NCBI RefSeq assembly: GCF_003990445.1
Contig: NZ_REEZ01000009.1
Coordinates: forward strand, 101,861-165,860
Source of the DNA: Pararhodobacter zhoushanensis
Lineage (GTDB): Bacteria > Pseudomonadota > Alphaproteobacteria > Rhodobacterales > Rhodobacteraceae
DNA: 64,000 nt
Direction of reading: 5' to 3'
The notes under the pieces were generated by a model. That model ran no database searches, was not told the origin of the DNA, and worked only from the letters and a program-made list of their open reading frames with translations. A program made the position numbers and the translations under genes. This document shows, in pieces, positions 1 to 64,000 of this stretch. How positions within the stretch are numbered: the stretch's first letter is position 1; each line of letters starts with the position of its first letter.

Positions 1-41
1 ATCTCGGGGTGCATCTCAGCGAGACGATTGCGGACGGGCAT
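1..41 (-). CDS. M20 family amidohydrolase/aminoacylase, N-terminus only
   Basis: Only the first 13 codons are inside the window (MPVRNRLAEMHPE), read leftward from an ATG at 41. An AAGGAG ribosome-binding site lies six bases before it (51-56 on the plus strand), which makes the start credible. The N-terminal sequence resembles the opening of hippurate-hydrolase/N-acyl-amino-acid amidohydrolases of the M20 metallopeptidase family in Rhodobacteraceae, recalled from the family rather than searched. A second M20 enzyme lies at 2138-3310 in the same orientation, so two amide hydrolases bracket the oxidase and amidotransferase genes. The identification rests on 13 residues and is tentative. Confidence 0.5.
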   Translation of the reverse strand, partial: MPVRNRLAEMHPE

Positions 42-105
42 CGGCGACTCCTTGAGTTTCTTCACCTGTGAACTTGGCGCGGAAAATCGAGGGTAGCAAG
101 GCTTG

Positions 106-1455
106 TCACAGGGCCGGCCCCGGCGTCACCCTGCTGCCATCCGAAAACCGCCCAAATCTGAAGCGGCTGAGGTCATGGCCCGGATCATTGCCGGTCACCA
201 GATCGGCAAGCACCCGGCCCACGGCGGGCCCGATGCCGAAGCCGTGGCCGGACAGCCCGGTGCCCAGCACCAGACCGGGCAGCGCGGGGATGTGGTCGAG
301 CACGGGGACCACGTCGGGCATGGTGTCGATCATCCCGGCCCAGCTGGCGGCAAGTTCGGGTTTTCCCAAAGCAGGGAACGCCCGCGCGAAGGCCTCGCGC
401 GCAGCCTCGATCGCATTGTTGTCCGGTGCGGGGTTGAGCACGCGCATCGCCTCGAACGGGCCGGGCTGATCGGCGGACCAGCGGCGCGGGGTGGTCCAGC
501 TGTCGGGGTATCCGCGCGGGGCTGCGGGGCGCAGTTTGGTTCGCCGCCAGTCGGCTTTGAGGATGGTGAGATAGGCGCCGAAGTGCCGGAACGCATCGGG
601 GCCGACGAACATAACCGGCGGGGTGCCCGGCGCCAGAGTATAGCCGCCATCCGCCCGCCGCCGGATCGCGAAGTCCTCATCCGCCGCCGCACCCGCGGCA
701 ATATCGGGCAGCGGCACCGTGGCCGACACCGACGACAAGACCGCCAGCTGTGGCAGCGACACCCCTGCCGAGCGCAGCAACAGCGATGACCACGCGCCCC
801 CGGCCAACACCACGGCATCGGCCTTGATGCGCCCGTGCTCGGTGATCACGCCGGTCACCCGCCCCGCCTCGATGTCCAGCGCGCGCACCGCGCAGCTTTC
901 GCGGATCACCACGCCCCCCGCCTGCGCCACCGCACGCGCGATCATCGGCAAGGCGACCCAAGGTTCAGCCCGGCAATCCGAGGCCGTGTGCATCCCGCCG
1001 ATCCACGTCCCCGGTGCCGCCTTGATCAGGCGCTCGGTCTCGGCGGCGGTGATCATCCGGCTGTCGAGATCATGCGCGCTTGCCTTGGTCAGCCAGTCCT
1101 CGAACCCGGCCATTTCGGCCTCGGTCCTGGCCATGTAGGTCACGCCGACGCGGCGGTAGCCCAGCTCTGGCCCCAACCGATCCGACCAGCGCTGCCACAG
1201 CGCGCGGGCTTCGATCGCCAGCGGGATCTCAGCCGGATCGCGCCCCTGCACCCGTATCCAGCCCCAGTTGCGGCCCGATTGCTCGGCCGCCACCCTGCCC
1301 TTTTCGCAGACCACCACCGACAGCCCCTTGCCCGCCAGCTCCCACGCCGCGCTGATCCCGGCGATGCCGCCGCCGATCACCACGACATCGGCGGCCTTGG
1401 GCAAAGGTGCCTGATGCTCGACCGGCAAAGGCCCGGCGAAGGGGAAGCCGGTCAT
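106..1455 (-). CDS. FAD-dependent oxidoreductase of the DAO (amino acid/amine oxidase) family
   Basis: The 449-aa protein has a dinucleotide-binding Rossmann motif VVIGGGIAGISAAWEL at about residues 25-40, an acidic residue (E51) at the end of the second strand, and the segment SGRNWGWIR at 60-68, where related oxidases bind the FAD. A C-terminal GLSGHGFGIGPAVGR segment is the usual second FAD contact. The family oxidises secondary or primary amines and amino acids with FAD; the substrate cannot be read from the sequence. Its start overlaps the stop of the amidotransferase gene by 4 bp, so the two are translationally coupled. With the amidotransferase and the ArgE-like enzyme it suggests an amino-acid or gamma-glutamyl/acyl-amino-acid degradation operon. 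Confidence 0.85.
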   Translation of the reverse strand: MTGFPFAGPLPVEHQAPLPKAADVVVIGGGIAGISAAWELAGKGLSVVVCEKGRVAAEQSGRNWGWIRVQGRDPAEIPLAIEARALWQRWSDRLGPELGYRRVGVTYMARTEAEMAGFEDWLTKASAHDLDSRMITAAETERLIKAAPGTWIGGMHTASDCRAEPWVALPMIARAVAQAGGVVIRESCAVRALDIEAGRVTGVITEHGRIKADAVVLAGGAWSSLLLRSAGVSLPQLAVLSSVSATVPLPDIAAGAAADEDFAIRRRADGGYTLAPGTPPVMFVGPDAFRHFGAYLTILKADWRRTKLRPAAPRGYPDSWTTPRRWSADQPGPFEAMRVLNPAPDNNAIEAAREAFARAFPALGKPELAASWAGMIDTMPDVVPVLDHIPALPGLVLGTGLSGHGFGIGPAVGRVLADLVTGNDPGHDLSRFRFGRFSDGSRVTPGPAL

Positions 1456-2141
1456 GCAAAGAACTCCGCCAGAAACCCGTTGAACCAGCCGTCGATTGCC
1501 GGGTCATGCGCGGCCATAAGCGCCTCTTGCTCGGCCAGCGTCTGCGCGCCGGGAGCGCCCCAGGGCGCCATGTCGAGCCCTTGCCAGAAGCGCATCACCT
1601 CCGGCGTGACCTCAGGGTGAAACTGGAAGCCCCAGGCCGAGCCCAGCCGGTACGCCTGATTGGCGAATAGCTCGCTTGACGCGAGCAGTTCGGCCCCCTC
1701 GGGCAGTACCGCATTGTGCCAGTGCCACTGCGGCATCACCGCAGGCGCATCGCCGAACAGCCCACGCCCGGCTTCGGTCGGCACGACCGGGTAGTAGCCG
1801 AACTCATAGGCTTCATCCGCGCGTGTCCGAACCTCTGCCCCATGCGCAAACGCGATGTTCTGCGCGCCCAGACAGATGCCAAGCAGCGGCACATCCGCCG
1901 CGACCGCGCGGCGGATAAAGGCGTGTTCGTCGGCCAGATAGGGATAGAGGTCGGTCTGATACGCCTCTTGCGCGCCGCCGTAGATCACGACCGCGCCGAT
2001 GTCCGCCAGATCATCTGGCAGAGCATCCCCGGCAAACGGGCGCAGCACCTCATAGGGCCGCCCGGTCCGCTCAAGAAACAGCCGCACCCGGTCAGGGGGC
2101 GGCGTGTCGTCCAGATGCTCGACCAGCAGAATCCGGCTCAT
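1452..2141 (-). CDS. Type 1 glutamine amidotransferase (GATase class I-like)
   Basis: This 229-aa single-domain protein has the class I glutamine amidotransferase triad: nucleophile Cys90 in GICLGAQ, and His175 and Glu177 in FQFHPE. The family releases ammonia from glutamine or hydrolyses gamma-glutamyl amides; stand-alone members similar to the GMP synthase glutaminase domain are common and mostly of unknown substrate. The gene overlaps the ArgE-like gene upstream and the FAD oxidase downstream by 4 bp each, so all three should be co-translated. A PuuB/PuuD-like division of labour (oxidase plus gamma-glutamyl hydrolase) is possible but only inferred from the pairing. Confidence 0.85.
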   Translation of the reverse strand: MSRILLVEHLDDTPPPDRVRLFLERTGRPYEVLRPFAGDALPDDLADIGAVVIYGGAQEAYQTDLYPYLADEHAFIRRAVAADVPLLGICLGAQNIAFAHGAEVRTRADEAYEFGYYPVVPTEAGRGLFGDAPAVMPQWHWHNAVLPEGAELLASSELFANQAYRLGSAWGFQFHPEVTPEVMRFWQGLDMAPWGAPGAQTLAEQEALMAAHDPAIDGWFNGFLAEFFA

Positions 2142-3310
2142 TGGCAGAGGTCGTCGATCAGCCGGTCCATGAACTCTTGCCCTGCCGCGAATTGCTCCAG
2201 CGTCAGGAATTCGTCGGGCTGGTGCGCCTGCGCGATGTCGCCGGGTCCGCAGACGACGGCGGAATAGCCGCGAACCTGAAACTGCCCGCCTTCGGTGCCA
2301 TAGCTGACCACATGCTCGCCATTGTCGCCGGTCAGACGACGCGAGAGCGTTTCAGCCGGTCCGCCATGCTCGGGCGCAAGCGCGGGCACGCCAAAGGTGC
2401 TCGACAGCTCGATCGAGGCCTCGGGTCGAATCGCCTTCATCCCGGCTTCGATCTCGCGCGCGGCGGCGATGATCTTGTCGCCCCAGCCCGTATCGCCCGG
2501 CACCTGACGCACCGAGATCAGGAACTCGCAGTCCTTGGCGGTGATGTTATGCGCCGTGCCGCCGCTGATCATGCCGACATGCAGGGTCGAAAACGGCGGA
2601 TCGAACGGGGCGGCCAGCGTGCTGGGTTCCGCCAGCGCGTTGGCGGCGTTCTGCTGGTTGGCCCAGTCGATCAGCCGCGCGGCTTCCATCACGGCACTGA
2701 CGCCGTAAGGCTGCATCGAGGAATGCACCTCGAACCCGTGAATATGCACGTTCAGGCCCACACCGCCCTTGTGGCCGGTCACAACCTTCATCATCGAGGG
2801 CTCTCCCACGATGACCGATTCGGCGCGTGGCAGATCCGAGCCGACCATCGCCTCGACCAGATCAGCCACGGCCATGCAGCCAACCTCTTCGTCATAGCTG
2901 AGCGCCAGTTGCAGCGGCTTTTTCAGCGGTGCTTTCGTCGCGGCAACCATCGCGGCAATCGCCAGCGCATCGAAGCCCTTCATGTCGCAGGTGCCACGCC
3001 CGAACAGCGCGCCATCCTTTTCGGTCAGCACCCAGGGGTCGGTCGTCCAGGCCTGCCCGTCGACTGGCACGACATCGGTGTGCCCCGACAGAATCACCCC
3101 GCCCGCCGCATCCGGGCCGACTTGCGCATAGAGATGCGCCTTGGTCCCGCAAGGTGACAGGATGCGCTCGGACGCGATGCCATGCGCGGACAGATAGTCC
3201 TGAACCCAGTCCACCAAGGGCAGGTTCGTATCGCGACTCACGGTGGGAAACGCGATCAGTTTCTCCAGAATCTCTCGGGCCGTGAGGGTCGTTTCTTGGG
3301 TCGGTATCAT
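2138..3310 (-). CDS. argE: Acetylornithine deacetylase-like M20 metallopeptidase
   Basis: The 390-aa product has M20 di-zinc signatures: SGHTDVVPVDG (H77, D79), GRGTCDMKG (D109) and the catalytic pair in YDEEVGC (E141, E142). Length and motif spacing fit ArgE/DapE enzymes, which remove acyl groups from amino acids; ArgE makes ornithine from N-acetylornithine in the cytoplasm. I use the ATG at 3310 because GGAGA sits five bases before it; an upstream ATG at 3331 would add seven residues without a clear site. It heads the operon with the amidotransferase and FAD oxidase and is divergent from the peptide transporter, so it may act on imported acyl-amino acids instead of in arginine synthesis. 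Confidence 0.85.
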   Translation of the reverse strand: MIPTQETTLTAREILEKLIAFPTVSRDTNLPLVDWVQDYLSAHGIASERILSPCGTKAHLYAQVGPDAAGGVILSGHTDVVPVDGQAWTTDPWVLTEKDGALFGRGTCDMKGFDALAIAAMVAATKAPLKKPLQLALSYDEEVGCMAVADLVEAMVGSDLPRAESVIVGEPSMMKVVTGHKGGVGLNVHIHGFEVHSSMQPYGVSAVMEAARLIDWANQQNAANALAEPSTLAAPFDPPFSTLHVGMISGGTAHNITAKDCEFLISVRQVPGDTGWGDKIIAAAREIEAGMKAIRPEASIELSSTFGVPALAPEHGGPAETLSRRLTGDNGEHVVSYGTEGGQFQVRGYSAVVCGPGDIAQAHQPDEFLTLEQFAAGQEFMDRLIDDLCQ

Positions 3311-3579
3311 CACTGTCTCCGCATGTCGCACAGGCTATCCTCGCTGTGCATGGATTGAGAGGTCAAGCCCAAGACAGCAGCAAGTCCATGGCGCAACTCC
3401 AAGCAAATTCGGCCTCTCCGAACCGCATAGTGCACAATGTTTGCGCAAAAGCGGGGGTTAGACACCTGTATAACTACACGGATTTAGGCTTGCTAGGTCG
3501 TTTGAATGTTGCCAAGCTCATCGAAACAACAGCCGATTCAGACCTACTGAACGGGATAATAACAAACAGGGAGATGCGC
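3311..3579. promoter_or_regulatory. Divergent intergenic region between argE-like operon and dpp operon
   Basis: This gap separates the minus-strand argE-like operon from the plus-strand transporter and must hold promoters for both. A TATAAC hexamer at 3469-3474 is a possible -10 for the dpp operon, but I see no well-spaced -35. The reading frame is open upstream of dppD from 3346, but the AGGGAG site at 3568-3573 fixes the start at 3580. No RNA gene is visible. Confidence 0.35.
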
Positions 3580-4571
3580 ATGCCCGATGGGGCTACGCCG
3601 GTTCTTGACGTCAAGGACCTCAAGACCGTTTTCAGCACACGCTCTGGCGAAGTGCATGCCGTCAACTCCGTCAGCTTCGATCTTCGCCCCGGTGAACTTC
3701 TGGGTGTTGTTGGCGAATCCGGCTCGGGTAAATCCGTGACCATGATGTCCCTGCTGGGGCTTCTCCCTTCCCCTCCGGCTGAAGTGCGTGAAGGCACGGT
3801 CATGCTGGGTGACATCGACCTGCTTGCCATCGGTGAAGACAAGCTGCGCGCGATCCGGGGCCGCGATGTGGGGTTTGTGTTTCAAGATCCGATGACCTCG
3901 CTCAACCCGGTGTTCACCGTGGGCTTCCAGATCTGCGAGCCGCTGCGCAAGCATATGGGCCTGTCCAAGGCCAAGGCGCGCGACCGGGCGGTGGAACTGC
4001 TGGAACTGGTCGGCATCCCCGATGCCCGCCGCCGCCTGGACGACTATCCGCACCAGTTTTCCGGCGGCATGCGCCAACGCGTGATGATCGCCATCGCGCT
4101 GGCCTGTGACCCCAAGGTGCTGATCGCGGATGAACCGACGACAGCGCTGGACGTCACCATTCAGGCGCAAATTCTGGAATTGGTGAAAGAGCTGCGCGAG
4201 AAGCTGGGCATGGCGATCATCTGGATCACCCATGATCTGGGCGTGATTGCGGGCATCGCTGATCGGGTGATGGTCATGTACGGCGGTCAGGTCGCCGAGC
4301 ATGGCCCGGTGCGCGAGATTTTCGCCAACCCCGCGCATCCCTACACGCGCGCCTTGCTGCGTACGATGCCCAAACTGACCGGCACCCGCGACGCCAAGCT
4401 GCGGGTGATCGAAGGCCAGCCGCCGATTCTGGGCCGTCACCCCACCGCCTGCCCGTTCATGGCGCGCTGCGCGCATGCCTTTGAACGCTGCGGCACCGAA
4501 AACCCGCAGCGCCGTGACGTCGGCAATGGCCATGACGTGGCCTGTCACTGGGATCACCAAGGGGTACCGGT

Positions 4572-4575
<4 letters not shown>
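3580..4575 (+). CDS. dppD: Peptide ABC transporter ATP-binding protein, DppD/OppD type
   Basis: This 331-aa ATPase powers uptake of di- or oligopeptides. It has Walker A GESGSGKS (45-52), Q-loop [10 protein letters not shown], the ABC signature SGGMRQRV (161-168) and Walker B VLIADEPT (180-187). The C-terminal oligopeptide extension carries the Cys-containing segment [14 protein letters not shown] typical of DppD/OppD. The ATG at 3580 is chosen over upstream ATGs because AGGGAG lies six bases before it. The stop overlaps the next gene by 4 bp. A complete five-gene operon follows (D-F-A-B-C). Confidence 0.93.
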
Positions 4576-5620
<1,045 letters not shown>

Positions 5621-5624
<4 letters not shown>

Positions 5625-7324
5625 AACGCAGAATAGCCCTGAGCGGGGCGGCTGCCGCACTTGCGCTGATGCCCCTGGCGGCATCGGCCGATCGCGGGGA
5701 CAGCGGGCACCTGAACCTGATCTACTGGCAAGCCCCGTCGATCATGAACGTGTACCTGTCGGGCGGCACCAAGGAACAGGAAGCGTCCAGCATCGTGCTG
5801 GAGCCTCTGGCGCGCTATGACGCAGAAGGCGTGCTGACGCCCTGGCTGGTTGACGAGATCCCGACCGTTGAAAACGGCGGCGTGTCCGAAGACCTGATGT
5901 CGATCACCTGGCGCATCACCCCGGGCCTGCTGTGGTCCGACGGCACGCCGCTGACCTCGGCGGACGTGGCCTTCACCGCCGAATACTGCATGCACCCCGA
6001 AGGCGGCTGCGCCCAGTTGCGCAACTTCAACGACATCGAGTCGGTTGAAGTCGTCGATGACCTGACCGTCACCGTGCACTTCACCGTGCCAAAGCCGGTT
6101 CCCTACGGTCCGTTCGTGTCGGCAGCCTCGCCGATCATCCAGCGTGCCCAGTTCGAGAACTGCCTCGGCGCCCGCGCGCCGGAATGCACCGAAGCGAACT
6201 TCTCGCCCATCGGCACCGGCCCGTTCCGCGTGACGGATTTCCGTCCCAATGACGTGATCCAACTGGAAGCCAACCCGAACTTCCGCGATCCGATGCTGCC
6301 AAACTTCGCAACGGTGACCCTGAAAGGCGGCGGCGACGCAGCCTCGGCCGGTCGTGCCGTCATGGAAACCGGCGAAATGGACTACGCCTGGAACCTGCAG
6401 CTGGCCCCCGATGTCATCGCGACGATGGCACAAGGCGGTCAGGGCGTGCCGGTCTCGGCTTTCGGAACGCTGGTTGAGCGGATCGAAATGAACCTCACCG
6501 ATCCGTCGCCGAGCCTGGCACCGGAAATTCGGTCGACCCGCGAAGCGCCGCACCCGATCCTGTCGGACATCCGCGTTCGTGAAGCGCTGAGCCGCGCCAT
6601 CGACCGCGAGCTGCTGGTGGAAATCGGCTATGGCACGGCGGGTCGTCCGGCCTGTAACATCGTTCCGAACCCGCCGGTCTTTGCGTCGGAAGCCAACGAT
6701 AACTGCATCCCGCAGGATCTGGACCGCGCCCGCGCGCTGCTGGATGAAGCGGGCTGGGTTCCCGGTCCCGACGGTATCCGCGTGAAAGATGGCGTGCGTC
6801 TGGTGATGGATTACCAATCCTCGACCAACGCCGTGCGTCAGGACTTTCAGGCGCTGATCCAGCAGTGGTGGCGTGAGATTGGCGTCGAAGCCAACCTGCG
6901 CAACGTGAACGCTTCGGTGTTCTTCGGCGGTGATCCGGGTTCGCCCGACACGTTCCAGAAGTTCTATGCCGACGTGGAAATGTACGCCAACAACTTCACC
7001 GGCACCGACCCTGAAAGCTATCTGGGCGCCTGGCGGTGTGGTCTGGAACCGCGCCCGTCGACCCAATGGCAGGGTGAGAACATCAACCGCTTCTGCGATC
7101 CCGAGTATGACGCCCTGCACCATGAACTGGCGCAGACCGCTGCCATCGAAGATCGTGGCCGCATCGCGCGTCAGCTGAACGACATCCTGGTTCAGAACTT
7201 CGTCGTTGTGCCGCTGGTTGACCGTGGTCGCGTCGATGCCCACGCCAACAGCCTTGGCGGCGTGCAGCTGAACGTCTGGGATTCGGGTCTGTGGAACATC
7301 GCAGACTGGTACCGCATCCAGTAA
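5621..7324 (+). CDS. dppA: Peptide ABC transporter substrate-binding protein (SBP family 5)
   Basis: This periplasmic protein captures the peptide or related ligand for the importer. The ATG at 5621 is preceded by AAGGAG six bases upstream and opens a signal peptide (MKRRIALSG followed by an alanine-rich core and the likely cleavage ASA-DR). The mature protein of about 545 aa has family 5 features such as [10 protein letters not shown] and a long C-terminal lobe. Four or more cysteines in the mature part could form disulfides. The gene overlaps dppF by 4 bp and is followed by a stem-loop that probably raises its expression over the permeases. The ligand cannot be told from sequence; the neighbouring acyl-amino-acid hydrolases suggest peptides or N-acyl amino acids. 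Confidence 0.92.
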
Positions 7325-7338
7325 CGGCCGATCACGTC

Positions 7339-7361
7339 GGGCCCGCCTCTCAGGCGGGCCC
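7339..7361 (+). terminator. Stem-loop after substrate-binding protein gene
   Basis: GGGCCCGCCT and AGGCGGGCCC pair perfectly around a CTC loop, followed by TTCCTTCC with no real T tract. Placed between the binding-protein gene and the first permease, it fits a partial terminator or 3'-end stabiliser that lets the binding protein be made in excess, as in many importer operons. Confidence 0.7.
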
Positions 7362-7398
7362 TTCCTTCCCGGAACGCTGAACCAAGGCGCCGCTCCCC

Positions 7399-8409
7399 AT
7401 GTTCAACTACACCCTTCGACGATTGCTGCTGGCAATCCCGACGCTTTTGTTCATCGCTCTGACGATCTTCCTGCTGCTCGAGCTGTCGCCGGGCGATCCG
7501 ATGTCCGACATGCCGCTGACGATCCCGCCCGAAGTGCGCGAGCAGATGCGTATCGCCCTCGGTCTGGGCGAGGCCTGGTACATCCGCTTCTTCAAATGGC
7601 TCTATCTGTTCTCGGTCGTTGAACCCAGTCATGTGCTGGCCAACCTGACCGGCATCCAGAGCCTCGCGATTGAGGGTCAGCGGATCATCTCGTTCCAGAG
7701 CCGCTCACCGGTCGCCGATATCATCGCGCAGCGCCTGCCGCAGACGCTGTGGGTCGTCGGTCTCAGCTATATCTTCGGCATCCTGCTGGCCCTGCCGATC
7801 GGCATCTATTCGGCCTACAAGCAATACTCGTGGTTCGATCAGGCCGGAACGTTCATTTCGATGGTCGGGTTCTCGCTGCCCACCTTCTTCACCGGGCCGC
7901 TTCTGATCCTGATCTTCTCGATCTGGCTGGGCTGGTTCCCGATCATCTATGACACCACCCTCGTCGTCGACAGCTGGTATGATTTCGCCTTGCAGCTCAG
8001 ACAGATGGCGATGCCGGTGTTTGTGCTGACGCTTTACAATGCGGCCCAGATCACCCGCTTCATGCGCGCCTCGATGCTCGACAACATGATGCAGGACTAT
8101 GTTCGCACTGCCCGCGCCAAGGGCATGACCGAGCGGGTCACCATCCTTGTCCACGTCCTGCGCAACTCGATGATCCCGGTGGTTACGGTCATCGCGCTGG
8201 GGATCCCGACGGTGTTCACCGGCGCGATCATCACCGAACAGGTGTTCCGCGTGAACGGGCTGGGTCAGTTGTTGATCATCGCAATCTATGCCTCGGACTT
8301 TCCGATGGTGCTGACCCTCTCGGTCGTCTTCGCCATCCTGATCGTTCTCTTCAACCTCATCGCCGACATTCTGTATGCCGTGCTTGACCCGAGGATCCGT
8401 TATGACTGA
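7399..8409 (+). CDS. dppB: Peptide ABC transporter permease, DppB type
   Basis: This 336-aa inner-membrane permease has about six transmembrane segments, including a long N-terminal hydrophobic helix (LLLAIPTLLFIALTIF). The cytoplasmic coupling (EAA) loop reads DYVRTARAKGMTERV before a short linker to the last helices. With the DppC-like protein it forms the channel. The C-terminus LDPRIRYD is the usual ending of DppB/DppC proteins. It overlaps the next gene by 8 bp. Confidence 0.92.
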   Translation: MFNYTLRRLLLAIPTLLFIALTIFLLLELSPGDPMSDMPLTIPPEVREQMRIALGLGEAWYIRFFKWLYLFSVVEPSHVLANLTGIQSLAIEGQRIISFQSRSPVADIIAQRLPQTLWVVGLSYIFGILLALPIGIYSAYKQYSWFDQAGTFISMVGFSLPTFFTGPLLILIFSIWLGWFPIIYDTTLVVDSWYDFALQLRQMAMPVFVLTLYNAAQITRFMRASMLDNMMQDYVRTARAKGMTERVTILVHVLRNSMIPVVTVIALGIPTVFTGAIITEQVFRVNGLGQLLIIAIYASDFPMVLTLSVVFAILIVLFNLIADILYAVLDPRIRYD

Positions 8410-9304
8410 CGTCGGCACAATCCGCCCGCCCCGCAACCAGTGGTGGGACGTCTGGGACCAGTTCAAGACCCACCGCGGCGCCGTGATCGGCAGCATCGTG
8501 TTCCTGCTGATCTGCGCGTTCTGCTTTATCGGGCCGTTCCTGTGGGAGTACAGCGCGACCTACATCGACATCCGGTCGCGCAATCAGGGTCCCTCATGGG
8601 CGCATCCCTTTGGCACGGATCAGCTGGGCCGGGATATCTTTGCCCGGATGATGAAGGGCGGGCAGGTTTCTCTGGCCGTCGGCATTGCCGCGATGGTGCT
8701 GTCCGTGTTTCTGGGTGCGCTGATCGGTGTGCTGGCGGGGTATTTCCGCCGGCTCGACGGGCCGCTGATGCGCCTGACCGACCTGTTCCTCGCCCTGCCC
8801 CTGCTGCCGCTCTTGCTGGTCATGTCGATGCTGTTTCGCCAGAAGCTGTCAGCGATGTTCGGGGTCGAGACCGGCATGTTCCTGATGATCGTCACCGCGA
8901 TTGCGATCACGTCGTGGATGCGCACCGCGCGGGTGGTGCGCGGCGACGTGCTGGCGCTGAAAGAGCGCGAATACGTTCTGGCCGCGCGGTCCATCGGCAC
9001 GCCGAACCGCCGTCTGATCACGCGGCACATCCTGCCCAATGTGCTGTCGCCGGTGATGGTGTCCGCCACGCTGATGATCGCCACCGCGATCATCACCGAA
9101 AGCGCGCTCAGCTTTCTGGGCATGGGCTTTCCGCCGGACTTTCCCACCTGGGGCCGGTTGGTGAGCGACGGCATCGATTACCTGCAGCAATACCCGTCGC
9201 GGGCGATGCTGCCGGGTGTGTTCATCTCGCTGGTGGTGCTCAGCGTGAACTACATCGGTGACGGGTTGCGCGACGCGCTCGACCCCCGGATCCGGGGCCG
9301 CTGA
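8402..9304 (+). CDS. dppC: Peptide ABC transporter permease, DppC type
   Basis: The 300-aa partner permease starts at the ATG overlapping the dppB stop; a longer in-frame extension from 8375 would lie wholly inside dppB. It has an N-terminal cytoplasmic part, the conserved HPFGTDQLGRDIFARM segment of DppC/OppC, the EAA loop REYVLAARSIGTPNRR and the LDPRIRGR ending. It completes the importer. A strong bidirectional terminator follows at once, closing the operon. Confidence 0.93.
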   Translation: MTDVGTIRPPRNQWWDVWDQFKTHRGAVIGSIVFLLICAFCFIGPFLWEYSATYIDIRSRNQGPSWAHPFGTDQLGRDIFARMMKGGQVSLAVGIAAMVLSVFLGALIGVLAGYFRRLDGPLMRLTDLFLALPLLPLLLVMSMLFRQKLSAMFGVETGMFLMIVTAIAITSWMRTARVVRGDVLALKEREYVLAARSIGTPNRRLITRHILPNVLSPVMVSATLMIATAIITESALSFLGMGFPPDFPTWGRLVSDGIDYLQQYPSRAMLPGVFISLVVLSVNYIGDGLRDALDPRIRGR

Positions 9305-9311
9305 AACGACA

Positions 9312-9333
9312 AAGGGGGCCGCAAGGCCCCCTT
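9312..9333. terminator. Bidirectional rho-independent terminator
   Basis: AAGGGGGCC and GGCCCCCTT pair around a GCAA tetraloop, with A/T-rich flanks on both sides. It lies between the convergent dppC and PIN-domain genes and can serve both strands. Confidence 0.85.
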
Positions 9334-9335
9334 AT

Positions 9336-9854
9336 TCATTCGACTTCCAAAGCGCGGCCCAATCTGGGCAAATCCGCCTTCTTCATCGCCTTGCGCAGCG
9401 CACGGCCGGACAAGCCCGGCCAGACCCGCGCCACCTCGGCCTCCACCGGCTCGCGCCCGGCCAACCACAACTCCATCACCCAATCATCCGGCGACACTGC
9501 CCGGATCCCGTGATGCGCCAGCGCCCGGCGGGGAAAGTCGCGTAAGTTCAGCGTCAGCAAGACATCCGCCCCCGCCGCAATCGCCGCCGCCAGTACATGC
9601 CGGTCCGCCGCGTCGGGCAGATCGAGCAGGCTCAGATCCCCCGCCGCGCCCTGCCCGTCGGGCCAGCGCGCGCGCATCCGCGCCAGCGCCTCGGCCGCGC
9701 CCGGCTCACCCTTGCGGGCCGTGACATGCAGCCATTCCGCCGCCACGCCCTCGGACCACAGCGGCACGAACAGCCCAGCATCGGCCAGCCCCAGCACCAG
9801 ATCGCGCAGGATCGGCGGGAACAACACGCAGGTGTCGAGAAAGACCTTAGTCAA
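9336..9854 (-). CDS. PIN domain protein, RSP_2648-like
   Basis: This 172-aa protein has a PIN nuclease fold: a first aspartate in VFLDTCVL (D7), a central acidic residue (E35 or E40), DAADRHVLAAAI (D84) and LLTLNLRDFP (D106). PIN proteins are metal-dependent ribonucleases, often VapC toxins, but no antitoxin gene is adjacent. Its start overlaps the stop of an RNA methyltransferase gene by 8 bp. I recall the same pair in Rhodobacter (families named RSP_2648 and RSP_2647), so this is probably a conserved RNA-related operon and not a toxin-antitoxin module. Confidence 0.8.
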   Translation of the reverse strand: MTKVFLDTCVLFPPILRDLVLGLADAGLFVPLWSEGVAAEWLHVTARKGEPGAAEALARMRARWPDGQGAAGDLSLLDLPDAADRHVLAAAIAAGADVLLTLNLRDFPRRALAHHGIRAVSPDDWVMELWLAGREPVEAEVARVWPGLSGRALRKAMKKADLPRLGRALEVE

Positions 9855-11049
9855 GCCGGAACGTCAGCGCTTTCAGATAGCCGCTCTCGGCCAGCTGCGG
9901 CAGCATCGGGTGGTCCGGCCCGGCAAAGCCGGTGCGGATCAGTTGCCCCTGACGCTGGCCCTTGCCGATCCCGCGCGTGCAGGCCGCGCGGAAATTCGCC
10001 AGATCCGCGGCGTGCGAGCACGAACACAACACCAGATAGCCGCCGGGTGCCACCAAGGGAGCCGCCATGCGCGCCAGCCGTTCATAGGCGCGCAGGCCTG
10101 CGTCCAGCGATTTGCGGCTGGGGGCGAACGCGGGCGGATCACAGACGACCAGCTCAAACTGCGCGCCATCGGTGGCCATCGTCTCCAGCGCCTCGAACGC
10201 GTCCGACTGCCGGGTTTCAAACCGATCCGACGCGCCCATCGCCGCCGCACCCTTGGCAGCCAGCGTCAGCGCAGGCTCGGACCCGTCAACGGCCAGCGCC
10301 GAAGCCGCGCCGCCAGCCAGCGCAGCAAGGCCGAAGCCGCCGACATGGCTGAACACGTCCAGCACCCGGCCACCCTTGGCGAGACGCGCCGCGAAAGCAT
10401 GGTTATCGCGCTGATCGTAGAAGATGCCGGTTTTCTGGCCCCCCAGCAGATCCGCCATGTATACGGCGTTGTTCATATGCACCGGCACGGGGCCATCCAG
10501 CGCGCCGGTCATGACGACGGTTTCTTCGGACAGACCTTCGAGCGAACGCGCACGGCCCGTCGCGTTCTTGACCACCGTTTTCACACCCGTCACCGCCTGA
10601 AGCGCGGCTACCAGCGTGTCCAGATGCGTCTCGGCCCAGGCCGCGTTCGGCTGGATCACGGCGACATCGCCGAAACGGTCGATGACCACACCGGGGAAGC
10701 GGTCGGCCTCGGCATGGATCAGACGGTAGAACGGCTGATCATAAAGCGACTCGCGCAGAGCCAGCGCGTGACGGATACGCTCCTCGAACCAGGCGGCGTC
10801 AAGCTGTGCTTCATGGTCGCGGTCGAGCATCCGCGCGACAATCTTGGATTTGGGATTGACGGTGACCAGCCCCATCTCGCGGCGCTCGGCATCTTCGAGC
10901 ACGGCCAGTGCGCCGGGCTCAAGCCCTGCGGTGCGGCGGTCGAGCACCAGTTCGTCGGCATAGACCCATGGAAATCCGTGACGCACGGCGCGGGCTTCGG
11001 CCTTGGGGCGCAGGCGGACAATGGGGCGGCTGGGGGAGAGCGAGGTCAT
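9847..11049 (-). CDS. Class I SAM-dependent RNA methyltransferase, RlmI/RSP_2647-like
   Basis: The 400-aa protein begins with a PUA-like RNA-binding domain (about 1-85), then a central RlmI-type domain and a Rossmann methyltransferase with the SAM motif VLDVFSHVGGFGLAAL and the catalytic motif VVCDPPAFAP. This layout matches 23S rRNA m5C methyltransferases such as RlmI; the exact target is unknown. I prefer the ATG at 11049 because upstream codons from 11133 add 28 residues that do not resemble a PUA domain. It is followed by the overlapping PIN-domain gene. Confidence 0.85.
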   Translation of the reverse strand: MTSLSPSRPIVRLRPKAEARAVRHGFPWVYADELVLDRRTAGLEPGALAVLEDAERREMGLVTVNPKSKIVARMLDRDHEAQLDAAWFEERIRHALALRESLYDQPFYRLIHAEADRFPGVVIDRFGDVAVIQPNAAWAETHLDTLVAALQAVTGVKTVVKNATGRARSLEGLSEETVVMTGALDGPVPVHMNNAVYMADLLGGQKTGIFYDQRDNHAFAARLAKGGRVLDVFSHVGGFGLAALAGGAASALAVDGSEPALTLAAKGAAAMGASDRFETRQSDAFEALETMATDGAQFELVVCDPPAFAPSRKSLDAGLRAYERLARMAAPLVAPGGYLVLCSCSHAADLANFRAACTRGIGKGQRQGQLIRTGFAGPDHPMLPQLAESGYLKALTFRLD

Positions 11050-11235
11050 GGCGGGCTTTCTGAAACGGTTCCCCTCCCATACCTCTGCCGGGCGCGCGGC
11101 AAAAGCCAAAACCGACAGTGCATATACTGACACCGCCCCGTGCCGGAGGGAGCGGCACAGGGCGGGGATTGTCGATCAGATGCTGACGTCTGAGCGATCA
11201 GGGCCAGATGCCCGGATGATCGCGACCCGAAGGTC

Positions 11236-11403
11236 TTAAGCGGTGTGCGCTTGGCCACCGCGAGCGAACAGGGCAACGACGCCGCGACGCAGCGACTTGA
11301 ACATGTCCGCAACAGCGCGCGCTTGCATGGCACGGGCTTCACGCTCGAGCGTCAGCAGATCGAATTCTTTGATTTCGTACAGGTTTTGAGTGTTCTCGGT
11401 CAC
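11236..11403 (-). CDS. Small conserved protein (55 aa), GTG start
   Basis: The 55-residue product (starting VTENTQNLYE) has a charged helical middle rich in Glu, Arg and Ala (LEREARAMQARAVADMFKSL) and a basic, mildly hydrophobic C-terminus. The GTG at 11403 is chosen because AAGGAG lies eight bases upstream; the frame stays open to 11496, but that extension has no such site. It resembles short helical proteins common in Rhodobacteraceae (DUF1127- or RSP_7527-like), a weak recollection. Function unknown. It is divergent from edd. Confidence 0.6.
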   Translation of the reverse strand: MTENTQNLYEIKEFDLLTLEREARAMQARAVADMFKSLRRGVVALFARGGQAHTA

Positions 11404-11613
11404 GGCCTTGGCTCCTTGCCAGTGCGGGTCCAATCCCGCTTTGCATGAGACATACCTATGCCGCAACGCAGCAAAACACCAGTGATGTATACACAAAGCA
11501 CCCTTGCGTTGGCTGCAAGGCTGGCCAGACCGCTGCCTGCAATGCAGGCTGTTGTGCCCGAAACCTGCGCAAGGATGGTTTCACCGCGCCCCTCGCGGCC
11601 CCCACTCTTGCGG

Positions 11614-11627
11614 CGTTAGCGATAACG
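11614..11627. promoter_or_regulatory. Candidate GntR/LacI-type operator upstream of edd
   Basis: CGTTA-GCGA-TAACG is an inverted repeat 56 bp before the edd start. It matches the GTTA-N4-TAAC pattern of LacI-family gluconate repressor sites, which control Entner-Doudoroff genes in Enterobacteria. A second palindrome, GCCTGCA-A-TGCAGGC, lies at 11535-11549. No regulator gene is adjacent. The rest of the gap from 11404 to 11682 shows no gene. Confidence 0.5.
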
Positions 11628-11682
11628 AGGTATCAGACGCGCAGAGCCCTCCCCCGCATCCAAAGGCAGAGGCATTCTCAAA

Positions 11683-13488
11683 ATGACCCTCGACCCCCGC
11701 ATCCGCACCGTCACCGAGCGTATCATCGAGCGCTCGCGTCCGACGCGCAGCCTGTATCTTGAGCGACTCGCCAAAGCCGCCGAACAAGGCCCGGCCCGCG
11801 CGCATCTGGGCTGCTCGAACGCCGCCCATGCCTATGCAGCAATGGGACAGGACAAGGACGCACTGGCAGCGGCACGTCAGCCCAACCTCGGCATCGTCAC
11901 CGCGTATAATGACATGCTCAGCGCGCACCAGCCCTTCGAGATGTACCCGCAACTGATCCGCGACGCCGCGCGCGACGCCGGGGCCACCGCGCAGGTCGCG
12001 GGCGGCGTCCCGGCGATGTGCGACGGGGTCACGCAGGGCCGCGCGGGCATGGAACTGTCGTTGATGTCGCGCGACACCATCGCGCTTGCGGCGGGCGTGG
12101 CGATGAGCCACGACTGCTTTGACGCCGCGCTCTGGCTGGGGGTCTGCGACAAGATCGTGCCGGGTCTGGTGATGGCGGCGGCCAGCTTCGGGCATGTGCC
12201 GGCGGTGTTCGTGCCCGCCGGCCCGATGGTCTCGGGCCTGCCGAATGATGAGAAAGCCAAGGTGCGTCAGGCCTTTGCACAAGGCAAAGCAACACGCGAA
12301 GAACTGATGGCGGCCGAGATGGCCAGCTATCACGGGCCGGGCACCTGCACCTTTTACGGCACGGCCAACACCAACCAGATGCTGATGGAGATCATGGGGT
12401 TGATGCTGCCGGGTGCGGCTTTCGTCAATCCGGGCACCGGGTTGCGCGAGGCCCTGACCAAGGCGGCCGTCGCCCGCGCAGCGGCGATCACCCATCTGGG
12501 CAATGACTGGCGACCTGCCGGGCATGTGCTGGACGAGAAGGCCTTTGTGAACGGCATGGTCGGGCTGATGGCCACGGGCGGCTCGACCAACCTGATCCTG
12601 CACCTGCCCGCCATGGCGCGCGCGGCGGGGATCCGGCTGGAGCTGGAAGATTTCGACGAAGTCGCGCAAGCCGTGCCGCTGATGGCCAAGGTCTATCCCA
12701 ACGGGCTGGCCGATGTGAACCATTTCCACGCGGCGGGCGGGCTTGGCTATATGGTCGGCGATCTGCTGGACGCGGGTCTGCTCCATGAAGATGTCGAGAC
12801 AGTCGCCGGCACCGGCCTTGCGCGCTATGCGCAGGAGCCCAAGCTGATCGACGGCGCGCTGACCTGGGTCGACGGACCGGGTGAGAGCCTGAACGACCGC
12901 ATCCTGCGCTCGACCCGCGATCCGTTTCAGGCGACCGGCGGGCTCAAGCAGCTTAACGGCAATCTGGGGCGCGGGGTGATCAAGATTTCGGCGGTGGACC
13001 CGTCACGCCACGTGATCGAGGCGAAAGCGCGGGTGTTTTCCGATCAGGCGCAGGTCAAGACGGCGTTTCAGGCCGGGGAATTTACCGAGGACACGATTGT
13101 TGTCGTGCGCTTTCAGGGCCCGCGTGCCAATGGCATGCCCGAGCTGCACTCGCTGACGCCGGTGCTGGCGGTGTTGCAGGACCGCGGGTTGAAGATGGCG
13201 CTGGTGACGGATGGGCGGATGTCGGGAGCCTCGGGCAAGGTTCCCGCAGCGATCCATGTCGCGCCCGAAGCGGCAGCGGGCGGCCCGATCGCCAAGCTGC
13301 GTGACGGGGATCTGGTACGGCTCGACGCGGTAACCGGCGCGCTGGAGGTGCTGGAAGACGGGTTTGCGGCGCGCGAAGCGGTCAGCGCCGACCTGAGCGC
13401 CAACGACTGGGGCTGTGGCCGCGATCTGTTTGCCCGGCTGCGCGGCGGGGCGACGGATGCCACCGAGGGCGCGTCGATCCTGTTTTGA
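11683..13488 (+). CDS. edd: Phosphogluconate dehydratase
   Basis: This 601-aa enzyme converts 6-phosphogluconate to 2-keto-3-deoxy-6-phosphogluconate, the committed step of the Entner-Doudoroff pathway. It belongs to the IlvD/Edd family, with Fe-S cysteines visible in AMCDGVTQG (C113) and [11 protein letters not shown] (C155) and the segment GTANTNQM typical of Edd. Length is normal. The aldolase gene eda, often next to edd, is not in this window. An inverted repeat resembling a gluconate-repressor operator precedes the gene, and a string of hairpins follows it. Confidence 0.95.
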
Positions 13489-13562
13489 GGGCTGTGGGTC
13501 TATAAGGGTGGCGGGTTTCGCCTTCGGCCGAGACGGCTGACGCCGCCTAGCCCTCACGCGAC

Positions 13563-13653
13563 CCGGCGCGCCGCTGACGCGGCGCGCAAGAAAGGGGGGC
13601 TGTCAGCCCCCCTCTGCGGCTGACGCCGCATTCACCCCCCGAGGATATTTTTA
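13563..13653. repeat. Hairpin cluster with intergenic repeat element (copy A, half unit)
   Basis: Between the convergent edd and MFS genes lie three hairpins. GGCGCGCCGC-TGAC-GCGGCGCGC comes first, then GGGGGGCTGTCAGCCCCCC at 13594-13612, then TGCGGCTGACGCCGCA. The conserved ending TTCACCCCCCGAGGATATTT runs to about 13650. The last part matches the repeats near 19.2, 36.9 and 40.4 kb. It probably acts as a bidirectional terminator. Confidence 0.8.
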
Positions 13654-13666
13654 GACAGAAAATGTC

Positions 13667-14827
13667 TCAGCCCTGGTGGGCGGCGGCGCGGATCGACAGG
13701 GCGCGTGCGGCGAGCAGAGCCAGCGCCAGGACGCCGGCGATCAGTGCGAAAGAGGCGCGCAGCCCGGCAAGTTCGGCGGCGAGACCGAGGGCGGGCGGGC
13801 CGATAAAGTAACCGCCATAGCCGATCACCGTGGCGCGGGCGATGGCACGGCTGCGCGATAGCGGGTCCGACAGGCGACCGGTCATCGCCAGCGCTGTCGG
13901 CACCACGACCGAGCCGCCCAGCCCCATGACGACAAAGCCCGCATAAGCCATCAGCGGGCCATTTGCCGCGACGACGATCAACACGCCGCAAACCGAGACG
14001 ATCAACCCGCCCGCGAGCAGCCGCCGCTCAGGCAGACGCATCGACAGGCCTTGCCCGGCCAGCCGTCCCAGCCCCATGGTCAGCGCCATCAGCGCCGGGG
14101 CGAGCGAGCCTGACCCCACCGCGCCGCCGAGATCGCGTTCGATATAGAGCGCCGACCAGGCCTCGACCGCGTTTTCGCTCATCAGGCCGGCGAGGATCAG
14201 CGCGCCGCCGAGATAGGGCACCAGCCCGAGCAACGCGCGCCCGGCGGGGCTGGAACGGCCGCCAAGGCCCTCGATCGGACCGTCACGCTCGATGGCGATG
14301 AGCGATAACAGCAGCACCAGCCCGGCGGTGACGCTCAGCGTGGTGACCGCCCCTGCCCCGGCGGCGCGGGCCACGCCGGTGAGCGCGGCGGCCGCGGCGA
14401 AGGCCAGCGAATAGAGCGCGTGGTTGAGGTTCATCAGGCTTTGGCCGCGCGCCGCTTCGATGGCAGAGAGCCGCGCGTTCATGAACACGTCCAGCGCGCC
14501 GCTGGCGATGCCCATGGTCATCAGCGCCAGCACAAAGCCCAAGGGCGTGCTTATCGCCCCCATCAGCGCCACCGACAGCCCCATCAACGCAACGAAACCC
14601 GGCAGCGCCAACCGCCCCAGCGCGGTGCCGATGCGCGGCGCGAGGGTCATCATGGTGATCGCCGCGACCGAGCCCCAGATCAGCAACAGACCCAGTGTGC
14701 CATCGTCCACGCCCAGCCCCGCCTTGATGTCCGGCATCGCCGCCATAAACGCGCCCCAGACCAGCCCCATGGCGACGAAGCAGGCGGCAGGACCGCGCGA
14801 GGCAGAGAGCTGGGCAAAGGAGGGCAT
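13667..14827 (-). CDS. MFS transporter
   Basis: The 386-aa hydrophobic protein shows about twelve transmembrane segments in two halves, in keeping with a compact major facilitator. The N-terminal half contains FVAMGLVWGAFMAAMPDIKAGLG, here the first helix and loop. Family members with this start often export small molecules or sugars, but nothing fixes the substrate. It is convergent with edd and divergent from the L25 gene, so it is a single-gene unit. Confidence 0.88.
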   Translation of the reverse strand: MPSFAQLSASRGPAACFVAMGLVWGAFMAAMPDIKAGLGVDDGTLGLLLIWGSVAAITMMTLAPRIGTALGRLALPGFVALMGLSVALMGAISTPLGFVLALMTMGIASGALDVFMNARLSAIEAARGQSLMNLNHALYSLAFAAAAALTGVARAAGAGAVTTLSVTAGLVLLLSLIAIERDGPIEGLGGRSSPAGRALLGLVPYLGGALILAGLMSENAVEAWSALYIERDLGGAVGSGSLAPALMALTMGLGRLAGQGLSMRLPERRLLAGGLIVSVCGVLIVVAANGPLMAYAGFVVMGLGGSVVVPTALAMTGRLSDPLSRSRAIARATVIGYGGYFIGPPALGLAAELAGLRASFALIAGVLALALLAARALSIRAAAHQG

Positions 14828-15001
14828 GGGGGTCTCGCGGTTTGATCTGCGCGCACCCGATCACGCCGGCGCGCCAAGGTCCAGCGCGACGCGGCGCAAG
14901 AATGCGCTTTCCTTTGAGCGGGGCATGGGCTATGGCGGCGCGGCTGCGCATCCACCCTTGGAGGGGCGTGGCGAGTGAAACAGATATTTAGGAGAACCGA
15001 T

Positions 15002-15628
15002 ATGGCTGGTGAGATCCCTGATCTGATCGCCGAGGTCCGGACGGGGACAGGCAAGGGGGCCGCTCGTCAATCTCGTCGTGACGGCAAAGTTCCGGGTGTG
15101 GTCTATGGGGGCGGCGCAGAGCCGATCTCGATCGACTTCAACTATAACTACCTTCTGAAGCGCCTCAAAGAGGGCCGCTTCCTGTCCAAGCTCTGGAACC
15201 TCAAAGTCGAGGGCCAGGAAGACGTGCGCGTCATCGCGCGCGCCGTTCAGCGGGACGTCGTGAAGGATCTGCCGACGCACGTCGACCTGATGCGCCTTCG
15301 CCGCACCTCGCGGATCAACCTGTTCGTGCACGTCGAATTCGAAAACCACGCTGAGGCCCCCGGCCTGAAGCGTGGCGGCACGATGGTTGTGGTCCGTCCC
15401 GAGGTCGAACTGAACGTTCTGGCTGGTGACATCCCTGAGAAGCTGGTGGTCGATCTGACCGGCAAGAACATCGGTGACGTTATCCACATCGAAGACATCA
15501 CCCTGCCCGAAGGCGCGAAAGCGACCATCGCGCGGAACTTCGTCATCGCCAACATCGCGGCACCCTCGGGTCTGCGTTCGGCCGATGCTGAAGACGGTGA
15601 CGCAGAAGAAGACGCCGCCGAGGCCTGA
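15002..15628 (+). CDS. rplY: 50S ribosomal protein L25/general stress protein Ctc
   Basis: This 208-aa protein is the long (Ctc) form of L25, which binds 5S rRNA through its N-terminal domain and has a C-terminal TL5-like beta domain. The opening [20 protein letters not shown] and [11 protein letters not shown] are diagnostic. The ATG at 15002 follows AGGAGAACCGAT; an upstream ATG at 14975 has no such site. The C-terminus is acidic ([14 protein letters not shown]). A canonical terminator follows, and pth lies two genes downstream as in many bacteria. Confidence 0.96.
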
Positions 15629-15651
15629 TCCTCGCCCGTGGCACGTTCTTG

Positions 15652-15679
15652 AAACCCCGCCCTTTTGGGCGGGGTTTTT
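15652..15679 (+). terminator. Rho-independent terminator of rplY
   Basis: CCCCGCCC and GGGCGGGG pair around TTTT, extended by an AAA/TTT pairing and followed by five T residues. This is a textbook intrinsic terminator, 24 bp after the L25 stop. Confidence 0.95.
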
Positions 15680-15808
15680 CGTTACGGCTCAAGCTGTTGC
15701 TCTCAACGCTTAAATTTCATTTGCCTCCGTCCGGCAACTTTGCAACCGTGGTGTTAACCGGTTTGCGCCCTTGCCGTCAGGCGCCCCCTGAGTGTCGGAG
15801 ATCTGCAA

Positions 15809-16381
15809 ATGGCCTCAATCCTCCGTCTGGCCGCTGTCTTGCCAACCGTAACCTGTGCGGCAGCGCTTTGCCTCTGCCTGCCCGCACGCGCGCAAGACAA
15901 ACCCGATCCCGGCCCCATGGTCTTTCCCAACACCGGAACCAGCCCCGGTGTTCGGGTCGACGGCCCGGAGGCTTTGACCTGCGCCAGCCTGTTCAACTGG
16001 ATCGAGCGTCATCGTTCCGACCTCGCGCCGGATCAGAGCCAGCGTCTGGACGCGATGATCGACGCGATAACGGTTCCGGGCCTTTACACCGTCCCAGCCC
16101 CCGACGCGTGCGTCGCCACGGTGCAGTCCATGGCGCGTGAAGGTTTTGATATCGGCGATCTGGCCCCGCGCCGGACCCTCGGCGTCCAACCCGAATGCGA
16201 GGATCTTGTGCCCTTCGTGCAGTCGCGGATCGGCTTGCTCGACTCGGGTCAACAGCTGGCTCTGCGGCGCGTCATGGCCCGCGTCCACATGCCCCAGCGC
16301 GGCGAAACCCATGACATGATGGCCTGCTTCATCGTCCATGGCGCGCTGGAACGGCTCAACCTGATCGACCAAATGCGATGA
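15809..16381 (+). CDS. Exported protein of unknown function with four mature cysteines
   Basis: The 190-aa product has a signal peptide with a Cys/Leu-rich core and a likely cleavage after PARA (about residue 28). The mature part of about 160 aa contains four cysteines (in LTCASL, DACVATV, PECEDL and MMACFIV), which could make two disulfides in the periplasm. No catalytic motif is seen and I do not recognise the family. A GGAGAT site precedes the ATG. It sits between rplY and pth. Confidence 0.7.
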   Translation: MASILRLAAVLPTVTCAAALCLCLPARAQDKPDPGPMVFPNTGTSPGVRVDGPEALTCASLFNWIERHRSDLAPDQSQRLDAMIDAITVPGLYTVPAPDACVATVQSMAREGFDIGDLAPRRTLGVQPECEDLVPFVQSRIGLLDSGQQLALRRVMARVHMPQRGETHDMMACFIVHGALERLNLIDQMR

Positions 16382-16432
16382 CTCGGCGCGCCCGAATGGA
16401 CAGCCCTGCGGCGGCGCGCTAGAACCGCGCGC

Positions 16433-17110
16433 ATGAAACTTATCATCGGCCTTGGCAATCCCGGCGCGCAATACGCGCGCAACCGTCACAACATCGGCTT
16501 CATGGCGCTCGACCGCATCGCCGAGGACCACGGCTTTACCCCGTGGAAATCGCGCTTTCAGGGCCAGATCGCCGAGGGGCGGTTGGGCGGTGACAAGGCG
16601 GTGCTGCTCAAGCCGCAGACTTTCATGAACCTGTCGGGCCAGTCCGTCGGCGAGGCGATGCGCTATCTCAAACTGACGCCCGAGGATGTGATCGTGCTGC
16701 ATGACGAGCTGGATCTCGCGCCCGGCAAACTGCGCCTGAAACAGGGCGGCGGGCATGCCGGGCACAACGGGCTGCGCTCGATCCATCAGCATATCGGCGA
16801 GGCTTACGGACGCGTGCGGCTGGGCATCGGCCACCCCGGCCACAAGGACGCGGTGGCGGGCTATGTGCTGCACGACTTCGCCAAGGCGGATGAGGACTGG
16901 CTGGACGACCTGATGCGGGGGATCTCGGACGGGGCGCACCATCTGGCTGCGGGCGACGGGGCCAAGTTCCAGAACGCTGTGGCGCAGCGCACTGCGCCGC
17001 CGCGCAACGCCGGGCGGCCTGCGCCGGTGGCGAAAACCCCGCCTGCGCCCGAACCACCCGTCGAGGATACCCGCTCGCCCCTGCAACGCCTCGCGGATCG
17101 CTTCAGATGA
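16433..17110 (+). CDS. pth: Peptidyl-tRNA hydrolase
   Basis: Pth recycles peptidyl-tRNA released from stalled ribosomes. The 225-aa protein has the family start [20 protein letters not shown] with the catalytic histidine at 19, the second motif [10 protein letters not shown] and the third [11 protein letters not shown] proline-rich tail of about 35 residues after 185 is longer than in E. coli and may be disordered. Its stop overlaps the next gene by 4 bp. Confidence 0.97.
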
Positions 17111-18135
17111 GTGACCGGTTACGCCACGCCCTACGCCAGCAGGCGGACGCCTGCGCGGGCCTCGGCTCGCCCTTCATGGCACAGCTCTGCACCCTGCTGG
17201 CCGATCGGCTCCAGCCCGATACACCCCTCACCCGGCGACTGTTCGACTGGCCTGGGGATCTGACCTCGAACGCCGCCTCGGTCTCGCTAAGGTTGGCCGG
17301 TGCTCTGCACGCGCTGGTGCTGCAAGGGCACGCAGGGCTGGCGGCGGTTTACCCGCCCAACACCTGCGATGATGACAGCCTCTGGCGAGCCGTGCACGCG
17401 GCGCTTGACACAGACGCGGCGTTCATCGACCGCTTTATCGACAGCGCCCCCCAAACCAACGAAGTCCGCCGCTCGGCCGTGTTGATCGCCACCGGTCACT
17501 GGCTCGCTGCGCGCTATCCGTTGCCGCTTGTGTTCAGCGAGCTGGGGGCCAGCGCCGGGCTCAACCTGAACTGGGACCGCTTCGCACTGGGTCTGGGCAC
17601 CACGACGCTCGGCCCCGCCGATCCGGTGCTGACCCTGACGCCCGACTGGCGTGGCCCGCACCCTGCCTCGTCAACCGTGCGCGTCACCGAGCGCGCCGGC
17701 GTCGATCTCAACCCCATCGACCTCTCCGACCCCGCGCAGCGCCTCCGCCTGCTGGCCTATCTCTGGCCCGACCAGCCGCACCGCAAGGCGCTGACCGAAG
17801 CGGCCATCGCTGCCACCCCGCCGCGCCCGGCCAAAGCGGACGCCATCGACTGGCTGGAGCCCCGCCTGACCCCGCGCCCCGGCCAGCTGCACCTGATCTG
17901 GAGCACCATCGCCTGGCAATATTTCCCCGCCGCCGTGCAAGCACGCGGCACAGCGCTGATCGAGGCCGCGGGGGCCAGCGCCACCACCGACGCCCCGCTC
18001 GCCTGGCTCAGCTACGAGGCCGACGGGAAGTCCCCCGGCGCCGGCCTCACCCTGCGACTCTGGCCCGGCGATCAGACCCTCGACCTCGGGCGCGCCGACT
18101 TCCACGGCCGCTGGGTCGACTGGCGCGCGCCCTGA
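17107..18135 (+). CDS. DUF2332 family protein
   Basis: This 342-aa protein matches the DUF2332 pattern: an N-terminal helical part, the conserved segment [18 protein letters not shown], and [16 protein letters not shown] with a C-terminal [11 protein letters not shown]. The middle looks like a degenerate SAM-methyltransferase fold, and an LGxSAGLN-type glycine motif is present, but activity is unproven. It is translationally coupled to pth through an ATGA overlap, which hints at a translation- or RNA-related role only by position. Confidence 0.8.
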
Positions 18136-18233
18136 GTTTCATCTTGCCCTCAATACGCCTTTCAGCCGCGACATCCCGCCGCTTCCCGCCGGACGCCTGC
18201 GCGACCTAAACCATCCCCGACAGGGAGAGCCTC

Positions 18234-19115
18234 ATGACCGATTTTGACACCCGCAAAACCCAGGCCGCCGACTGGTTCCGCAGCCTGCGCGACACGATCA
18301 CCGCGCGCTTCGAGGCGCTTGAGGATTCAACCGACAGCGACCTGCCGCCGGGCCGGTTCGAGGTGACGCCAACAACCCGCGACGAAGGCCGCGGCGGTGG
18401 CGGCATCATGTCGGTGATGCGCGGCGGGCGGCTGTTCGAGAAAGTCGGCGTGAACTGGTCCGCCGTGCACGGCACACTGGGTGAGCGCGCGCAAAAAGCC
18501 ATGGCGGCGCGCGGCGTGCCCGGCATGGCGGAGGAACCACGTTTCTGGGCCTCGGGCATCAGTTTGGTCGCCCATATGCGCAACCCGCACTGTCCGGCGG
18601 TGCATATGAACACGCGGATGTTCTGGACGCCGGGGGCGTGGTGGTTCGGCGGCGGGGCCGACCTGAACCCGTGTCTGGAAGTCGCCGAAGATACCGCCCA
18701 TTTCCACGCCGAAATGCAACGCGCCTGCGACGCGCATAACCCGGCCTATTACCCAAGGTTCAAAGCCTGGGCGGATGAGTATTTCTTCATCCCCCATAGA
18801 GGCCGCGCGCGCGGGGTCGGCGGGATCTTCTACGACGACCTGAATTCGGGCGGCAGCGATCACGACAGCTGGGACGCCGACTTCGCCTTTACCCGCGCGG
18901 TGGGCGAAGCCTTCCTGCCCGCCTTCGCCCCCTTGTGCGAAAAGCGCCGCACGACGCCCTGGACCGACGCCGACCGCGAGGCACAACTGATCCACCGCGG
19001 GCTCTATGCCGAGTATAACCTCGTCTATGACCGGGGCACCAAATTCGGTCTGGAAACCGGCCATGACGCCAACGCCGTGTTGATGAGCCTGCCGCCGCTG
19101 GCCAAATGGATCTGA
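18234..19115 (+). CDS. hemF: Oxygen-dependent coproporphyrinogen III oxidase
   Basis: HemF converts coproporphyrinogen III to protoporphyrinogen IX with oxygen in haem and bacteriochlorophyll synthesis. The 293-aa protein carries the family signatures FHAEMQRACDAHNPAYYPRF and FWTPGAWWFGGGADLNP, and GGIFYDDLNSG. AGGGAGAG precedes the ATG. A perfect GC hairpin follows (19128-19151). It stands alone between DUF2332 and the phosphorylase. Confidence 0.96.
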   Translation: MTDFDTRKTQAADWFRSLRDTITARFEALEDSTDSDLPPGRFEVTPTTRDEGRGGGGIMSVMRGGRLFEKVGVNWSAVHGTLGERAQKAMAARGVPGMAEEPRFWASGISLVAHMRNPHCPAVHMNTRMFWTPGAWWFGGGADLNPCLEVAEDTAHFHAEMQRACDAHNPAYYPRFKAWADEYFFIPHRGRARGVGGIFYDDLNSGGSDHDSWDADFAFTRAVGEAFLPAFAPLCEKRRTTPWTDADREAQLIHRGLYAEYNLVYDRGTKFGLETGHDANAVLMSLPPLAKWI

Positions 19116-19127
19116 GGATTTCAGCGG

Positions 19128-19151
19128 TGCGCGCGGGAACGCCCGCGCGCA
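19128..19151 (+). terminator. Hairpin terminator after hemF
   Basis: TGCGCGCGGG pairs with CCCGCGCGCA around AACG, followed by GGTCTTTAC. The stem is strong but the T tract is weak. Confidence 0.6.
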
Positions 19152-19169
19152 GGTCTTTACGTGCGTTTC

Positions 19170-19327
19170 AGGGGGCTTTCAGCCCCCTCTTCGGCTGACG
19201 CCGAATTCACCCCCGAGGATATTTATAGAGCAAAGAGCGGCATTAACGCTTTGTTAACCGCGCCTCTTTGCTCTTCAAATATCCCGGGGGGCGGGACGGA
19301 ACGGCCCGGCGGGGGGCAGCGCCCCCC
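19170..19327. repeat. Intergenic palindromic repeat (copy B, full two-sided element)
   Basis: This fills most of the 334-bp gap between hemF and the phosphorylase gene. Left half: GGGGGCTTTCAGCCCCC hairpin, CGGCTGACGCCG hairpin, then TTCACCCCCGAGGATATTT. A middle of AGAGCAAAGA, GTTAAC and TCTTTGCTCT follows. The mirrored right half is AAATATCCCGGGGGG, CGGAACGGCCCGG and GGGGGGCAGCGCCCCCC. The halves are inverted relative to each other, so the whole could fold as one long hairpin. The remaining 120 bp to 19449 show no gene. Confidence 0.85.
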
Positions 19328-19449
19328 TCGACCTGCGTTTTTTTCACCACGCGGGGGGTTAGGCGCCCATCACACAGGCACTCACGGGACGCACAAGTAC
19401 CAAGTCAGGCCGCGGCGCTTTACGGATGCAGCCCAGGCGATAGACTCCT

Positions 19450-21222
19450 GTGGAGAACCCGAGGAGCAAACCCATCGCCGCCCCCACCGACTCCCCCAGC
19501 CTTCGCACCCGTCTCTCAACCCTGTTGCGCGGGCTCTATCCCGAGCTCGATCCGCTGGCCCTGACCGGCGAGGTCATCGCCGCCTTCTGGCCCGATGCCC
19601 GCCCGCGCCGCCAGCGTCCGCGCCGCCCGTCCAACAACCTGTGGTCCGAGCGCGACGCGCTGGTCATCACCTATGGCAACTCGATCATCGACGGCCAGCA
19701 CAAGCCGCTGGATCTGCTGCTTGATTTCGTCGAGGGCAATCTGAAGGGCGCGGTGAACGGCGTGCATATCCTGCCGTTCTTCCCCTATACCTCGGACGAT
19801 GGCTTTGCCGTCACCGATTACTACAAGGTCGATCCGACGCTTGGCGACTGGCCCGACATCGCGCGGATCGGCTCCGAGTTCATGTTGATGTCCGATATGG
19901 TGCTCAACCATGTCTCGTCGCAGGGCACATGGTTCAACGATTACCGGCAGGGCAAAGCCCCCTTCGACCGGTTCTTCATGGAAGCCTCGCCCGAGGATGA
20001 CCTGAGCGCCGTCGTCCGCCCGCGCACCACCCCGTTGTTGCGGGAGGTCGACACCACCATGGGTCCACGCCATGTCTGGTGCACCTTCAGCCATGATCAG
20101 GTCGATCTCGATTTCCGCAACCCCGCCGTCTTGTTGGAGATCCTGCGTATCCTGCGCTTTCACATCGATCAGGGCGTGCGCATCATCCGGCTGGATGCCG
20201 TGGCTTTCGTGTGGAAGATACCCGGCTCGCCCTCGATCCATCTGCCGCAGACCCATGCGATCGTCAAACTGATGCGGGTGCTGGCGGATTTCGCGACGGA
20301 AAAGGTCATCCTGCTGACTGAAACCAACGTCCCCAAAGCCGAGAACCTCAGCTATTTCGGCCGCCGGGACGAGGCGCATATGGTCTATAACTTCCCGCTG
20401 CCGCCGCTGGTGCTGCACGCGGTGCTGGCCGGGAACGTGAAATACCTGCGCCGCTGGTTGCGCACCATGCCGCCTGCCCCGCTGGGCTGCGCCTATTTCA
20501 ACTTTTCCGCCAGCCATGACGGCATCGGCATGCGCCCGGTCGAAGGTATCCTGCCGCAGGACGAGATCGGCCAGATGATCACCGCCGTGCAGGATGCAGG
20601 CGGCTTGGTGTCGATGCGCTCACTGCCCGGCGGCGCACAAGCGCCTTACGAGATCAACTGCACCTATTTCGACGCGATGAGCCGCACCTTTGCGGGCGAC
20701 GAAGCGCTCAAGATCCCGCGTTTCCTGTGCTCGCAGACCGTGGTGATGTCGCTTGAGGGCATCCCGGCTTTCTACCTGCATTCCCTGATCGCCACGCCCA
20801 ATGACCACGAGGCCGTCACAAGGCGCGGCATGAACCGGGCGATCAACCGCCACCGCTGGCACTATCCCGATCTGCGCGAGGCATTGGCCGACCCCGCCAG
20901 CGATCAGGCGCAGGTGCTGGGCGAAATGCAGCGCCGGCTCAAGATCCGCGCGCGGCAGGCGGCATTCCATCCCAACGCCACGCAATTGACGTTGCAGATC
21001 GACGACCGGTTGCTGGGCGTCTGGCGTCAGTCGCTGGACCGCCATCAGTCGATCTTTGCGCTGCACAATGTCTCGGCCGAGAGCATCGAGCTGGACGCCT
21101 ATGATCTCAACCTGATCGACGACGAAGACTGGCGCGATCTGCTGACCAATGAGGCGATCATCGCCGACGGGGTGATCCCGATGGCGCCCTATCAGTGCCG
21201 CTGGATCACCAACACCGGTTGA
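19450..21222 (+). CDS. GH13_18 sugar phosphorylase, probable glucosylglycerate phosphorylase
   Basis: This 590-aa alpha-amylase-fold enzyme belongs to the sucrose-phosphorylase-like subfamily. The catalytic residues are visible: nucleophile D249 in GVRIIRLDAVAF, acid/base E291 in LLTETNVP and stabiliser D357 in ASHDGIG. Members split sucrose, glucosylglycerate or related glucosides with phosphate to give glucose 1-phosphate. The adjoining glucosyl-3-phosphoglycerate synthase and phosphatase genes make glucosylglycerate the likeliest substrate. The start is uncertain: GTG at 19450 gives this frame, but GAGGAG (19461-19466) points to an in-frame ATC at 19474. The gene converges on the synthase gene with four bases between stops. 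Confidence 0.85.
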   Translation: MENPRSKPIAAPTDSPSLRTRLSTLLRGLYPELDPLALTGEVIAAFWPDARPRRQRPRRPSNNLWSERDALVITYGNSIIDGQHKPLDLLLDFVEGNLKGAVNGVHILPFFPYTSDDGFAVTDYYKVDPTLGDWPDIARIGSEFMLMSDMVLNHVSSQGTWFNDYRQGKAPFDRFFMEASPEDDLSAVVRPRTTPLLREVDTTMGPRHVWCTFSHDQVDLDFRNPAVLLEILRILRFHIDQGVRIIRLDAVAFVWKIPGSPSIHLPQTHAIVKLMRVLADFATEKVILLTETNVPKAENLSYFGRRDEAHMVYNFPLPPLVLHAVLAGNVKYLRRWLRTMPPAPLGCAYFNFSASHDGIGMRPVEGILPQDEIGQMITAVQDAGGLVSMRSLPGGAQAPYEINCTYFDAMSRTFAGDEALKIPRFLCSQTVVMSLEGIPAFYLHSLIATPNDHEAVTRRGMNRAINRHRWHYPDLREALADPASDQAQVLGEMQRRLKIRARQAAFHPNATQLTLQIDDRLLGVWRQSLDRHQSIFALHNVSAESIELDAYDLNLIDDEDWRDLLTNEAIIADGVIPMAPYQCRWITNTG

Positions 21223-21226
21223 GGCG

Positions 21227-22453
21227 TTATGCCGGCGTGCTGTCGGCCATGTCGGCAGAGACCGCCGCTTTGAAATCACTCAGGAAACTCGGGTCCGCGG
21301 CGTGGACGAGGTTCCAATTCGGGATGAACGGCAGCTCTTGCGGGTTTTCCAGAAAGACCTGGCCCGCCTGAATGATGTTCTCGGCAAAGAGCGTGATCGA
21401 GCGTTCCTCGGCCGGCCGGTCGAATTTTAGCCCGTTCATCTGGGCCTCGTGCGAGTAGACCTCAAGCATATCCAGCGCCCGGCGATAGTACGTCGCTTTG
21501 AGTGTGCGGAAGATGTTGGGGGATAGCACCACGCCATCGGCGGCCATCTTGCGGAAGATCGCCTTGCAGATGTCCATCGACATCCGGTTAAGACCGCCCA
21601 AAGCATCCTCTGCCGACAGCTCCTGATGCTTGTGGTCATAGAGATCGGCAATCTCGACCTGACAGACCGCGCGCGGCCCCAGATTGCGCCAGGCCTCGGA
21701 GAGCACGCCGATTTCCAGCCCCCAGTCCGAGGGCATGCGCAGATCGGGCAGCGTCGCAGTGCGCATGGCGAATTCGCCCGACAGGGGGTAGCGAAAGGCG
21801 CGCAGGTAATCGATGTAATCGCTCGCCCCCAACACCTTGCGCAATGAGATCAGCAAGGGGCTGACCAGATTGCGCGTCACCCTGCCGCCCAGCTTGTCAT
21901 TGCCGACGCGGGCGTAAAACCCTTTGGACAGATGATAAGGGAAAGCCGGGTGCGCGACCGGATAGACCAGCCGCGAGAGCATCTCACGGTGATAGGTCAC
22001 GATGTCACAATCATGGATCGCCATCACCGCGCTGTCGGCGCAGCCGATCAGGTAGCCCAGACAGCCCCAGACATTGCGGCCCTTGCCCGGCTCGATCGGC
22101 CCCAGCCCGTGCGGTTCCAGCCGCTCCATCAGCGCCTTCATGCGCGGGCCGTCGTTCCAGATCACCACATGGTTCTGCGGCAGCCGGGCAAAGAAGCGGC
22201 GGGCGTGCAGGTATTGCGCGTGCGTGGCGGCGTCCAGACCGATGATGATGCGGTGCAGGTACTTCACCTTCGACAGCTCATCGAGGATGTTTTGCAGCGC
22301 GTCGCCTTCCAGTTCGGAAAACAGCGAGGGCAGGATCAGGCTGATCTTGCGGGTCTGGGCGAAGGTTTCCAGCCGGTATTCCAGCTCTTCCAGCGAGCGG
22401 GTGCGCAGGTTGTGAAACTGGGCGATATTGCCGTTCTGGTGAAAGTCAGCCAT
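21227..22453 (-). CDS. gpgS: Glucosyl-3-phosphoglycerate synthase-like glycosyltransferase (GT81)
   Basis: The 408-aa retaining GT-A glycosyltransferase has the nucleotide-sugar/metal motif AIHDCDIV (D148, D150), an N-terminal LILPSLFSELEG segment and GPGKGRN-like loop EPGKGRNVWG. These fit GpgS, which joins glucose from a nucleotide sugar to 3-phosphoglycerate in the first step to glucosylglycerate, a compatible solute used under salt stress and nitrogen limitation. Its start overlaps the HAD phosphatase gene by 8 bp. Other GT81 activities (mannosyl transfer) are not excluded by sequence alone. Confidence 0.8.
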   Translation of the reverse strand: MADFHQNGNIAQFHNLRTRSLEELEYRLETFAQTRKISLILPSLFSELEGDALQNILDELSKVKYLHRIIIGLDAATHAQYLHARRFFARLPQNHVVIWNDGPRMKALMERLEPHGLGPIEPGKGRNVWGCLGYLIGCADSAVMAIHDCDIVTYHREMLSRLVYPVAHPAFPYHLSKGFYARVGNDKLGGRVTRNLVSPLLISLRKVLGASDYIDYLRAFRYPLSGEFAMRTATLPDLRMPSDWGLEIGVLSEAWRNLGPRAVCQVEIADLYDHKHQELSAEDALGGLNRMSMDICKAIFRKMAADGVVLSPNIFRTLKATYYRRALDMLEVYSHEAQMNGLKFDRPAEERSITLFAENIIQAGQVFLENPQELPFIPNWNLVHAADPSFLSDFKAAVSADMADSTPA

Positions 22454-23219
22454 CGAGCCGGTCTCCTTGTTCCATCACGCCAAGGCCGCGCAGCACGGCC
22501 TCCAGCCCTTCGCGCCAGCCTGCGGGCCCCTCGCCCTGCGTGCGCAGGATACGTCCCGTGTCTTCGCCGGGCAGCGGCGGCAGGCCCGGTCCGTGGGTGT
22601 TGCGCACAACGATGCCATGGTCGGCGGCGGTGAGCAGTTCGGCGTCGTTGGGCGCGTCGCCCAAAGCGATGGTCAGATCCGGGCGCAGCTGCGCTTTGAG
22701 GTCGGCCAACCGCCCGGCCTTTGTGCCGCCAAAGGACAGCGTCAGGAACCGCCCGCCGCGTCGGGCGCTGATGCCGCGTGTTTCGAGCGCGGTCAGGAAC
22801 TCGGCCAGCCCTGGGTCTTCCCCCAGCCACAGTCCCGGCTCGGAATAGGCGCGGGTGCGGGCAAGGCTGGCCTCGGCTTGTGACAGGCCGGTGACAGCGG
22901 ACAGCTCAGCGACGCTCATATCGCCAAAGCCCTGAAACGGCGCGTTAATCTCGGCCAATGCCGCGCGTAACCGCCGATAGGCCGTGTCGTCGAACCGCCC
23001 GTCAAACACCGCCGCGCCATTTTCGACAATCGCCGGCCAGCGTTGCAGGCCCAGCCGTTCTTGCCACACGGTAATCTCGGCCCCGGTCTTCGAGGACGCC
23101 AGCACCACCGGCACGTCGCGCGCCGCCAGCCAGTCCAGCATCGGTTGCGCAGAGGCGTAGGAATAGGTTGCGTGGTCGAGCAATGTCCCGTCGAGATCAC
23201 TCACGATCATCAGCCGCAT
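22446..23219 (-). CDS. HAD-IIB phosphatase, probable glucosyl-3-phosphoglycerate phosphatase
   Basis: This 257-aa protein starts with the HAD nucleophile motif IVSDLDGTLLD (D8, D10), has a C2-type cap containing WLGEDPGLAEFL, and ends with the metal-binding motif ALGDAPNDAELL. It resembles mannosyl-3-phosphoglycerate phosphatases (MpgP/YedP type). Placed first in an operon with GpgS, it most likely removes the phosphate from glucosyl-3-phosphoglycerate to give glucosylglycerate. Confidence 0.8.
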   Translation of the reverse strand: MRLMIVSDLDGTLLDHATYSYASAQPMLDWLAARDVPVVLASSKTGAEITVWQERLGLQRWPAIVENGAAVFDGRFDDTAYRRLRAALAEINAPFQGFGDMSVAELSAVTGLSQAEASLARTRAYSEPGLWLGEDPGLAEFLTALETRGISARRGGRFLTLSFGGTKAGRLADLKAQLRPDLTIALGDAPNDAELLTAADHGIVVRNTHGPGLPPLPGEDTGRILRTQGEGPAGWREGLEAVLRGLGVMEQGDRLDG

Positions 23220-23331
23220 GATTGCTCCTGTCTTTACAGGACCAACCTAGGGCCGCTGCCCGGGCTTGGCCATGCAACAGCGCATCCTACACCTCAGCCG
23301 TTCGCGAAGTGCCTCATTTTCGGGCAGCGCT

Positions 23332-24105
23332 TTAGGCCAGCCCGCGCGTGAACCGCCGCTCAAGCCAGCGGAACCCCAGCGCGATCAGCCCGGCGATGAT
23401 CAGGTAGATCAGCGCCAGCAACAGGAGCGGCTCGTAGATCACGAATGTGTCTTGCCGCACCCGGCTGGCGACCGCGTAAATGTCGATTACCGTGATCGTC
23501 GCCACCAGCGGTGTCGCTTTCAGCTGCAGCACCGTCTCGCCGCCCAAGGTCGGCAACGCGCGGGCCAGCGCCTGCGGCAGCCAGATACGGCGGAACACCG
23601 CGAAGCGCGACAAGCCATAGGCCCGCGCGGCCTCAAGCTGACCATGCGGCACCGATTTGAACGCGCCGCGCATCACCTCGCCCTCATACCCTGCATAGCT
23701 GAGCGACAGCGCCAGCAGCGCATAGGGCCAGGCCTGCCGCAGATAGGGCCATAGCTCGGACTGGCGGATCCACGGATATTGCGGGAACAGGCTGCCCAGA
23801 CCGTAGTAGATCAACCAGATCTGCAACAGCAGCGGCGTGCCCCGGATCAGCGTGCAGAACCAGCGCGCGGGCGCGGCCAGCCAGAACGGCCCCGCCGCCT
23901 GCGCCAACCCCAGCGGCAGGGCCATGCTGAACCCGATGAGCAGCGACAAGGCCAGCAGCCAGAGTGTCCGCCAAAGGCCCTGCGCGCCCAGTTCGGCATA
24001 GCGTGGAATCCAGTCCCAGCGCATCGTCAGCCCGGCCCAGACCATCACCCCCAGCGCAACGGCGATCAGCCCCACACGGTGCGGTTGCAGCCGGTCACGC
24101 CTCAT
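23332..24105 (-). CDS. Polar amino acid ABC transporter permease (HisM/ArtM family), second of two
   Basis: The 257-aa membrane protein has about five transmembrane helices and the EAA loop GQLEAARAYGLSRFAVFRRI characteristic of His/Glu/Gln/Arg/opine importers. It overlaps the preceding permease gene by 4 bp and ends the operon. No ATP-binding gene follows, which is unusual for this transporter type. Confidence 0.9.
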   Translation of the reverse strand: MRRDRLQPHRVGLIAVALGVMVWAGLTMRWDWIPRYAELGAQGLWRTLWLLALSLLIGFSMALPLGLAQAAGPFWLAAPARWFCTLIRGTPLLLQIWLIYYGLGSLFPQYPWIRQSELWPYLRQAWPYALLALSLSYAGYEGEVMRGAFKSVPHGQLEAARAYGLSRFAVFRRIWLPQALARALPTLGGETVLQLKATPLVATITVIDIYAVASRVRQDTFVIYEPLLLLALIYLIIAGLIALGFRWLERRFTRGLA

Positions 24106-24851
24106 GCCCGCGCCCCCGCCTGTCCACGCCGGAACCGCGTCTCAAGCCACCCGAACAGCCGTCCGGACAACAGCGTCATCAGAAGGTACAAAGCCCCGGC
24201 GGCAAGGAAAAACGTGAAATACGCGCGGGTTGACCCGGCAGCCTGCCGCGTCTCCAGCGTCAGCTCGCTAAAGCCGACGATGGCCAGCAACGCCGTATCC
24301 TTGGTCGCAATCAGCCACAGGTTCGACAGGCCCGGCAGCGCCAGCGGCAGCATGGCCGGAAAGGTCACGCGCCGGAACGTCTGCACCGGCCCCATGCCAT
24401 AGGCGCGCGCCGCCTCCAGCTGACCGCGTGGCACCGACTGGATCGCGCCGCGCAGCACTTCGGTGGCATAGGCACCCTGCACGATGCCAAGAACGCCGAT
24501 CCCGGCAGCAAGGCCGGAAATCTCGATCGGCCGCTGGCCCAGAAGTTGCAGAAACTGATTCAGAAGATCCGTGCCTGCATAATAAAGCAGCAGGATCAGA
24601 ATGAGTTCGGGCACCGCGCGCACCACGGTCGTATAGACCGCCAGCAGATCACGCGTCACCGGCCCGCCGCCCAGCTTGCCCAAGGCCCCCAGCGTGCCGA
24701 TGAAGCACCCGACCGCAAAGGCCCCCAGCGCGATGATCAGCGAATTTGCTGCCCCACGCAAAAGATTGCCGCCCCAGCCCGGAGGCTCGAGCGACAAGAG
24801 CGTGACCGAGGATTCAAGCCCCGGCCACACCGAATAAAGCCAGTCAAGCAA
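24102..24851 (-). CDS. Polar amino acid ABC transporter permease (HisQ/ArtQ family), first of two
   Basis: This 249-aa permease shows the family segments LRGAANSLIIALGAFAVG and the EAA loop GQLEAARAYGMGPVQTFRRV. It pairs with the overlapping second permease to form the import channel for the binding protein encoded 3 bp upstream. The divergent arginine-pathway genes suggest arginine or an arginine derivative as cargo. Confidence 0.9.
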   Translation of the reverse strand: MLDWLYSVWPGLESSVTLLSLEPPGWGGNLLRGAANSLIIALGAFAVGCFIGTLGALGKLGGGPVTRDLLAVYTTVVRAVPELILILLLYYAGTDLLNQFLQLLGQRPIEISGLAAGIGVLGIVQGAYATEVLRGAIQSVPRGQLEAARAYGMGPVQTFRRVTFPAMLPLALPGLSNLWLIATKDTALLAIVGFSELTLETRQAAGSTRAYFTFFLAAGALYLLMTLLSGRLFGWLETRFRRGQAGARA

Positions 24852-24854
24852 CGC

Positions 24855-25619
24855 TTACTGGCCGTAGATCGACGTTGCGAAGTACCGCGCGGTGATCTCG
24901 TCATAAACGCCATTCGCCACGATGGCAGCGATCCCGGCGTTGAACTGCTCGCGCAGAGCGTCGTCGCCCTTGCGCAGCCCCACGCCAACGCCCGAGCCCA
25001 GGATCGCCTCGTCATGCGCCACGGCCCCTTTCAGCTCGCAGCACGCCCCGGCGTCCGAGCTGAGGAATTCGTCCAGTGCCAGACTGTCGGCCTGCGTCGC
25101 GTCGATCCGGCCCGAGGCGAGATCCTGATTGGCCTCATCCTGCGTCTGATAGGTGCGGATCTCGGTCTCGCCCTCAAAATACTGCTGCGCATAGGTCTGG
25201 TGCACAGTCGACACCTGAACGCCCAGCACCATGCCCGCCATGCCTTCGGGCGACGCGTCCATTTCCATGTCGCGCTGACCGACGATCACGGTTGGCGTGT
25301 TGTAGTAAGGGTCCGAGAAATCAATGGTCTGCAGCCGGTCATCGGTGATCGACATCGAGGCCATGATCGCGTCGATCCGGTTCGAGACCAGCGCCGGAAT
25401 GATCCCGTCCCAGGCGGTCGGGGTGATCTCGCACTCCATCGCGGCGGCTTCGCAGACGGCGTTGATGATATCGACTTCCCAGCCCACCCAGTTGCCCGCC
25501 GCATCGGGGGCGGCAAAAGGCGGATAGGGTTCAGAGGCGATGCCAATGCGGACGGGGTCAGCGGCGGCGGCACCGGCAAGCAAAGCCAGAGCGGACGCGG
25601 TCAGGAGAATGGATTTCAT
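24855..25619 (-). CDS. Polar amino acid ABC transporter substrate-binding protein (SBP family 3, arginine/lysine/ornithine type)
   Basis: The 254-aa protein has a signal peptide ending AGAAAA-DP and family 3 features: VRIGIASEPYPPF, VGWEVDIINAVC, WDGIIPALVSNRIDAIMASM and FSDPYYNTP. These resemble LAO/ArgT/ArtJ binding proteins of cationic amino acids. Several cysteines (in the AVCEAAAMEC and GACCEL segments) could form disulfides in the periplasm. It leads the three-gene importer operon, divergent from the arginine-catabolic operon. Confidence 0.9.
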   Translation of the reverse strand: MKSILLTASALALLAGAAAADPVRIGIASEPYPPFAAPDAAGNWVGWEVDIINAVCEAAAMECEITPTAWDGIIPALVSNRIDAIMASMSITDDRLQTIDFSDPYYNTPTVIVGQRDMEMDASPEGMAGMVLGVQVSTVHQTYAQQYFEGETEIRTYQTQDEANQDLASGRIDATQADSLALDEFLSSDAGACCELKGAVAHDEAILGSGVGVGLRKGDDALREQFNAGIAAIVANGVYDEITARYFATSIYGQ

Positions 25620-25687
25620 GGTTACCTCTTCTGTTGCGGCACTGTTGGTCGCGCCTGTGTTTGTTCTTGTAGAAGGCCAAAACTTTG

Positions 25688-25711
25688 GTAATTGTGCAAG
25701 TGTATAATTAC
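25688..25711. promoter_or_regulatory. Candidate operator palindrome over a -10 box, upstream of DDAH-like gene
   Basis: GTAATT (25688-25693) and AATTAC (25706-25711) form the outer arms of a 24-bp imperfect palindrome; a TATAAT -10-like hexamer lies inside it at 25703-25708. The site is in the 110-bp divergent region between the importer and the DDAH-like operon. Such placement suits repression by the TetR protein encoded in the operon. I see no convincing -35. Confidence 0.5.
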
Positions 25712-25729
25712 TGCACGGAGGGCTCTCGC

Positions 25730-26599
25730 ATGACCTATGGCGCCGAAGACCGCACGAAACCGCTCGCCCGCGTCCTGATGCGTGCGCCCGGTCCGGCCAT
25801 GGCCGCCGCCGAGGCTGAACAGTGGCACTATGGCCCCGGCTTCAATCCGCAGCGCGCCGAGTCCCAGCACGCCGGGCTTGCCCGTATCGTCGCCGCTTCG
25901 GGCGCAGAAATCCACTGGATTCCGTCCAACGACGACGGGATGTCGGATGCCGTCTTCGTGCAGGACCCGTCATTTGTCACCCGCGCGGGCGCTGTCGTGC
26001 TCAACATGGGCAAGGCCCTGCGCCGCGGCGAACCCGCTCTGCACGTGGCCACCTATGAGGCGCTCGGCGTGCCGGTCATTGGCCAGTTGAGCGGCGACGC
26101 GACGGTCGAATCGGGCGATTGCGTCTGGATCGACCCCGATACGCTGGCGATTGGTCGGGGTGCCCGCTCGACCCAGGCGGGCATCGACGCGGTCGCCGCC
26201 ATCCTTGCCCCGCACGGGATGTCCGTCGTCGCCTATGACCTGCCCTACTGGACCGGGCCCGAGGCCTGCCTGCACCTGATGTCGCTGATCTCGCCGCTCG
26301 GCCCCAAGCTGGCACTGATCCACGCGCCGCTTCTGCCCTACGCGCTCTGGGCCGATCTGACCGCGCGTGGCTGGACACTGCTGCACGCGCCTGCTGATGA
26401 ATTCGCAGCGTCAAACGGGCTTAGCCTGAATGTGCTGATGCTCTGCCCGCAAGACGTTGTGATGGTCGCGGGCTTTCCCAAAACCCTCAAACTGATGGAG
26501 GACGCGGGCTGCCGCGTGCAAACCTTCGAAGGCGACGCACTCTGTATCGCGTGCGAGGGGGGGCCGACCTGCCTGACCCGCCCGGTCCTGCGGCAATGA
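25730..26599 (+). CDS. Dimethylarginine dimethylaminohydrolase-like / arginine deiminase superfamily hydrolase
   Basis: The 289-aa protein fits the guanidine-modifying superfamily: VFVQDPSF (D79), TVESGDCVW (E127, D130), LHLMS with catalytic His182, and the C-terminal nucleophile Cys281 in GGPTCLTRP. DDAH splits methylated arginines into citrulline and methylamines; relatives act on arginine or other guanidines. The ATG at 25730 follows GGAGGG. It overlaps the TetR gene by 4 bp and heads an operon with arginine transaminase and ketoarginine decarboxylase genes, so the substrate is probably arginine-derived. Confidence 0.85.
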   Translation: MTYGAEDRTKPLARVLMRAPGPAMAAAEAEQWHYGPGFNPQRAESQHAGLARIVAASGAEIHWIPSNDDGMSDAVFVQDPSFVTRAGAVVLNMGKALRRGEPALHVATYEALGVPVIGQLSGDATVESGDCVWIDPDTLAIGRGARSTQAGIDAVAAILAPHGMSVVAYDLPYWTGPEACLHLMSLISPLGPKLALIHAPLLPYALWADLTARGWTLLHAPADEFAASNGLSLNVLMLCPQDVVMVAGFPKTLKLMEDAGCRVQTFEGDALCIACEGGPTCLTRPVLRQ

Positions 26600-27222
26600 C
26601 CGAGCGCCGCTCATTCGTTCGCGCGGGCGAAGAAACCCGCCGCGCCGCGCTGATCGACGCCACGCTCGACCTGATCGCCGAGGGGGGGCCGCAAGCCGCC
26701 ACCGTCCGCGCCATTGCGTTGCGGGCAGGCGTCACCCCGGGACTGATCCGGCATTACTTCGACACCAAAGAAGACCTCGTCGCCGCCGCGCATGAAACAC
26801 TGATGAACGGCCTGACCGAGGCCAGCGCAGCGCAACTTGACGAACTTCCCGACGACCCGCTGGCCCGGCTGGCTGGCTTTGTCGGCAACGCGGTTTCGCC
26901 CCCGGTCACCGATCCGCGCGGCGTGGCGCTCTGGGCGGCGTCGATGCAGTTGGTGCCGCGCGACTCGGCGATGCGCGCGGTTCACGAAGCCACCTATCTG
27001 GGCTTTCGCGGACGGCTTGAGGACATGATCTGCGAGGCACTGCACGCGGCTGGGCGCCCGACCCAAAGCAGCCGTGCGCTGGCCATCGCGGGAAATGCGC
27101 TGCTCGACGGTCTGTGGATCGAGGCTGGCGCCCTGCCCGGCCACTTCGCGCCAGGAGAGCTGAAATCCATTGCGATCAATGCCTTCTCGCGTCTTCTTGA
27201 ACTTGAACTGCCTGAGGGTTGA
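26596..27222 (+). CDS. TetR family transcriptional regulator (BetI-like)
   Basis: This 208-aa protein has a TetR DNA-binding domain with the helix-turn-helix AIALRAGVTPGLIRHYF followed by DTKEDLVAAAHETL, close in style to BetI. The C-terminal ligand domain is unremarkable. Being inside the operon, with overlapping start, it probably controls this operon and perhaps the divergent importer through the palindrome at 25688-25711. The inducer is likely arginine or a product of the pathway (inference). Confidence 0.88.
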   Translation: MTERRSFVRAGEETRRAALIDATLDLIAEGGPQAATVRAIALRAGVTPGLIRHYFDTKEDLVAAAHETLMNGLTEASAAQLDELPDDPLARLAGFVGNAVSPPVTDPRGVALWAASMQLVPRDSAMRAVHEATYLGFRGRLEDMICEALHAAGRPTQSSRALAIAGNALLDGLWIEAGALPGHFAPGELKSIAINAFSRLLELELPEG

Positions 27223-27223
27223 G

Positions 27224-28402
27224 ATGAAATACGCCACCGTCACCCAAGAACTCGCCGGGCTGGGCTCGGACAAATGGACCCTGAACGCTGCCGCCCATGC
27301 GCGCGCGAAGGCCGGGCACACGGTCATCAACCTGACCATCGGCGAGCCGGACGTGCCGACACCCGTCGCCCTGATCGAAACCGCCTGCGCCTCGATGCGC
27401 GCGGGACGGACCGGCTATTCCAACGGCCGTGGCGAGGACGTCCTTTTGGAAGCGCTTTCAAAGCGTTACAGCGAAGACCTCAAGCGGCCTTTTGGCAAAG
27501 ATCGTTTCCTCTGCCTGCCCGGCACTCAGACCTCGCTCTATCTGGTGTTGCGCAGCCTGTGCGACGCGGGCAGTGAAGTGATTATCGGCGATCCGATGTA
27601 TGCCACGTATGAAGGGCTGATCCGCGCCTCGGGTGCCGTTCCTGTGCCCGTTCTCTTGCGACCGGAAGATAATTTCCGCCTGCAAGCTGCTGACGTTGCA
27701 GAAAAAATCACGCCCAACTCGCGGGCGATCTTCCTCAACACACCCCACAACCCGACAGGCGCGATCTTGCAACCAAGCGACCTCCGCGCCCTGGGGGAGC
27801 TGGCACAAAAGCACGACCTGTGGATCATCTCGGACGAGGTTTACGGCGAACTCACCCATAACGGCCGCCCCTTCACCTCGGCGCTCACCGATCCCGCCTT
27901 TGAAGAGCGCACGGTGATTACCGCCTCGATCTCGAAAAGCCACGCCTCGCCGGGTTTCCGCTCGGGCTGGGCCGTTGGTCCCGCCGCTTTCACCGCCCGC
28001 GCCCTGCCGCTGTCCGAGACGATGCTCTTTGGCTCGCAGCCCTTCATCGCCGACATGACCGCGCAGGCGGTCAGCGCACCCTCGACGCTGGCGCAGGGCA
28101 TGGCTGCGCGCATGGCGAACCGGGCGCAGATCATCTTTGATGAACTCGACGGCACCGCAGGTCTGCACGTTCACCGGCCCGAGGCCGGGATGTTCGCCCT
28201 GATAGACATTCGCGCCCTGTCGCGCGATTCGCTTGCTTTTGCGCTGGACCTGCTGGACAACACGGGTGTGGCGATGATGCCCGGCGCCTCGTTCGGCGTG
28301 GCGCTTGAAGGCTGGCTGCGCGTTGCGCTGAACGCTTCGGACGCCGACACGCGCGAGGCCTGCAAGCGTCTTGCCCTCTATGCCCAACAGAAGGCCGCAT
28401 GA
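27224..28402 (+). CDS. aruH: PLP aminotransferase class I/II, probable arginine:pyruvate transaminase
   Basis: The 392-aa enzyme has fold-type I aminotransferase motifs: LNTPHNPTGA, the PLP-contacting SDEVY (D204, Y207), the Schiff-base lysine K238 in SISKSHASPGFRSGW, and the substrate arginine in that loop. Fusion of operon context with the downstream 2-ketoarginine decarboxylase points to AruH, which transaminates arginine with pyruvate to 5-guanidino-2-oxopentanoate and alanine. Family alone would allow aspartate or other substrates. It overlaps the decarboxylase gene by 4 bp. Confidence 0.8.
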   Translation: MKYATVTQELAGLGSDKWTLNAAAHARAKAGHTVINLTIGEPDVPTPVALIETACASMRAGRTGYSNGRGEDVLLEALSKRYSEDLKRPFGKDRFLCLPGTQTSLYLVLRSLCDAGSEVIIGDPMYATYEGLIRASGAVPVPVLLRPEDNFRLQAADVAEKITPNSRAIFLNTPHNPTGAILQPSDLRALGELAQKHDLWIISDEVYGELTHNGRPFTSALTDPAFEERTVITASISKSHASPGFRSGWAVGPAAFTARALPLSETMLFGSQPFIADMTAQAVSAPSTLAQGMAARMANRAQIIFDELDGTAGLHVHRPEAGMFALIDIRALSRDSLAFALDLLDNTGVAMMPGASFGVALEGWLRVALNASDADTREACKRLALYAQQKAA

Positions 28403-29952
28403 AGAGCGTCGCGCAAACCCTTGTAGACTGGCTGAAACTCGAGGGCGTCGAGGTGATCTTTGGTATCCCCGGCGTTCATACGATCGAGTTGTATCGCGCC
28501 CTCGCCGGGTCCGGTATCCGCCATGTGACGCCCCGGCATGAGGCCAGCGCGGGCTTCATGGCAGACGGCTATGCCCGCGTTTCCGGTCGCTTTGGCGTGG
28601 CGCTGGTGATCACCGGACCGGGCGTGACCAATATCCTGACGCCCATGGCGCAGGCGCGTGCGGACAGTGTGCCGATCCTTGTCATCTCGGGCGTCAACCG
28701 GCGTGACACGCTGGGCAAGGGGCTGGGCTATCTGCACGAACTGCCGGACCAGCGCGCCGTGACCCGTGTGCTGGGGCCCGCGCTGCATCTCGAAGACCCC
28801 CACGCCCTGCCCGGTCTGCTGGCCCACGCAGGCCGCGCGCTGACCACCGGACGCGGCGGACCGGTCCATCTGGAGATCCCGCTGGATCTGATGGCGGCGA
28901 AATCTCCCCCCGCGACGGCGCTGGCGATGCCCGTCGTGACGCCCTCCGACCCCGCCAAGGCCCGCGCGCGCCTGCGCCAGTCCAAGCGCCCGCTGATCCT
29001 TGCCGGGGGTGGCTGCGCCAAGGCAGGACCGCAGCTGCAGGCGCTGGCCGAAGCTCTTGGCGCGCCCGTCGTGCTGACCGCCAACGCGCGCGGGCTGATG
29101 CACGCGCACCCGCTGGCTGTCCCGGCATCGCCCAGCTTGGGGCCCATCCGCGACCTGATCAGGGGTGCCGATCAAATTCTGGTCGTTGGCTCGGAACTGG
29201 GGCCCACCGATTACGACATGTATGCGACCGGCCAGATGCCTGACCTGTCTGGCATGATCCGCATCGACATCGACGGCGCGCAACTGGCCCGGCATTTCGC
29301 CGCGCTGACCCTGCAGGGTGATGCAGCCACGATCTTGCCCCGGCTGCACCCACTTGCCGCCGCGCCTGACGGTGCCGAGCGCGCTGCCGCCGCCCGGCAG
29401 GCCGCTTTCGCGGCGCTCGAACCCGACTATCAGGACGAAACCCGGCTGCTTCAGGCCCTCCGCGACGCGGTGCCGGACGCGATCTTCGTCGGTGATTCCA
29501 CGCAGATCGCCTATGCTGGAAACCTCTACTACAGCCATGATCGCGTCGGCGGCTGGTTCAACGCCGCCACCGGCTATGGCGCTTTGGGCTACGGCATCGG
29601 CGCTGCCGTCGGTGCTGCACTGGCCGCGCCCGGCACGCGGGTGCTCTGCCTGACTGGCGACGGCGGGTTGATGTTTCACCCCGGCGAGCTGCGCACGGCG
29701 CGCGACGAAGAGTTGGATGTGACTTTCGTGGTGTTCAACAATGAGGGCTATGGAGAGATCGCGCTGGCGATGAAAGAAGCGGGGGCCGAGGTGATCGGCT
29801 GCACGCCGTCTGCCCCGGACATGGAGGCCTTGGCCAAGGCGATGGGCCTGCCCTTTGCCCGCGGAACGGATGCCGATCTGCCTGCGCTGGCTGCCAGTGG
29901 AAAAGGTCCGCGGCTGATCGAGATTACGCGCAAGAACGTCAAGGATTTCTGA
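28399..29952 (+). CDS. aruI: Thiamine-diphosphate-dependent 5-guanidino-2-oxopentanoate decarboxylase
   Basis: This 517-aa ThDP enzyme has the N-terminal catalytic Glu region RHEASAGFMADGYAR, a central domain, and the ThDP/Mg motif LTGDGGLMF followed about 28 residues later by FNNEGYGEI. It resembles acetolactate-synthase-like decarboxylases annotated as 5-guanidino-2-oxopentanoate decarboxylase (AruI), which turns 2-ketoarginine into 4-guanidinobutyraldehyde in the arginine transaminase pathway. The aldehyde dehydrogenase and guanidinobutyrase for later steps are not in the window. A strong terminator closes the operon. Confidence 0.83.
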   Translation: MKSVAQTLVDWLKLEGVEVIFGIPGVHTIELYRALAGSGIRHVTPRHEASAGFMADGYARVSGRFGVALVITGPGVTNILTPMAQARADSVPILVISGVNRRDTLGKGLGYLHELPDQRAVTRVLGPALHLEDPHALPGLLAHAGRALTTGRGGPVHLEIPLDLMAAKSPPATALAMPVVTPSDPAKARARLRQSKRPLILAGGGCAKAGPQLQALAEALGAPVVLTANARGLMHAHPLAVPASPSLGPIRDLIRGADQILVVGSELGPTDYDMYATGQMPDLSGMIRIDIDGAQLARHFAALTLQGDAATILPRLHPLAAAPDGAERAAAARQAAFAALEPDYQDETRLLQALRDAVPDAIFVGDSTQIAYAGNLYYSHDRVGGWFNAATGYGALGYGIGAAVGAALAAPGTRVLCLTGDGGLMFHPGELRTARDEELDVTFVVFNNEGYGEIALAMKEAGAEVIGCTPSAPDMEALAKAMGLPFARGTDADLPALAASGKGPRLIEITRKNVKDF

Positions 29953-30037
29953 GACTTGCGATCTTCACAAAATGCCTGATATTTAAATGTCAGACAATTA
30001 CTTACCGCCCTGCGCCCGTCACGCCGCTCAAAGAAAA

Positions 30038-30068
30038 GCGCCCCGAGACATCTCTCGGGGCGCCTTTT
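30038..30068. terminator. Bidirectional terminator between aruI and clpX
   Basis: GCGCCCCGAGA pairs with TCTCGGGGCGC around CATC, with AAAA before and CTTTT after. It can end both the aruI and the convergent clpX transcripts. Confidence 0.93.
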
Positions 30069-30087
30069 CATTCCATCCGGCAGTGGA

Positions 30088-31368
<1,281 letters not shown>

Positions 31369-31484
31369 TCGACACCTCGTGCTCGTAATCGGTTCTGACC
31401 TTCTGACGGGCCTTTATCGCAAGGTTAGGCCAGCCAGCGGGCGGGAACAATGCCAAAGTGCACCGTCCCGCCCGCCCTTCAGGC

Positions 31485-32111
31485 TTAGGAAGCAGCGGCA
31501 GTTGCGTCGCGGCTTTCGAGAATGTTGTCGATCAGACCCCAGTCCTTGGCGGCTTCAGGCGTCATGAAATTGTCACGCTCAAGCGCCGCTTCGACCTTTT
31601 TCAGGGTCTGGCCGCAGTGTTTCACATAAATCTGATTCAGACGCTCGCGCAGTTCGAGGATCTCACGCGCGTGGATCGAGATGTCCGAAGCCTGACCCTG
31701 GAACCCGCCCGAGGGCTGGTGCACCATGATCCGGCTGTTGGGCAGCGAGAAGCGCATGTCCTTCTGACCCGCCGCCAGCAGCAGCGACCCCATCGAGGCC
31801 GCCTGACCGATCACCAGCGTCGAAACCTTGGGCTTGATGTATTGCATCGTGTCGTAGATCGACAGACCCGAGGTCACCACGCCACCGGGCGAGTTGATGT
31901 ACATCGAGATTTCTTTCGACGGGTTTTCAGCCTCAAGGTGGAGCAGCTGCGCCACGATCAGGGTTGCCATCGAGTCATGGACGGGTCCGGTGACAAAGAT
32001 CACCCGCTCTTTGAGAAGGCGCGAGAAGATGTCATAGGCCCGCTCGCCCCGGCTGGTCTGTTCCACGACCATGGGAACGAGGTTCATGTAGGTTTCAATC
32101 GGATCGCGCAT
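31485..32111 (-). CDS. clpP: ATP-dependent Clp protease proteolytic subunit ClpP
   Basis: The 208-aa serine protease has the nucleophile S106 in [10 protein letters not shown] and the catalytic His131 in [10 protein letters not shown] use the ATG at 32111 because it gives the usual ClpP length and N-terminus ([13 protein letters not shown]) and has a GAGG site upstream; the frame runs on to a TTG at 32156 with a 15-residue extension that ClpP does not normally have. Upstream, 32112-32418 has no gene; it carries the palindrome listed separately. Confidence 0.97.
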
Positions 32112-32336
32112 CGCTCGGGCCTCGCTGCTGGCGTCTGGTGCCACATTAGGGGTCAAATCTTGCCCAAGACTTAGCCTTCCGAACAGACCCCCGCAAGGGC
32201 AGGCTCCGGCGCTTTTTCGTCACCCGCGTTTTCACCGCCGTGCCCCGGGCAAGCCGTCACGGGCTTTGCCCGCGCCTTGGACTGACCCGCCAGACCAAAC
32301 TGGCACTACCGGGCCGCCGGTTCAGCGGGCTAGAAC

Positions 32337-32354
32337 GGCATGGAATTCCATGCC
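32337..32354. promoter_or_regulatory. 18-bp perfect palindrome upstream of molybdoenzyme operon
   Basis: GGCATGGAATTCCATGCC is fully self-complementary and lies 65 bp before the soeA-like start. A TTTGGCCA direct repeat follows closer to the gene (about 32379-32400). The form suits a dimeric regulator operator. No regulator gene is adjacent, and the rest of the 307-bp gap before the ATG shows nothing else. Confidence 0.45.
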
Positions 32355-32418
32355 ACAACGTTGGCGACACAGGTTTTTGGCCAAACACCGCTTTGGCCAG
32401 CCCCCGAGAAAGCCCGCC

Positions 32419-35229
32419 ATGAATCGCCAGCCCATCGTCGATCTGTCGCCTCCCGTCTCGGACGAGATCCGCAAAACCACCTGTTATATGTGCGCCTGCC
32501 GTTGCGGCATCAACGTGCATCTCAAGCAAGGTCAGGTCGCTTATATCGAGGGAAACCGTGACCATCCGGTTAACAAGGGTGTGCTCTGCGCCAAGGGCTC
32601 AGCGGGGATCATGCAGCACCTCAGCCCTGCCCGATTGCGCAAGCCGCTCAAGCGCGTCGGGCCGCGCGGATCGGGTGAGTTCACGGAAATCGAGTGGGAG
32701 GAGGCGCTGACGCTGGCAACCTCGTGGCTCAAGCCGCTGCGCGATACGGCGCCCGAAAAGCTGGCCTTCTTCACCGGGCGCGATCAGTCGCAAAGCTTCA
32801 CCTCGTGGTGGGCGCAGAGCTATGGCACGCCGAACTACGCCGCGCACGGCGGGTTCTGCAGCGTCAATATGGCGGCGGCGGGCATCTATACCATGGGCGG
32901 CGCGTTCTGGGAGTTCGGCCAGCCCGACTGGGAGCGCACCAAGCTGTTCATGATCTTTGGGGTGGCCGAGGATCACGATTCCAACCCGATCAAGATGGGT
33001 CTGGGCAAGCTCAAGGAACGCGGCGCGCGGGTGATCGCGGTCAACCCGGTGCGCACCGGCTATAACGCCATCGCCGACGACTGGTTGGCGGTGACGCCCG
33101 GCACCGACGGGCTGCTCATTCTGGCGCTGGTTCACGAGTTGTTCCGGCTGGGCAAGATCGACCTCGACTATCTCATCCGCTACACCAACGCGCCGTTTCT
33201 GGTGAATGCCGCCGAGGGGGCCGAAAAGGGCCTGTTCCTGCGCGACGGTACGGGCACGCCGCTGGTGCTGGACCGCCGCACCGGCAAACCGGCTCCGTGG
33301 AACGCCCCCGGCGTGCAGCCCGACCCCGCCGCCGAGTGGCAGGGCCACAGCACCGTCCTGCGCCTGATGGCCGCGCGCTACCTCGACCCCGCCCACGCGC
33401 CCGAGGCTGTCGCCGAGCGCTGCGGCATCCCCGCCGGACGCATCCGCGCCGTCGCCGCCGAGATCGCCCGCGTCGCGTTCGAGGAGGAAATCACCCTCAA
33501 CCAGCCCTGGACCGATTTTCGCGGCCAGCGGCATGAAACCATGGTCGGTCGCCCGGTCAGCTTCCACGCCATGCGCGGTATCAGCGCGCATTCCAACGGG
33601 TTCCAGACCTGCCGGGCCCTGCACATGCTGCAGATCCTGCTGGGCAGCGTCGAGACCCCCGGCGGCTACCGCTTCAAGCCGCCCTATCCCAAACCACCCG
33701 AGGCTCACCCCCGACCCCACGCCGGCGTCACCCCCGGCCAACCGCTGGACGGCCCGCATCTGGGCTATCCGCTGGGGCCGGAACACCTGCTGATCAATGA
33801 TGACGGCTCGGCCAAACGCATCGACAAGGCGTTCACCTGGGAAAACCCGCTGAGCGCGCATGGGCTGATGCACATGGTCATCTCGAACGCCCATGCCGGT
33901 GATCCCTACAAGATCGACACGCTGTTTCTCTACATGGCGAACATGGCGTGGAACTCGTCGATGAACACGGCGCAGGTGATGCAGATGCTCACCGACACCA
34001 ATGACAGCGGCGGTTACGTGATCCCGCATATCATTTATTCCGACAGCTACTCGTCTGAAATGGTGGCCTTTTCCGATCTGGTGCTGCCCGACACGACCTA
34101 TCTTGAGCGCCACGACTGCATCAGCCTGCTCGACCGTCCGATCTGCGAACCCGATGCCATGGCCGACGCGATCCGCTGGCCGGTGGTCGAACCGGACCGC
34201 GATGTGCGCGGCTTTCAGTCGGTGCTACTGGACCTTGGCGTGCGGCTGGGCCTGCCGGGGATGGTGCGTGAGGATGGGAGCGCGCGCTACCGCGACTACG
34301 CCGATTACATGACCAACCACGAACGCCGCCCCGGTGTCGGCCCGCTGGCCGGCTGGCGCGGCGATGGCACCGGCGAAGGGCGCGGCGCGCCCAACCCTGA
34401 CCAGATCCAGCGCTATATCTACAACGGCGGCTTCTTCACGTCCCATGTCCCGCACGGCGCGCAGTTTTTCAAACCGTGGAACGCCGCCTATCAGGAATGG
34501 ATCGTCGCGCGCGGGCTGGTCGATGCGCCGATGCCCTATCTGTTCAACCTCTACGTCGAACCCCTGCGCCGCTTCCAGTTGGCCGCCGAAGGCCATGGCG
34601 AGCGTCAACCGCCCGAGCACCTGCGCGACCGGATCAAGCAAACCCTCGACCCGCTGCCGCTATGGTATCCGCCCTTTGGGGACACGCTGAGCGACCCCGC
34701 CGAATACCCGCTGCACGCGCTCACCCAGCGCCCGGCGGCGATGTATCATTCCTGGGGTTCGCAGAACGCGTGGCTGAGGCAGATCCACGGCATGAACCCG
34801 CTGTTCGTACCGCGCAAGCTGTGGGAGGAGCACGGCTTTGCCGAGGGCGACTGGGCCTGGCTCACCTCGCCGCATGGCCGCATCAAGCTGCCCGTGGCGC
34901 GGATGGATGCGCTCAACCCGCACACCGTGTGGACGTGGAACGCCATCGGCAAGCGGCGCGGCGCCTGGGCGCTGGACCCCAAGGCGCCCGAGGCGGAAAA
35001 GGGCTTCCTGCTCAACCACCTGATCAGCGAGCTGCTGCCGGAAAAAGGCGACGGCCAGCGTTGGAGCAACTCGGACCCGGTCACCGGACAGGCCGCATGG
35101 TTCGACCTGCGCGTGCGGATTGAGAAGGCCCCGGCGCACGGCCCCTCGGAACCCGCCCTGCCGCCGCAAACCTCACCGGTGGGCGAGGGCCCGGCCACTG
35201 TGTGCCGCCAGACCGGAGTGAAAGCATGA
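32419..35229 (+). CDS. soeA: Molybdopterin oxidoreductase large subunit, SoeA-like (sulfite dehydrogenase)
   Basis: This 936-aa DMSO-reductase-family subunit binds one [4Fe-4S] cluster through C22, C25, C29 and C57 (TCYMCACRCG, GVLCAKG) and bis-MGD. The probable Mo ligand is Cys147 in GGFCSVNM, unlike the serine of true DMSO reductases. There is no twin-arginine signal, so it is cytoplasmic. Large size, Cys ligand and the ferredoxin/membrane partners match SoeABC, the quinone-linked sulfite-oxidising enzyme of Roseobacters and purple sulfur bacteria; a polysulfide or other oxyanion enzyme is the alternative. It overlaps soeB by 4 bp. Confidence 0.75.
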   Translation: MNRQPIVDLSPPVSDEIRKTTCYMCACRCGINVHLKQGQVAYIEGNRDHPVNKGVLCAKGSAGIMQHLSPARLRKPLKRVGPRGSGEFTEIEWEEALTLATSWLKPLRDTAPEKLAFFTGRDQSQSFTSWWAQSYGTPNYAAHGGFCSVNMAAAGIYTMGGAFWEFGQPDWERTKLFMIFGVAEDHDSNPIKMGLGKLKERGARVIAVNPVRTGYNAIADDWLAVTPGTDGLLILALVHELFRLGKIDLDYLIRYTNAPFLVNAAEGAEKGLFLRDGTGTPLVLDRRTGKPAPWNAPGVQPDPAAEWQGHSTVLRLMAARYLDPAHAPEAVAERCGIPAGRIRAVAAEIARVAFEEEITLNQPWTDFRGQRHETMVGRPVSFHAMRGISAHSNGFQTCRALHMLQILLGSVETPGGYRFKPPYPKPPEAHPRPHAGVTPGQPLDGPHLGYPLGPEHLLINDDGSAKRIDKAFTWENPLSAHGLMHMVISNAHAGDPYKIDTLFLYMANMAWNSSMNTAQVMQMLTDTNDSGGYVIPHIIYSDSYSSEMVAFSDLVLPDTTYLERHDCISLLDRPICEPDAMADAIRWPVVEPDRDVRGFQSVLLDLGVRLGLPGMVREDGSARYRDYADYMTNHERRPGVGPLAGWRGDGTGEGRGAPNPDQIQRYIYNGGFFTSHVPHGAQFFKPWNAAYQEWIVARGLVDAPMPYLFNLYVEPLRRFQLAAEGHGERQPPEHLRDRIKQTLDPLPLWYPPFGDTLSDPAEYPLHALTQRPAAMYHSWGSQNAWLRQIHGMNPLFVPRKLWEEHGFAEGDWAWLTSPHGRIKLPVARMDALNPHTVWTWNAIGKRRGAWALDPKAPEAEKGFLLNHLISELLPEKGDGQRWSNSDPVTGQAAWFDLRVRIEKAPAHGPSEPALPPQTSPVGEGPATVCRQTGVKA

Positions 35230-35975
35230 CCGCCCTGCCCCCGCCCTCAGCCGTGAAGCTGGGTCTGGTCATCGACCTCGACACCTGCGTCGGCTGCCAC
35301 GCCTGCGTGGTGTCTTGCAAAGGCTGGAACACCGAGAATTACGGCGCGCCGCTGTCGGATACCGATGCTTACGGCGCGGACCCGTCGGGCACCTTCCTGA
35401 ACCGCGTGCATTCCTACGAAGTCACGCCGGATCTGGGCGCGCCGGTTACCGTGCATTTCCCCAAATCCTGCCTGCACTGCGAGGATGCGCCCTGCGTCCC
35501 CGTCTGCCCCACAGGTGCCAGCTACAAACGGGCCGAGGACGGCATCGTGCTGGTCAACGAAGACGCCTGCATCGGCTGCGGGCTCTGCGCCTGGGCCTGC
35601 CCCTACGGCGCGCGCGAACTGGATGCGATGGCGGGGGTGATGAAGAAATGCACGCTCTGCGTCGACCGGATCTATAATGACAACCTGCCTGAGGAAGACC
35701 GCGAACCCGCCTGCGTGCGCACCTGCCCAGCCGGTGCGCGCCATTTTGGCGATCTGGGCGACCCCGACAGCGATGTCTCGCAGCTGGTGTTGGCGCGCGG
35801 CGGAATGGACCTGATGCCGGAACTGGGCACGCGCCCGGTCAACAAATACCTGCCGCCCCGGCCCCGCGATACCCTGCAGGAACCGCCCGCCAATCTGGCC
35901 GCGCTCTGCGAGCCGACACCGCAAGCACTGACCGGCTTTCTGGGCTGGGTCGACCGCACCCTGTCGAGGTTCTGA
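35226..35975 (+). CDS. soeB: 4Fe-4S ferredoxin-type electron transfer subunit, SoeB-like
   Basis: The 249-aa protein contains four Cys groups of the DmsB/PhsB type: CVGCHACVVSCKGW, CLHCEDAPCVPVCPTGA, CIGCGLCAWACPYGAR and CTLCVDRI with a later CVRTCPAGARHF. These bind four [4Fe-4S] clusters that carry electrons between the molybdenum site and the membrane quinone pool. No export signal is present. It is translationally coupled to both neighbours (ATGA with soeA, TGATG with soeC). Confidence 0.85.
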   Translation: MTALPPPSAVKLGLVIDLDTCVGCHACVVSCKGWNTENYGAPLSDTDAYGADPSGTFLNRVHSYEVTPDLGAPVTVHFPKSCLHCEDAPCVPVCPTGASYKRAEDGIVLVNEDACIGCGLCAWACPYGARELDAMAGVMKKCTLCVDRIYNDNLPEEDREPACVRTCPAGARHFGDLGDPDSDVSQLVLARGGMDLMPELGTRPVNKYLPPRPRDTLQEPPANLAALCEPTPQALTGFLGWVDRTLSRF

Positions 35976-36847
35976 TGCATCCCGCCCCCTCGATCATCGC
36001 GTTTACCACGCTGTCAGGCCTCGGCCTCGGGCTGCTGGCGTTCCTCGGCTTCGGCGTTGTCGTGCCACGCGGGCTGCTGGCGTTTCTCTGGTTCGGGCTG
36101 GGCTATGGCCTGACATTGGCCGGTCTCGCCGCCTCGGCCCTGCACCTCGGCCACCCCGAGCGCGCGCTCCGGGCCTTCACCCAATGGTCCACCAGCTGGC
36201 TGTCGCGCGAAGCGGTGCTCTCGGCCGCCGCCTTGCTGGTCATGGCACCCTATGCCGTAGGGCTGGTGTTCTGGGGCCACGCGCTGCCGGGCGTCGGCGT
36301 CGTAGCGGCGGTGTTGTGCCTGCTGACCGTGCTGGCCACCGCGATGATCTACGCGCAACTGCGCACCGTGCCGCGCTGGAACCACTGGACCACGCCGCTG
36401 GTCTTCCTGACCGCCGCGCTGACCGGCGGCGCGCTGCTCAGCACCCAGACCCTGTTGGCACAGATGCTGCTGCCATGGCTGGCGGTGGCTTTCGCCCTGC
36501 ACTGGATGCTCGGTGACCGCCAGTTTGCCCGACGCGGGTCGACCTTGGGCACGGCAACCGGACTGGGCGCGCTCGGCAGCACACGCCTGCTCGAGCCGCC
36601 GCATACCGGCAGCAACTATCTGCTCAAGGAAATGGTCTATGTCGTGGCCCGCCGGCACGCGCTGAAACTGCGGGCGATCGCGCTGGTTCTGGCCTGCATC
36701 CTGCCCGCGCTGCTGCTCTGGACCCTGCCGGGCTGGCCCGCTCTGACCCTCGCGGTGATCAGCCACATCCTTGGCCTGCTCACCGCCCGCTGGCTGTTCT
36801 TTGCCGAAGCCGAGCACACCGTCGGGCTCTACTACGGCCAGCGTTGA
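35975..36847 (+). CDS. soeC: DMSO-reductase-type membrane anchor subunit, SoeC-like
   Basis: This 290-aa integral membrane protein has about eight transmembrane helices and matches the DmsC anchor family, with SALHLGHPERALRAF and SWLSREAV near the second and third helices. It should hold the catalytic pair at the cytoplasmic face and pass electrons to or from quinone. It starts one base into the soeB stop. A two-sided hairpin repeat lies right after the stop. Confidence 0.85.
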   Translation: MHPAPSIIAFTTLSGLGLGLLAFLGFGVVVPRGLLAFLWFGLGYGLTLAGLAASALHLGHPERALRAFTQWSTSWLSREAVLSAAALLVMAPYAVGLVFWGHALPGVGVVAAVLCLLTVLATAMIYAQLRTVPRWNHWTTPLVFLTAALTGGALLSTQTLLAQMLLPWLAVAFALHWMLGDRQFARRGSTLGTATGLGALGSTRLLEPPHTGSNYLLKEMVYVVARRHALKLRAIALVLACILPALLLWTLPGWPALTLAVISHILGLLTARWLFFAEAEHTVGLYYGQR

Positions 36848-36866
36848 GGCTTGCGGCAATGAAGCA

Positions 36867-37025
36867 AGGGGGGGCTCGCCCCCCCTCTGCGCTGACGCGC
36901 ATTCACCCCCTGAGGATATTTCAAGAGCAAAGAAGGCATGGTTAACAAAAGGCTAATGCGCCCTCTTTGCTCTGTTAAATATCCCGGGGGCGGGCCGGAA
37001 CGGCCCGGCGGGGGCAGCGCCCCCG
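36867..37025. repeat. Intergenic palindromic repeat (copy C, full two-sided element)
   Basis: Left half: GGGGGGGCTCGCCCCCCC hairpin, GCGCTGACGCGC, ATTCACCCCCTGAGGATATTT. Middle: AGAGCAAAGA, GTTAAC and CTCTTTGCTCT. Right half: AAATATCCCGGGGG, CGGGCCGGAACGGCCCG and GGGGGCAGCGCCCCC. It lies between convergent soeC and the PaaG-like gene and is closely similar to the copy at 19.2 kb. Confidence 0.85.
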
Positions 37026-37032
37026 TCCGCGC

Positions 37033-37809
37033 TCAACGCCCCTCGAACTTCGCCGGGCGCTTTTCCAGAAACGCCATGACCCCTTCGCGGAAGTCCCGCG
37101 TCGCGCCCATCTCGCCCTGCAGCCGCGCCTCGGTATCGAGCTGGGCGTCCAGATCGTTCCCCAGGCTCTCACGCAGCGCGCGTTTCACCGCGCCGTAGGC
37201 CAGCGTCGGGCCATTGGCCAGCTGGGCCGCGCGCTTCTTCCACTCGGCGGCGAACTGATCGTCGGGGATCGATGCCCAGATCAGACCCATCTCTGCCGCC
37301 TTGTCCGCGCTCACCGGCTCGGCGAACAGCGCCTGCCCCATCGCCCGTGCAAAGCCCACCAGCCGGGGCAGCCAATAGGTACCGCCCGCATCCGGGATCA
37401 GACCGATCCGCGTGAACGCCTGCAAAAACACCGCCGATTGCGTGGCGATCACCACATCCGCAGCCAGCGCCAGATTGGCCCCTGCCCCTGCCGCTGCCCC
37501 ATTGACCGCCGAGATCACCGGCACCGGGCACTCCTGGATTGCGCGCAGCATCGGCTCGTATTCCTCACGCAGGATACGCCCCAGATCGAGGTCATTGACC
37601 GAGGCCCCGTCCCCCAGATCCTGCCCCGAGCAGAAAGCCCGCCCCTCGCCGGTCAGCACCAGCACCCGCATCCGCGCGCCCAGATCGCGCACCGCATGGG
37701 TGATCTCGGCGCGCATCTGCGCGTTGAGCGCGTTCATCAGCGTCGGGCGGTTCATCGTGATGATGCCGATACCGCCCTCGTCGCTGACACTCAGGGTCTT
37801 GTAGATCAT
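37033..37809 (-). CDS. Enoyl-CoA hydratase/isomerase family, PaaG-like
   Basis: The 258-aa crotonase-fold protein has the oxyanion-hole segments FCSGQDLGD and NGAAAGAGANLALAADVV, and the catalytic region FTRIGLIPDAGGTYWLPRLVG. The sequence SGQDLGD is typical of PaaG, the isomerase that converts ring-1,2-epoxyphenylacetyl-CoA to the oxepin in aerobic phenylacetate breakdown. No other paa gene is nearby, so it may be a fatty-acid or amino-acid hydratase paralogue. Confidence 0.8.
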   Translation of the reverse strand: MIYKTLSVSDEGGIGIITMNRPTLMNALNAQMRAEITHAVRDLGARMRVLVLTGEGRAFCSGQDLGDGASVNDLDLGRILREEYEPMLRAIQECPVPVISAVNGAAAGAGANLALAADVVIATQSAVFLQAFTRIGLIPDAGGTYWLPRLVGFARAMGQALFAEPVSADKAAEMGLIWASIPDDQFAAEWKKRAAQLANGPTLAYGAVKRALRESLGNDLDAQLDTEARLQGEMGATRDFREGVMAFLEKRPAKFEGR

Positions 37810-37881
37810 AGCCGGCCTCCCTTGGGCATGTGCGCGCAGACTAGCCGCAGCGCGCCCCCCGCGCCTAGCCGCAACCTTGCG

Positions 37882-38340
37882 TCAGTCGCGCAGCAGGTCT
37901 TTCAGCCGCGCTTCTTCCTCGGCGCTGAGCACTTCTGTCGCCGGTTTGCGCCGCCGGATCGCGACAAAGGCGATGCCGAGCCCGGCCAGCAACAGCACCG
38001 GCCCCGAGATCCACAGGATCAGATTCGTCCCGCTGGCGCGCGGGTTCAGCAGGATATACTCGCCAAACCGGTCGACCATGTATTGGATGGCCTCTGGGTT
38101 GGTATCGCCCGCCACCAGCCGCTCGCGCACCATCAGCCGGACGTCGCGGGCGATGTCGGCGGTGGAATCGTCGACGCTCTCATTGCGACACACCACGCAG
38201 CGCAATTCCGAGGTGATCTCCCGCGCCCGCGCCTCAAGCGCCGGGTCCGAGAGAACTTCATCGGGCTGCACCGCCAGCGCCGGCCCCGCCATCAGCGGGG
38301 CAGCCAGTGAAAGCATCACGGACAGGACAAACGCGCGCAT
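37882..38340 (-). CDS. ccmH: Cytochrome c-type biogenesis protein CcmH
   Basis: CcmH keeps apocytochrome c haem-binding cysteines reduced in the System I maturation pathway. This 152-aa form has a signal peptide (MRAFVLSVMLSLAAPLMAG to about ALA), the redox pair C48/C51 in LRCVVCRN, and one transmembrane helix (LILWISGPVLLLAGLGIAFV) before an acidic cytoplasmic tail. It lacks the fused TPR (CcmI) part of E. coli CcmH. It follows ccmF by 5 bp. Confidence 0.92.
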   Translation of the reverse strand: MRAFVLSVMLSLAAPLMAGPALAVQPDEVLSDPALEARAREITSELRCVVCRNESVDDSTADIARDVRLMVRERLVAGDTNPEAIQYMVDRFGEYILLNPRASGTNLILWISGPVLLLAGLGIAFVAIRRRKPATEVLSAEEEARLKDLLRD

Positions 38341-38345
38341 CGCCG

Positions 38346-40319
38346 TTACTCCGCCGGTGCCGCAGCCAGCGGCGCCTTGCGCGCCCCTGCCGCGATGCGG
38401 AACCGGCGGTCCGACAGCGACACCAGCCCGCCCAGCCCCATGATGATCGCCCCGGCCCAGAGCCATAAGGCGAAGGGCTTCACATAGGTGCGCAGCGCCC
38501 AACCCCCGTTCTCCTGTGGATCCCCCAGCGCGATATACAGATCACGAGTCAGGGACACGTCGATCGCCGCCTCGGTCGTGGGCATGCCCGCTGCCGGATA
38601 GACGCGCTTTTCGGGGTCGAGCATTGTCACCAACCGCTCGCCGTCACGGACTTCGACATGACCGGTGGTCGAGATATAGTTCGGTCCCGCCACACGCTCG
38701 ACGCCGGTCAGCGTGATCGTATAGCCGCCATGCTCAAAGCTCTCGCCGACATGGGCCACGCGGATATCCTCGCTCGACCAGCCCAGCACCGCAGAAACCG
38801 CGAAGATGGTGATCCCCAGCCCTGAATGCGAAATCGCCTTGCCCCAGTCGGCGCGCGGCAGGCGCAGCACGCGGCGCACGCGGTCGCCAAAGCCCTGCCG
38901 CCCGCTGCGCATCCACAGATCAACCAGCGAGCCGGTGACCAGCCAGACACCCAGCGTCAGGCCGATGGGCGCCAGAACGCTGCGCCCGGTTTGCAGCGTG
39001 AAGGCGAGCGCACCCAGCGCAATGGCCAGCACCGCAGGCCCGACCATGCTGCGCGCCGCCCGCGCCAGTTTGCCGCGTTTCCAAGGCAGAACCGCCCCGA
39101 TGGGCAGCGCAATGGCCAGCGCGACCATGAAGGGCGTGAAGGCCGCATCGAAGAACGGCGCACCGACCGAGAGCACGCGGTCGAAGGCCATCTCCGAGAT
39201 CAGCGGCCACATGGTGCCGACGAAAACGACGAAGGACGCCACAGCCAGCAGCACGTTGTTGAGCACCAGCGCGGATTCGCGGCTGACCAGCCCGAAGACG
39301 CCCTTGGCCTCGAGCGCCGAGCTGCGGATCGCGAAAAGCGTCAGCGAGCCGCCGACGAAGACGGCGAAGATCAGCAGGATGACGATCCCGCGCTCGGGGT
39401 CGCTGGCGAAAGCGTGGACCGAGGTGATCAGGCCCGAGCGGACGATGAACGTGCCCATGAGCGAGAAGCCGAAGCCGAGGATCGCCAGCAGCACCGTCCA
39501 GGCCTTGAGCGTCTCGCGCTTTTCAACCACGATGGCCGAATGCAGCAGCGCTGTGGCGAAAAGCCACGGCATGAAGCTGGCATTCTCGACCGGATCCCAG
39601 AACCAGAAACCGCCCCAGCCCAGCTCGTAATACGCCCACCACGATCCCAGCGCGATGCCGATGGTCAGGCAGATCCAGGCAGCCAGCGTCCAGGGGCGCA
39701 CCCAGCGGCCCCAGGCAGCGTCAACCTTGCCCTCGATCAGCGCGGCAACAGCGAAGGAAAACGCCATGCTCAGGCCGACGTAGCCGAGGTACAGAAACGG
39801 CGGGTGAAAGGCGAGGCCCGGGTCCTGCAGCAGCGGGTTCAGATCGTGGCCGTCAAAGGGCGGGAAGGGCGTGCGCAGGAAGGGGTTCGAGGTGAAGATC
39901 ATGAACGCCATGAAGGCCGCCCCGATCGAGCCCTGAACTGCCAGCACCCGCGCTTGCAGGGTCGCGGGAAGATTGCCGCCGAACCACGCAGCACAAGCGC
40001 CAAACAGCGCCAGAATCAGCACCCAGAGCAGCAGAGATCCCTCGTGATTGCCCCAAACGCCCGAGATCTTGTAGATCAGGGGTTTAAGCGTGTGCGAGTT
40101 GTCGACCACCAGCACAACCGAGAAATCCGAGGTCACGAAGGCATAGGTCAGCGCGCCGAAACTGAGCGCAATCAGCACGAATTGCGTGCTGGCGATGGGA
40201 CTGGCGGCAGCCATCCAATCGGCCCAGCCCCGCTGTGCGCCGACCAGCGGCACCACGGTTTGCAATAATGACAGGCCAAAGGCCAGGAGGAGGGCGAAGT
40301 GTCCGAGTTCTACGATCAT
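38346..40319 (-). CDS. ccmF: Haem lyase CcmF (cytochrome c biogenesis)
   Basis: CcmF attaches haem to apocytochrome c at the periplasmic face of the inner membrane. The 657-aa protein has about 14-15 transmembrane helices, the CcmF segment WGNHEGSLLLWVLILA and the tryptophan-rich haem-handling (WWD) motif ELGWGGFWFWDPVENAS. Length is normal. The start lies 72 bp from a run of twelve G residues (40391-40402). ccmE, often just upstream, is not present here. Confidence 0.96.
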   Translation of the reverse strand: MIVELGHFALLLAFGLSLLQTVVPLVGAQRGWADWMAAASPIASTQFVLIALSFGALTYAFVTSDFSVVLVVDNSHTLKPLIYKISGVWGNHEGSLLLWVLILALFGACAAWFGGNLPATLQARVLAVQGSIGAAFMAFMIFTSNPFLRTPFPPFDGHDLNPLLQDPGLAFHPPFLYLGYVGLSMAFSFAVAALIEGKVDAAWGRWVRPWTLAAWICLTIGIALGSWWAYYELGWGGFWFWDPVENASFMPWLFATALLHSAIVVEKRETLKAWTVLLAILGFGFSLMGTFIVRSGLITSVHAFASDPERGIVILLIFAVFVGGSLTLFAIRSSALEAKGVFGLVSRESALVLNNVLLAVASFVVFVGTMWPLISEMAFDRVLSVGAPFFDAAFTPFMVALAIALPIGAVLPWKRGKLARAARSMVGPAVLAIALGALAFTLQTGRSVLAPIGLTLGVWLVTGSLVDLWMRSGRQGFGDRVRRVLRLPRADWGKAISHSGLGITIFAVSAVLGWSSEDIRVAHVGESFEHGGYTITLTGVERVAGPNYISTTGHVEVRDGERLVTMLDPEKRVYPAAGMPTTEAAIDVSLTRDLYIALGDPQENGGWALRTYVKPFALWLWAGAIIMGLGGLVSLSDRRFRIAAGARKAPLAAAPAE

Positions 40320-40408
40320 GGCTCAGCTATAGCCTGCCCGGAAGGTCTCGCAAAGCACGAAGGCGTGCGGCACCTGCGACACCGGCGCGCGGGGGGGGGG
40401 GGCCGGGC

Positions 40409-40567
40409 AAGGGGGCCTTCTGCCCCCTCTTTGCTGCGCAAATTCACCCCCGAGGATATTTGAAGCATAAAGTTGGGGCGGCGTTGACGATCCGTTAACC
40501 TTGCGCATCATCTTGTCGCAAATACTCCGGGGGGAGTCGCCCTGGCGACGGGGGGCTGGCCCCCCTG
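40409..40567. repeat. Intergenic palindromic repeat (copy D, diverged two-sided element)
   Basis: Left half: GGGGGCCTTCTGCCCCC and TTTGCTGCGCAAA, then TTCACCCCCGAGGATATTT. The middle has CCGTTAACC. The right half, AAATACTCCGGGGGGA with GTCGCCCTGGCGAC and GGGGGGCTGGCCCCCC, is a diverged version of the other copies. It lies between ccmF and the aminotransferase gene, both on the minus strand. Confidence 0.8.
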
Positions 40568-40574
40568 CCCGGTC

Positions 40575-41492
40575 TCAGGCCGGGTACACCGCCGCCTCGT
40601 ACAGCGCGCGGATGCGGTCGGCCATGGCACCCGGCGCGCCCGTACCAATCACCCGGCCATCAATCCGCGTGACCGGCGTGACGCCACCCAGCGTGCCGGT
40701 GACAAACGCCTCATCCGCCGCGTAAACCTGCGCCAGCGTGTAGTCGCATTCACGCACGGTAATCCCAGCGGCGCGCGCGGCGTCGATGACGGCTTGCTGG
40801 GTGATGCCCTTGAACGAGTAGCTGCCGGTCGAGGTCCACAGCTCCCCTTTGCGCACAATGAAGAAGTTGGTCGAGTTGCACGAGGCCACAAACCCGCGCG
40901 GGTCGAGCATCAGCGCCTCATCCGCGCCGGCGTTGATCGCCTGAATCAGCGCCTGGATCAGGTTCAGCCGGGAATGCGAATTGAGGTGAAGGTCGAAGAC
41001 ATCGGGCTGCGAGGTGCGGAAGGTCGAGGTGAAGAGCGTCAGGCCCTTTGATTTGCTCTCGGGCCGGGGCGTCTTGTATTCGGCGGTGATCACCACCGTG
41101 GGCCCCGACAGGATAAAGCGCGGGTCCTGATTGGCCGTCGCCTTGATCCCCCTCGTCACCATCAGCCGCAGATGCGCGCCGTCGGTCATGCCGTTCGCGG
41201 CCAGCACACCGTCAATGGCCGCGTTGATCCCCTCGCGCCCCTGCGGGATCTCCAGCGCAATCGCGCGCGCGCCCTCGAACAGCCGGTCGAGATGCGCCTC
41301 GCGTTGCAGGATACGGCCACGCACCAGTCGCAGCCCCTCCCATACGCCATCGCCAAAGCCGAAGCCCGCGTCGAACACGCTGACCACGGCCTGCGCCTTG
41401 GGCACAAGGTCACCGTTCACCCAGACGAGCACGGCATCATTGCGGGGATCGGGGACGTACCCTTGGGCGGCGGTGGTGGTTGTGTCGGTCAT
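40575..41492 (-). CDS. Class IV aminotransferase (D-amino acid/branched-chain aminotransferase-like)
   Basis: The 305-aa fold-type IV PLP enzyme shows VFDAGFGFGDGVWEGLR, LRLMVTRG, and the segment LHLNSHSRLNLIQALIQA with conserved SRLN; GFVASCNSTNFF supplies the E/S-x-N region and GITQQAVIDAA binds phosphate. Such proteins are D-alanine aminotransferases, branched-chain aminotransferases or aminodeoxychorismate lyases; sequence suggests the first. The ATG at 41492 is chosen; the frame is open 31 codons further. It stands between ccmF and phoB as a single gene. Confidence 0.82.
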   Translation of the reverse strand: MTDTTTTAAQGYVPDPRNDAVLVWVNGDLVPKAQAVVSVFDAGFGFGDGVWEGLRLVRGRILQREAHLDRLFEGARAIALEIPQGREGINAAIDGVLAANGMTDGAHLRLMVTRGIKATANQDPRFILSGPTVVITAEYKTPRPESKSKGLTLFTSTFRTSQPDVFDLHLNSHSRLNLIQALIQAINAGADEALMLDPRGFVASCNSTNFFIVRKGELWTSTGSYSFKGITQQAVIDAARAAGITVRECDYTLAQVYAADEAFVTGTLGGVTPVTRIDGRVIGTGAPGAMADRIRALYEAAVYPA

Positions 41493-41538
41493 GGCATTCC
41501 TCAAAGCTGCCCGATCCGAGCCGGGCAGCAGCGGAATG

Positions 41539-42231
41539 TCAATCCAGCGAATAGCCCGCGCCGCGCACCGTGCGGATCGGATCATCGCCGCCCTGCGCCA
41601 TCAGCGCCTTGCGCAGACGCCCGATATGCACGTCGACCGTGCGGGTATCGACATAGATGTCGCGCCCCCAGACGCGGTCGAGCAGCGCCTCGCGGGTCCA
41701 CACGCGCCCCGGTTTCTCCATCAGCGCCGACAGCAGGCGGAACTCGGTCGGCCCCAGATGCAGCTCGGCGCCCGAACGGTGGACGCGGTGTGCCTCGGGA
41801 TCCAGCGTCAGATCGCCGACGTCGAGCACCTGCCCCGCGCGTGCCGGGCGCACCCGGCGCAGGTTGGCGCGTACGCGGGCCAGCAGCTCGTTCACCGAAT
41901 AGGGCTTGGTGATATAATCATCCGCCCCCGTCTCCAGCCCGCGCACCCGGTCGCTTTCATCTGACCGGGCCGAGACCATGATGATCGCCGCATCCGCCCC
42001 GCCGCGCTGCGCCTTGAGCTGGCGGCAGACCTCGATTCCCGAGACGCGGGGCAGCATCCAGTCGAGCAGGATCACATCGGGTGCCTCCTCCGAGACGACC
42101 AGCAGGGCCTCCTCGCCATCCGAGGCTGTGGCAACGCGGAACCCTGCGGCTTCGAGGTTGTACGACAGAAGCGCGCGCTGTGCGGGTTCGTCATCGACGA
42201 CCAACACCAGCGGGGTATCGCTGCGGCTCAT
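41539..42231 (-). CDS. phoB: Phosphate regulon response regulator PhoB
   Basis: The 230-aa OmpR-family regulator has the receiver acidic pair in VVDDEP, phospho-acceptor D57 in ILLDWMLPRVSG and a conserved switch region, then a winged-helix DNA-binding domain with RRVRPAR linker and LGPTEFRLLSALMEKPGRV. ILLDWMLP is typical of PhoB. It follows phoU by 9 bp, so both probably share the PHO-box promoter at 42988-43009. Confidence 0.95.
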   Translation of the reverse strand: MSRSDTPLVLVVDDEPAQRALLSYNLEAAGFRVATASDGEEALLVVSEEAPDVILLDWMLPRVSGIEVCRQLKAQRGGADAAIIMVSARSDESDRVRGLETGADDYITKPYSVNELLARVRANLRRVRPARAGQVLDVGDLTLDPEAHRVHRSGAELHLGPTEFRLLSALMEKPGRVWTREALLDRVWGRDIYVDTRTVDVHIGRLRKALMAQGGDDPIRTVRGAGYSLD

Positions 42232-42240
42232 GGGATTTCC

Positions 42241-42957
42241 TTAGTCGGGCTGTACGTGAATGGTGGCGGTCGAATCGCCCTTGGGACGGTCGCCCGGACG
42301 CTCGCCGGTCGCCAGGAAGATCACCTGTTCGGCGGCCCCGGTCACCAGATCGCCCATGCGTTCCACGTTCTTGGCAATGAAGGTGTAATGCAGGCAGGCC
42401 GAGATGTTGCGCGGATCTTCCATCATATGGGTGATGAATTCCCGAAACAGCGCGTTGGTCATGTGATCGACTTCCACGTCACGGTGGATCACATCCTCGG
42501 CCAGCGCCACGTCGAGACGGGCAAAGGCGTCGAGCATGTCCTTGAGCATCTGCCCGACCTGACGCGCCTGACGCCGGATCGCCGAGCCTGCACCCTCGAT
42601 CCGGGGATCGGCGGACAGCACCGGCACGCGCTTGGCCATGTTCTTGGCATAATCGCCCAGCCGCTCGATGTCGGCGGCCATCTTCATCACCGCGATCACC
42701 GCGCGCAGATCGCCCGCCTGCGGCTGACGCAGCGCCAGCAGGCGCACCACCTGGCTGTCGATCTCTTCTTCCAGCTTGTCGATGGCGCGATCACCGGCGA
42801 CCACTTGCTGGGCCAGATCCTCGTCGCGCTCGTCCAGCGCACGGGCCGAGAGCGTGATCGCTTCCTCGACCCGTCCGCCCATGGCGAGCATCAGGTCGCG
42901 GATGCGTTCAAGGTCATCATCAAAGGCTGAGTCGATATGAAGGCGGGTCATGGGCAT
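42241..42957 (-). CDS. phoU: Phosphate transport system regulator PhoU
   Basis: PhoU links the phosphate importer Pst to PhoR and dampens the Pho response. The 238-aa all-helical protein has two PhoU repeats, each with an E/D-rich motif (for example GDYAKNMAKRV and ERMGDLVTGAAEQV). It lies between phoR and phoB. In many relatives the pstSCAB genes stand between phoR and phoU; here they are absent and 71 bp with a PHO box take their place. Confidence 0.95.
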   Translation of the reverse strand: MPMTRLHIDSAFDDDLERIRDLMLAMGGRVEEAITLSARALDERDEDLAQQVVAGDRAIDKLEEEIDSQVVRLLALRQPQAGDLRAVIAVMKMAADIERLGDYAKNMAKRVPVLSADPRIEGAGSAIRRQARQVGQMLKDMLDAFARLDVALAEDVIHRDVEVDHMTNALFREFITHMMEDPRNISACLHYTFIAKNVERMGDLVTGAAEQVIFLATGERPGDRPKGDSTATIHVQPD

Positions 42958-42987
42958 TCTCGGTTGTTTGCGCGAAGCCTAACGGCA

Positions 42988-43009
42988 TTCTGTGACGGTT
43001 CGGTGACAG
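42988..43009 (-). promoter_or_regulatory. PHO box upstream of phoU-phoB
   Basis: On the minus strand two 11-bp units, CTGTCACCGAA and CCGTCACAGAA, stand in tandem 31 bp before the phoU start. They fit the PhoB-binding pattern CTGTCAC-N4-CTGTCAC well. This suggests phoUB is autoregulated separately from phoR. Confidence 0.75.
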
Positions 43010-43028
43010 AGGTCCAGCGTGGCGGGCC

Positions 43029-44111
43029 TCAGCTGATCGGCAGCGAGACAACAAAGGTGCTGCCCTCGCCGCGGGTCGAGCGGATCGACAGGCGTCCGCG
43101 GTGGCGGTTGACGATATGCTTGCAGATGGCGAGGCCCAGACCGGTCCCCCCCATCGCGCGGCTGCGGTGACCGTCGACGCGGTAGAACCGCTCGGTCAGG
43201 CGCGGCAGGTGGATCGCGTCGATGCCATCGCCGAAATCGCGGATGCAGACCTTGAGCACCGGACCGGGCAGACCGGGCAGCGACTCGACCCGGTTCAGGC
43301 TGATCTCGATCCTGTCGCCCGAAGCGCCGTATTTCAACGCGTTCTCAATCAGGTTGTGGAACACCTGCACCAGCTGATCGCGGTCGCCGGGGATGGTCGG
43401 CGCGTCGGGAAGGTCCTGAAAATCGACGGAAAGCCCCGCATCCTCGACCTGCGGGCGCAGCGCCGCCAGCGTCGCGCGCAGCACCTCGGACAGCGAAACC
43501 TGCGTCCGGGGCCGCACCCGCTCTTCCGATTCGACGCGCGAGAGCGACAACAGATCGCTCACCAGCCGAGTCATCCGCTGCGCCTCGCGCTCCATGATGT
43601 CCAGAAACGTCTCGGTCGCCGCCAGATCGCCCTTGGCCGGGCCTTTCAGCGTCTCGATGAACCCGGCCAGCACAGTCAGCGGCGAGCGCATCTCATGGCT
43701 GACATTGGCCACGAAATCGCGGCGCTGCTGCTCGGCCTCTTCGACCTGACTGATGTCGCGCAGGGTGACCAGAATCGCTGGCAGGACCCCGGCGGCAATC
43801 AGCGGCGCAACGGTGACACGTAGCACCGTCTCGCCGGTGGGCGTGGTCTGGATCATCCGCGCCTCGATCGGCGCGGTGGGACGGTCGGCGGGCGGCTGTC
43901 CCGCCCCCATCTGCGCCCAGCCGCGCTCGAGCGCGGCAGCGGGCTCGGGCTGGCGGATGTAGCTGAGCGCCGAGGCCCCGACCAGCGGCGCCGCAAACAG
44001 CTCGCGCGCCGCCGGGTTGGCCATCAGGATGCGCCGGTCCGGCCCGACCAGCAGCGCGGGGTCGGGCATCGCGTCAAGCAGCGCGCTGCAAGGGGCAAGG
44101 TCTGCGGTCAT
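43029..44111 (-). CDS. phoR: Phosphate regulon sensor kinase PhoR, soluble form
   Basis: The 360-aa histidine kinase has a PAS-like domain (about 8-120), the phospho-acceptor H139 in FVANVSHEMRSPLTVLAGF, and a HATPase domain with NALKYG, DFGDGI and GTGLGLAICK. No transmembrane helix is visible, unlike E. coli PhoR, so it must sense through PhoU/Pst or small molecules. The ATG at 44111 is preferred, with further in-frame starts to 44201. A weak PHO-box-like site precedes it. Confidence 0.9.
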   Translation of the reverse strand: MTADLAPCSALLDAMPDPALLVGPDRRILMANPAARELFAAPLVGASALSYIRQPEPAAALERGWAQMGAGQPPADRPTAPIEARMIQTTPTGETVLRVTVAPLIAAGVLPAILVTLRDISQVEEAEQQRRDFVANVSHEMRSPLTVLAGFIETLKGPAKGDLAATETFLDIMEREAQRMTRLVSDLLSLSRVESEERVRPRTQVSLSEVLRATLAALRPQVEDAGLSVDFQDLPDAPTIPGDRDQLVQVFHNLIENALKYGASGDRIEISLNRVESLPGLPGPVLKVCIRDFGDGIDAIHLPRLTERFYRVDGHRSRAMGGTGLGLAICKHIVNRHRGRLSIRSTRGEGSTFVVSLPIS

Positions 44112-44184
44112 GGCGGTGCGCGTCGATCTGCTGTCAGGGCTGGGGATCATGGTCATCGGCGGGTGTTGCTGGGTTGTCGCAGCG

Positions 44185-44206
44185 GGTTGTAACAGAACCA
44201 TGACGC
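44185..44206 (-). promoter_or_regulatory. Weak PHO-box-like repeats upstream of phoR
   Basis: Minus-strand units GCGTCATGGTT and CTGTTACAACC have the 11-bp spacing of PhoB sites but match the consensus less well than the phoU site. They lie 74 bp before the chosen phoR start. Confidence 0.4.
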
Positions 44207-44222
44207 GCCGTCACACGAAGGC

Positions 44223-45122
44223 TCACAATCCGGGCAAATCCAGCACCAGCGCTGCATGGTCGCTGGCATGCGGCCGCGCCTCGCCGACATCCGCCAGTCG
44301 CGGCTGAGTACCGCCCGCGTCCCGGCTCATCCCGATGCGGATCGCCTGCGGGACGGCTCGCGGCCAGCGCGCGGCCAGGGCTGGCGAGGCGATCATCGCA
44401 TCCGGGCAGCCGCGCGCGCGCGGCGCTTGCCACCATGTCCAGCGCTCGGTCTCGGGCATCCTCTCGGTCAGGTCGACACCAAACGGCGCCAGCAGCGGCG
44501 CCACCGCCCGCTCAGGGTCGGTGCGCGGATCGTTCAGATCGCCCATCACCAGCCACAAGGCCGTGGCCGGGTCGTCAAACCGCTGCTCGATCAACCGCCG
44601 CACGCCCAGCGCCTCGGCCCGCCGCCGGGTCCACGCAGCGTCGAGATCCGCCACCGGCGCCTTGAAATGCACGCCGTACAGCGCCACGCCACCCAGCGCC
44701 ACGGCCAGACAATCGCGGCTGAACACCGGCAGATCCGCCCGCGTCCCCGCCTGGCCCTGCAAGACCAGATCGGCGGGCAACAACCGCGCATGGCTCTGCG
44801 CTGCAAAGGGCCGCCGCGCCAGCACCGCCAGATCGCGCCCGGCCCCGTCATTGCCGGGCAGACAGGCACGCCAGGGCCAGAGCGCAGCCCCCGCCCCGCG
44901 CAACAGATGATCGTGGAAATAGTCCAGCGAGGTGCGGTCGAACACCTCCTGCAACAGACAGAAATCCGCATCCGCCTGCGCCAATACCGCCGCCGTGAGG
45001 CGACGGTCGGCAAAGTCCAGCGGGTCTTGCGGAGCGCCCCCGTCGCGCGCCCCGTCCAGCCGTTCGGCCCCGCCGGGCGTGCGAAGGCGCAGGTTCTGCA
45101 CGTTGAAGCTCAGAACCCGCAT
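44223..45122 (-). CDS. Endonuclease/exonuclease/phosphatase (EEP) family protein
   Basis: The 299-aa protein has EEP metal-hydrolase motifs: LSFNVQNL near the start, FCLLQEVFDRTS with the metal-binding Glu, VMGDLNDPRTD, and the final SDHAALVLD with the catalytic His. The family includes DNases, sphingomyelinases and phosphodiesterases; no secretion signal is seen, and the substrate is unknown. It follows the HpaI-type aldolase by 6 bp. Confidence 0.85.
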   Translation of the reverse strand: MRVLSFNVQNLRLRTPGGAERLDGARDGGAPQDPLDFADRRLTAAVLAQADADFCLLQEVFDRTSLDYFHDHLLRGAGAALWPWRACLPGNDGAGRDLAVLARRPFAAQSHARLLPADLVLQGQAGTRADLPVFSRDCLAVALGGVALYGVHFKAPVADLDAAWTRRRAEALGVRRLIEQRFDDPATALWLVMGDLNDPRTDPERAVAPLLAPFGVDLTERMPETERWTWWQAPRARGCPDAMIASPALAARWPRAVPQAIRIGMSRDAGGTQPRLADVGEARPHASDHAALVLDLPGL

Positions 45123-45128
45123 GCGCGT

Positions 45129-45887
45129 TCAGCGGAACTTGGCCGCAAGGGTGCGCAACCCCTGCGCCAGCAGCACCACATCGATGCCCACAGCGGCAAA
45201 ATTCGCCCCCTGCGCCATCCAGTCGCGCACCTGTGCCTCATTGCCCGACAGGATGCCCGCCGCCTTCCCCGCCGCGCGGATACGGCCCAAGGCGTCCTTG
45301 ATCGCCGCCAGCACCTCGGGCGCATCCAGCTGCCCCGGAAAGCCCATATCCGCCGACAGATCCGCCGGACCAATGAACACCCCGTCCACGCCCTCGACCG
45401 CCAGAATAGCGTCCAGCGCCTCCAGCCCGGCGACCGTCTCGACCTGCACCAGCAGACAGGCCTCGGCATTCGCCTTCGTCGCATAGCCCGCGATGCCACC
45501 AAACCGCGAGGCCCGCGCCAGCGCCGCCCCCATGCCGCGAATCCCCTCGGGCGGATAGCGCATGGCCCGCGCCAGCTCCGCCGCCTGCGCGCCACTCTCC
45601 ACCATCGGGATCAGCAGCGTCTGCGCGCCGATATCCATCGCCTGCTTGATCAGCCAGGTCTCGCCCACCGGCAAACGCACCACAGGATGCGAGCCCGAAC
45701 GCCCCAGCGCCGCAATCTGCGCCGAGATCGACCGGATATCGTTGGGCGCATGCTCGCCGTCGATCAGCAACCAGTCGAACCCCGCCTCCCCGGCGATCTC
45801 TGCCGCATAGGCATCCGCCAGCCCGACCCAACAGCCGATCTGGGTCTCCCCCGCCGCCAATGCCGCTTTGAACTTGTTCGTCTCCAT
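45129..45887 (-). CDS. HpcH/HpaI family class II aldolase
   Basis: This 252-aa metal-dependent pyruvate aldolase has the segments FDWLLIDGEHAPND, LIPMVESGAQAAE, VQVETVAGLEALDAI and FIGPADLSADMG with the metal-binding Glu and Asp. Members cleave 4-hydroxy-2-oxoheptanedioate, 2-keto-3-deoxy-rhamnonate or glucarate. The start at 45887 follows AGGGA; the frame extends eight more codons. Substrate is not evident from the neighbours. Confidence 0.88.
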   Translation of the reverse strand: METNKFKAALAAGETQIGCWVGLADAYAAEIAGEAGFDWLLIDGEHAPNDIRSISAQIAALGRSGSHPVVRLPVGETWLIKQAMDIGAQTLLIPMVESGAQAAELARAMRYPPEGIRGMGAALARASRFGGIAGYATKANAEACLLVQVETVAGLEALDAILAVEGVDGVFIGPADLSADMGFPGQLDAPEVLAAIKDALGRIRAAGKAAGILSGNEAQVRDWMAQGANFAAVGIDVVLLAQGLRTLAAKFR

Positions 45888-45910
45888 CCCGCGTCCCTTT
45901 TTTCTGTCCA

Positions 45911-45986
45911 AAAATATCCCGGGGGTAGGCCGTCAGGCCGTAGGGGGCAGCGCCCCCTGCGCGGCGCGAGGGGGCTCGATGCCCCC
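45911..45986. repeat. Intergenic palindromic repeat (copy E, right half only)
   Basis: AAAATATCCCGGGGG, the hairpin TAGGCCGTCAGGCCGTA, then GGGGGCAGCGCCCCC and a last hairpin GGGGGCTCGATGCCCCC. It matches the right arms of the copies at 19.2 and 36.9 kb. It lies between the PLP decarboxylase and the aldolase gene, which point the same way. Confidence 0.75.
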
Positions 45987-45996
45987 GAGCGCCGCC

Positions 45997-47409
45997 CTAC
46001 CCGGCTAGCTCTTTGAGCACATCGCCCGCCAGCACCACATCCGCCTCGGTGCAGGCAAAACTGCCAACCGTAAAGCGCACCACAATCCGCCCGGCGGTCT
46101 TGCCCTGCGTCACATAGATCCGCCCGTCCTCATTCACCCGGTTGACGAAATCGATCATCGCCGCATCATCCGCCCCCTTCAGCGCGAAGGTGAACAGCGA
46201 CAGCACCGGCTCTGTCACGATCTCGAACCGCGCATCCTCGCGCAGCACCTCGGCCAGCGCCTGCGACCACGTCACATGATCGCGCAGCACCGCCCGCAGC
46301 CCCTCCAGCCCATAGGCTTTGAGCACGAACCACAGCTTGAGCGCCCGGAACCGACGACCCAGCGGCACCGACCATTCGGAATAGTTGACGAACCCGTCCT
46401 TGCCATGGGTCTTCAGATACTCGGGCTGGATCGCCAGTGTTTTCACCAAAGGTTCGGGGTCGCGCAGATAATGGGCCGAGAAGTCGAACTGCACCCCCAT
46501 CCATTTATGCGGATTCAGCACCACCGAATCCGCCAGTTCCACACCCTCCCACAGCGTGCGGAACTCGGGGCAGATCATCGCCGCCCCTGCCCATGCGGCG
46601 TCCACATGGCTATACAGCCCCTCGTCCCGCGCCACCGCCAACACATCGCGCAGATCGTCACACGCCCCGGTCCCGGTGCCGCCGGTACAGGCAACGACGC
46701 CCGCAGGCAGATACCCCGCCGCGCGGTCCGCCGCGATGGCCGCTTTCAGCGCGCCGGGGTCCATCGCCCGCAGCGGCCCTTGCGTGGGAATGCGCACCAG
46801 ATTCTCGGCCCCGATCCCCGCCACCCAGATCGCCCGGTCGACCGAGGTATGCACCTCATTCGACGCATAGACCCGCACCCGCGCCTGCCCCGGCAACCCC
46901 TCACGGTTGCCCGCCCAGTTCAGCGCCCGCTCGCGCATGGTCAGCACCGCCGCCAAGGTGGCCGACGAGGCCGAGTCCTGGATCACCCCATGAAACCCCT
47001 CGGGCAGGCCCAGCCCCTGCCGCAGCCAGTCCAACATCAGCGTTTCCACCTCGGTCCCGGCGGGCGAGGTCTGCCAGAGCATGCATTGCTGCGCGACGAT
47101 CGAGGCGACGAAATCGGCCAGCATCGAGGGCGGCGTGGCGTTCGACGGGAAATAGGCAAAGAAGCGCGGGTGCTGCCAATGCGTCAAACCGGGAACGATC
47201 TTCTCATCGAGCTCGGCCAGAATACCGTCCAGCCCCTCACCCTGTTCTGGCGGGCTCTTGGGGAAGCGCGCCGCGACAGCGCCGGGGGTCAGCGGCGCGC
47301 GCACCGGGCGCTCGGCCAGACCGCGGTGGTAATCGGCCCCCCATTGCGCAATCTCGGCCCCCAGCCGGGTGAATTCGTCCCAATCGAGCCGTGGCTTTTG
47401 ATCGCTCAT
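45997..47409 (-). CDS. Pyridoxal-dependent decarboxylase (aromatic-L-amino-acid decarboxylase family)
   Basis: The 470-aa group II decarboxylase has the PLP lysine K302 in LNPHKWMGV, His187 in NEVHTSVD for ring stacking, and HVDAAWAG with D270. The start HWQHPRFFAYFPSNATPP segment is typical of DOPA/tryptophan/phenylalanine decarboxylases. It would make amines such as tryptamine or phenylethylamine; the exact substrate is not readable. It stands alone and opens with ATG at 47409; the frame is open 14 codons further. Confidence 0.9.
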   Translation of the reverse strand: MSDQKPRLDWDEFTRLGAEIAQWGADYHRGLAERPVRAPLTPGAVAARFPKSPPEQGEGLDGILAELDEKIVPGLTHWQHPRFFAYFPSNATPPSMLADFVASIVAQQCMLWQTSPAGTEVETLMLDWLRQGLGLPEGFHGVIQDSASSATLAAVLTMRERALNWAGNREGLPGQARVRVYASNEVHTSVDRAIWVAGIGAENLVRIPTQGPLRAMDPGALKAAIAADRAAGYLPAGVVACTGGTGTGACDDLRDVLAVARDEGLYSHVDAAWAGAAMICPEFRTLWEGVELADSVVLNPHKWMGVQFDFSAHYLRDPEPLVKTLAIQPEYLKTHGKDGFVNYSEWSVPLGRRFRALKLWFVLKAYGLEGLRAVLRDHVTWSQALAEVLREDARFEIVTEPVLSLFTFALKGADDAAMIDFVNRVNEDGRIYVTQGKTAGRIVVRFTVGSFACTEADVVLAGDVLKELAG

Positions 47410-47470
47410 CCGTCGTCTCCTCCTGTCCCCGTGTTGCCGGGACACAACCACATATTACTGAACAAAGCAA

Positions 47471-48064
47471 TCATTCAGACAGCGCGATTTGTACCGGCAA
47501 TCCAAGCGTCATGAGCCGTGCAAGCGGCTCAGGCGTCAACAGCGAAACGCGCGCACCGGGTGCTGGTGCGGGGGTGTACCCGTCGAAGGACCAGTGCCAC
47601 CAGCCCGACTCGGTGCGCAACACCGGCACCTCTTCGTTGAGGATCATCGCTCCCTCAGGCACACTCTTGCTTGCCACCTCGACCAGCCGCCGCTCGCGCC
47701 CGTTGCGCCGGGCGGCATCAAGCCGCGCGTCGATCTCATCAGCCCGGCGCTCGCCATACTCGCCTTCCCACAGCGCCCGAAACCGCAGCCAATCGGCATG
47801 GCGACACTCGGCACAGGGCCGGTGGCCCGCCGCATAGGCGGTGGCTTCATCAAGGAAAAACAACTCGGTATAACGCCCGGGCTGCAACAATGCCCGCTTG
47901 CGGCCCTTGAAGTCGGTCACGCAGGTGATCCACCGCTTGACCGGATACCAGCGCCGGATCTTGCCGCCCGCGTCATGCAGGCACCCCCGGTTCCCGAACC
48001 ACACCCCGCGCTGTGGCACGGCGTGACACTGGCCCAAAGGATCGACACGGTTCTGATGCGGCAT
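47471..48064 (-). CDS. Conserved protein of unknown function with Ada-like zinc-binding Cys motif
   Basis: The 197-aa protein begins MPHQNRVDPLGQ and has GNRGCLHD (C28), ITCVTDF (C48), and FFLDEATAYAAGHRPCAECRHADW (C84, C87, over two lines of the motif). The AAGHRPCAECR element resembles the GYRPCKRCRP end of the Ada N-terminal zinc domain, so a zinc-binding fold is plausible. The rest is not recognised. Similar proteins are widely conserved in Proteobacteria by recollection, with no known role. Confidence 0.75.
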   Translation of the reverse strand: MPHQNRVDPLGQCHAVPQRGVWFGNRGCLHDAGGKIRRWYPVKRWITCVTDFKGRKRALLQPGRYTELFFLDEATAYAAGHRPCAECRHADWLRFRALWEGEYGERRADEIDARLDAARRNGRERRLVEVASKSVPEGAMILNEEVPVLRTESGWWHWSFDGYTPAPAPGARVSLLTPEPLARLMTLGLPVQIALSE

Positions 48065-48156
48065 CTTTCACGCCCTCGTGAAACCAGCGACGGGGTCTTG
48101 CGAAGCGCGCGAAAAAGGCGCTGGGTTTCTGACTGTTCGACTCAACCGGTGTCCCC

Positions 48157-48558
48157 ATGATGGCGCAACTGCTGCGTCTTGTCCCGCTGGCTCTGCTGGT
48201 GCTGCTGATGGCAGCGCCCGGACGCTTTGCGCCGGGGTCCGAGGCGCAGGCGCTCATCGCGCCGCTGACGGCGATCACGGTTGCCGATGCCTCCGACAAA
48301 CACCCGACACCCTCAACTCCGCCGCTACCCGCGCTTGTGCCGGTCGCGACAACTGCACCCCACCCTGCCCTCAGCGCGCGTCTGAGCCTGCAGCCGTGCC
48401 TTGCAGATCCTGTCCTCGACTACCCCTACGCGCGCGCCTTTGCCCGTGCGCCACCCTTGCCTGTCCTTCGCCAGAGCCACACTCATTCCCTTGCGAGGAC
48501 AGCATGTTCAAATACCCCGGACTCACCATCTTCCTGGCGTGCATCGCCCTATTCATGA
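48157..48558 (+). CDS. Possible exported proline/alanine-rich protein (133 aa)
   Basis: The frame starts with a convincing signal-peptide-like stretch (MMAQLLRLVPLALLVLLMAA) and then a Pro/Ala/Thr-rich tail without domains. Its last third runs across the start of the better supported 30-aa gene at 48504 in another frame. No clear ribosome-binding site is seen. It may be a real small secreted protein or chance coding. Confidence 0.3.
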   Translation: MMAQLLRLVPLALLVLLMAAPGRFAPGSEAQALIAPLTAITVADASDKHPTPSTPPLPALVPVATTAPHPALSARLSLQPCLADPVLDYPYARAFARAPPLPVLRQSHTHSLARTACSNTPDSPSSWRASPYS

Positions 48559-48596
48559 TCTACGCCATCACGTCGCTGATCATTCACCCGGCCTAG
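48504..48596 (+). CDS. Single-pass membrane microprotein (30 aa)
   Basis: An ATG at 48504 with GAGGA five bases upstream opens a 30-codon gene: MFKYPGLTIFLACIALFM, then YAITSLIIHPA. The product is one hydrophobic helix with a short N-terminal charged cap, like known accessory microproteins of oxidase or transport complexes. The partner is unknown. It is immediately followed by the nested inverted repeat at 48605-48688, which would end its transcript. Confidence 0.6.
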   Translation: MFKYPGLTIFLACIALFMIYAITSLIIHPA

Positions 48597-48604
48597 ACCA
48601 ACCC

Positions 48605-48688
48605 GCGACGGTGCGCTCAAGCGCACCCTACCGGCACCTTGGGCGTGGCGTTGCAAACGGTGTAGGGTGCGCTTCAGCGCACCGTCGC
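48605..48688. repeat. Nested inverted repeat with GTAGGGTGCGC arms, probable bidirectional terminator
   Basis: Two 27-bp arms (48605-48631 and 48662-48688) are complementary with one mismatch, and each arm itself contains GGTGCGCT/AGCGCACC as a small hairpin. It lies directly between the 30-aa gene and the convergent histone-deacetylase-family gene, whose stop it abuts. The GTAGGGTGCGC core is a sequence I have seen in intergenic repeats of many Proteobacteria. Confidence 0.85.
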
Positions 48689-49810
48689 TTACACCATCCC
48701 GGCGATCCGGTCGCGCAGTACCGCAACGCCCGTCTCAACCTCTGGACGCACCACGCCCGCGCGCGGGGCGTCCAGCAGCGTTTCGAACCACGCTTTTGGC
48801 GGGTTGCGACCGGCTGCACGGCGTGGCCAGACCAGCGCGTCCATCAGGGCGACCGCTTCGGGTGGCAGCCGCTCTGGCACGTCGAACCCGTTGAGCGTGG
48901 CCCAGACCCCGGTCCAGCAGCGCGCCACCGACCACGGGTTATAGCCCCCGCCCCCGGTCACGATCAGCCGGTCGGTCATCCCCTGCACCGCCTTCACCAC
49001 CGCCAGATGCGCGCCATTTGACAGCGCCAGCCGTGACAGCGGGTCTTCCAGCACCGCATCCGCCCCGCATTGCAGCACGATGGCCTCGGGCCGGAATGCC
49101 TCCAGCGCCGGCAGGATCAACCGGTCGCGCACATGCGCCATTTCGCTGTCGTTGAACCCGCGCGGCACCGGCAGGTTCAGCGCATTGCCGCCGCCGTCAT
49201 CCTCGAGCGCGCCGGTGAACGGCCAGCGCCCATCCTCGTGCACCGAGATCAGCAGCATGTCGCGATCCCCGCCCAACCCCGCCTGCACCCCGTCGCAGTG
49301 ATGCGCGTCGATGTCGACATAAGCCAGCCGCCGCAGCCCCAGCCTGCGCAGGTGCAGCAGCGCCAGCACCACGTCATTGAGGTAGCAAAACCCGTTCGCC
49401 CGCCCGGCCATCGCGTGATGCGTCCCGGCCCCCGGCACATGGACCACGCCGCCGCCCCGCACCATCTCGGCCGCCAGCATAGCGCCCCCCGCGCTGGTCG
49501 CCGGGCGGCGGTACATCAGCGGATGCACGGGGTTCGACAGCGTACCCAGCCCGTAGGTCAGGCGCGTCGGCTCATCCACCACGCCCTCGGCCTCGGCCGT
49601 CAGCAGTGCTTGCAAATAGTCCGGCGTGTGAAACCCCATCAGCGCCGCAGGGCGCGCACGCGGGCTGGTGATATAGACCGCCCCCGGCAACCACCCCAAC
49701 ACCCGCGCCAGATCCATCACTGTCGAAACCCGCGGGATTGCCAGCGGATGATGCCCGCCAAAGGGTTCGGCGCGGTAAATCTCGGACCCGATGAAGCGCG
49801 GACGCCTCAG
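48689..49810 (-). CDS. Histone deacetylase/acetoin utilisation (AcuC) family deacetylase
   Basis: The 373-aa zinc amidohydrolase has HHAMAGRANGFCYLNDVV (H131, H132), YVDIDAHHCDGVQ with metal ligands D168 and H170, and GGGGYNPWSV. Family members remove acetyl groups from lysine or polyamines. No ATG fits the conserved start FIGSEIYR; an in-frame CTG at 49810-49808, overlapping the peroxidase stop as CTGA, is the most likely start, while the frame stays open into the peroxidase gene to 49927. Confidence 0.85.
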   Translation of the reverse strand: MRRPRFIGSEIYRAEPFGGHHPLAIPRVSTVMDLARVLGWLPGAVYITSPRARPAALMGFHTPDYLQALLTAEAEGVVDEPTRLTYGLGTLSNPVHPLMYRRPATSAGGAMLAAEMVRGGGVVHVPGAGTHHAMAGRANGFCYLNDVVLALLHLRRLGLRRLAYVDIDAHHCDGVQAGLGGDRDMLLISVHEDGRWPFTGALEDDGGGNALNLPVPRGFNDSEMAHVRDRLILPALEAFRPEAIVLQCGADAVLEDPLSRLALSNGAHLAVVKAVQGMTDRLIVTGGGGYNPWSVARCWTGVWATLNGFDVPERLPPEAVALMDALVWPRRAAGRNPPKAWFETLLDAPRAGVVRPEVETGVAVLRDRIAGMV

Positions 49811-50316
49811 TCCGGCAGATTGGCCTCGATCAGCCGGGTGATGCGGTCGCTGGTCGGGCGCGTCGTCGAGCCCCAGAAGCCCAGCAGAGATCCGTCCGGC
49901 CCGATCAGCGCCTTGTTGAAATTCCACGTCGGTTCAACCCCGTGTTCCTGCGCCAGCCAGCGGTAAAACGGATGCGCCTCTGGCCCGGTCACCGGGGTGA
50001 TGCGCGTCAGCGGCACATCCACGCCCAGTTCGATCCGGCAGTATTGCTCGACCGCATGGTCATCGTCCAGTTCCTGACGAAAATCATCCGACGGCACCGC
50101 CAACACCACCAACCCGCGCGGGGCGTAAGTCTCAAAGAGCGCCTGCAGATCGGCGTATTGCGGCGTGAAGCCGCACAGCGAGGCGGTGTTGACCACCAGC
50201 ACAGGCTGGCCGCGCCAGTCGTCCAGATCGTAGGTCGCGCCGTCAATGGCGGTGAAGGTGAATGCCTGTGCAGGCAATGCCAGCACAAGCAGGAAGAAAG
50301 ACACAAGGAAACGCAT
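49807..50316 (-). CDS. Periplasmic glutathione peroxidase-like protein
   Basis: This 169-aa thioredoxin-fold peroxidase has a signal peptide (MRFLVSFFLLVLALPAQA) and the peroxidatic Cys48 in VNTASLCGFTPQY, plus W131 in WNFNK. The usual FPCNQF motif reads VPSDDF, so the resolving Cys and catalytic Gln are missing there; activity may rely on other thiols. An ATG at 50328 would add four residues. It is coupled to the deacetylase-family gene downstream. Confidence 0.83.
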   Translation of the reverse strand: MRFLVSFFLLVLALPAQAFTFTAIDGATYDLDDWRGQPVLVVNTASLCGFTPQYADLQALFETYAPRGLVVLAVPSDDFRQELDDDHAVEQYCRIELGVDVPLTRITPVTGPEAHPFYRWLAQEHGVEPTWNFNKALIGPDGSLLGFWGSTTRPTSDRITRLIEANLPD

Positions 50317-50521
50317 GACGAGGACCATTGCAAACGCGGGCCGCGCACGTCGCCCGCATTCAAAGGGTAGAGCGTCGAAAGCCTCAGACAAGCCAGAACC
50401 CCGTACCAGAAGACCGCCGCAAAAAATTGGTGAAAAAAGTTTTCGTCCCTGAAACTTGTGCTGAAAACCTTACGTACCTTCCTCACACGATCGCAAAATG
50501 GTCCAAACAAAGGAAGCACCG

Positions 50522-50935
50522 ATGAAACTCTTCACCCTTGCCACCCTCGCCACGACCCTTGCTGCGACCCCCCTGCTGGCCGACGATCACATGGCGCCGA
50601 TGGTTGAAGCCTCGAACCAGAGCGTGGCCAATGGCGTCGTGAGCGCGACCAAGATCGTCGCTCCCGCGAATGGCTGGATGGTCGTCCATCGCACTGACGC
50701 CGAAATGCGCCCCGGCCCGGTGGTTGCCTATGCCCCGATCCGCGAAGGCGAGACCACGGATGTCGCGGCGATCCTGACCGAAGCCGTCGCCCCCGGCGAT
50801 ATGCTGATGCTCATGGTCCATGGCGAAGCAGGCGGCATGTCGACCGGTATCTTTGAATACACCCTTGGCGCGTCCGAGGATGGCCCGCTGCGCATTGACG
50901 GCAATCTGGTGATGACGGTGATCACCGCCGAATAA
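50522..50935 (+). CDS. Exported DUF7282-like protein
   Basis: The 137-aa protein starts at an ATG preceded by AAGGAAG and has a signal peptide ending near LLADD. The mature part (EASNQSVANGVVSATKIVAP, then GWMVVHR and a beta-rich C-terminus) resembles DUF7282 domains, small beta-sandwich secreted modules of unknown role. A strong terminator follows. It is a single-gene unit divergent from the peroxidase. Confidence 0.72.
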   Translation: MKLFTLATLATTLAATPLLADDHMAPMVEASNQSVANGVVSATKIVAPANGWMVVHRTDAEMRPGPVVAYAPIREGETTDVAAILTEAVAPGDMLMLMVHGEAGGMSTGIFEYTLGASEDGPLRIDGNLVMTVITAE

Positions 50936-51015
50936 GGATTACCGCCGCCAGGTCAGCAGCGGTTTGCTTGCGTAACGAGTGATTGATCACGAGTGAATGT
51001 CCTGTACCGAGTATC

Positions 51016-51044
51016 ACCGGGCCGCCCCCAGCGGCCCGGTATTT
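51016..51044. terminator. Rho-independent terminator
   Basis: ACCGGGCCGC pairs with GCGGCCCGGT around CCCCA, followed by ATTTT. It lies between the convergent DUF7282 gene and the 148-aa gene. Confidence 0.9.
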
Positions 51045-51074
51045 TCGTGCCGGACCGGGGCAGAAGCGCCACGC

Positions 51075-51521
51075 TCACACAGCGACAGGCAGGCCTTGCG
51101 GCAGCAGTCTTGTCAGGCCGATGGTGTCGAAGGCGTCCCACCCGGCATCCGGGCGCACGCCGACCCGCTCGAGCGCGGCATTGACACTGGCGTGCCCTGC
51201 GCTCACCGGCATGGTGCGTTCGCAACCGTGATATACCGTCGCCCATTGGACGCTGTCGTTGTCCAGATCCTCGGTGTGGATCAAGGCGACCGGGTCCAGC
51301 CCCAGTTCCGACGCAAAGCGCAGGGTGACGGGTTTGTCGGGGGCCATGTCAGACAACTGTCGATCCTCGACCTCCAGCTTTCGCGCGCTGGCACGTGCCA
51401 GATCGGGGTTCAGCGCCACGACCACGAAATCGCCCGCGTCGAGCAGGGTGAGACCCAGTTTTGCGGCGGCCACGGCATCGCCGGGTCCGCGCGCAACCAG
51501 AGCCGAAAAACCGTGCGCCAT
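51075..51521 (-). CDS. Hypothetical protein, 148 aa
   Basis: The product starts MAHGFSALVARGPGDAVAAA and shows alternating helical and strand segments, with LDAGDFVVVALNPD in the middle and a long acidic-to-neutral C-terminus. No signal peptide, membrane segment or catalytic motif is seen and I do not recognise the family. Codon use looks like its neighbours and the frame is free of stops, so it is probably real. Confidence 0.55.
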   Translation of the reverse strand: MAHGFSALVARGPGDAVAAAKLGLTLLDAGDFVVVALNPDLARASARKLEVEDRQLSDMAPDKPVTLRFASELGLDPVALIHTEDLDNDSVQWATVYHGCERTMPVSAGHASVNAALERVGVRPDAGWDAFDTIGLTRLLPQGLPVAV

Positions 51522-51669
51522 GCCTTGTCACTCCCGCCTTGTGCCACTGCTCGATGCTGCACTGCGGCACATCGAGCGGTCAAGCATGCGACGCGCATTG
51601 CCCCGCCCAGGCCGCGCAATTATGCGGAGATGCCGAAAGGTTAACCAATTCAGAAACGCAGCGCGGGGG

Positions 51670-52065
51670 TTACCCGGTATAGTCCGCGTCCGAGACGTGC
51701 TCTTGCCAGTCGACGCTGACGCCGTCGATGGCCTCCTGAAACGCGATATGGGTCATCGCCGTGTCCGGCCCTGCCCCGTGCCAATGGCGTTCGCCCGCCG
51801 CAAACCACACCACATCACCGGGTCGGATTTCTTCGATCGGGCCACCCTCGCGCTGGGCACGGCCACAGCCTTCGGTGACGATCAGCGTTTGGCCCGCCGG
51901 ATGGGTGTGCCACGCCGTGCGCGCGCCCGGCTCGAACGTCACCCGGACGCTGATCACCGTACCCGGAGCGTCGGCAGTATTCAGGGGATCAAGGCGCACA
52001 GCGCCGGTGAAATAACCCTCTGGCCCCGTTTTCGACGGGGCGGTTCCGGCGCGCATGATACGCAT
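51670..52065 (-). CDS. Cupin domain protein
   Basis: This 131-aa protein is a small single cupin with metal-binding motifs [22 protein letters not shown] and [19 protein letters not shown]. It resembles quercetin-dioxygenase-like or mandelonitrile-lyase-type cupins of the carboxymuconolactone family; the reaction is unknown. The ATG at 52065 follows AGGAG; the longer frame to 52275 has no such site. The 206-bp gap to the helicase gene contains nothing I can recognise. Confidence 0.83.
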
Positions 52066-52271
52066 GGGGTCTCCTGCTGAAGGGGGCGAGCCTGCCGGCT
52101 CACGGCGGCTGCCAGTGTGTGCAAGCCTTGCGCGAATGTCCATCGGCGGCTTCCATCGGTTCTTTAAATCGTCAAACCCTTTAGGGAAATACCGGACCAT
52201 CAGCCTGTGCAGAGGGCCACTGCGTAGCATCAACAGGCGCGGCCAGCCCGGCGATGAGCGCGCTCGCGATT

Positions 52272-55200
52272 TCACTCATCGATGATGTCGAAGTCATCTT
52301 CTTCGTCCGAAGGCTTGCTGCGCCTTTGTCGCGTCGGCGCACCTGCTCTCTTCTTGCCCAGCGCGTAGTCCGCCATGGCGGGAGACGGATGGCCGGGAAA
52401 CCCTGCCTTAAAGCCCTGCACCATCTCCCTGTAGCTGAGGCCCAATGCAGACATCTTGCAAAGCTCGCGCCCATCGGTCCCGTCCTTAAGAACGAGGCCG
52501 CCACCCTTGGGCACCACATCAAGGCCCCGGTCTTTAAAGTTGTTGATCAATTCGTCCCACGACCGGCTTTCATGGTGGATGCGCTGCGCAAGCGCGGCGA
52601 GCGCATCCGGATCATCGGAGTTGACCGCTCTCGCAAGCTGCGCGGTAGGGACCCCAGAACAGCTGGCTGGGTTAGACTGTGGGTTAGACAGAACAAAAAC
52701 ACTCTTGGCTGCTGTGGCGGGCACCGTCTCGGCAGAGCCCACAGGTCGCTGAGGAGCAAAGACCAGCTCAGGCAGGACAGTCTCCCAGGCATCTCGACGC
52801 GCGTAGTGCGCAAATTGCTCGTCCCCATCGGACTTGCGCCACTGGACAACAGCTCCAACTGAACCAGTGAGCAGGACCTGCCCCGGCGGATGCTCCCATG
52901 ACTTCGACATGCGCCCCAACAGGCGGCCATGTCGGTCCAGCAACACCCAGGTAGGGGCTCGGTACTCCAGATGCAGCGGGTCGCCCACCCGGCATTCCTG
53001 GATCGCGCGGTGAACCTCGTGCAAATCACCCTGGCGACCGGCATACGACAGGTCCGAATGTCTGAGGTTTGGCAGATAGTAGACCCTCGAAGGGAGTCCT
53101 TCAGCCGGAAAATGCAGCACGACCTGTCTCTCAACGACTGAGCGATTGCCAGATTTCAGGAACGCATGCTTTCCCGAGGCCATGACGATCAGGCCCTTCT
53201 TGGCGCGGGTCATCGCGACGTAGAAAAGTCGGCGCGGTGCATCACGGTCTTCGTTCTTCGATGCCCGGTCCCAACCGCCATCCAAAATAGCGACATGATC
53301 GAACTCAAGCCCTTTGGCCCGGTGGGCTGTTAGCAGGAGCAGCCCGCGCTGCTCGCCCCGTGTCTCACGGGACCATTCGGCGATCCATTCGACGATATCG
53401 GGCACCGGCATCGTCTTGGTCTTCAACTCTCTCGCCAGTTCGGCGATGCCTTCAGCCAACAGGTCGACCCACTTGTTGCCAGATTGCTCGTTGAGGAGGT
53501 CAATGATGTCGGCGATGCCCAGCAGTTCTCCCTGCCTCCGGCGCAGTCCTGACACCAGCGCCTGCGTCTCGCGCAGTCGCCAGATGTTTGGCAGGTCTTG
53601 GTTGGCCAATTCGACCTTGATACCGAGCTGTTCTGCATAGGCCCGGACAGCGCCAAGCCTCTTCCAGTCACGAGAAATGATGGCGGTACGGGCCCAGGAC
53701 CAATCCGGATCCAGCTTCGACAGCCGAACCATCTCGTCAACAGCTGCGATTGCCTGAATTGCATCGCCTGCCGGCACAGTCAGCACCTGGACCCTGCCCT
53801 GTCCGACCTGATCCTCTTTTTTGAGTACTCCGCCCTCGGGATCGTTCCTGCGATCTCCGTTGATCCTTATCTCGTGATCTACTTTCATCCGATCCGGCGC
53901 CGCCGAAATCACCGCGTTGGCCGCCGCAATGATGTGGTTGGTTGAACGATAGTTCTCGACCAGGAACGCCGGCCGCGCCTTGTAGTCCTCTTCGAACTTG
54001 CGGATGAACCCGACTGAGGCGCCGTTGAAGGCATAGATATTCTGGTCGTCGTCCCCGACAGCGAACAGGCTGAGTTTCAGGTCGGCATCCTCAAGAGATC
54101 TGCCAGCGACTGCCGAGATGAGCTGATACTCTTCCGGCCCGATGTCCTGATATTCGTCGACAAGGATCCAGCGATAGCCTTGGATCAGTGTGTCCCTCTG
54201 CGCTTCGGCTTCGGATTTCGACAGCCCTTCGCCCTCCAACTGCCGCACCGCTTCCATGACGATGTCATCGAAATCTTCAGTGTCTGCCCGCTGACCTACG
54301 AAACTGGCCCCCACCAGCTTCATCGCCAGCGCATGACAAGTCGAGACGCTGACGCCAATGGCATCGTCCCCGACCAGAGCACGCAACCGCACGCGAATTT
54401 CGGCTGCTGCGTGCCGGTTGTAGGCGAGAACCAGAATGCCTCGCGGATCTTCGCGCTTCATGCGCAGCAGATAGGCAATCCGGTGGACCAGCACCCGCGT
54501 CTTGCCTGATCCCGGCCCCGCCAGGACAAGAACGTTCGTGCGGTCCCGGTCATCTGTCACGATCTCCTGCTGGATCTTGTTGCCCAGCTTCTCGACGATC
54601 GCAGCCCAGGAGGCAGTGGTGGTCTGCCGCCGAACCTCGCGGCCCATGCCTGGCATCCACCGCTTCATGAACTGCTCCTTGTTGAGCAGGAAGTAATCCT
54701 CCGACAGGCGTGACGCATCGCTCATCGCCCGCAGCCCGGTTTCGGCATAGGTCACCATGACATGGGTCTGGAGTGTCTGCTCGCCGTAGTGCTCTTCCAG
54801 CGGTGCGAAATGCGTCTGGGTGAACTGCCCCCCTGCCGGATCGAGATAGACCGTCATGGCAGAGCGGAAGACCGTAAGCCCCTTTCCGAGCGTCACCACG
54901 CCCTGTTCATGCAGCCACATAAGCGCCCGCTCCATGAGCTTGGTCATGTCAGCAATGCCACTGGTCTTCAGGATGGCATCCTGATTCAGCTGTGCCAGCA
55001 GGTCGCCGATTGTCGTATCGACCTGAAGATCCTTGCCCCGCACGCCCTTGTCGAGTCGGCCTGTCAGATAGTTCAGGAGCAGTTCGGCCGCTTGCCACCG
55101 CAAGTTTGCCGTTGCCCGAACTGTTTTCCAGGGCCGCACCAGAGTGACCATCAGCGTGTTACGACCGACCTTTCGCAAAGAGATGTTCCCGCGACCGCCG

Positions 55201-57851
55201 TCATGGCTTCGGCCATCAAGGGCAATCCCCCGCACAAGCCTGTCGACCGCATCGGGCCTGACATCCGCGTGGTTCTTGTCGCGCAAGCGCTGACAGGTTT
55301 CAGAAAGATTCAGTGGAACAGGGGTTCGGTCGTCGAGGTCCGGCGCCAGCTCCTGCATCAGTTCGATCAGATCGCCCTCCAGTGCCGAAGCCTGAGACAG
55401 TCTCTGCGCCGAGGAATGGGCGACCCCGACATGCGCAAAGACCGTCATCGCCACGTCGTTGCGAACGATGCCGAGAGTTTCCAGCGTCGCCATGGCCTTT
55501 GGCAGCGCACCCGGTGGAATCCCTGCCACCCCGCAAAGCTCATCGGTCGACACGCCCTCGTCAGCCGGGGCCGACACCAGATGCGCCACGATGGCCAGAA
55601 GCTCATTGCGATGCGCTAGCGTCAGGTCTGCCCCGGCCAACCGCTGCTTCGCCTCATCCACAGATCGCACCCGCAGGGAGGACGGGAACACCTGAACCCG
55701 GTTCTCTTCCCGCGATACAAGATGCGCCTCCTCCAGCCAGGACACGGCAGTCTTGACCCGGGTGTCGTCCGTGGCGCTGTCGCGCTCGAACTCATGATCT
55801 CTCTCGGACCGGACGATCTCACCCGATGTCGCAACGACCTTACCGGTCTTTTTCGTCCGCTCGTCGATCCGACGCAGCGCCTTGAGGATTGCCCCGATTT
55901 CATGCCGCGCAAGGCGCGAACTGGCCGTCAGACGGAACTGGCGTTCCACGTCTTCGGCGGAGAACAGCAAGACGCAATGGGCGTCCTCCCGGTCCCGTCC
56001 CGCGCGTCCGGCCTCCTGAAGGTAGTTTTCCAGCGACCCCGGAATATCGGCGTGGACGACCAGCCGGATGTCGGGCTTATCGATCCCCATACCGAAGGCA
56101 TTTGTGGCGGCGATCACTCGCAAGTCACCCACACGGAATCGTTCCTGCACGGCCTGCTTGTCATCCGCGCTCATCCCGGCGTGGAAATGCGCCGCTTCCA
56201 CGTGTCGAGATTTAAGAAACTCGGCCACCCTCTCGGTTTCCCTGCGAGACGAGCAATAGACGACGGCTCCGGAGCGCCCCTCGGCCGGTAACAGTTCGTC
56301 GAGGACGCGCATCACATCCGACAGTTTGGAGGCCTTGTTTGTCGGCCGCACGTCGAACGCCAGGTTTGTCCGTGAAGCACCCCCGTCAAGCGGCAGCAGC
56401 TCGACCCCAGCCTTGGTCTTGAAATGTTCGATGATATCCGCAACCACCTCGGGCTTTGCGGTTGCGGTGAGGCAGAGTACAGGCGCGGGTGTCTGATCCC
56501 CAGAGAACTCCCTGATGAAGCGACCGAGGTAGCGATAGTCGGGCCGGAAATCATGCCCCCATTTCGACACGCAGTGTGCCTCGTCAATCGCCCAGAGACC
56601 CACCTCGCGCTGTGCCAGGACGCTGCGAATCGAGGTACTGCGAAGTTGCTCGGGAGAGATGATGAGGATCCCGGCGTCGCCCATTCGAACCTTGTCGAGC
56701 GCATCCTGACGTTCCGGCATGGACATCATGCCGTTTATCGTGACGGAGCAGGAGATACCGGCTCGCTCCATCCCCTGAACCTGATCCGCCATCAAAGCGA
56801 CCAGGGGAGAAATCACCACTGTCAGCGCGCCGATCTTGTCAAAGCGTGACAGCGCCGGCACCTGATAGCAGAGCGACTTGCCCGTCCCTGTCGGCAAGAT
56901 CCCCAGCAGGCTGTTGCCAGACATGGCTTCGTCGACGATGCGCTCCTGCAGCGGGCGTCCCTCGGGATCCACTGGCTTTGGGCGGAAGCCGGGAAACCCG
57001 AACCACCTTTCCAAGGCGCGCACCGGGTCGTTCTGCTCAGCGCACCAGGTGCAGCGCGGATCCTTGCAGGAGGTGTCGCGTACATGCCTGACAATCAGCG
57101 ATGCCTCACGAAACTGCGCCCGAACCCAGGGTGGCATGACGGAATCGCCGCCTGCCACAGTAATCCATGAAAGGGCATAGGCCATCGGCCAGCCGTTCTG
57201 AGGGCTGCTCAGGCGTCGCAGTGTTTGTTCGACACGCAATCCGCAGGCACGGCCTTCGAGCAACCGCGTGATCGCGGCACCCGCCTCTTCATAGCTAGGG
57301 CAGTTCCGACCGCGCAGATAGGAAAACACGGCGTCGAAACCACCGGCGCGTTCCATCCGCGTCGTCAGATAGTGGTAGGCAGTCACCGCGTCGGGTTCCT
57401 CTTCCACCAGTTTAGCAAAGGCATCCAGCTGATTGGCGAGCACCTCGAACACGAGGCGTGCGTCCAGCTCGGGATCATTCACATGCCCTGTGGCCAGACG
57501 TCCGTCATGATAGTGCTTCACGAGGTGGTGGTACGGGTTTCGCGGGAAGGCCAGTGGATTCAGCCACAGCGTGTCGATGGGTGCCTGAATAATCCTGCTG
57601 AGACCGGGTCGCCTCGCGATAAGATGCTCCAGATCGTGCTTGAGGAAATTGTGACCAATCGGATACGCCACGTCGCCGATCTGCGCTTCGAGCCGATCAA
57701 GAAATCCTTCGGAAATTCCTCCCATCGTCTTCAGCGCCGGCCGTTCATCCCTGCGCACCGCCGCCAGACCAAAGATTTTTGCCTTGGAAGGATCGACTTC
57801 AAGATCGATTGACAGGCACCGGGACATTAATTGGTTGTGACGCATTTCCAT
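52272..57851 (-). CDS. DEDD-exonuclease-RecQ-UvrD triple fusion helicase (1859 aa)
   Basis: Domains in order: an RNase H/DEDD-like exonuclease (SIDLEVD with D16 and E18; [12 protein letters not shown] with D73; [11 protein letters not shown] with D130); a Cys knuckle (C262, C267, C270 after H256); a RecQ SF2 helicase ([10 protein letters not shown] at 317-326, DEAH at 423-426, QEAGRAGRD at 612-620); winged-helix-like segments to about 810; a UvrD-type SF1 helicase (LAGPGSGKT 1110-1118, VDEYQD 1231-1236, [12 protein letters not shown] 1266-1277, HRAKGLEF 1510-1517, [10 protein letters not shown] 1544-1553); and an acidic tail ([12 protein letters not shown]). Both helicase cores look intact. 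ATG at 57827 is an alternative start. It follows the DUF4011 gene by 120 bp. Likely nucleic-acid processing in phage defence or repair. Confidence 0.9.
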
Positions 57852-57971
57852 GAACTTATGAGTAACGACGAGTATGCGCCGAAAAAAGCCCTATTGATTT
57901 CGTGGTAGGGTCCGAACGCAATGACGTGCCTGATGCGACGGGCAGTGATGCCCCTGCCCGATCGCTCCTCT

Positions 57972-60900
57972 TCACTCACGGGCAGTAGATCGCCATCCCA
58001 AGCACTCCGACAGGTAAGAACGCGCGTCGGCCGACAATCTGGCAATACAGGCGTGGCGCGCCAGATCGAGAACGGGGTCCTCGCTCTTGCTCAGCTCAGC
58101 CGCATGGCGATCATAAAGCTCCGCGATCTCCGTGCGGGAAATATCCCGGATGGAGCGATCCAGTCCCGACCGGAAACCGACCCTGTCGGCTTTCGTGCCC
58201 ACCGCCCAAAGGAAATCGACACCATTCTCGGGATGCAGCTCAACCCGACCAAGCGCCCTGGACACCTGCTCGGAGATCCGCCTTCCCGTCCTTTGCCACC
58301 CATGCATCCCAGAGACCCGCTTGCCCAGCAAGGCAACCGGCATGGGCCCTTCGCGCTCGACCACGCCCGCGATCAGGCGCTCAAGGACGGGAATGTAGTC
58401 CGCATCGTAAAACCTTTCGGGATCGGGGCTGGTTTCGCTCGAACCAGCTCTGCCCACCTCCGGCCTGGCAGCTGACGGCGCTGCACGGGCAAACTGTGCC
58501 TCCTGCCGGACAGGCTCTGACGGTGCGATGTCTCCTTCAACGCCCACCTCCACGATCGGCAGTTCGACCTCAGCAGCCTCTGCTTCCTCGGCCTCATGTG
58601 AGACCTCGATCTCATCGGCATCTTCCGCGAGGACGGATTCGCGCGCCGCGTCTTCTTCGGCCCGCTTGGCGCGATCCGCCTCGAGGTGCTCCGTCAGCGC
58701 GGTGTGGATGCGTTCGACCACGGCCGCAGGATTGCGGAACCAGTCGGTCGACCAGATCCGGAAGATCGTCCAGCCAAGGTTTTCCAGCACCGCTTGCCGC
58801 ACCTTGTCCCGGTCCCGAGCCGTGGCAGAACCGTGATAGGTCGCCCCGTCACACTCGAGCCCGGCAAGATAGACCCCCGCATGGTCCGGATGCACGACAC
58901 CCAGGTCGATGCGGAAGCCCGAGACGCCGATCTGTGGACGCAGCTCCCAACCCTTCGCCTCGATGGCCGCCTTGATCGCGGCCTCGAAGAAATTCTCGAC
59001 CGGCCCAAGAGACCCATCGTCCTGCGCTGGAAGCGCCACAGGACCACGCGCTGCAAAATCGAGAAAGCCCTTCAGGTGCCTCACGCCCACGGCCTTGGTG
59101 CGTGTCAGGTCGATCTGATCGGCCCGGACCGAGGCAAAGATGTGCATTTCCGCGCGCGCGCGTGTCACGGCCACGTTCAGGCGCTTTTCGCCGCCTTCGC
59201 GGTTTAAGTCACCAAAGACCATCGAGAGCTTACCAGCGGGGTCAGGCCCGAACGTGATCGAGAACAGCATCACGTCCCGCTCGTCCCCCTGGATGTTCTC
59301 AAGGTTCTTTACGATGACCGGCTCTTCCCGTGCATCCTCGAAAAACCATTCCAGATCCGGGTTCTTCCGCCGCTCCTCGTCCAGCAGGTCGAGGATGAGC
59401 CCCTGCTGCTCGGCATTGAAGGTGATGACACCCAATGTCTGCCGATCTTCCTCTGGCAAGGTAAGCCATTCATTCAGGCGGCGAACCGTCATGCGCGCGA
59501 TCGCGCGGGCTTCGGCCTCGTTGGTCCGGCCTTGGCCCCGCGCATAGACGCCATCGACCTGGTGCAGGCTCACCGCTTCGGAGGCCGTTGCCGGAGACGG
59601 GAAAGTCACCAGACGGCCGCCGTAGTAATGCCAGTTGGAGAAAGCGATGAGCGCCTCGTCGCGGCTGCGATAATGCCAGTCGAGGCGCTGCGTCGGAATG
59701 CCTGCCGCGGCGACCTCGTCCAGGATGGACGCCAGATCGCGCTCGGCGTCCGGCAGATCGTCCTCATCAGCTTCACTGCGCCCGAACCTGTTGGAGGGGG
59801 GCATCTGCTTCGGGTCGCCGACGATGATCGCCTGCTTGCCCCGCGCGATCGCACCAATCGCGTCCCAGGTGGTGATCTGGGAGGCCTCATCAAAAATCAC
59901 CACGTCGAAGGCCGCTTGCCCCGCAGGGAGGTACTGCGCCACCGAAAGCGGGGACATCAGCACGCAGGGGGCCAGCTTGGTGAAGGCGTCAGGCATTTCC
60001 GAGATCAGCGAGCGGATCGGCATGCTGGGCCGCTGCAGCCCAAGCTGATGCCGCAGCGTGCCAAGTTCAGAGCGGCGCGCGACGGCATCCTGGGCTGGCA
60101 AGCCATGCTGGATGCGGGACAAGACCTGCCCCGCCGCCATGCCCGTTGCACGATCATCCAACTCCCGGAAGCGCTTGATTGCGTCCTCGTGCGACCAGTG
60201 GGAGAACCCCCGCAATTCAGGCTGCGCATCCATGGCCTGCGGCAGCCACCAGGCCGCATAGGCCGAGGCGAAGGCTGCATCGACATCGCCCTCGATCTGG
60301 CCTTCTTCGACTGCGAGCACGAGGGCCTCAAGCCCTGCGCCGCTGGCTTGTGTACGGACTTCGACCCACCGGGTCCAATCCTGAAGGTGCTCCTTGTTGT
60401 CCTGGATGGCCTGCAGAGATGCGAGCAACTCCGACAGGGCCATCCCCTCGGGCGAGGTATGCGCCGTCTGCGCGAAGGCCCCGGCAAGCTCCTGCCAGCT
60501 TTCGTGCTTGCGCTGGAAGAGCGTGATCGCGTTCCGCAGGTCACCGCCGTTCCGTTGGGCAAGACTCTGGCAGGTCAGATCCCAACGGGCGGGATCGGCG
60601 ACCATGGGCGCGATCTCGGCGAGTACCGTCCTCATCGCCCGCGCCTGGTCCATCCAGTCAGCGAGGCGAGCTGGATCCGTTTCCACCCCCTTGACCACCG
60701 GACACCCGGTGAGCGGAGTTGCCTCAACCTCGGCTCGGGTGCGCTTGGCGTCCGCCAGCGCGGCTATATCGGATCGGGGATCGGCCTTTCCGCCCTCTGC
60801 ATAAGTCTGCAAGAGCTTGCGCATCGAGGATTTGGCAAAGATCGAGAACGGCCACATCTTCGTCTGTGCAAGTCGCCAGTTGGCATCGAGTTGATCCAGC

Positions 60901-63863
60901 GGAATGCTTTCCAGCCGCGCCATCGGATAGCTGGCAGAGGTTCGAGCGGCTGCAGCGGTATAGGCGGCAAGTTTGTCCGTCAGCATCGCTGCCTGCGCCT
61001 GCATCTCGACGACATCCGGCGTCAGCGACCAGCTTACATCCTCGCCACTCTCGGGGATCGACAACAGGAGCAGCAGCGGCGCGACCTCGGAAGCCTCGCC
61101 CGTGCCCGCCCAGGTCAGCCCGGCATGGCGCGCGAGCGCCTTGGCGGCCTCAGCCAGTTCACGGGTGGCCGTGCCCAGCTTCGCGCCTCGTTCCAGAAGT
61201 TCCGCCTGCCAGCCAAAGGACCACTCCTCCGCCTGCACCAGCGGCAGCGGCTTTCGGCCCGCGATGATCTCCTGGCACCGGCCAAGCGCTTCGGCCAGCT
61301 TCCGCAGATGCAGGTAGCTTTCCGCATCATGCGCGTCCTTGTTGGCGAAGCCCAGGCGGAACGGCTGTTCCTGACCGGCAGCCTTGCCGATCGCCTGGAA
61401 GACGCTGAAGCCTTGCGTGCCCTTCTTGTGCAACGCCGTGACATAAGTGTTCAGCTGTTCGCGGGTGACCGTCAGGTCATCTGTCACCGTGATCCAATCG
61501 GTGTCCGACGCGCTGGCCGCTCGCGCCCAGCTGCGGCCCAGCTGAGACAGTACCGTTTTCCGGTCAGCCTTGTTGGAATGCAGTTCCAGCACGGCATCGC
61601 CCAGCCCGTGCGACGCAAGCCGCCGCTGCACCACGTCCAGCGCCGCCGACTTCTCGGCTACGAAAAGGACGGTCTTCTGCATGGCGAGGCATTGCGAGAT
61701 GATATTGGCGATGGTCTGGCTCTTGCCCGTGCCGGGCGGCCCGATAAGGACAAAGTCGTGCCCCTCCTGCGCAGCCAGAACGGCCGCGAGCTGGGAGGAG
61801 TCAGCGGGCAGCGGCGTGAACAGGTCGCGCGGCGCCAGCCTGCGGTCAACATCGACCGCGACCGGTAGACCCGGCGTCCCTTCGGCCAGGAAGGGCTCGG
61901 TCGGGTTGTCCACCAGATGCTTCACCAGCGCGCTCTCGCGTAAGCTGTCGGTCCGCTCCACCAGGTCCTTCCACATCAGGAACTTGGCGAAGGAGAAGGT
62001 CGATAGCGCCAGCTCCTCGACCACCTCGAAACCAGCAACATCGCGCACCTTGCGGCGCATGATCTCGAAGATGCGCGGCAAGTCGAAACCGCTATCGTCC
62101 CGGGGAAGATCGCCCTCCAACTCGGGCACTTTCAAGTCAAAATCGCGCTTGAGAAACTCCAGCAGCGTCGTGTTAAAACGCACGTCGTCCTCGTGATGCT
62201 CGATCACGAACTCCGACTGCGCAGACTTACGCGATATTTTCACCGGCACCAGCAGCAGCGGCGCGCGGTAGCTGCGCGTGTCCCCTTCGGACTTTTTCCA
62301 ACGCAGGAAACCAGCTGCCAGGAACAGGGTGTTCGTGCCGCCTTCCTGCATGTCACTCTTGGCGCGGCGGTGCAGTTCGAGCAGCCGACGCTCGCTTTCC
62401 TTACGGGTCAGCGGGACCGCGATCTGGCCCTTCGCGAAGGCATCCTTCGCGACCTCCTCAAGTAACTTGGGTTCCTCCTTCACCAGAAGGTCGCGCGTGC
62501 CGACAGGATCCTCGTCCTTCAAAGCCAGCGCGCGGAACTTCTTCCCATCTGCCAGCTGATCCTCCAGTGCCGAGACATCCGGGCACAGGAAGGGGAGCGT
62601 CTGCTTGCTGTCCTTGAAGTTCAGCAGCCGGTTGCGCAGCGACAGGTCCAGAAGCTTGCGTTGCCAGCGAGAGATCCGGTCCCCCGGCGTCGAGGCTTCA
62701 TCCTCGATCAGTTCGCCCGGCAGCAGGCCCAGATCCAGCGGGCGCGGCAGGGCTGCCGGACTTGCAGCGACGTCTTCCGCCCCGGCCTCCAGCTCGGAAC
62801 GGTGACTGGCAAGCGGGCGAATCCGGGCCGCCCGGGCACGCCGGATGTCGACTGCCATGACAAAGCTGTGCTCATTGCGCTCGGATGTCAGCTCGCGCGC
62901 CGTATCAACCGCCTGCTCGAACCCGACGCTGGGTTTCTTCGTCAGCAAGGTGGTCTCCATGACCACGAACTCGCGCGCATCGATGGCCTTGCGGACCGTC
63001 ATCACGTCGGGCTCGCTGATGGTCCCGAAATCCCGCTGCGTTAGCCAGACCCCGGTCCAGGCATGCCCGTCGGAGAGGAGCACGACGGGGTTGAGGCCGG
63101 CGGCCTCGAAGCAGGCGGCCAGCAGAAGAGCGCTGTCCAGACAGGTGGCAAGTCCTTCGGACTTAATGCGACCGGGGTCGCGCACCTTCTGGCCGTTCAA
63201 CTCGAAACTTGCCGGAGGCACCGCATAGGTAAGCCCCATGCCGGTCGCGGCCGACCAGATAGCCCCGGCCAGCATCCACGCACGCGACGGGTCGCGGGAC
63301 TGATATCCATCCATGGCACCGCTCTGCCCGGCACCCTCCAGTAGCCGGCTGGCCTCCTTTAGGACGCCAGCGACAACCGTGTCATTGGGAGAGACAAAGG
63401 CCGCAAGCAGATGCGCCATGTCGCCGACACCACCCCATTCGTCTCGGGCCAGCATCTCGATCGGGCGCTTCTCATTCAGCAGCTCTGTCTCGCCTTGCTT
63501 GACGACGAACTGCAGCTCTCCCCACTCGGCCTCGTTGAGACCGCCGAGGATCACCGTGTCCAGGGGCGTTTCCAGGTCGCGCAGCTCTTGTCGTTGCCCC
63601 GGCGCCAGTCGATCCACCGTCCAGTTCTTCGGGCGGATCAGGCTTGGACTGCATGTCAGGTCGAGAGTGATATTCTCCAGCGACGCATCTGAAAGGTTAT
63701 GCAGCACGACTTTTTTCAGAACCGAGACACCGTTCTGGGACGATGCAAAGTTTACTTTCTGAGCGACGGACAGCTCCAGAACAAGCTGGTCACGCGCCTC
63801 TTCCCCAACCGTATCAAACGACATTCTTACGCTACCTGACCTTTTAATCCCCAAGTCAGTCAC
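57972..63863 (-). CDS. DUF4011-SF1 helicase-Vsr-like nuclease-DUF3320 protein (1963 aa), Hhe-like
   Basis: An N-terminal region (about 1-350) contains a transglutaminase/papain-like core: C241 in ATCLDSALLLAAC, H267 in DGHAWTGVWL and E303 in VMETT. DUF4011 follows (RWQRKLLDLSLRNRLLNF near 399). The SF1 helicase has IGPPGTGKSQT (707-717), VVIFDEASQI (1321), VGDPKQMPPS (1348) and NVAVTRARAE (1563). A Vsr/MTES_1575-like nuclease follows (E1627, D1653, E1670 and D1672 in FEAAI, RIDLGV and LECDG), then an acidic linker and DUF3320 (1818-1871). I recall this DUF4011-helicase-Vsr-DUF3320 layout as the Hhe defence protein. Start is GTG at 63863 or ATG at 63824, the latter after AGGTAG. Confidence 0.9.
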   Translation of the reverse strand: MTDLGIKRSGSVRMSFDTVGEEARDQLVLELSVAQKVNFASSQNGVSVLKKVVLHNLSDASLENITLDLTCSPSLIRPKNWTVDRLAPGQRQELRDLETPLDTVILGGLNEAEWGELQFVVKQGETELLNEKRPIEMLARDEWGGVGDMAHLLAAFVSPNDTVVAGVLKEASRLLEGAGQSGAMDGYQSRDPSRAWMLAGAIWSAATGMGLTYAVPPASFELNGQKVRDPGRIKSEGLATCLDSALLLAACFEAAGLNPVVLLSDGHAWTGVWLTQRDFGTISEPDVMTVRKAIDAREFVVMETTLLTKKPSVGFEQAVDTARELTSERNEHSFVMAVDIRRARAARIRPLASHRSELEAGAEDVAASPAALPRPLDLGLLPGELIEDEASTPGDRISRWQRKLLDLSLRNRLLNFKDSKQTLPFLCPDVSALEDQLADGKKFRALALKDEDPVGTRDLLVKEEPKLLEEVAKDAFAKGQIAVPLTRKESERRLLELHRRAKSDMQEGGTNTLFLAAGFLRWKKSEGDTRSYRAPLLLVPVKISRKSAQSEFVIEHHEDDVRFNTTLLEFLKRDFDLKVPELEGDLPRDDSGFDLPRIFEIMRRKVRDVAGFEVVEELALSTFSFAKFLMWKDLVERTDSLRESALVKHLVDNPTEPFLAEGTPGLPVAVDVDRRLAPRDLFTPLPADSSQLAAVLAAQEGHDFVLIGPPGTGKSQTIANIISQCLAMQKTVLFVAEKSAALDVVQRRLASHGLGDAVLELHSNKADRKTVLSQLGRSWARAASASDTDWITVTDDLTVTREQLNTYVTALHKKGTQGFSVFQAIGKAAGQEQPFRLGFANKDAHDAESYLHLRKLAEALGRCQEIIAGRKPLPLVQAEEWSFGWQAELLERGAKLGTATRELAEAAKALARHAGLTWAGTGEASEVAPLLLLLSIPESGEDVSWSLTPDVVEMQAQAAMLTDKLAAYTAAAARTSASYPMARLESIPLDQLDANWRLAQTKMWPFSIFAKSSMRKLLQTYAEGGKADPRSDIAALADAKRTRAEVEATPLTGCPVVKGVETDPARLADWMDQARAMRTVLAEIAPMVADPARWDLTCQSLAQRNGGDLRNAITLFQRKHESWQELAGAFAQTAHTSPEGMALSELLASLQAIQDNKEHLQDWTRWVEVRTQASGAGLEALVLAVEEGQIEGDVDAAFASAYAAWWLPQAMDAQPELRGFSHWSHEDAIKRFRELDDRATGMAAGQVLSRIQHGLPAQDAVARRSELGTLRHQLGLQRPSMPIRSLISEMPDAFTKLAPCVLMSPLSVAQYLPAGQAAFDVVIFDEASQITTWDAIGAIARGKQAIIVGDPKQMPPSNRFGRSEADEDDLPDAERDLASILDEVAAAGIPTQRLDWHYRSRDEALIAFSNWHYYGGRLVTFPSPATASEAVSLHQVDGVYARGQGRTNEAEARAIARMTVRRLNEWLTLPEEDRQTLGVITFNAEQQGLILDLLDEERRKNPDLEWFFEDAREEPVIVKNLENIQGDERDVMLFSITFGPDPAGKLSMVFGDLNREGGEKRLNVAVTRARAEMHIFASVRADQIDLTRTKAVGVRHLKGFLDFAARGPVALPAQDDGSLGPVENFFEAAIKAAIEAKGWELRPQIGVSGFRIDLGVVHPDHAGVYLAGLECDGATYHGSATARDRDKVRQAVLENLGWTIFRIWSTDWFRNPAAVVERIHTALTEHLEADRAKRAEEDAARESVLAEDADEIEVSHEAEEAEAAEVELPIVEVGVEGDIAPSEPVRQEAQFARAAPSAARPEVGRAGSSETSPDPERFYDADYIPVLERLIAGVVEREGPMPVALLGKRVSGMHGWQRTGRRISEQVSRALGRVELHPENGVDFLWAVGTKADRVGFRSGLDRSIRDISRTEIAELYDRHAAELSKSEDPVLDLARHACIARLSADARSYLSECLGWRSTARE

Positions 63864-64000
63864 TCATACGAGGATGTGTCTGTCAATTACACGGTCATCT
63901 CGACCAAGAATTGAAAAACGTGCCTAGGCTCAGGACCCATTAATCGTCTTGCGGACTGCTTGGCTGCGTGATTCATGCTCGCGAACTGATGGGGGCAATG

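What the first reader, a model, noticed from the sequence alone, without database searches (positions are those of the whole stretch)
52272..63863. Tandem giant helicase fusions: candidate two-gene defence system
Two minus-strand genes of 5.6 and 5.9 kb, 120 bp apart, each combine a nuclease-like domain with helicase motors: an exonuclease-RecQ-UvrD fusion and a DUF4011-helicase-Vsr-DUF3320 fusion. The second is, as I recall, a known stand-alone defence gene (Hhe); I know of no described system that pairs it with a RecQ-UvrD-exonuclease partner. All helicase motifs look intact. Together they carry three motors, two predicted nucleases and a protease-like module, enough for recognition, unwinding and cutting of invading DNA.
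Basis: partly seen in the sequence, partly recalled or inferred. Interest (0 to 1): 0.88.

Follow-up and report, generated by a model that had tools for sequence, protein, structure and literature searches.

The report
Two defence-island helicase genes, recently neighbours
Two giant DNA-unwinding genes sit side by side in what looks like a bacterial defence island; one belongs to a named anti-phage family and the other is an unnamed helicase-exonuclease, and in the related bacteria examined the two are rarely neighbours, so they look like two separate defence-type genes rather than one conserved two-gene system.

Summary
In detail: two intact minus-strand genes (1859 and 1963 aa), 120 bp apart. 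The upstream gene is not Hhe (792 bits, cut-off 2000) but passes NCBIfam's 'anti-phage protein ProA' (2091, cut-off 1500). The downstream gene (P1) is a DEDD-exonuclease-like/RecQ/UvrD fusion of an unnamed, patchy family (64 of 394 genomes of the taxonomic family). Full ProA lies beside P1 in only 3 of 75 P1 loci, plus one remnant; those placed on a tree form one young clade with the window. Co-occurrence per genome is at chance (2 observed, 1.8 expected). Still, the pair is an 11.7-kb block shared with three named genera, both genes under purifying selection. A sister genome lacks the insert; the island's inferred other half, on another contig, carries SIR2-HerA. P1's neighbours elsewhere match many more defence families than controls (112 against 7). 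ProA's recurrent neighbour is instead an Mre11-Rad50-like pair (11 of 21 loci read). Best reading: two autonomous defence-type genes, recently joined as cargo; ProA known, P1 a good uncharacterised candidate. No structure was obtained and function is untested.

The parts
52272..57851 (-). P1: DEDD exonuclease-like + RecQ + UvrD giant helicase gene, 1859 aa
57372..57830 (-). P1 residues 8-160: DEDD exonuclease-like domain (metal ligands D16, E18, D73, D130; N125 where DEDDh has His)
   Evidence: four ligands invariant in 24 of 24 rows; hhalign to RNase_T prob 93.2
55932..56957 (-). P1 residues 299-640: RecQ SF2 motor (GTGKS at 322, DEAH at 423, QEAGRAGRD at 612)
   Evidence: TIGR00614 312.7 bits, cut-off 219.8
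53172..54584 (-). P1 residues 1090-1560: UvrD-like SF1 motor (GPGSGKT at 1112, VDEYQD at 1231, FYVAMTRA at 1543)
   Evidence: PF00580 138.9 bits
57972..63863 (-). P2: ProA-family anti-phage protein, 1963 aa, GTG start
   Evidence: NF058533 2091.4 bits, cut-off 1500
62904..63266 (-). P2 residues 200-320: transglutaminase-like peptidase module (C241, H267, E303)
   Evidence: architecture in PMC3710099 (passages)
62151..62657 (-). P2 DUF4011
   Evidence: PF13195 166.1 bits
59130..61802 (-). P2 SF1 helicase, residues 688-1578
   Evidence: PF13086, PF13087; motifs
58695..58988 (-). P2 MTES_1575 (Vsr-like) REase
   Evidence: PF18741 117.6 bits; ID and ECDG motifs in 19 of 19 rows
58272..58415 (-). 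P2 DUF3320 (winged-helix region)
   Evidence: PF11784 48.3 bits
57935..57965 (-). hairpin just after the ProA stop codon, kept in the window, L009, L020, L035 and the L010 remnant
   Evidence: MFE about -20 to -22 kcal/mol in 5 of 5; no terminator by consensus scan
52255..63931 (.). block of about 90% nt identity shared with L009, L020, L035; the downstream flank and the last 69 nt of the contig do not match them
47551..52159 (.). chromosomal flank syntenic with a sister genome that lacks the insert
   Evidence: 91.6% to L162 1-4613, then a ribonucleotide reductase gene about 0.3 kb on

Best explanation
Two autonomous, horizontally moving defence-type genes that were placed side by side once, recently, and now travel as an 11.7-kb cassette within defence islands. 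Upstream is ProA, a single-chain DNA-targeting effector: an SF1 helicase translocates on invading DNA, a Vsr-like REase cuts it, the C-terminal winged-helix region binds DNA, and a transglutaminase-like domain may act on a protein. Downstream is a DEDD-exonuclease-like/RecQ/UvrD protein, most simply a DNA-end or fork-processing machine that unwinds phage replication or recombination intermediates and degrades one strand. SHOWN here: architectures, motifs, purifying selection, shared block, rare adjacency, lack of the insert in a sister genome. INFERRED: anti-phage action of both, the substrates, each gene acting alone, the single joining event, and the join of the two contigs that bear the island.
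For: P2 passes the ProA equivalog cut-off. P1 is patchy: 64 of 394 genomes in the family; its N-terminal domain is in 11 of 385 genomes drawn from the class and 16 of 398 from the phylum. P1's nearest neighbours match 112 PADLOC families, 112 control genes match 7. Rare adjacency: 3 of 75 P1 loci plus one remnant. Co-occurrence 2 observed, 1.8 expected, p 0.56; on looser counting 5 against 3.2, p 0.21. The window, L009, L020 and the remnant L010 form one clade (SH-aLRT 99) whose sister L013 is solo; L035, split in frame, was not on the tree. Block limits just outside the two genes. By annotation, solo P1 on a Rhizobium and a Cereibacter plasmid; the closest plasmid ProA relatives, Thioclava, about 83%, are without P1 in 3 of 3 read, of 4 listed. 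Island: sister lacks the insert; the other flank in the own genome is on contig C53, with SIR2 291 bits and HerA 484 bits. dN/dS about 0.1.
Against: The pair is collinear, 120 bp apart, without a promoter or terminator match between, and kept together in at least three genera, which also fits a functional operon. L009 and L035 share more than the pair: 15.7 kb at 93.7%, upstream genes included, so the unit that moves may be larger than two genes. No assay or structure. The C56-C53 join is inferred from synteny. P1 copies also lie near ordinary metabolic genes. Exonuclease activity is uncertain because the general-base histidine is replaced.
Confidence: 0.66

Rival explanations
1. One reading: P1 and the DUF4011 protein form one two-gene defence system, ProA cutting DNA and P1 unwinding and degrading it.
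For: 120-bp spacing on one strand; co-moving block shared with three named genera; both intact and selected in the window.
Against: 3 of 75 P1 loci have full ProA; 0 of 21 ProA loci outside the cassette match P1 at E 1e-30; chance co-occurrence; one clade, and one copy (L010) where ProA is gone but P1 stays open; one paired copy (L035) has P1 split into three frames; dS to L009 0.41 for P1 but 0.27 for ProA, so not strictly one history.
Confidence: 0.14
2. P1 is a DNA-repair or recombination helicase (WRN-like arrangement) that is only accidentally in islands.
For: RecQ and UvrD motors with repair homologues; best PDB sequence matches are RecQ, with BLM, RECQ5 and WRN among them; plain metabolic genes beside some copies.
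Against: The own genome has separate RecQ-like and UvrD-like genes; patchy distribution; defence-rich neighbours; several copies are split into pieces or frames.
Confidence: 0.13
3. Anti-plasmid or anti-conjugation function rather than anti-phage.
For: Relatives on plasmids at E 1e-100: P1 in 23, ProA in 84 of 72,556 records; no phage record of 50,697 matches the P1 N-terminal 300 residues at E 1e-5.
Against: ProA is named anti-phage by NCBIfam; being carried on plasmids does not show the target.
Confidence: 0.07

Closest known systems
NCBIfam NF058533, anti-phage protein ProA
   Same: 2091.4 bits over a 1500 cut-off, profile positions 1-1898 of 1903; transglutaminase-like residues, helicase, REase and DUF3320 kept
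   Different: 11 of 21 relatives' loci read have an Mre11-Rad50-like pair nearby; here the visible neighbour is P1
Transglutaminase / SF1 helicase / Vsr REase / wHTH giant proteins (MTES_1575 type), PMC3710099, 2013; passages read
   Same: The same domain set and the same prediction of defence without a modification gene
   Different: Those carry an N-terminal HEPN domain; none was reported here by Pfam
Hhe (PADLOC PDLC02194, NCBIfam NF042953)
   Same: DUF4011, helicase and Vsr-like REase (content of Hhe recalled)
   Different: 791.7 bits against a 2000 cut-off; PADLOC 541.8 against 1186.8 for PDC-S37
RecQ family helicases, including WRN (exonuclease + RecQ)
   Same: RecQ core 299-640; an N-terminal exonuclease-like domain before RecQ, as in WRN by its name
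   Different: Additional UvrD motor; RecQ equivalog cut-off not met; recalled: the WRN exonuclease is DEDDy; kinship of the exonuclease domains not tested
Gabija GajB, DpdF, PsyrT (defence helicases in PADLOC)
   Same: Helicase-core similarity only
   Different: NF041063 DpdF 199 against 550; no GajA among the genes scanned beside P1 in the window and on C53

Membership tests
ProA (NF058533) | whole-protein score over the curated cut-off and near-full profile coverage | tested here: met
   2091.4 against 1500; 1-1898 of 1903
ProA (NF058533) | transglutaminase-like Cys/His/Glu, SF1 motifs and REase motif, as in 7 other full-length members (none of these is a stated criterion of the model) | tested here: met
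   L062, over the cut-off, lacks the Cys/His
ProA (NF058533) | protects against phage | not testable with these tools
   name only; no paper on ProA in the listings
Hhe | score over NF042953 cut-off | tested here: not met
   791.7 against 2000
RecQ family (TIGR00614) | score over subfamily cut-off | tested here: met
   312.7 against 219.8
Housekeeping RecQ (TIGR01389) | score over equivalog cut-off | tested here: not met
   362.4 against 640.2
Housekeeping gene of the taxonomic family | near-universal presence | tested here: not met
   64 of 394 genomes at E 1e-100
DEDDh exonuclease | four acidic metal ligands | tested here: met
   24 of 24 rows
DEDDh exonuclease | general-base histidine five residues before the last Asp (rule recalled; seen as H in the RNase_T row) | tested here: not met
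   N, S or A in all 38 rows that cover it
Conserved two-gene system P1 + ProA | recurrent adjacency across lineages | tested here: not met
   3 of 75 P1 loci plus one remnant; 0 of 21 ProA loci outside the cassette
Gabija | GajA adjacent | tested here: not met
   none among the proteins scanned beside P1 in the window and on C53
PsyrTA toxin-antitoxin | PsyrA antitoxin partner | not tested
   P1 matches PsyrT by helicase core, 295 bits; antitoxin not searched for

The most novel reading that the evidence does not exclude
ProA normally works with a DNA-end-processing nuclease-ATPase complex of the Mre11-Rad50 kind (the Mre11-like gene follows it on the same strand, 2-13 bp apart, on four Rhizobiales plasmids read), and in this cassette the partner has been replaced by a single-chain exonuclease-RecQ-UvrD machine: an exchange of the DNA-processing partner of a protease-helicase-nuclease effector. 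P1 would then be both a stand-alone defence gene elsewhere and a stand-in partner here.
Probability: 0.1. Interest if true: 0.8.

Novelty: new variant of a known kind. Interest (0 to 1): 0.42.

Why it matters
P1 represents a wide but patchy family of about 1700-1860-residue exonuclease-RecQ-UvrD proteins that the plasmid records read annotate only as 'RecQ family ATP-dependent DNA helicase', although its neighbours match many more known defence families than control genes do. If it protects cells, it adds a WRN-like arrangement with a second motor to bacterial immunity. The ProA to Mre11-Rad50-like association would give the ProA family a testable partner.

Tried and rejected
Hhe identity: rejected by score. 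Conserved two-gene system: adjacency and co-occurrence tests fail. Housekeeping: rejected by distribution. Gabija-, Dpd- or PsyrT-like: only helicase cores match. PDB sequence search with the P1 N-terminal profile gave only chance-level matches, best E 0.29. Promoter or terminator between the genes: none by consensus. Literature: in the listings of ten searches (some searches listed only 20, 10 and 20 of 832, 79 and 714 papers) I saw none on NCBIfam's ProA and none describing the exonuclease-RecQ-UvrD fusion. Only open-licence PubMed Central papers are held, so this does not show absence from print. Passages were read in PMC10250203, PMC3710099, PMC9122126 and PMC5512222; all other papers were seen as listings only.

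Rows dropped: one search left out hits with stops or short spans and L010, L065, L066 (41 rows kept); one search left out rows under 1500 aa and L081, L082 (37 rows; L010 put back; L035 not included); one search skipped L030, L037, L038 and L041, left out ProA itself and proteins under 150 or from 1900 aa up, took only the nearest on each side, and dropped 13 of 125 as near-duplicates; one search dropped L191 (17 stops). The 21 ProA loci leave out L069-L073, which are under the ProA cut-off, and include near-duplicates (L170 and L177; L061 and L063).

Limits: the neighbour control comes from 7 genomes and holds fewer residues (39,981 against 49,356); PADLOC families overlap, so 112 against 7 counts families, not proteins, and only 25 of the 112 were shown. 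The Mre11-Rad50 queries were taken from ProA loci, which favours ProA loci. The 75 P1 loci include a locus that is only a RecQ match (L041), near-duplicates, and two with under 0.4 kb upstream (L022, L038). Gene calls come from a simple ORF picker of mine. The window's genus is not named; it may be one of the three named genera. The AlphaFold job for the P1 N-terminal domain was taken and still not finished: no model, no fold search.

Full report
OBSERVATION. Both genes are present as described: 52272-57851 (-), 1859 aa, and 57972-63863 (-), 1963 aa, with 120 bp between. The contig that holds the window ends at the window's right edge, 137 nt upstream of the second gene's start. Pfam gives P1 two helicases, RecQ-type and UvrD-type, and P2 DUF4011, an SF1 helicase, an MTES_1575 REase and DUF3320. 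The helicase motifs looked for are intact. Against homologues, dN/dS is 0.07-0.12 for P1 (5 comparisons) and 0.10-0.14 for P2 (3 comparisons), so both are kept under purifying selection.

WHAT THE SECOND GENE IS. NCBIfam places P2 in 'anti-phage protein ProA' (NF058533, 2091.4 bits, cut-off 1500), not Hhe (791.7, cut-off 2000). PADLOC's best model is the candidate PDC-S37 (1186.8 bits), above Hhe (541.8). Its N-terminal module carries transglutaminase-like Cys and His and a conserved Glu, present in 7 other full-length ProA members from other genera and in the 3 cassette copies; one further row with that region, L062, lacks them. This architecture, with an added HEPN domain, was described and predicted to act in defence in 2013 (PMC3710099; passages seen). 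I saw no paper on ProA itself in the listings.

WHAT THE FIRST GENE IS. P1 passes the general RecQ-family cut-off but no equivalog cut-off among the 25 of 55 NCBIfam families listed. Its N-terminal region matches no Pfam family at E 0.1, but a profile of 36 P1 family rows aligns to RNase_T domains with 93.2% probability (E 3e-7), while 30 column-shuffled controls gave at most 2.99%. The four metal ligands of DEDD exonucleases are invariant in 24 of 24 rows, and the rows of the wider set that cover the motifs keep them; but the position of the DEDDh general base holds N, S or A in all 38 rows that cover it. So the fold and metal site are likely, and the activity is open. A C-x4-C-x2-C cluster follows at 262-270. 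Relatives over most of the length, at 35-93% identity in their best segment, occur in other genera of the family; P1 N-terminal domains occur in other families of the class and other classes of the phylum; and relatives lie on plasmids of Rhizobium, Cereibacter, Thiothrix and others (23 of 72,556 records).

IS THE PAIR A SYSTEM? In 33 P1 loci of named genomes, full ProA lies upstream in 3 (Tritonibacter scottomollicae, Salipiger mangrovisoli, Alloyangia mangrovi), and one more (Poseidonocella pacifica) keeps only 94 C-terminal residues. Over 75 P1 loci the numbers are the same. In 394 genomes of the taxonomic family, nearly one per genus, P1 is in 64 and ProA over its cut-off in 11; both in 2, against 1.8 expected (p 0.56); with weaker ProA-like proteins, 5 against 3.2 (p 0.21). 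None of 21 ProA loci outside the cassette matches P1 at E 1e-30. On the tree, the window, L009, L020 and the remnant L010 form one clade (support 99) whose sister L013 is solo; L035, whose P1 is split into three frames, was not on the tree. So the juxtaposition looks single and recent.

YET IT MOVES AS A BLOCK. The window and the three named loci share a block at about 90% nucleotide identity that starts 31-68 nt upstream of ProA and ends 17 nt after P1; the window's downstream flank does not match theirs, and upstream only 69-106 nt of the contig remain to compare, without a match. L009 and L020 also part 29 nt upstream of ProA, apart from separate matching stretches further up, whereas L009 and L035 share 15.7 kb, upstream genes included. 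A hairpin just after the ProA stop is kept in all five copies, remnant included. In L013, homology begins about 49 nt before P1, within the intergenic stretch. Synonymous divergence to L009 is 0.41 in P1 but 0.27 in ProA, which suggests that the block is not one undisturbed history. Whether the window's genus is one of the three named ones is not known, so the pair is in at least three genera.

SETTING. A sister genome of the genus matches the window over 47551-52159 and about 0.3 kb further has a ribonucleotide reductase gene, without either giant gene between. In the window's own genome that reductase gene is on contig C53, preceded by about 10.9 kb of extra DNA with lower GC: a Mutator-family transposase, a 1306-aa protein without Pfam or PADLOC match, and a HerA-SIR2 pair (PADLOC 484 and 291 bits). 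The simplest inference is one defence island between the cupin gene and the reductase gene, broken in assembly at the transposase. A distant P1 relative in another genome (L082) also lies beside DNA 79% like this reductase gene. Nearest neighbours of P1 elsewhere (112 proteins) match 112 PADLOC families at 1e-15, among them DISARM, Lamassu, BREX, type I and type IV restriction models, against 7 families for 112 control genes; Pfam also finds ordinary metabolic genes among them. A Gabija-type GajA lies further along the L021 locus.

A BETTER PARTNER FOR PROA. Of 21 ProA loci read outside the cassette, 11 hold an Mre11-like plus Rad50-like pair; of 75 P1 loci, 1 does (Fisher p 4e-8, but the queries came from ProA loci). 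On four Rhizobiales plasmids the Mre11-like gene follows ProA on the same strand within 2-13 bp. Against: Thioclava, the closest plasmid relatives, lack the pair in 3 of 3 read (one has a metallophosphoesterase alone), Paracoccus yeei lacks it, five Rhodobacterales loci lack it (L057, L058, L060, L062, L064; some flanks are cut by contig ends), and the window copy shows none, though its upstream side is cut by the contig end. NCBIfam names no ProA partner among the pairs scanned.

VERDICT. Two defence-type genes, one of a named family and one of an unnamed family, joined recently as island cargo. Defence by P1 rests on its neighbours and architecture; defence by ProA on its family name. Nothing here shows that they work together, and nothing excludes it.

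Noticed in passing
L174, L175, L176, L196, L197, L198 (plasmids) and L055, L056, L059, L061, L063: ProA-family genes lie beside Mre11-like plus Rad50/SbcC/YhaN-like gene pairs of several subtypes; on four Rhizobiales plasmids in tandem, 2-13 bp apart (in L197 only the Mre11-like gene is annotated). Possible ProA operon partner.
   Followed up: partly
L168 (own genome C53:1-14000), 2845-10120: SIR2-HerA pair and a 1306-aa protein without Pfam or PADLOC match, near a Mutator-family transposase: inferred other half of the window's island.
   Followed up: partly
L018, L021, L030, L037, L039, L068; also L088: A divergently oriented methyltransferase plus PLDc-ResIII-DUF3427 (type IV restriction-like) pair sits just upstream of P1 in six loci, some nearly identical, one truncated; a similar protein lies upstream in L088.
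   Followed up: partly
L082, 911-3168: A distant P1 relative lies beside DNA 79% like the ribonucleotide reductase gene that borders the window's island: possible shared insertion hotspot.
   Followed up: no
window 57935-57965: GC-rich hairpin directly after the ProA stop codon, kept in the five cassette copies (one a remnant); no terminator by consensus scan.
   Followed up: partly
L009, L020 and L035 upstream of ProA; L169: A metallophosphoesterase 69-84% alike lies upstream of ProA; TniQ beside it in L020 (related ORF ends in L009, L035), and TniB/TniQ annotated downstream of ProA in L169: possible Tn7-like carriage.
   Followed up: partly
L199 (Rhizobium leguminosarum plasmid): A ProA-family gene interrupted by an IS21 element, in a stretch with IS256 and IS66 elements.
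   Followed up: no
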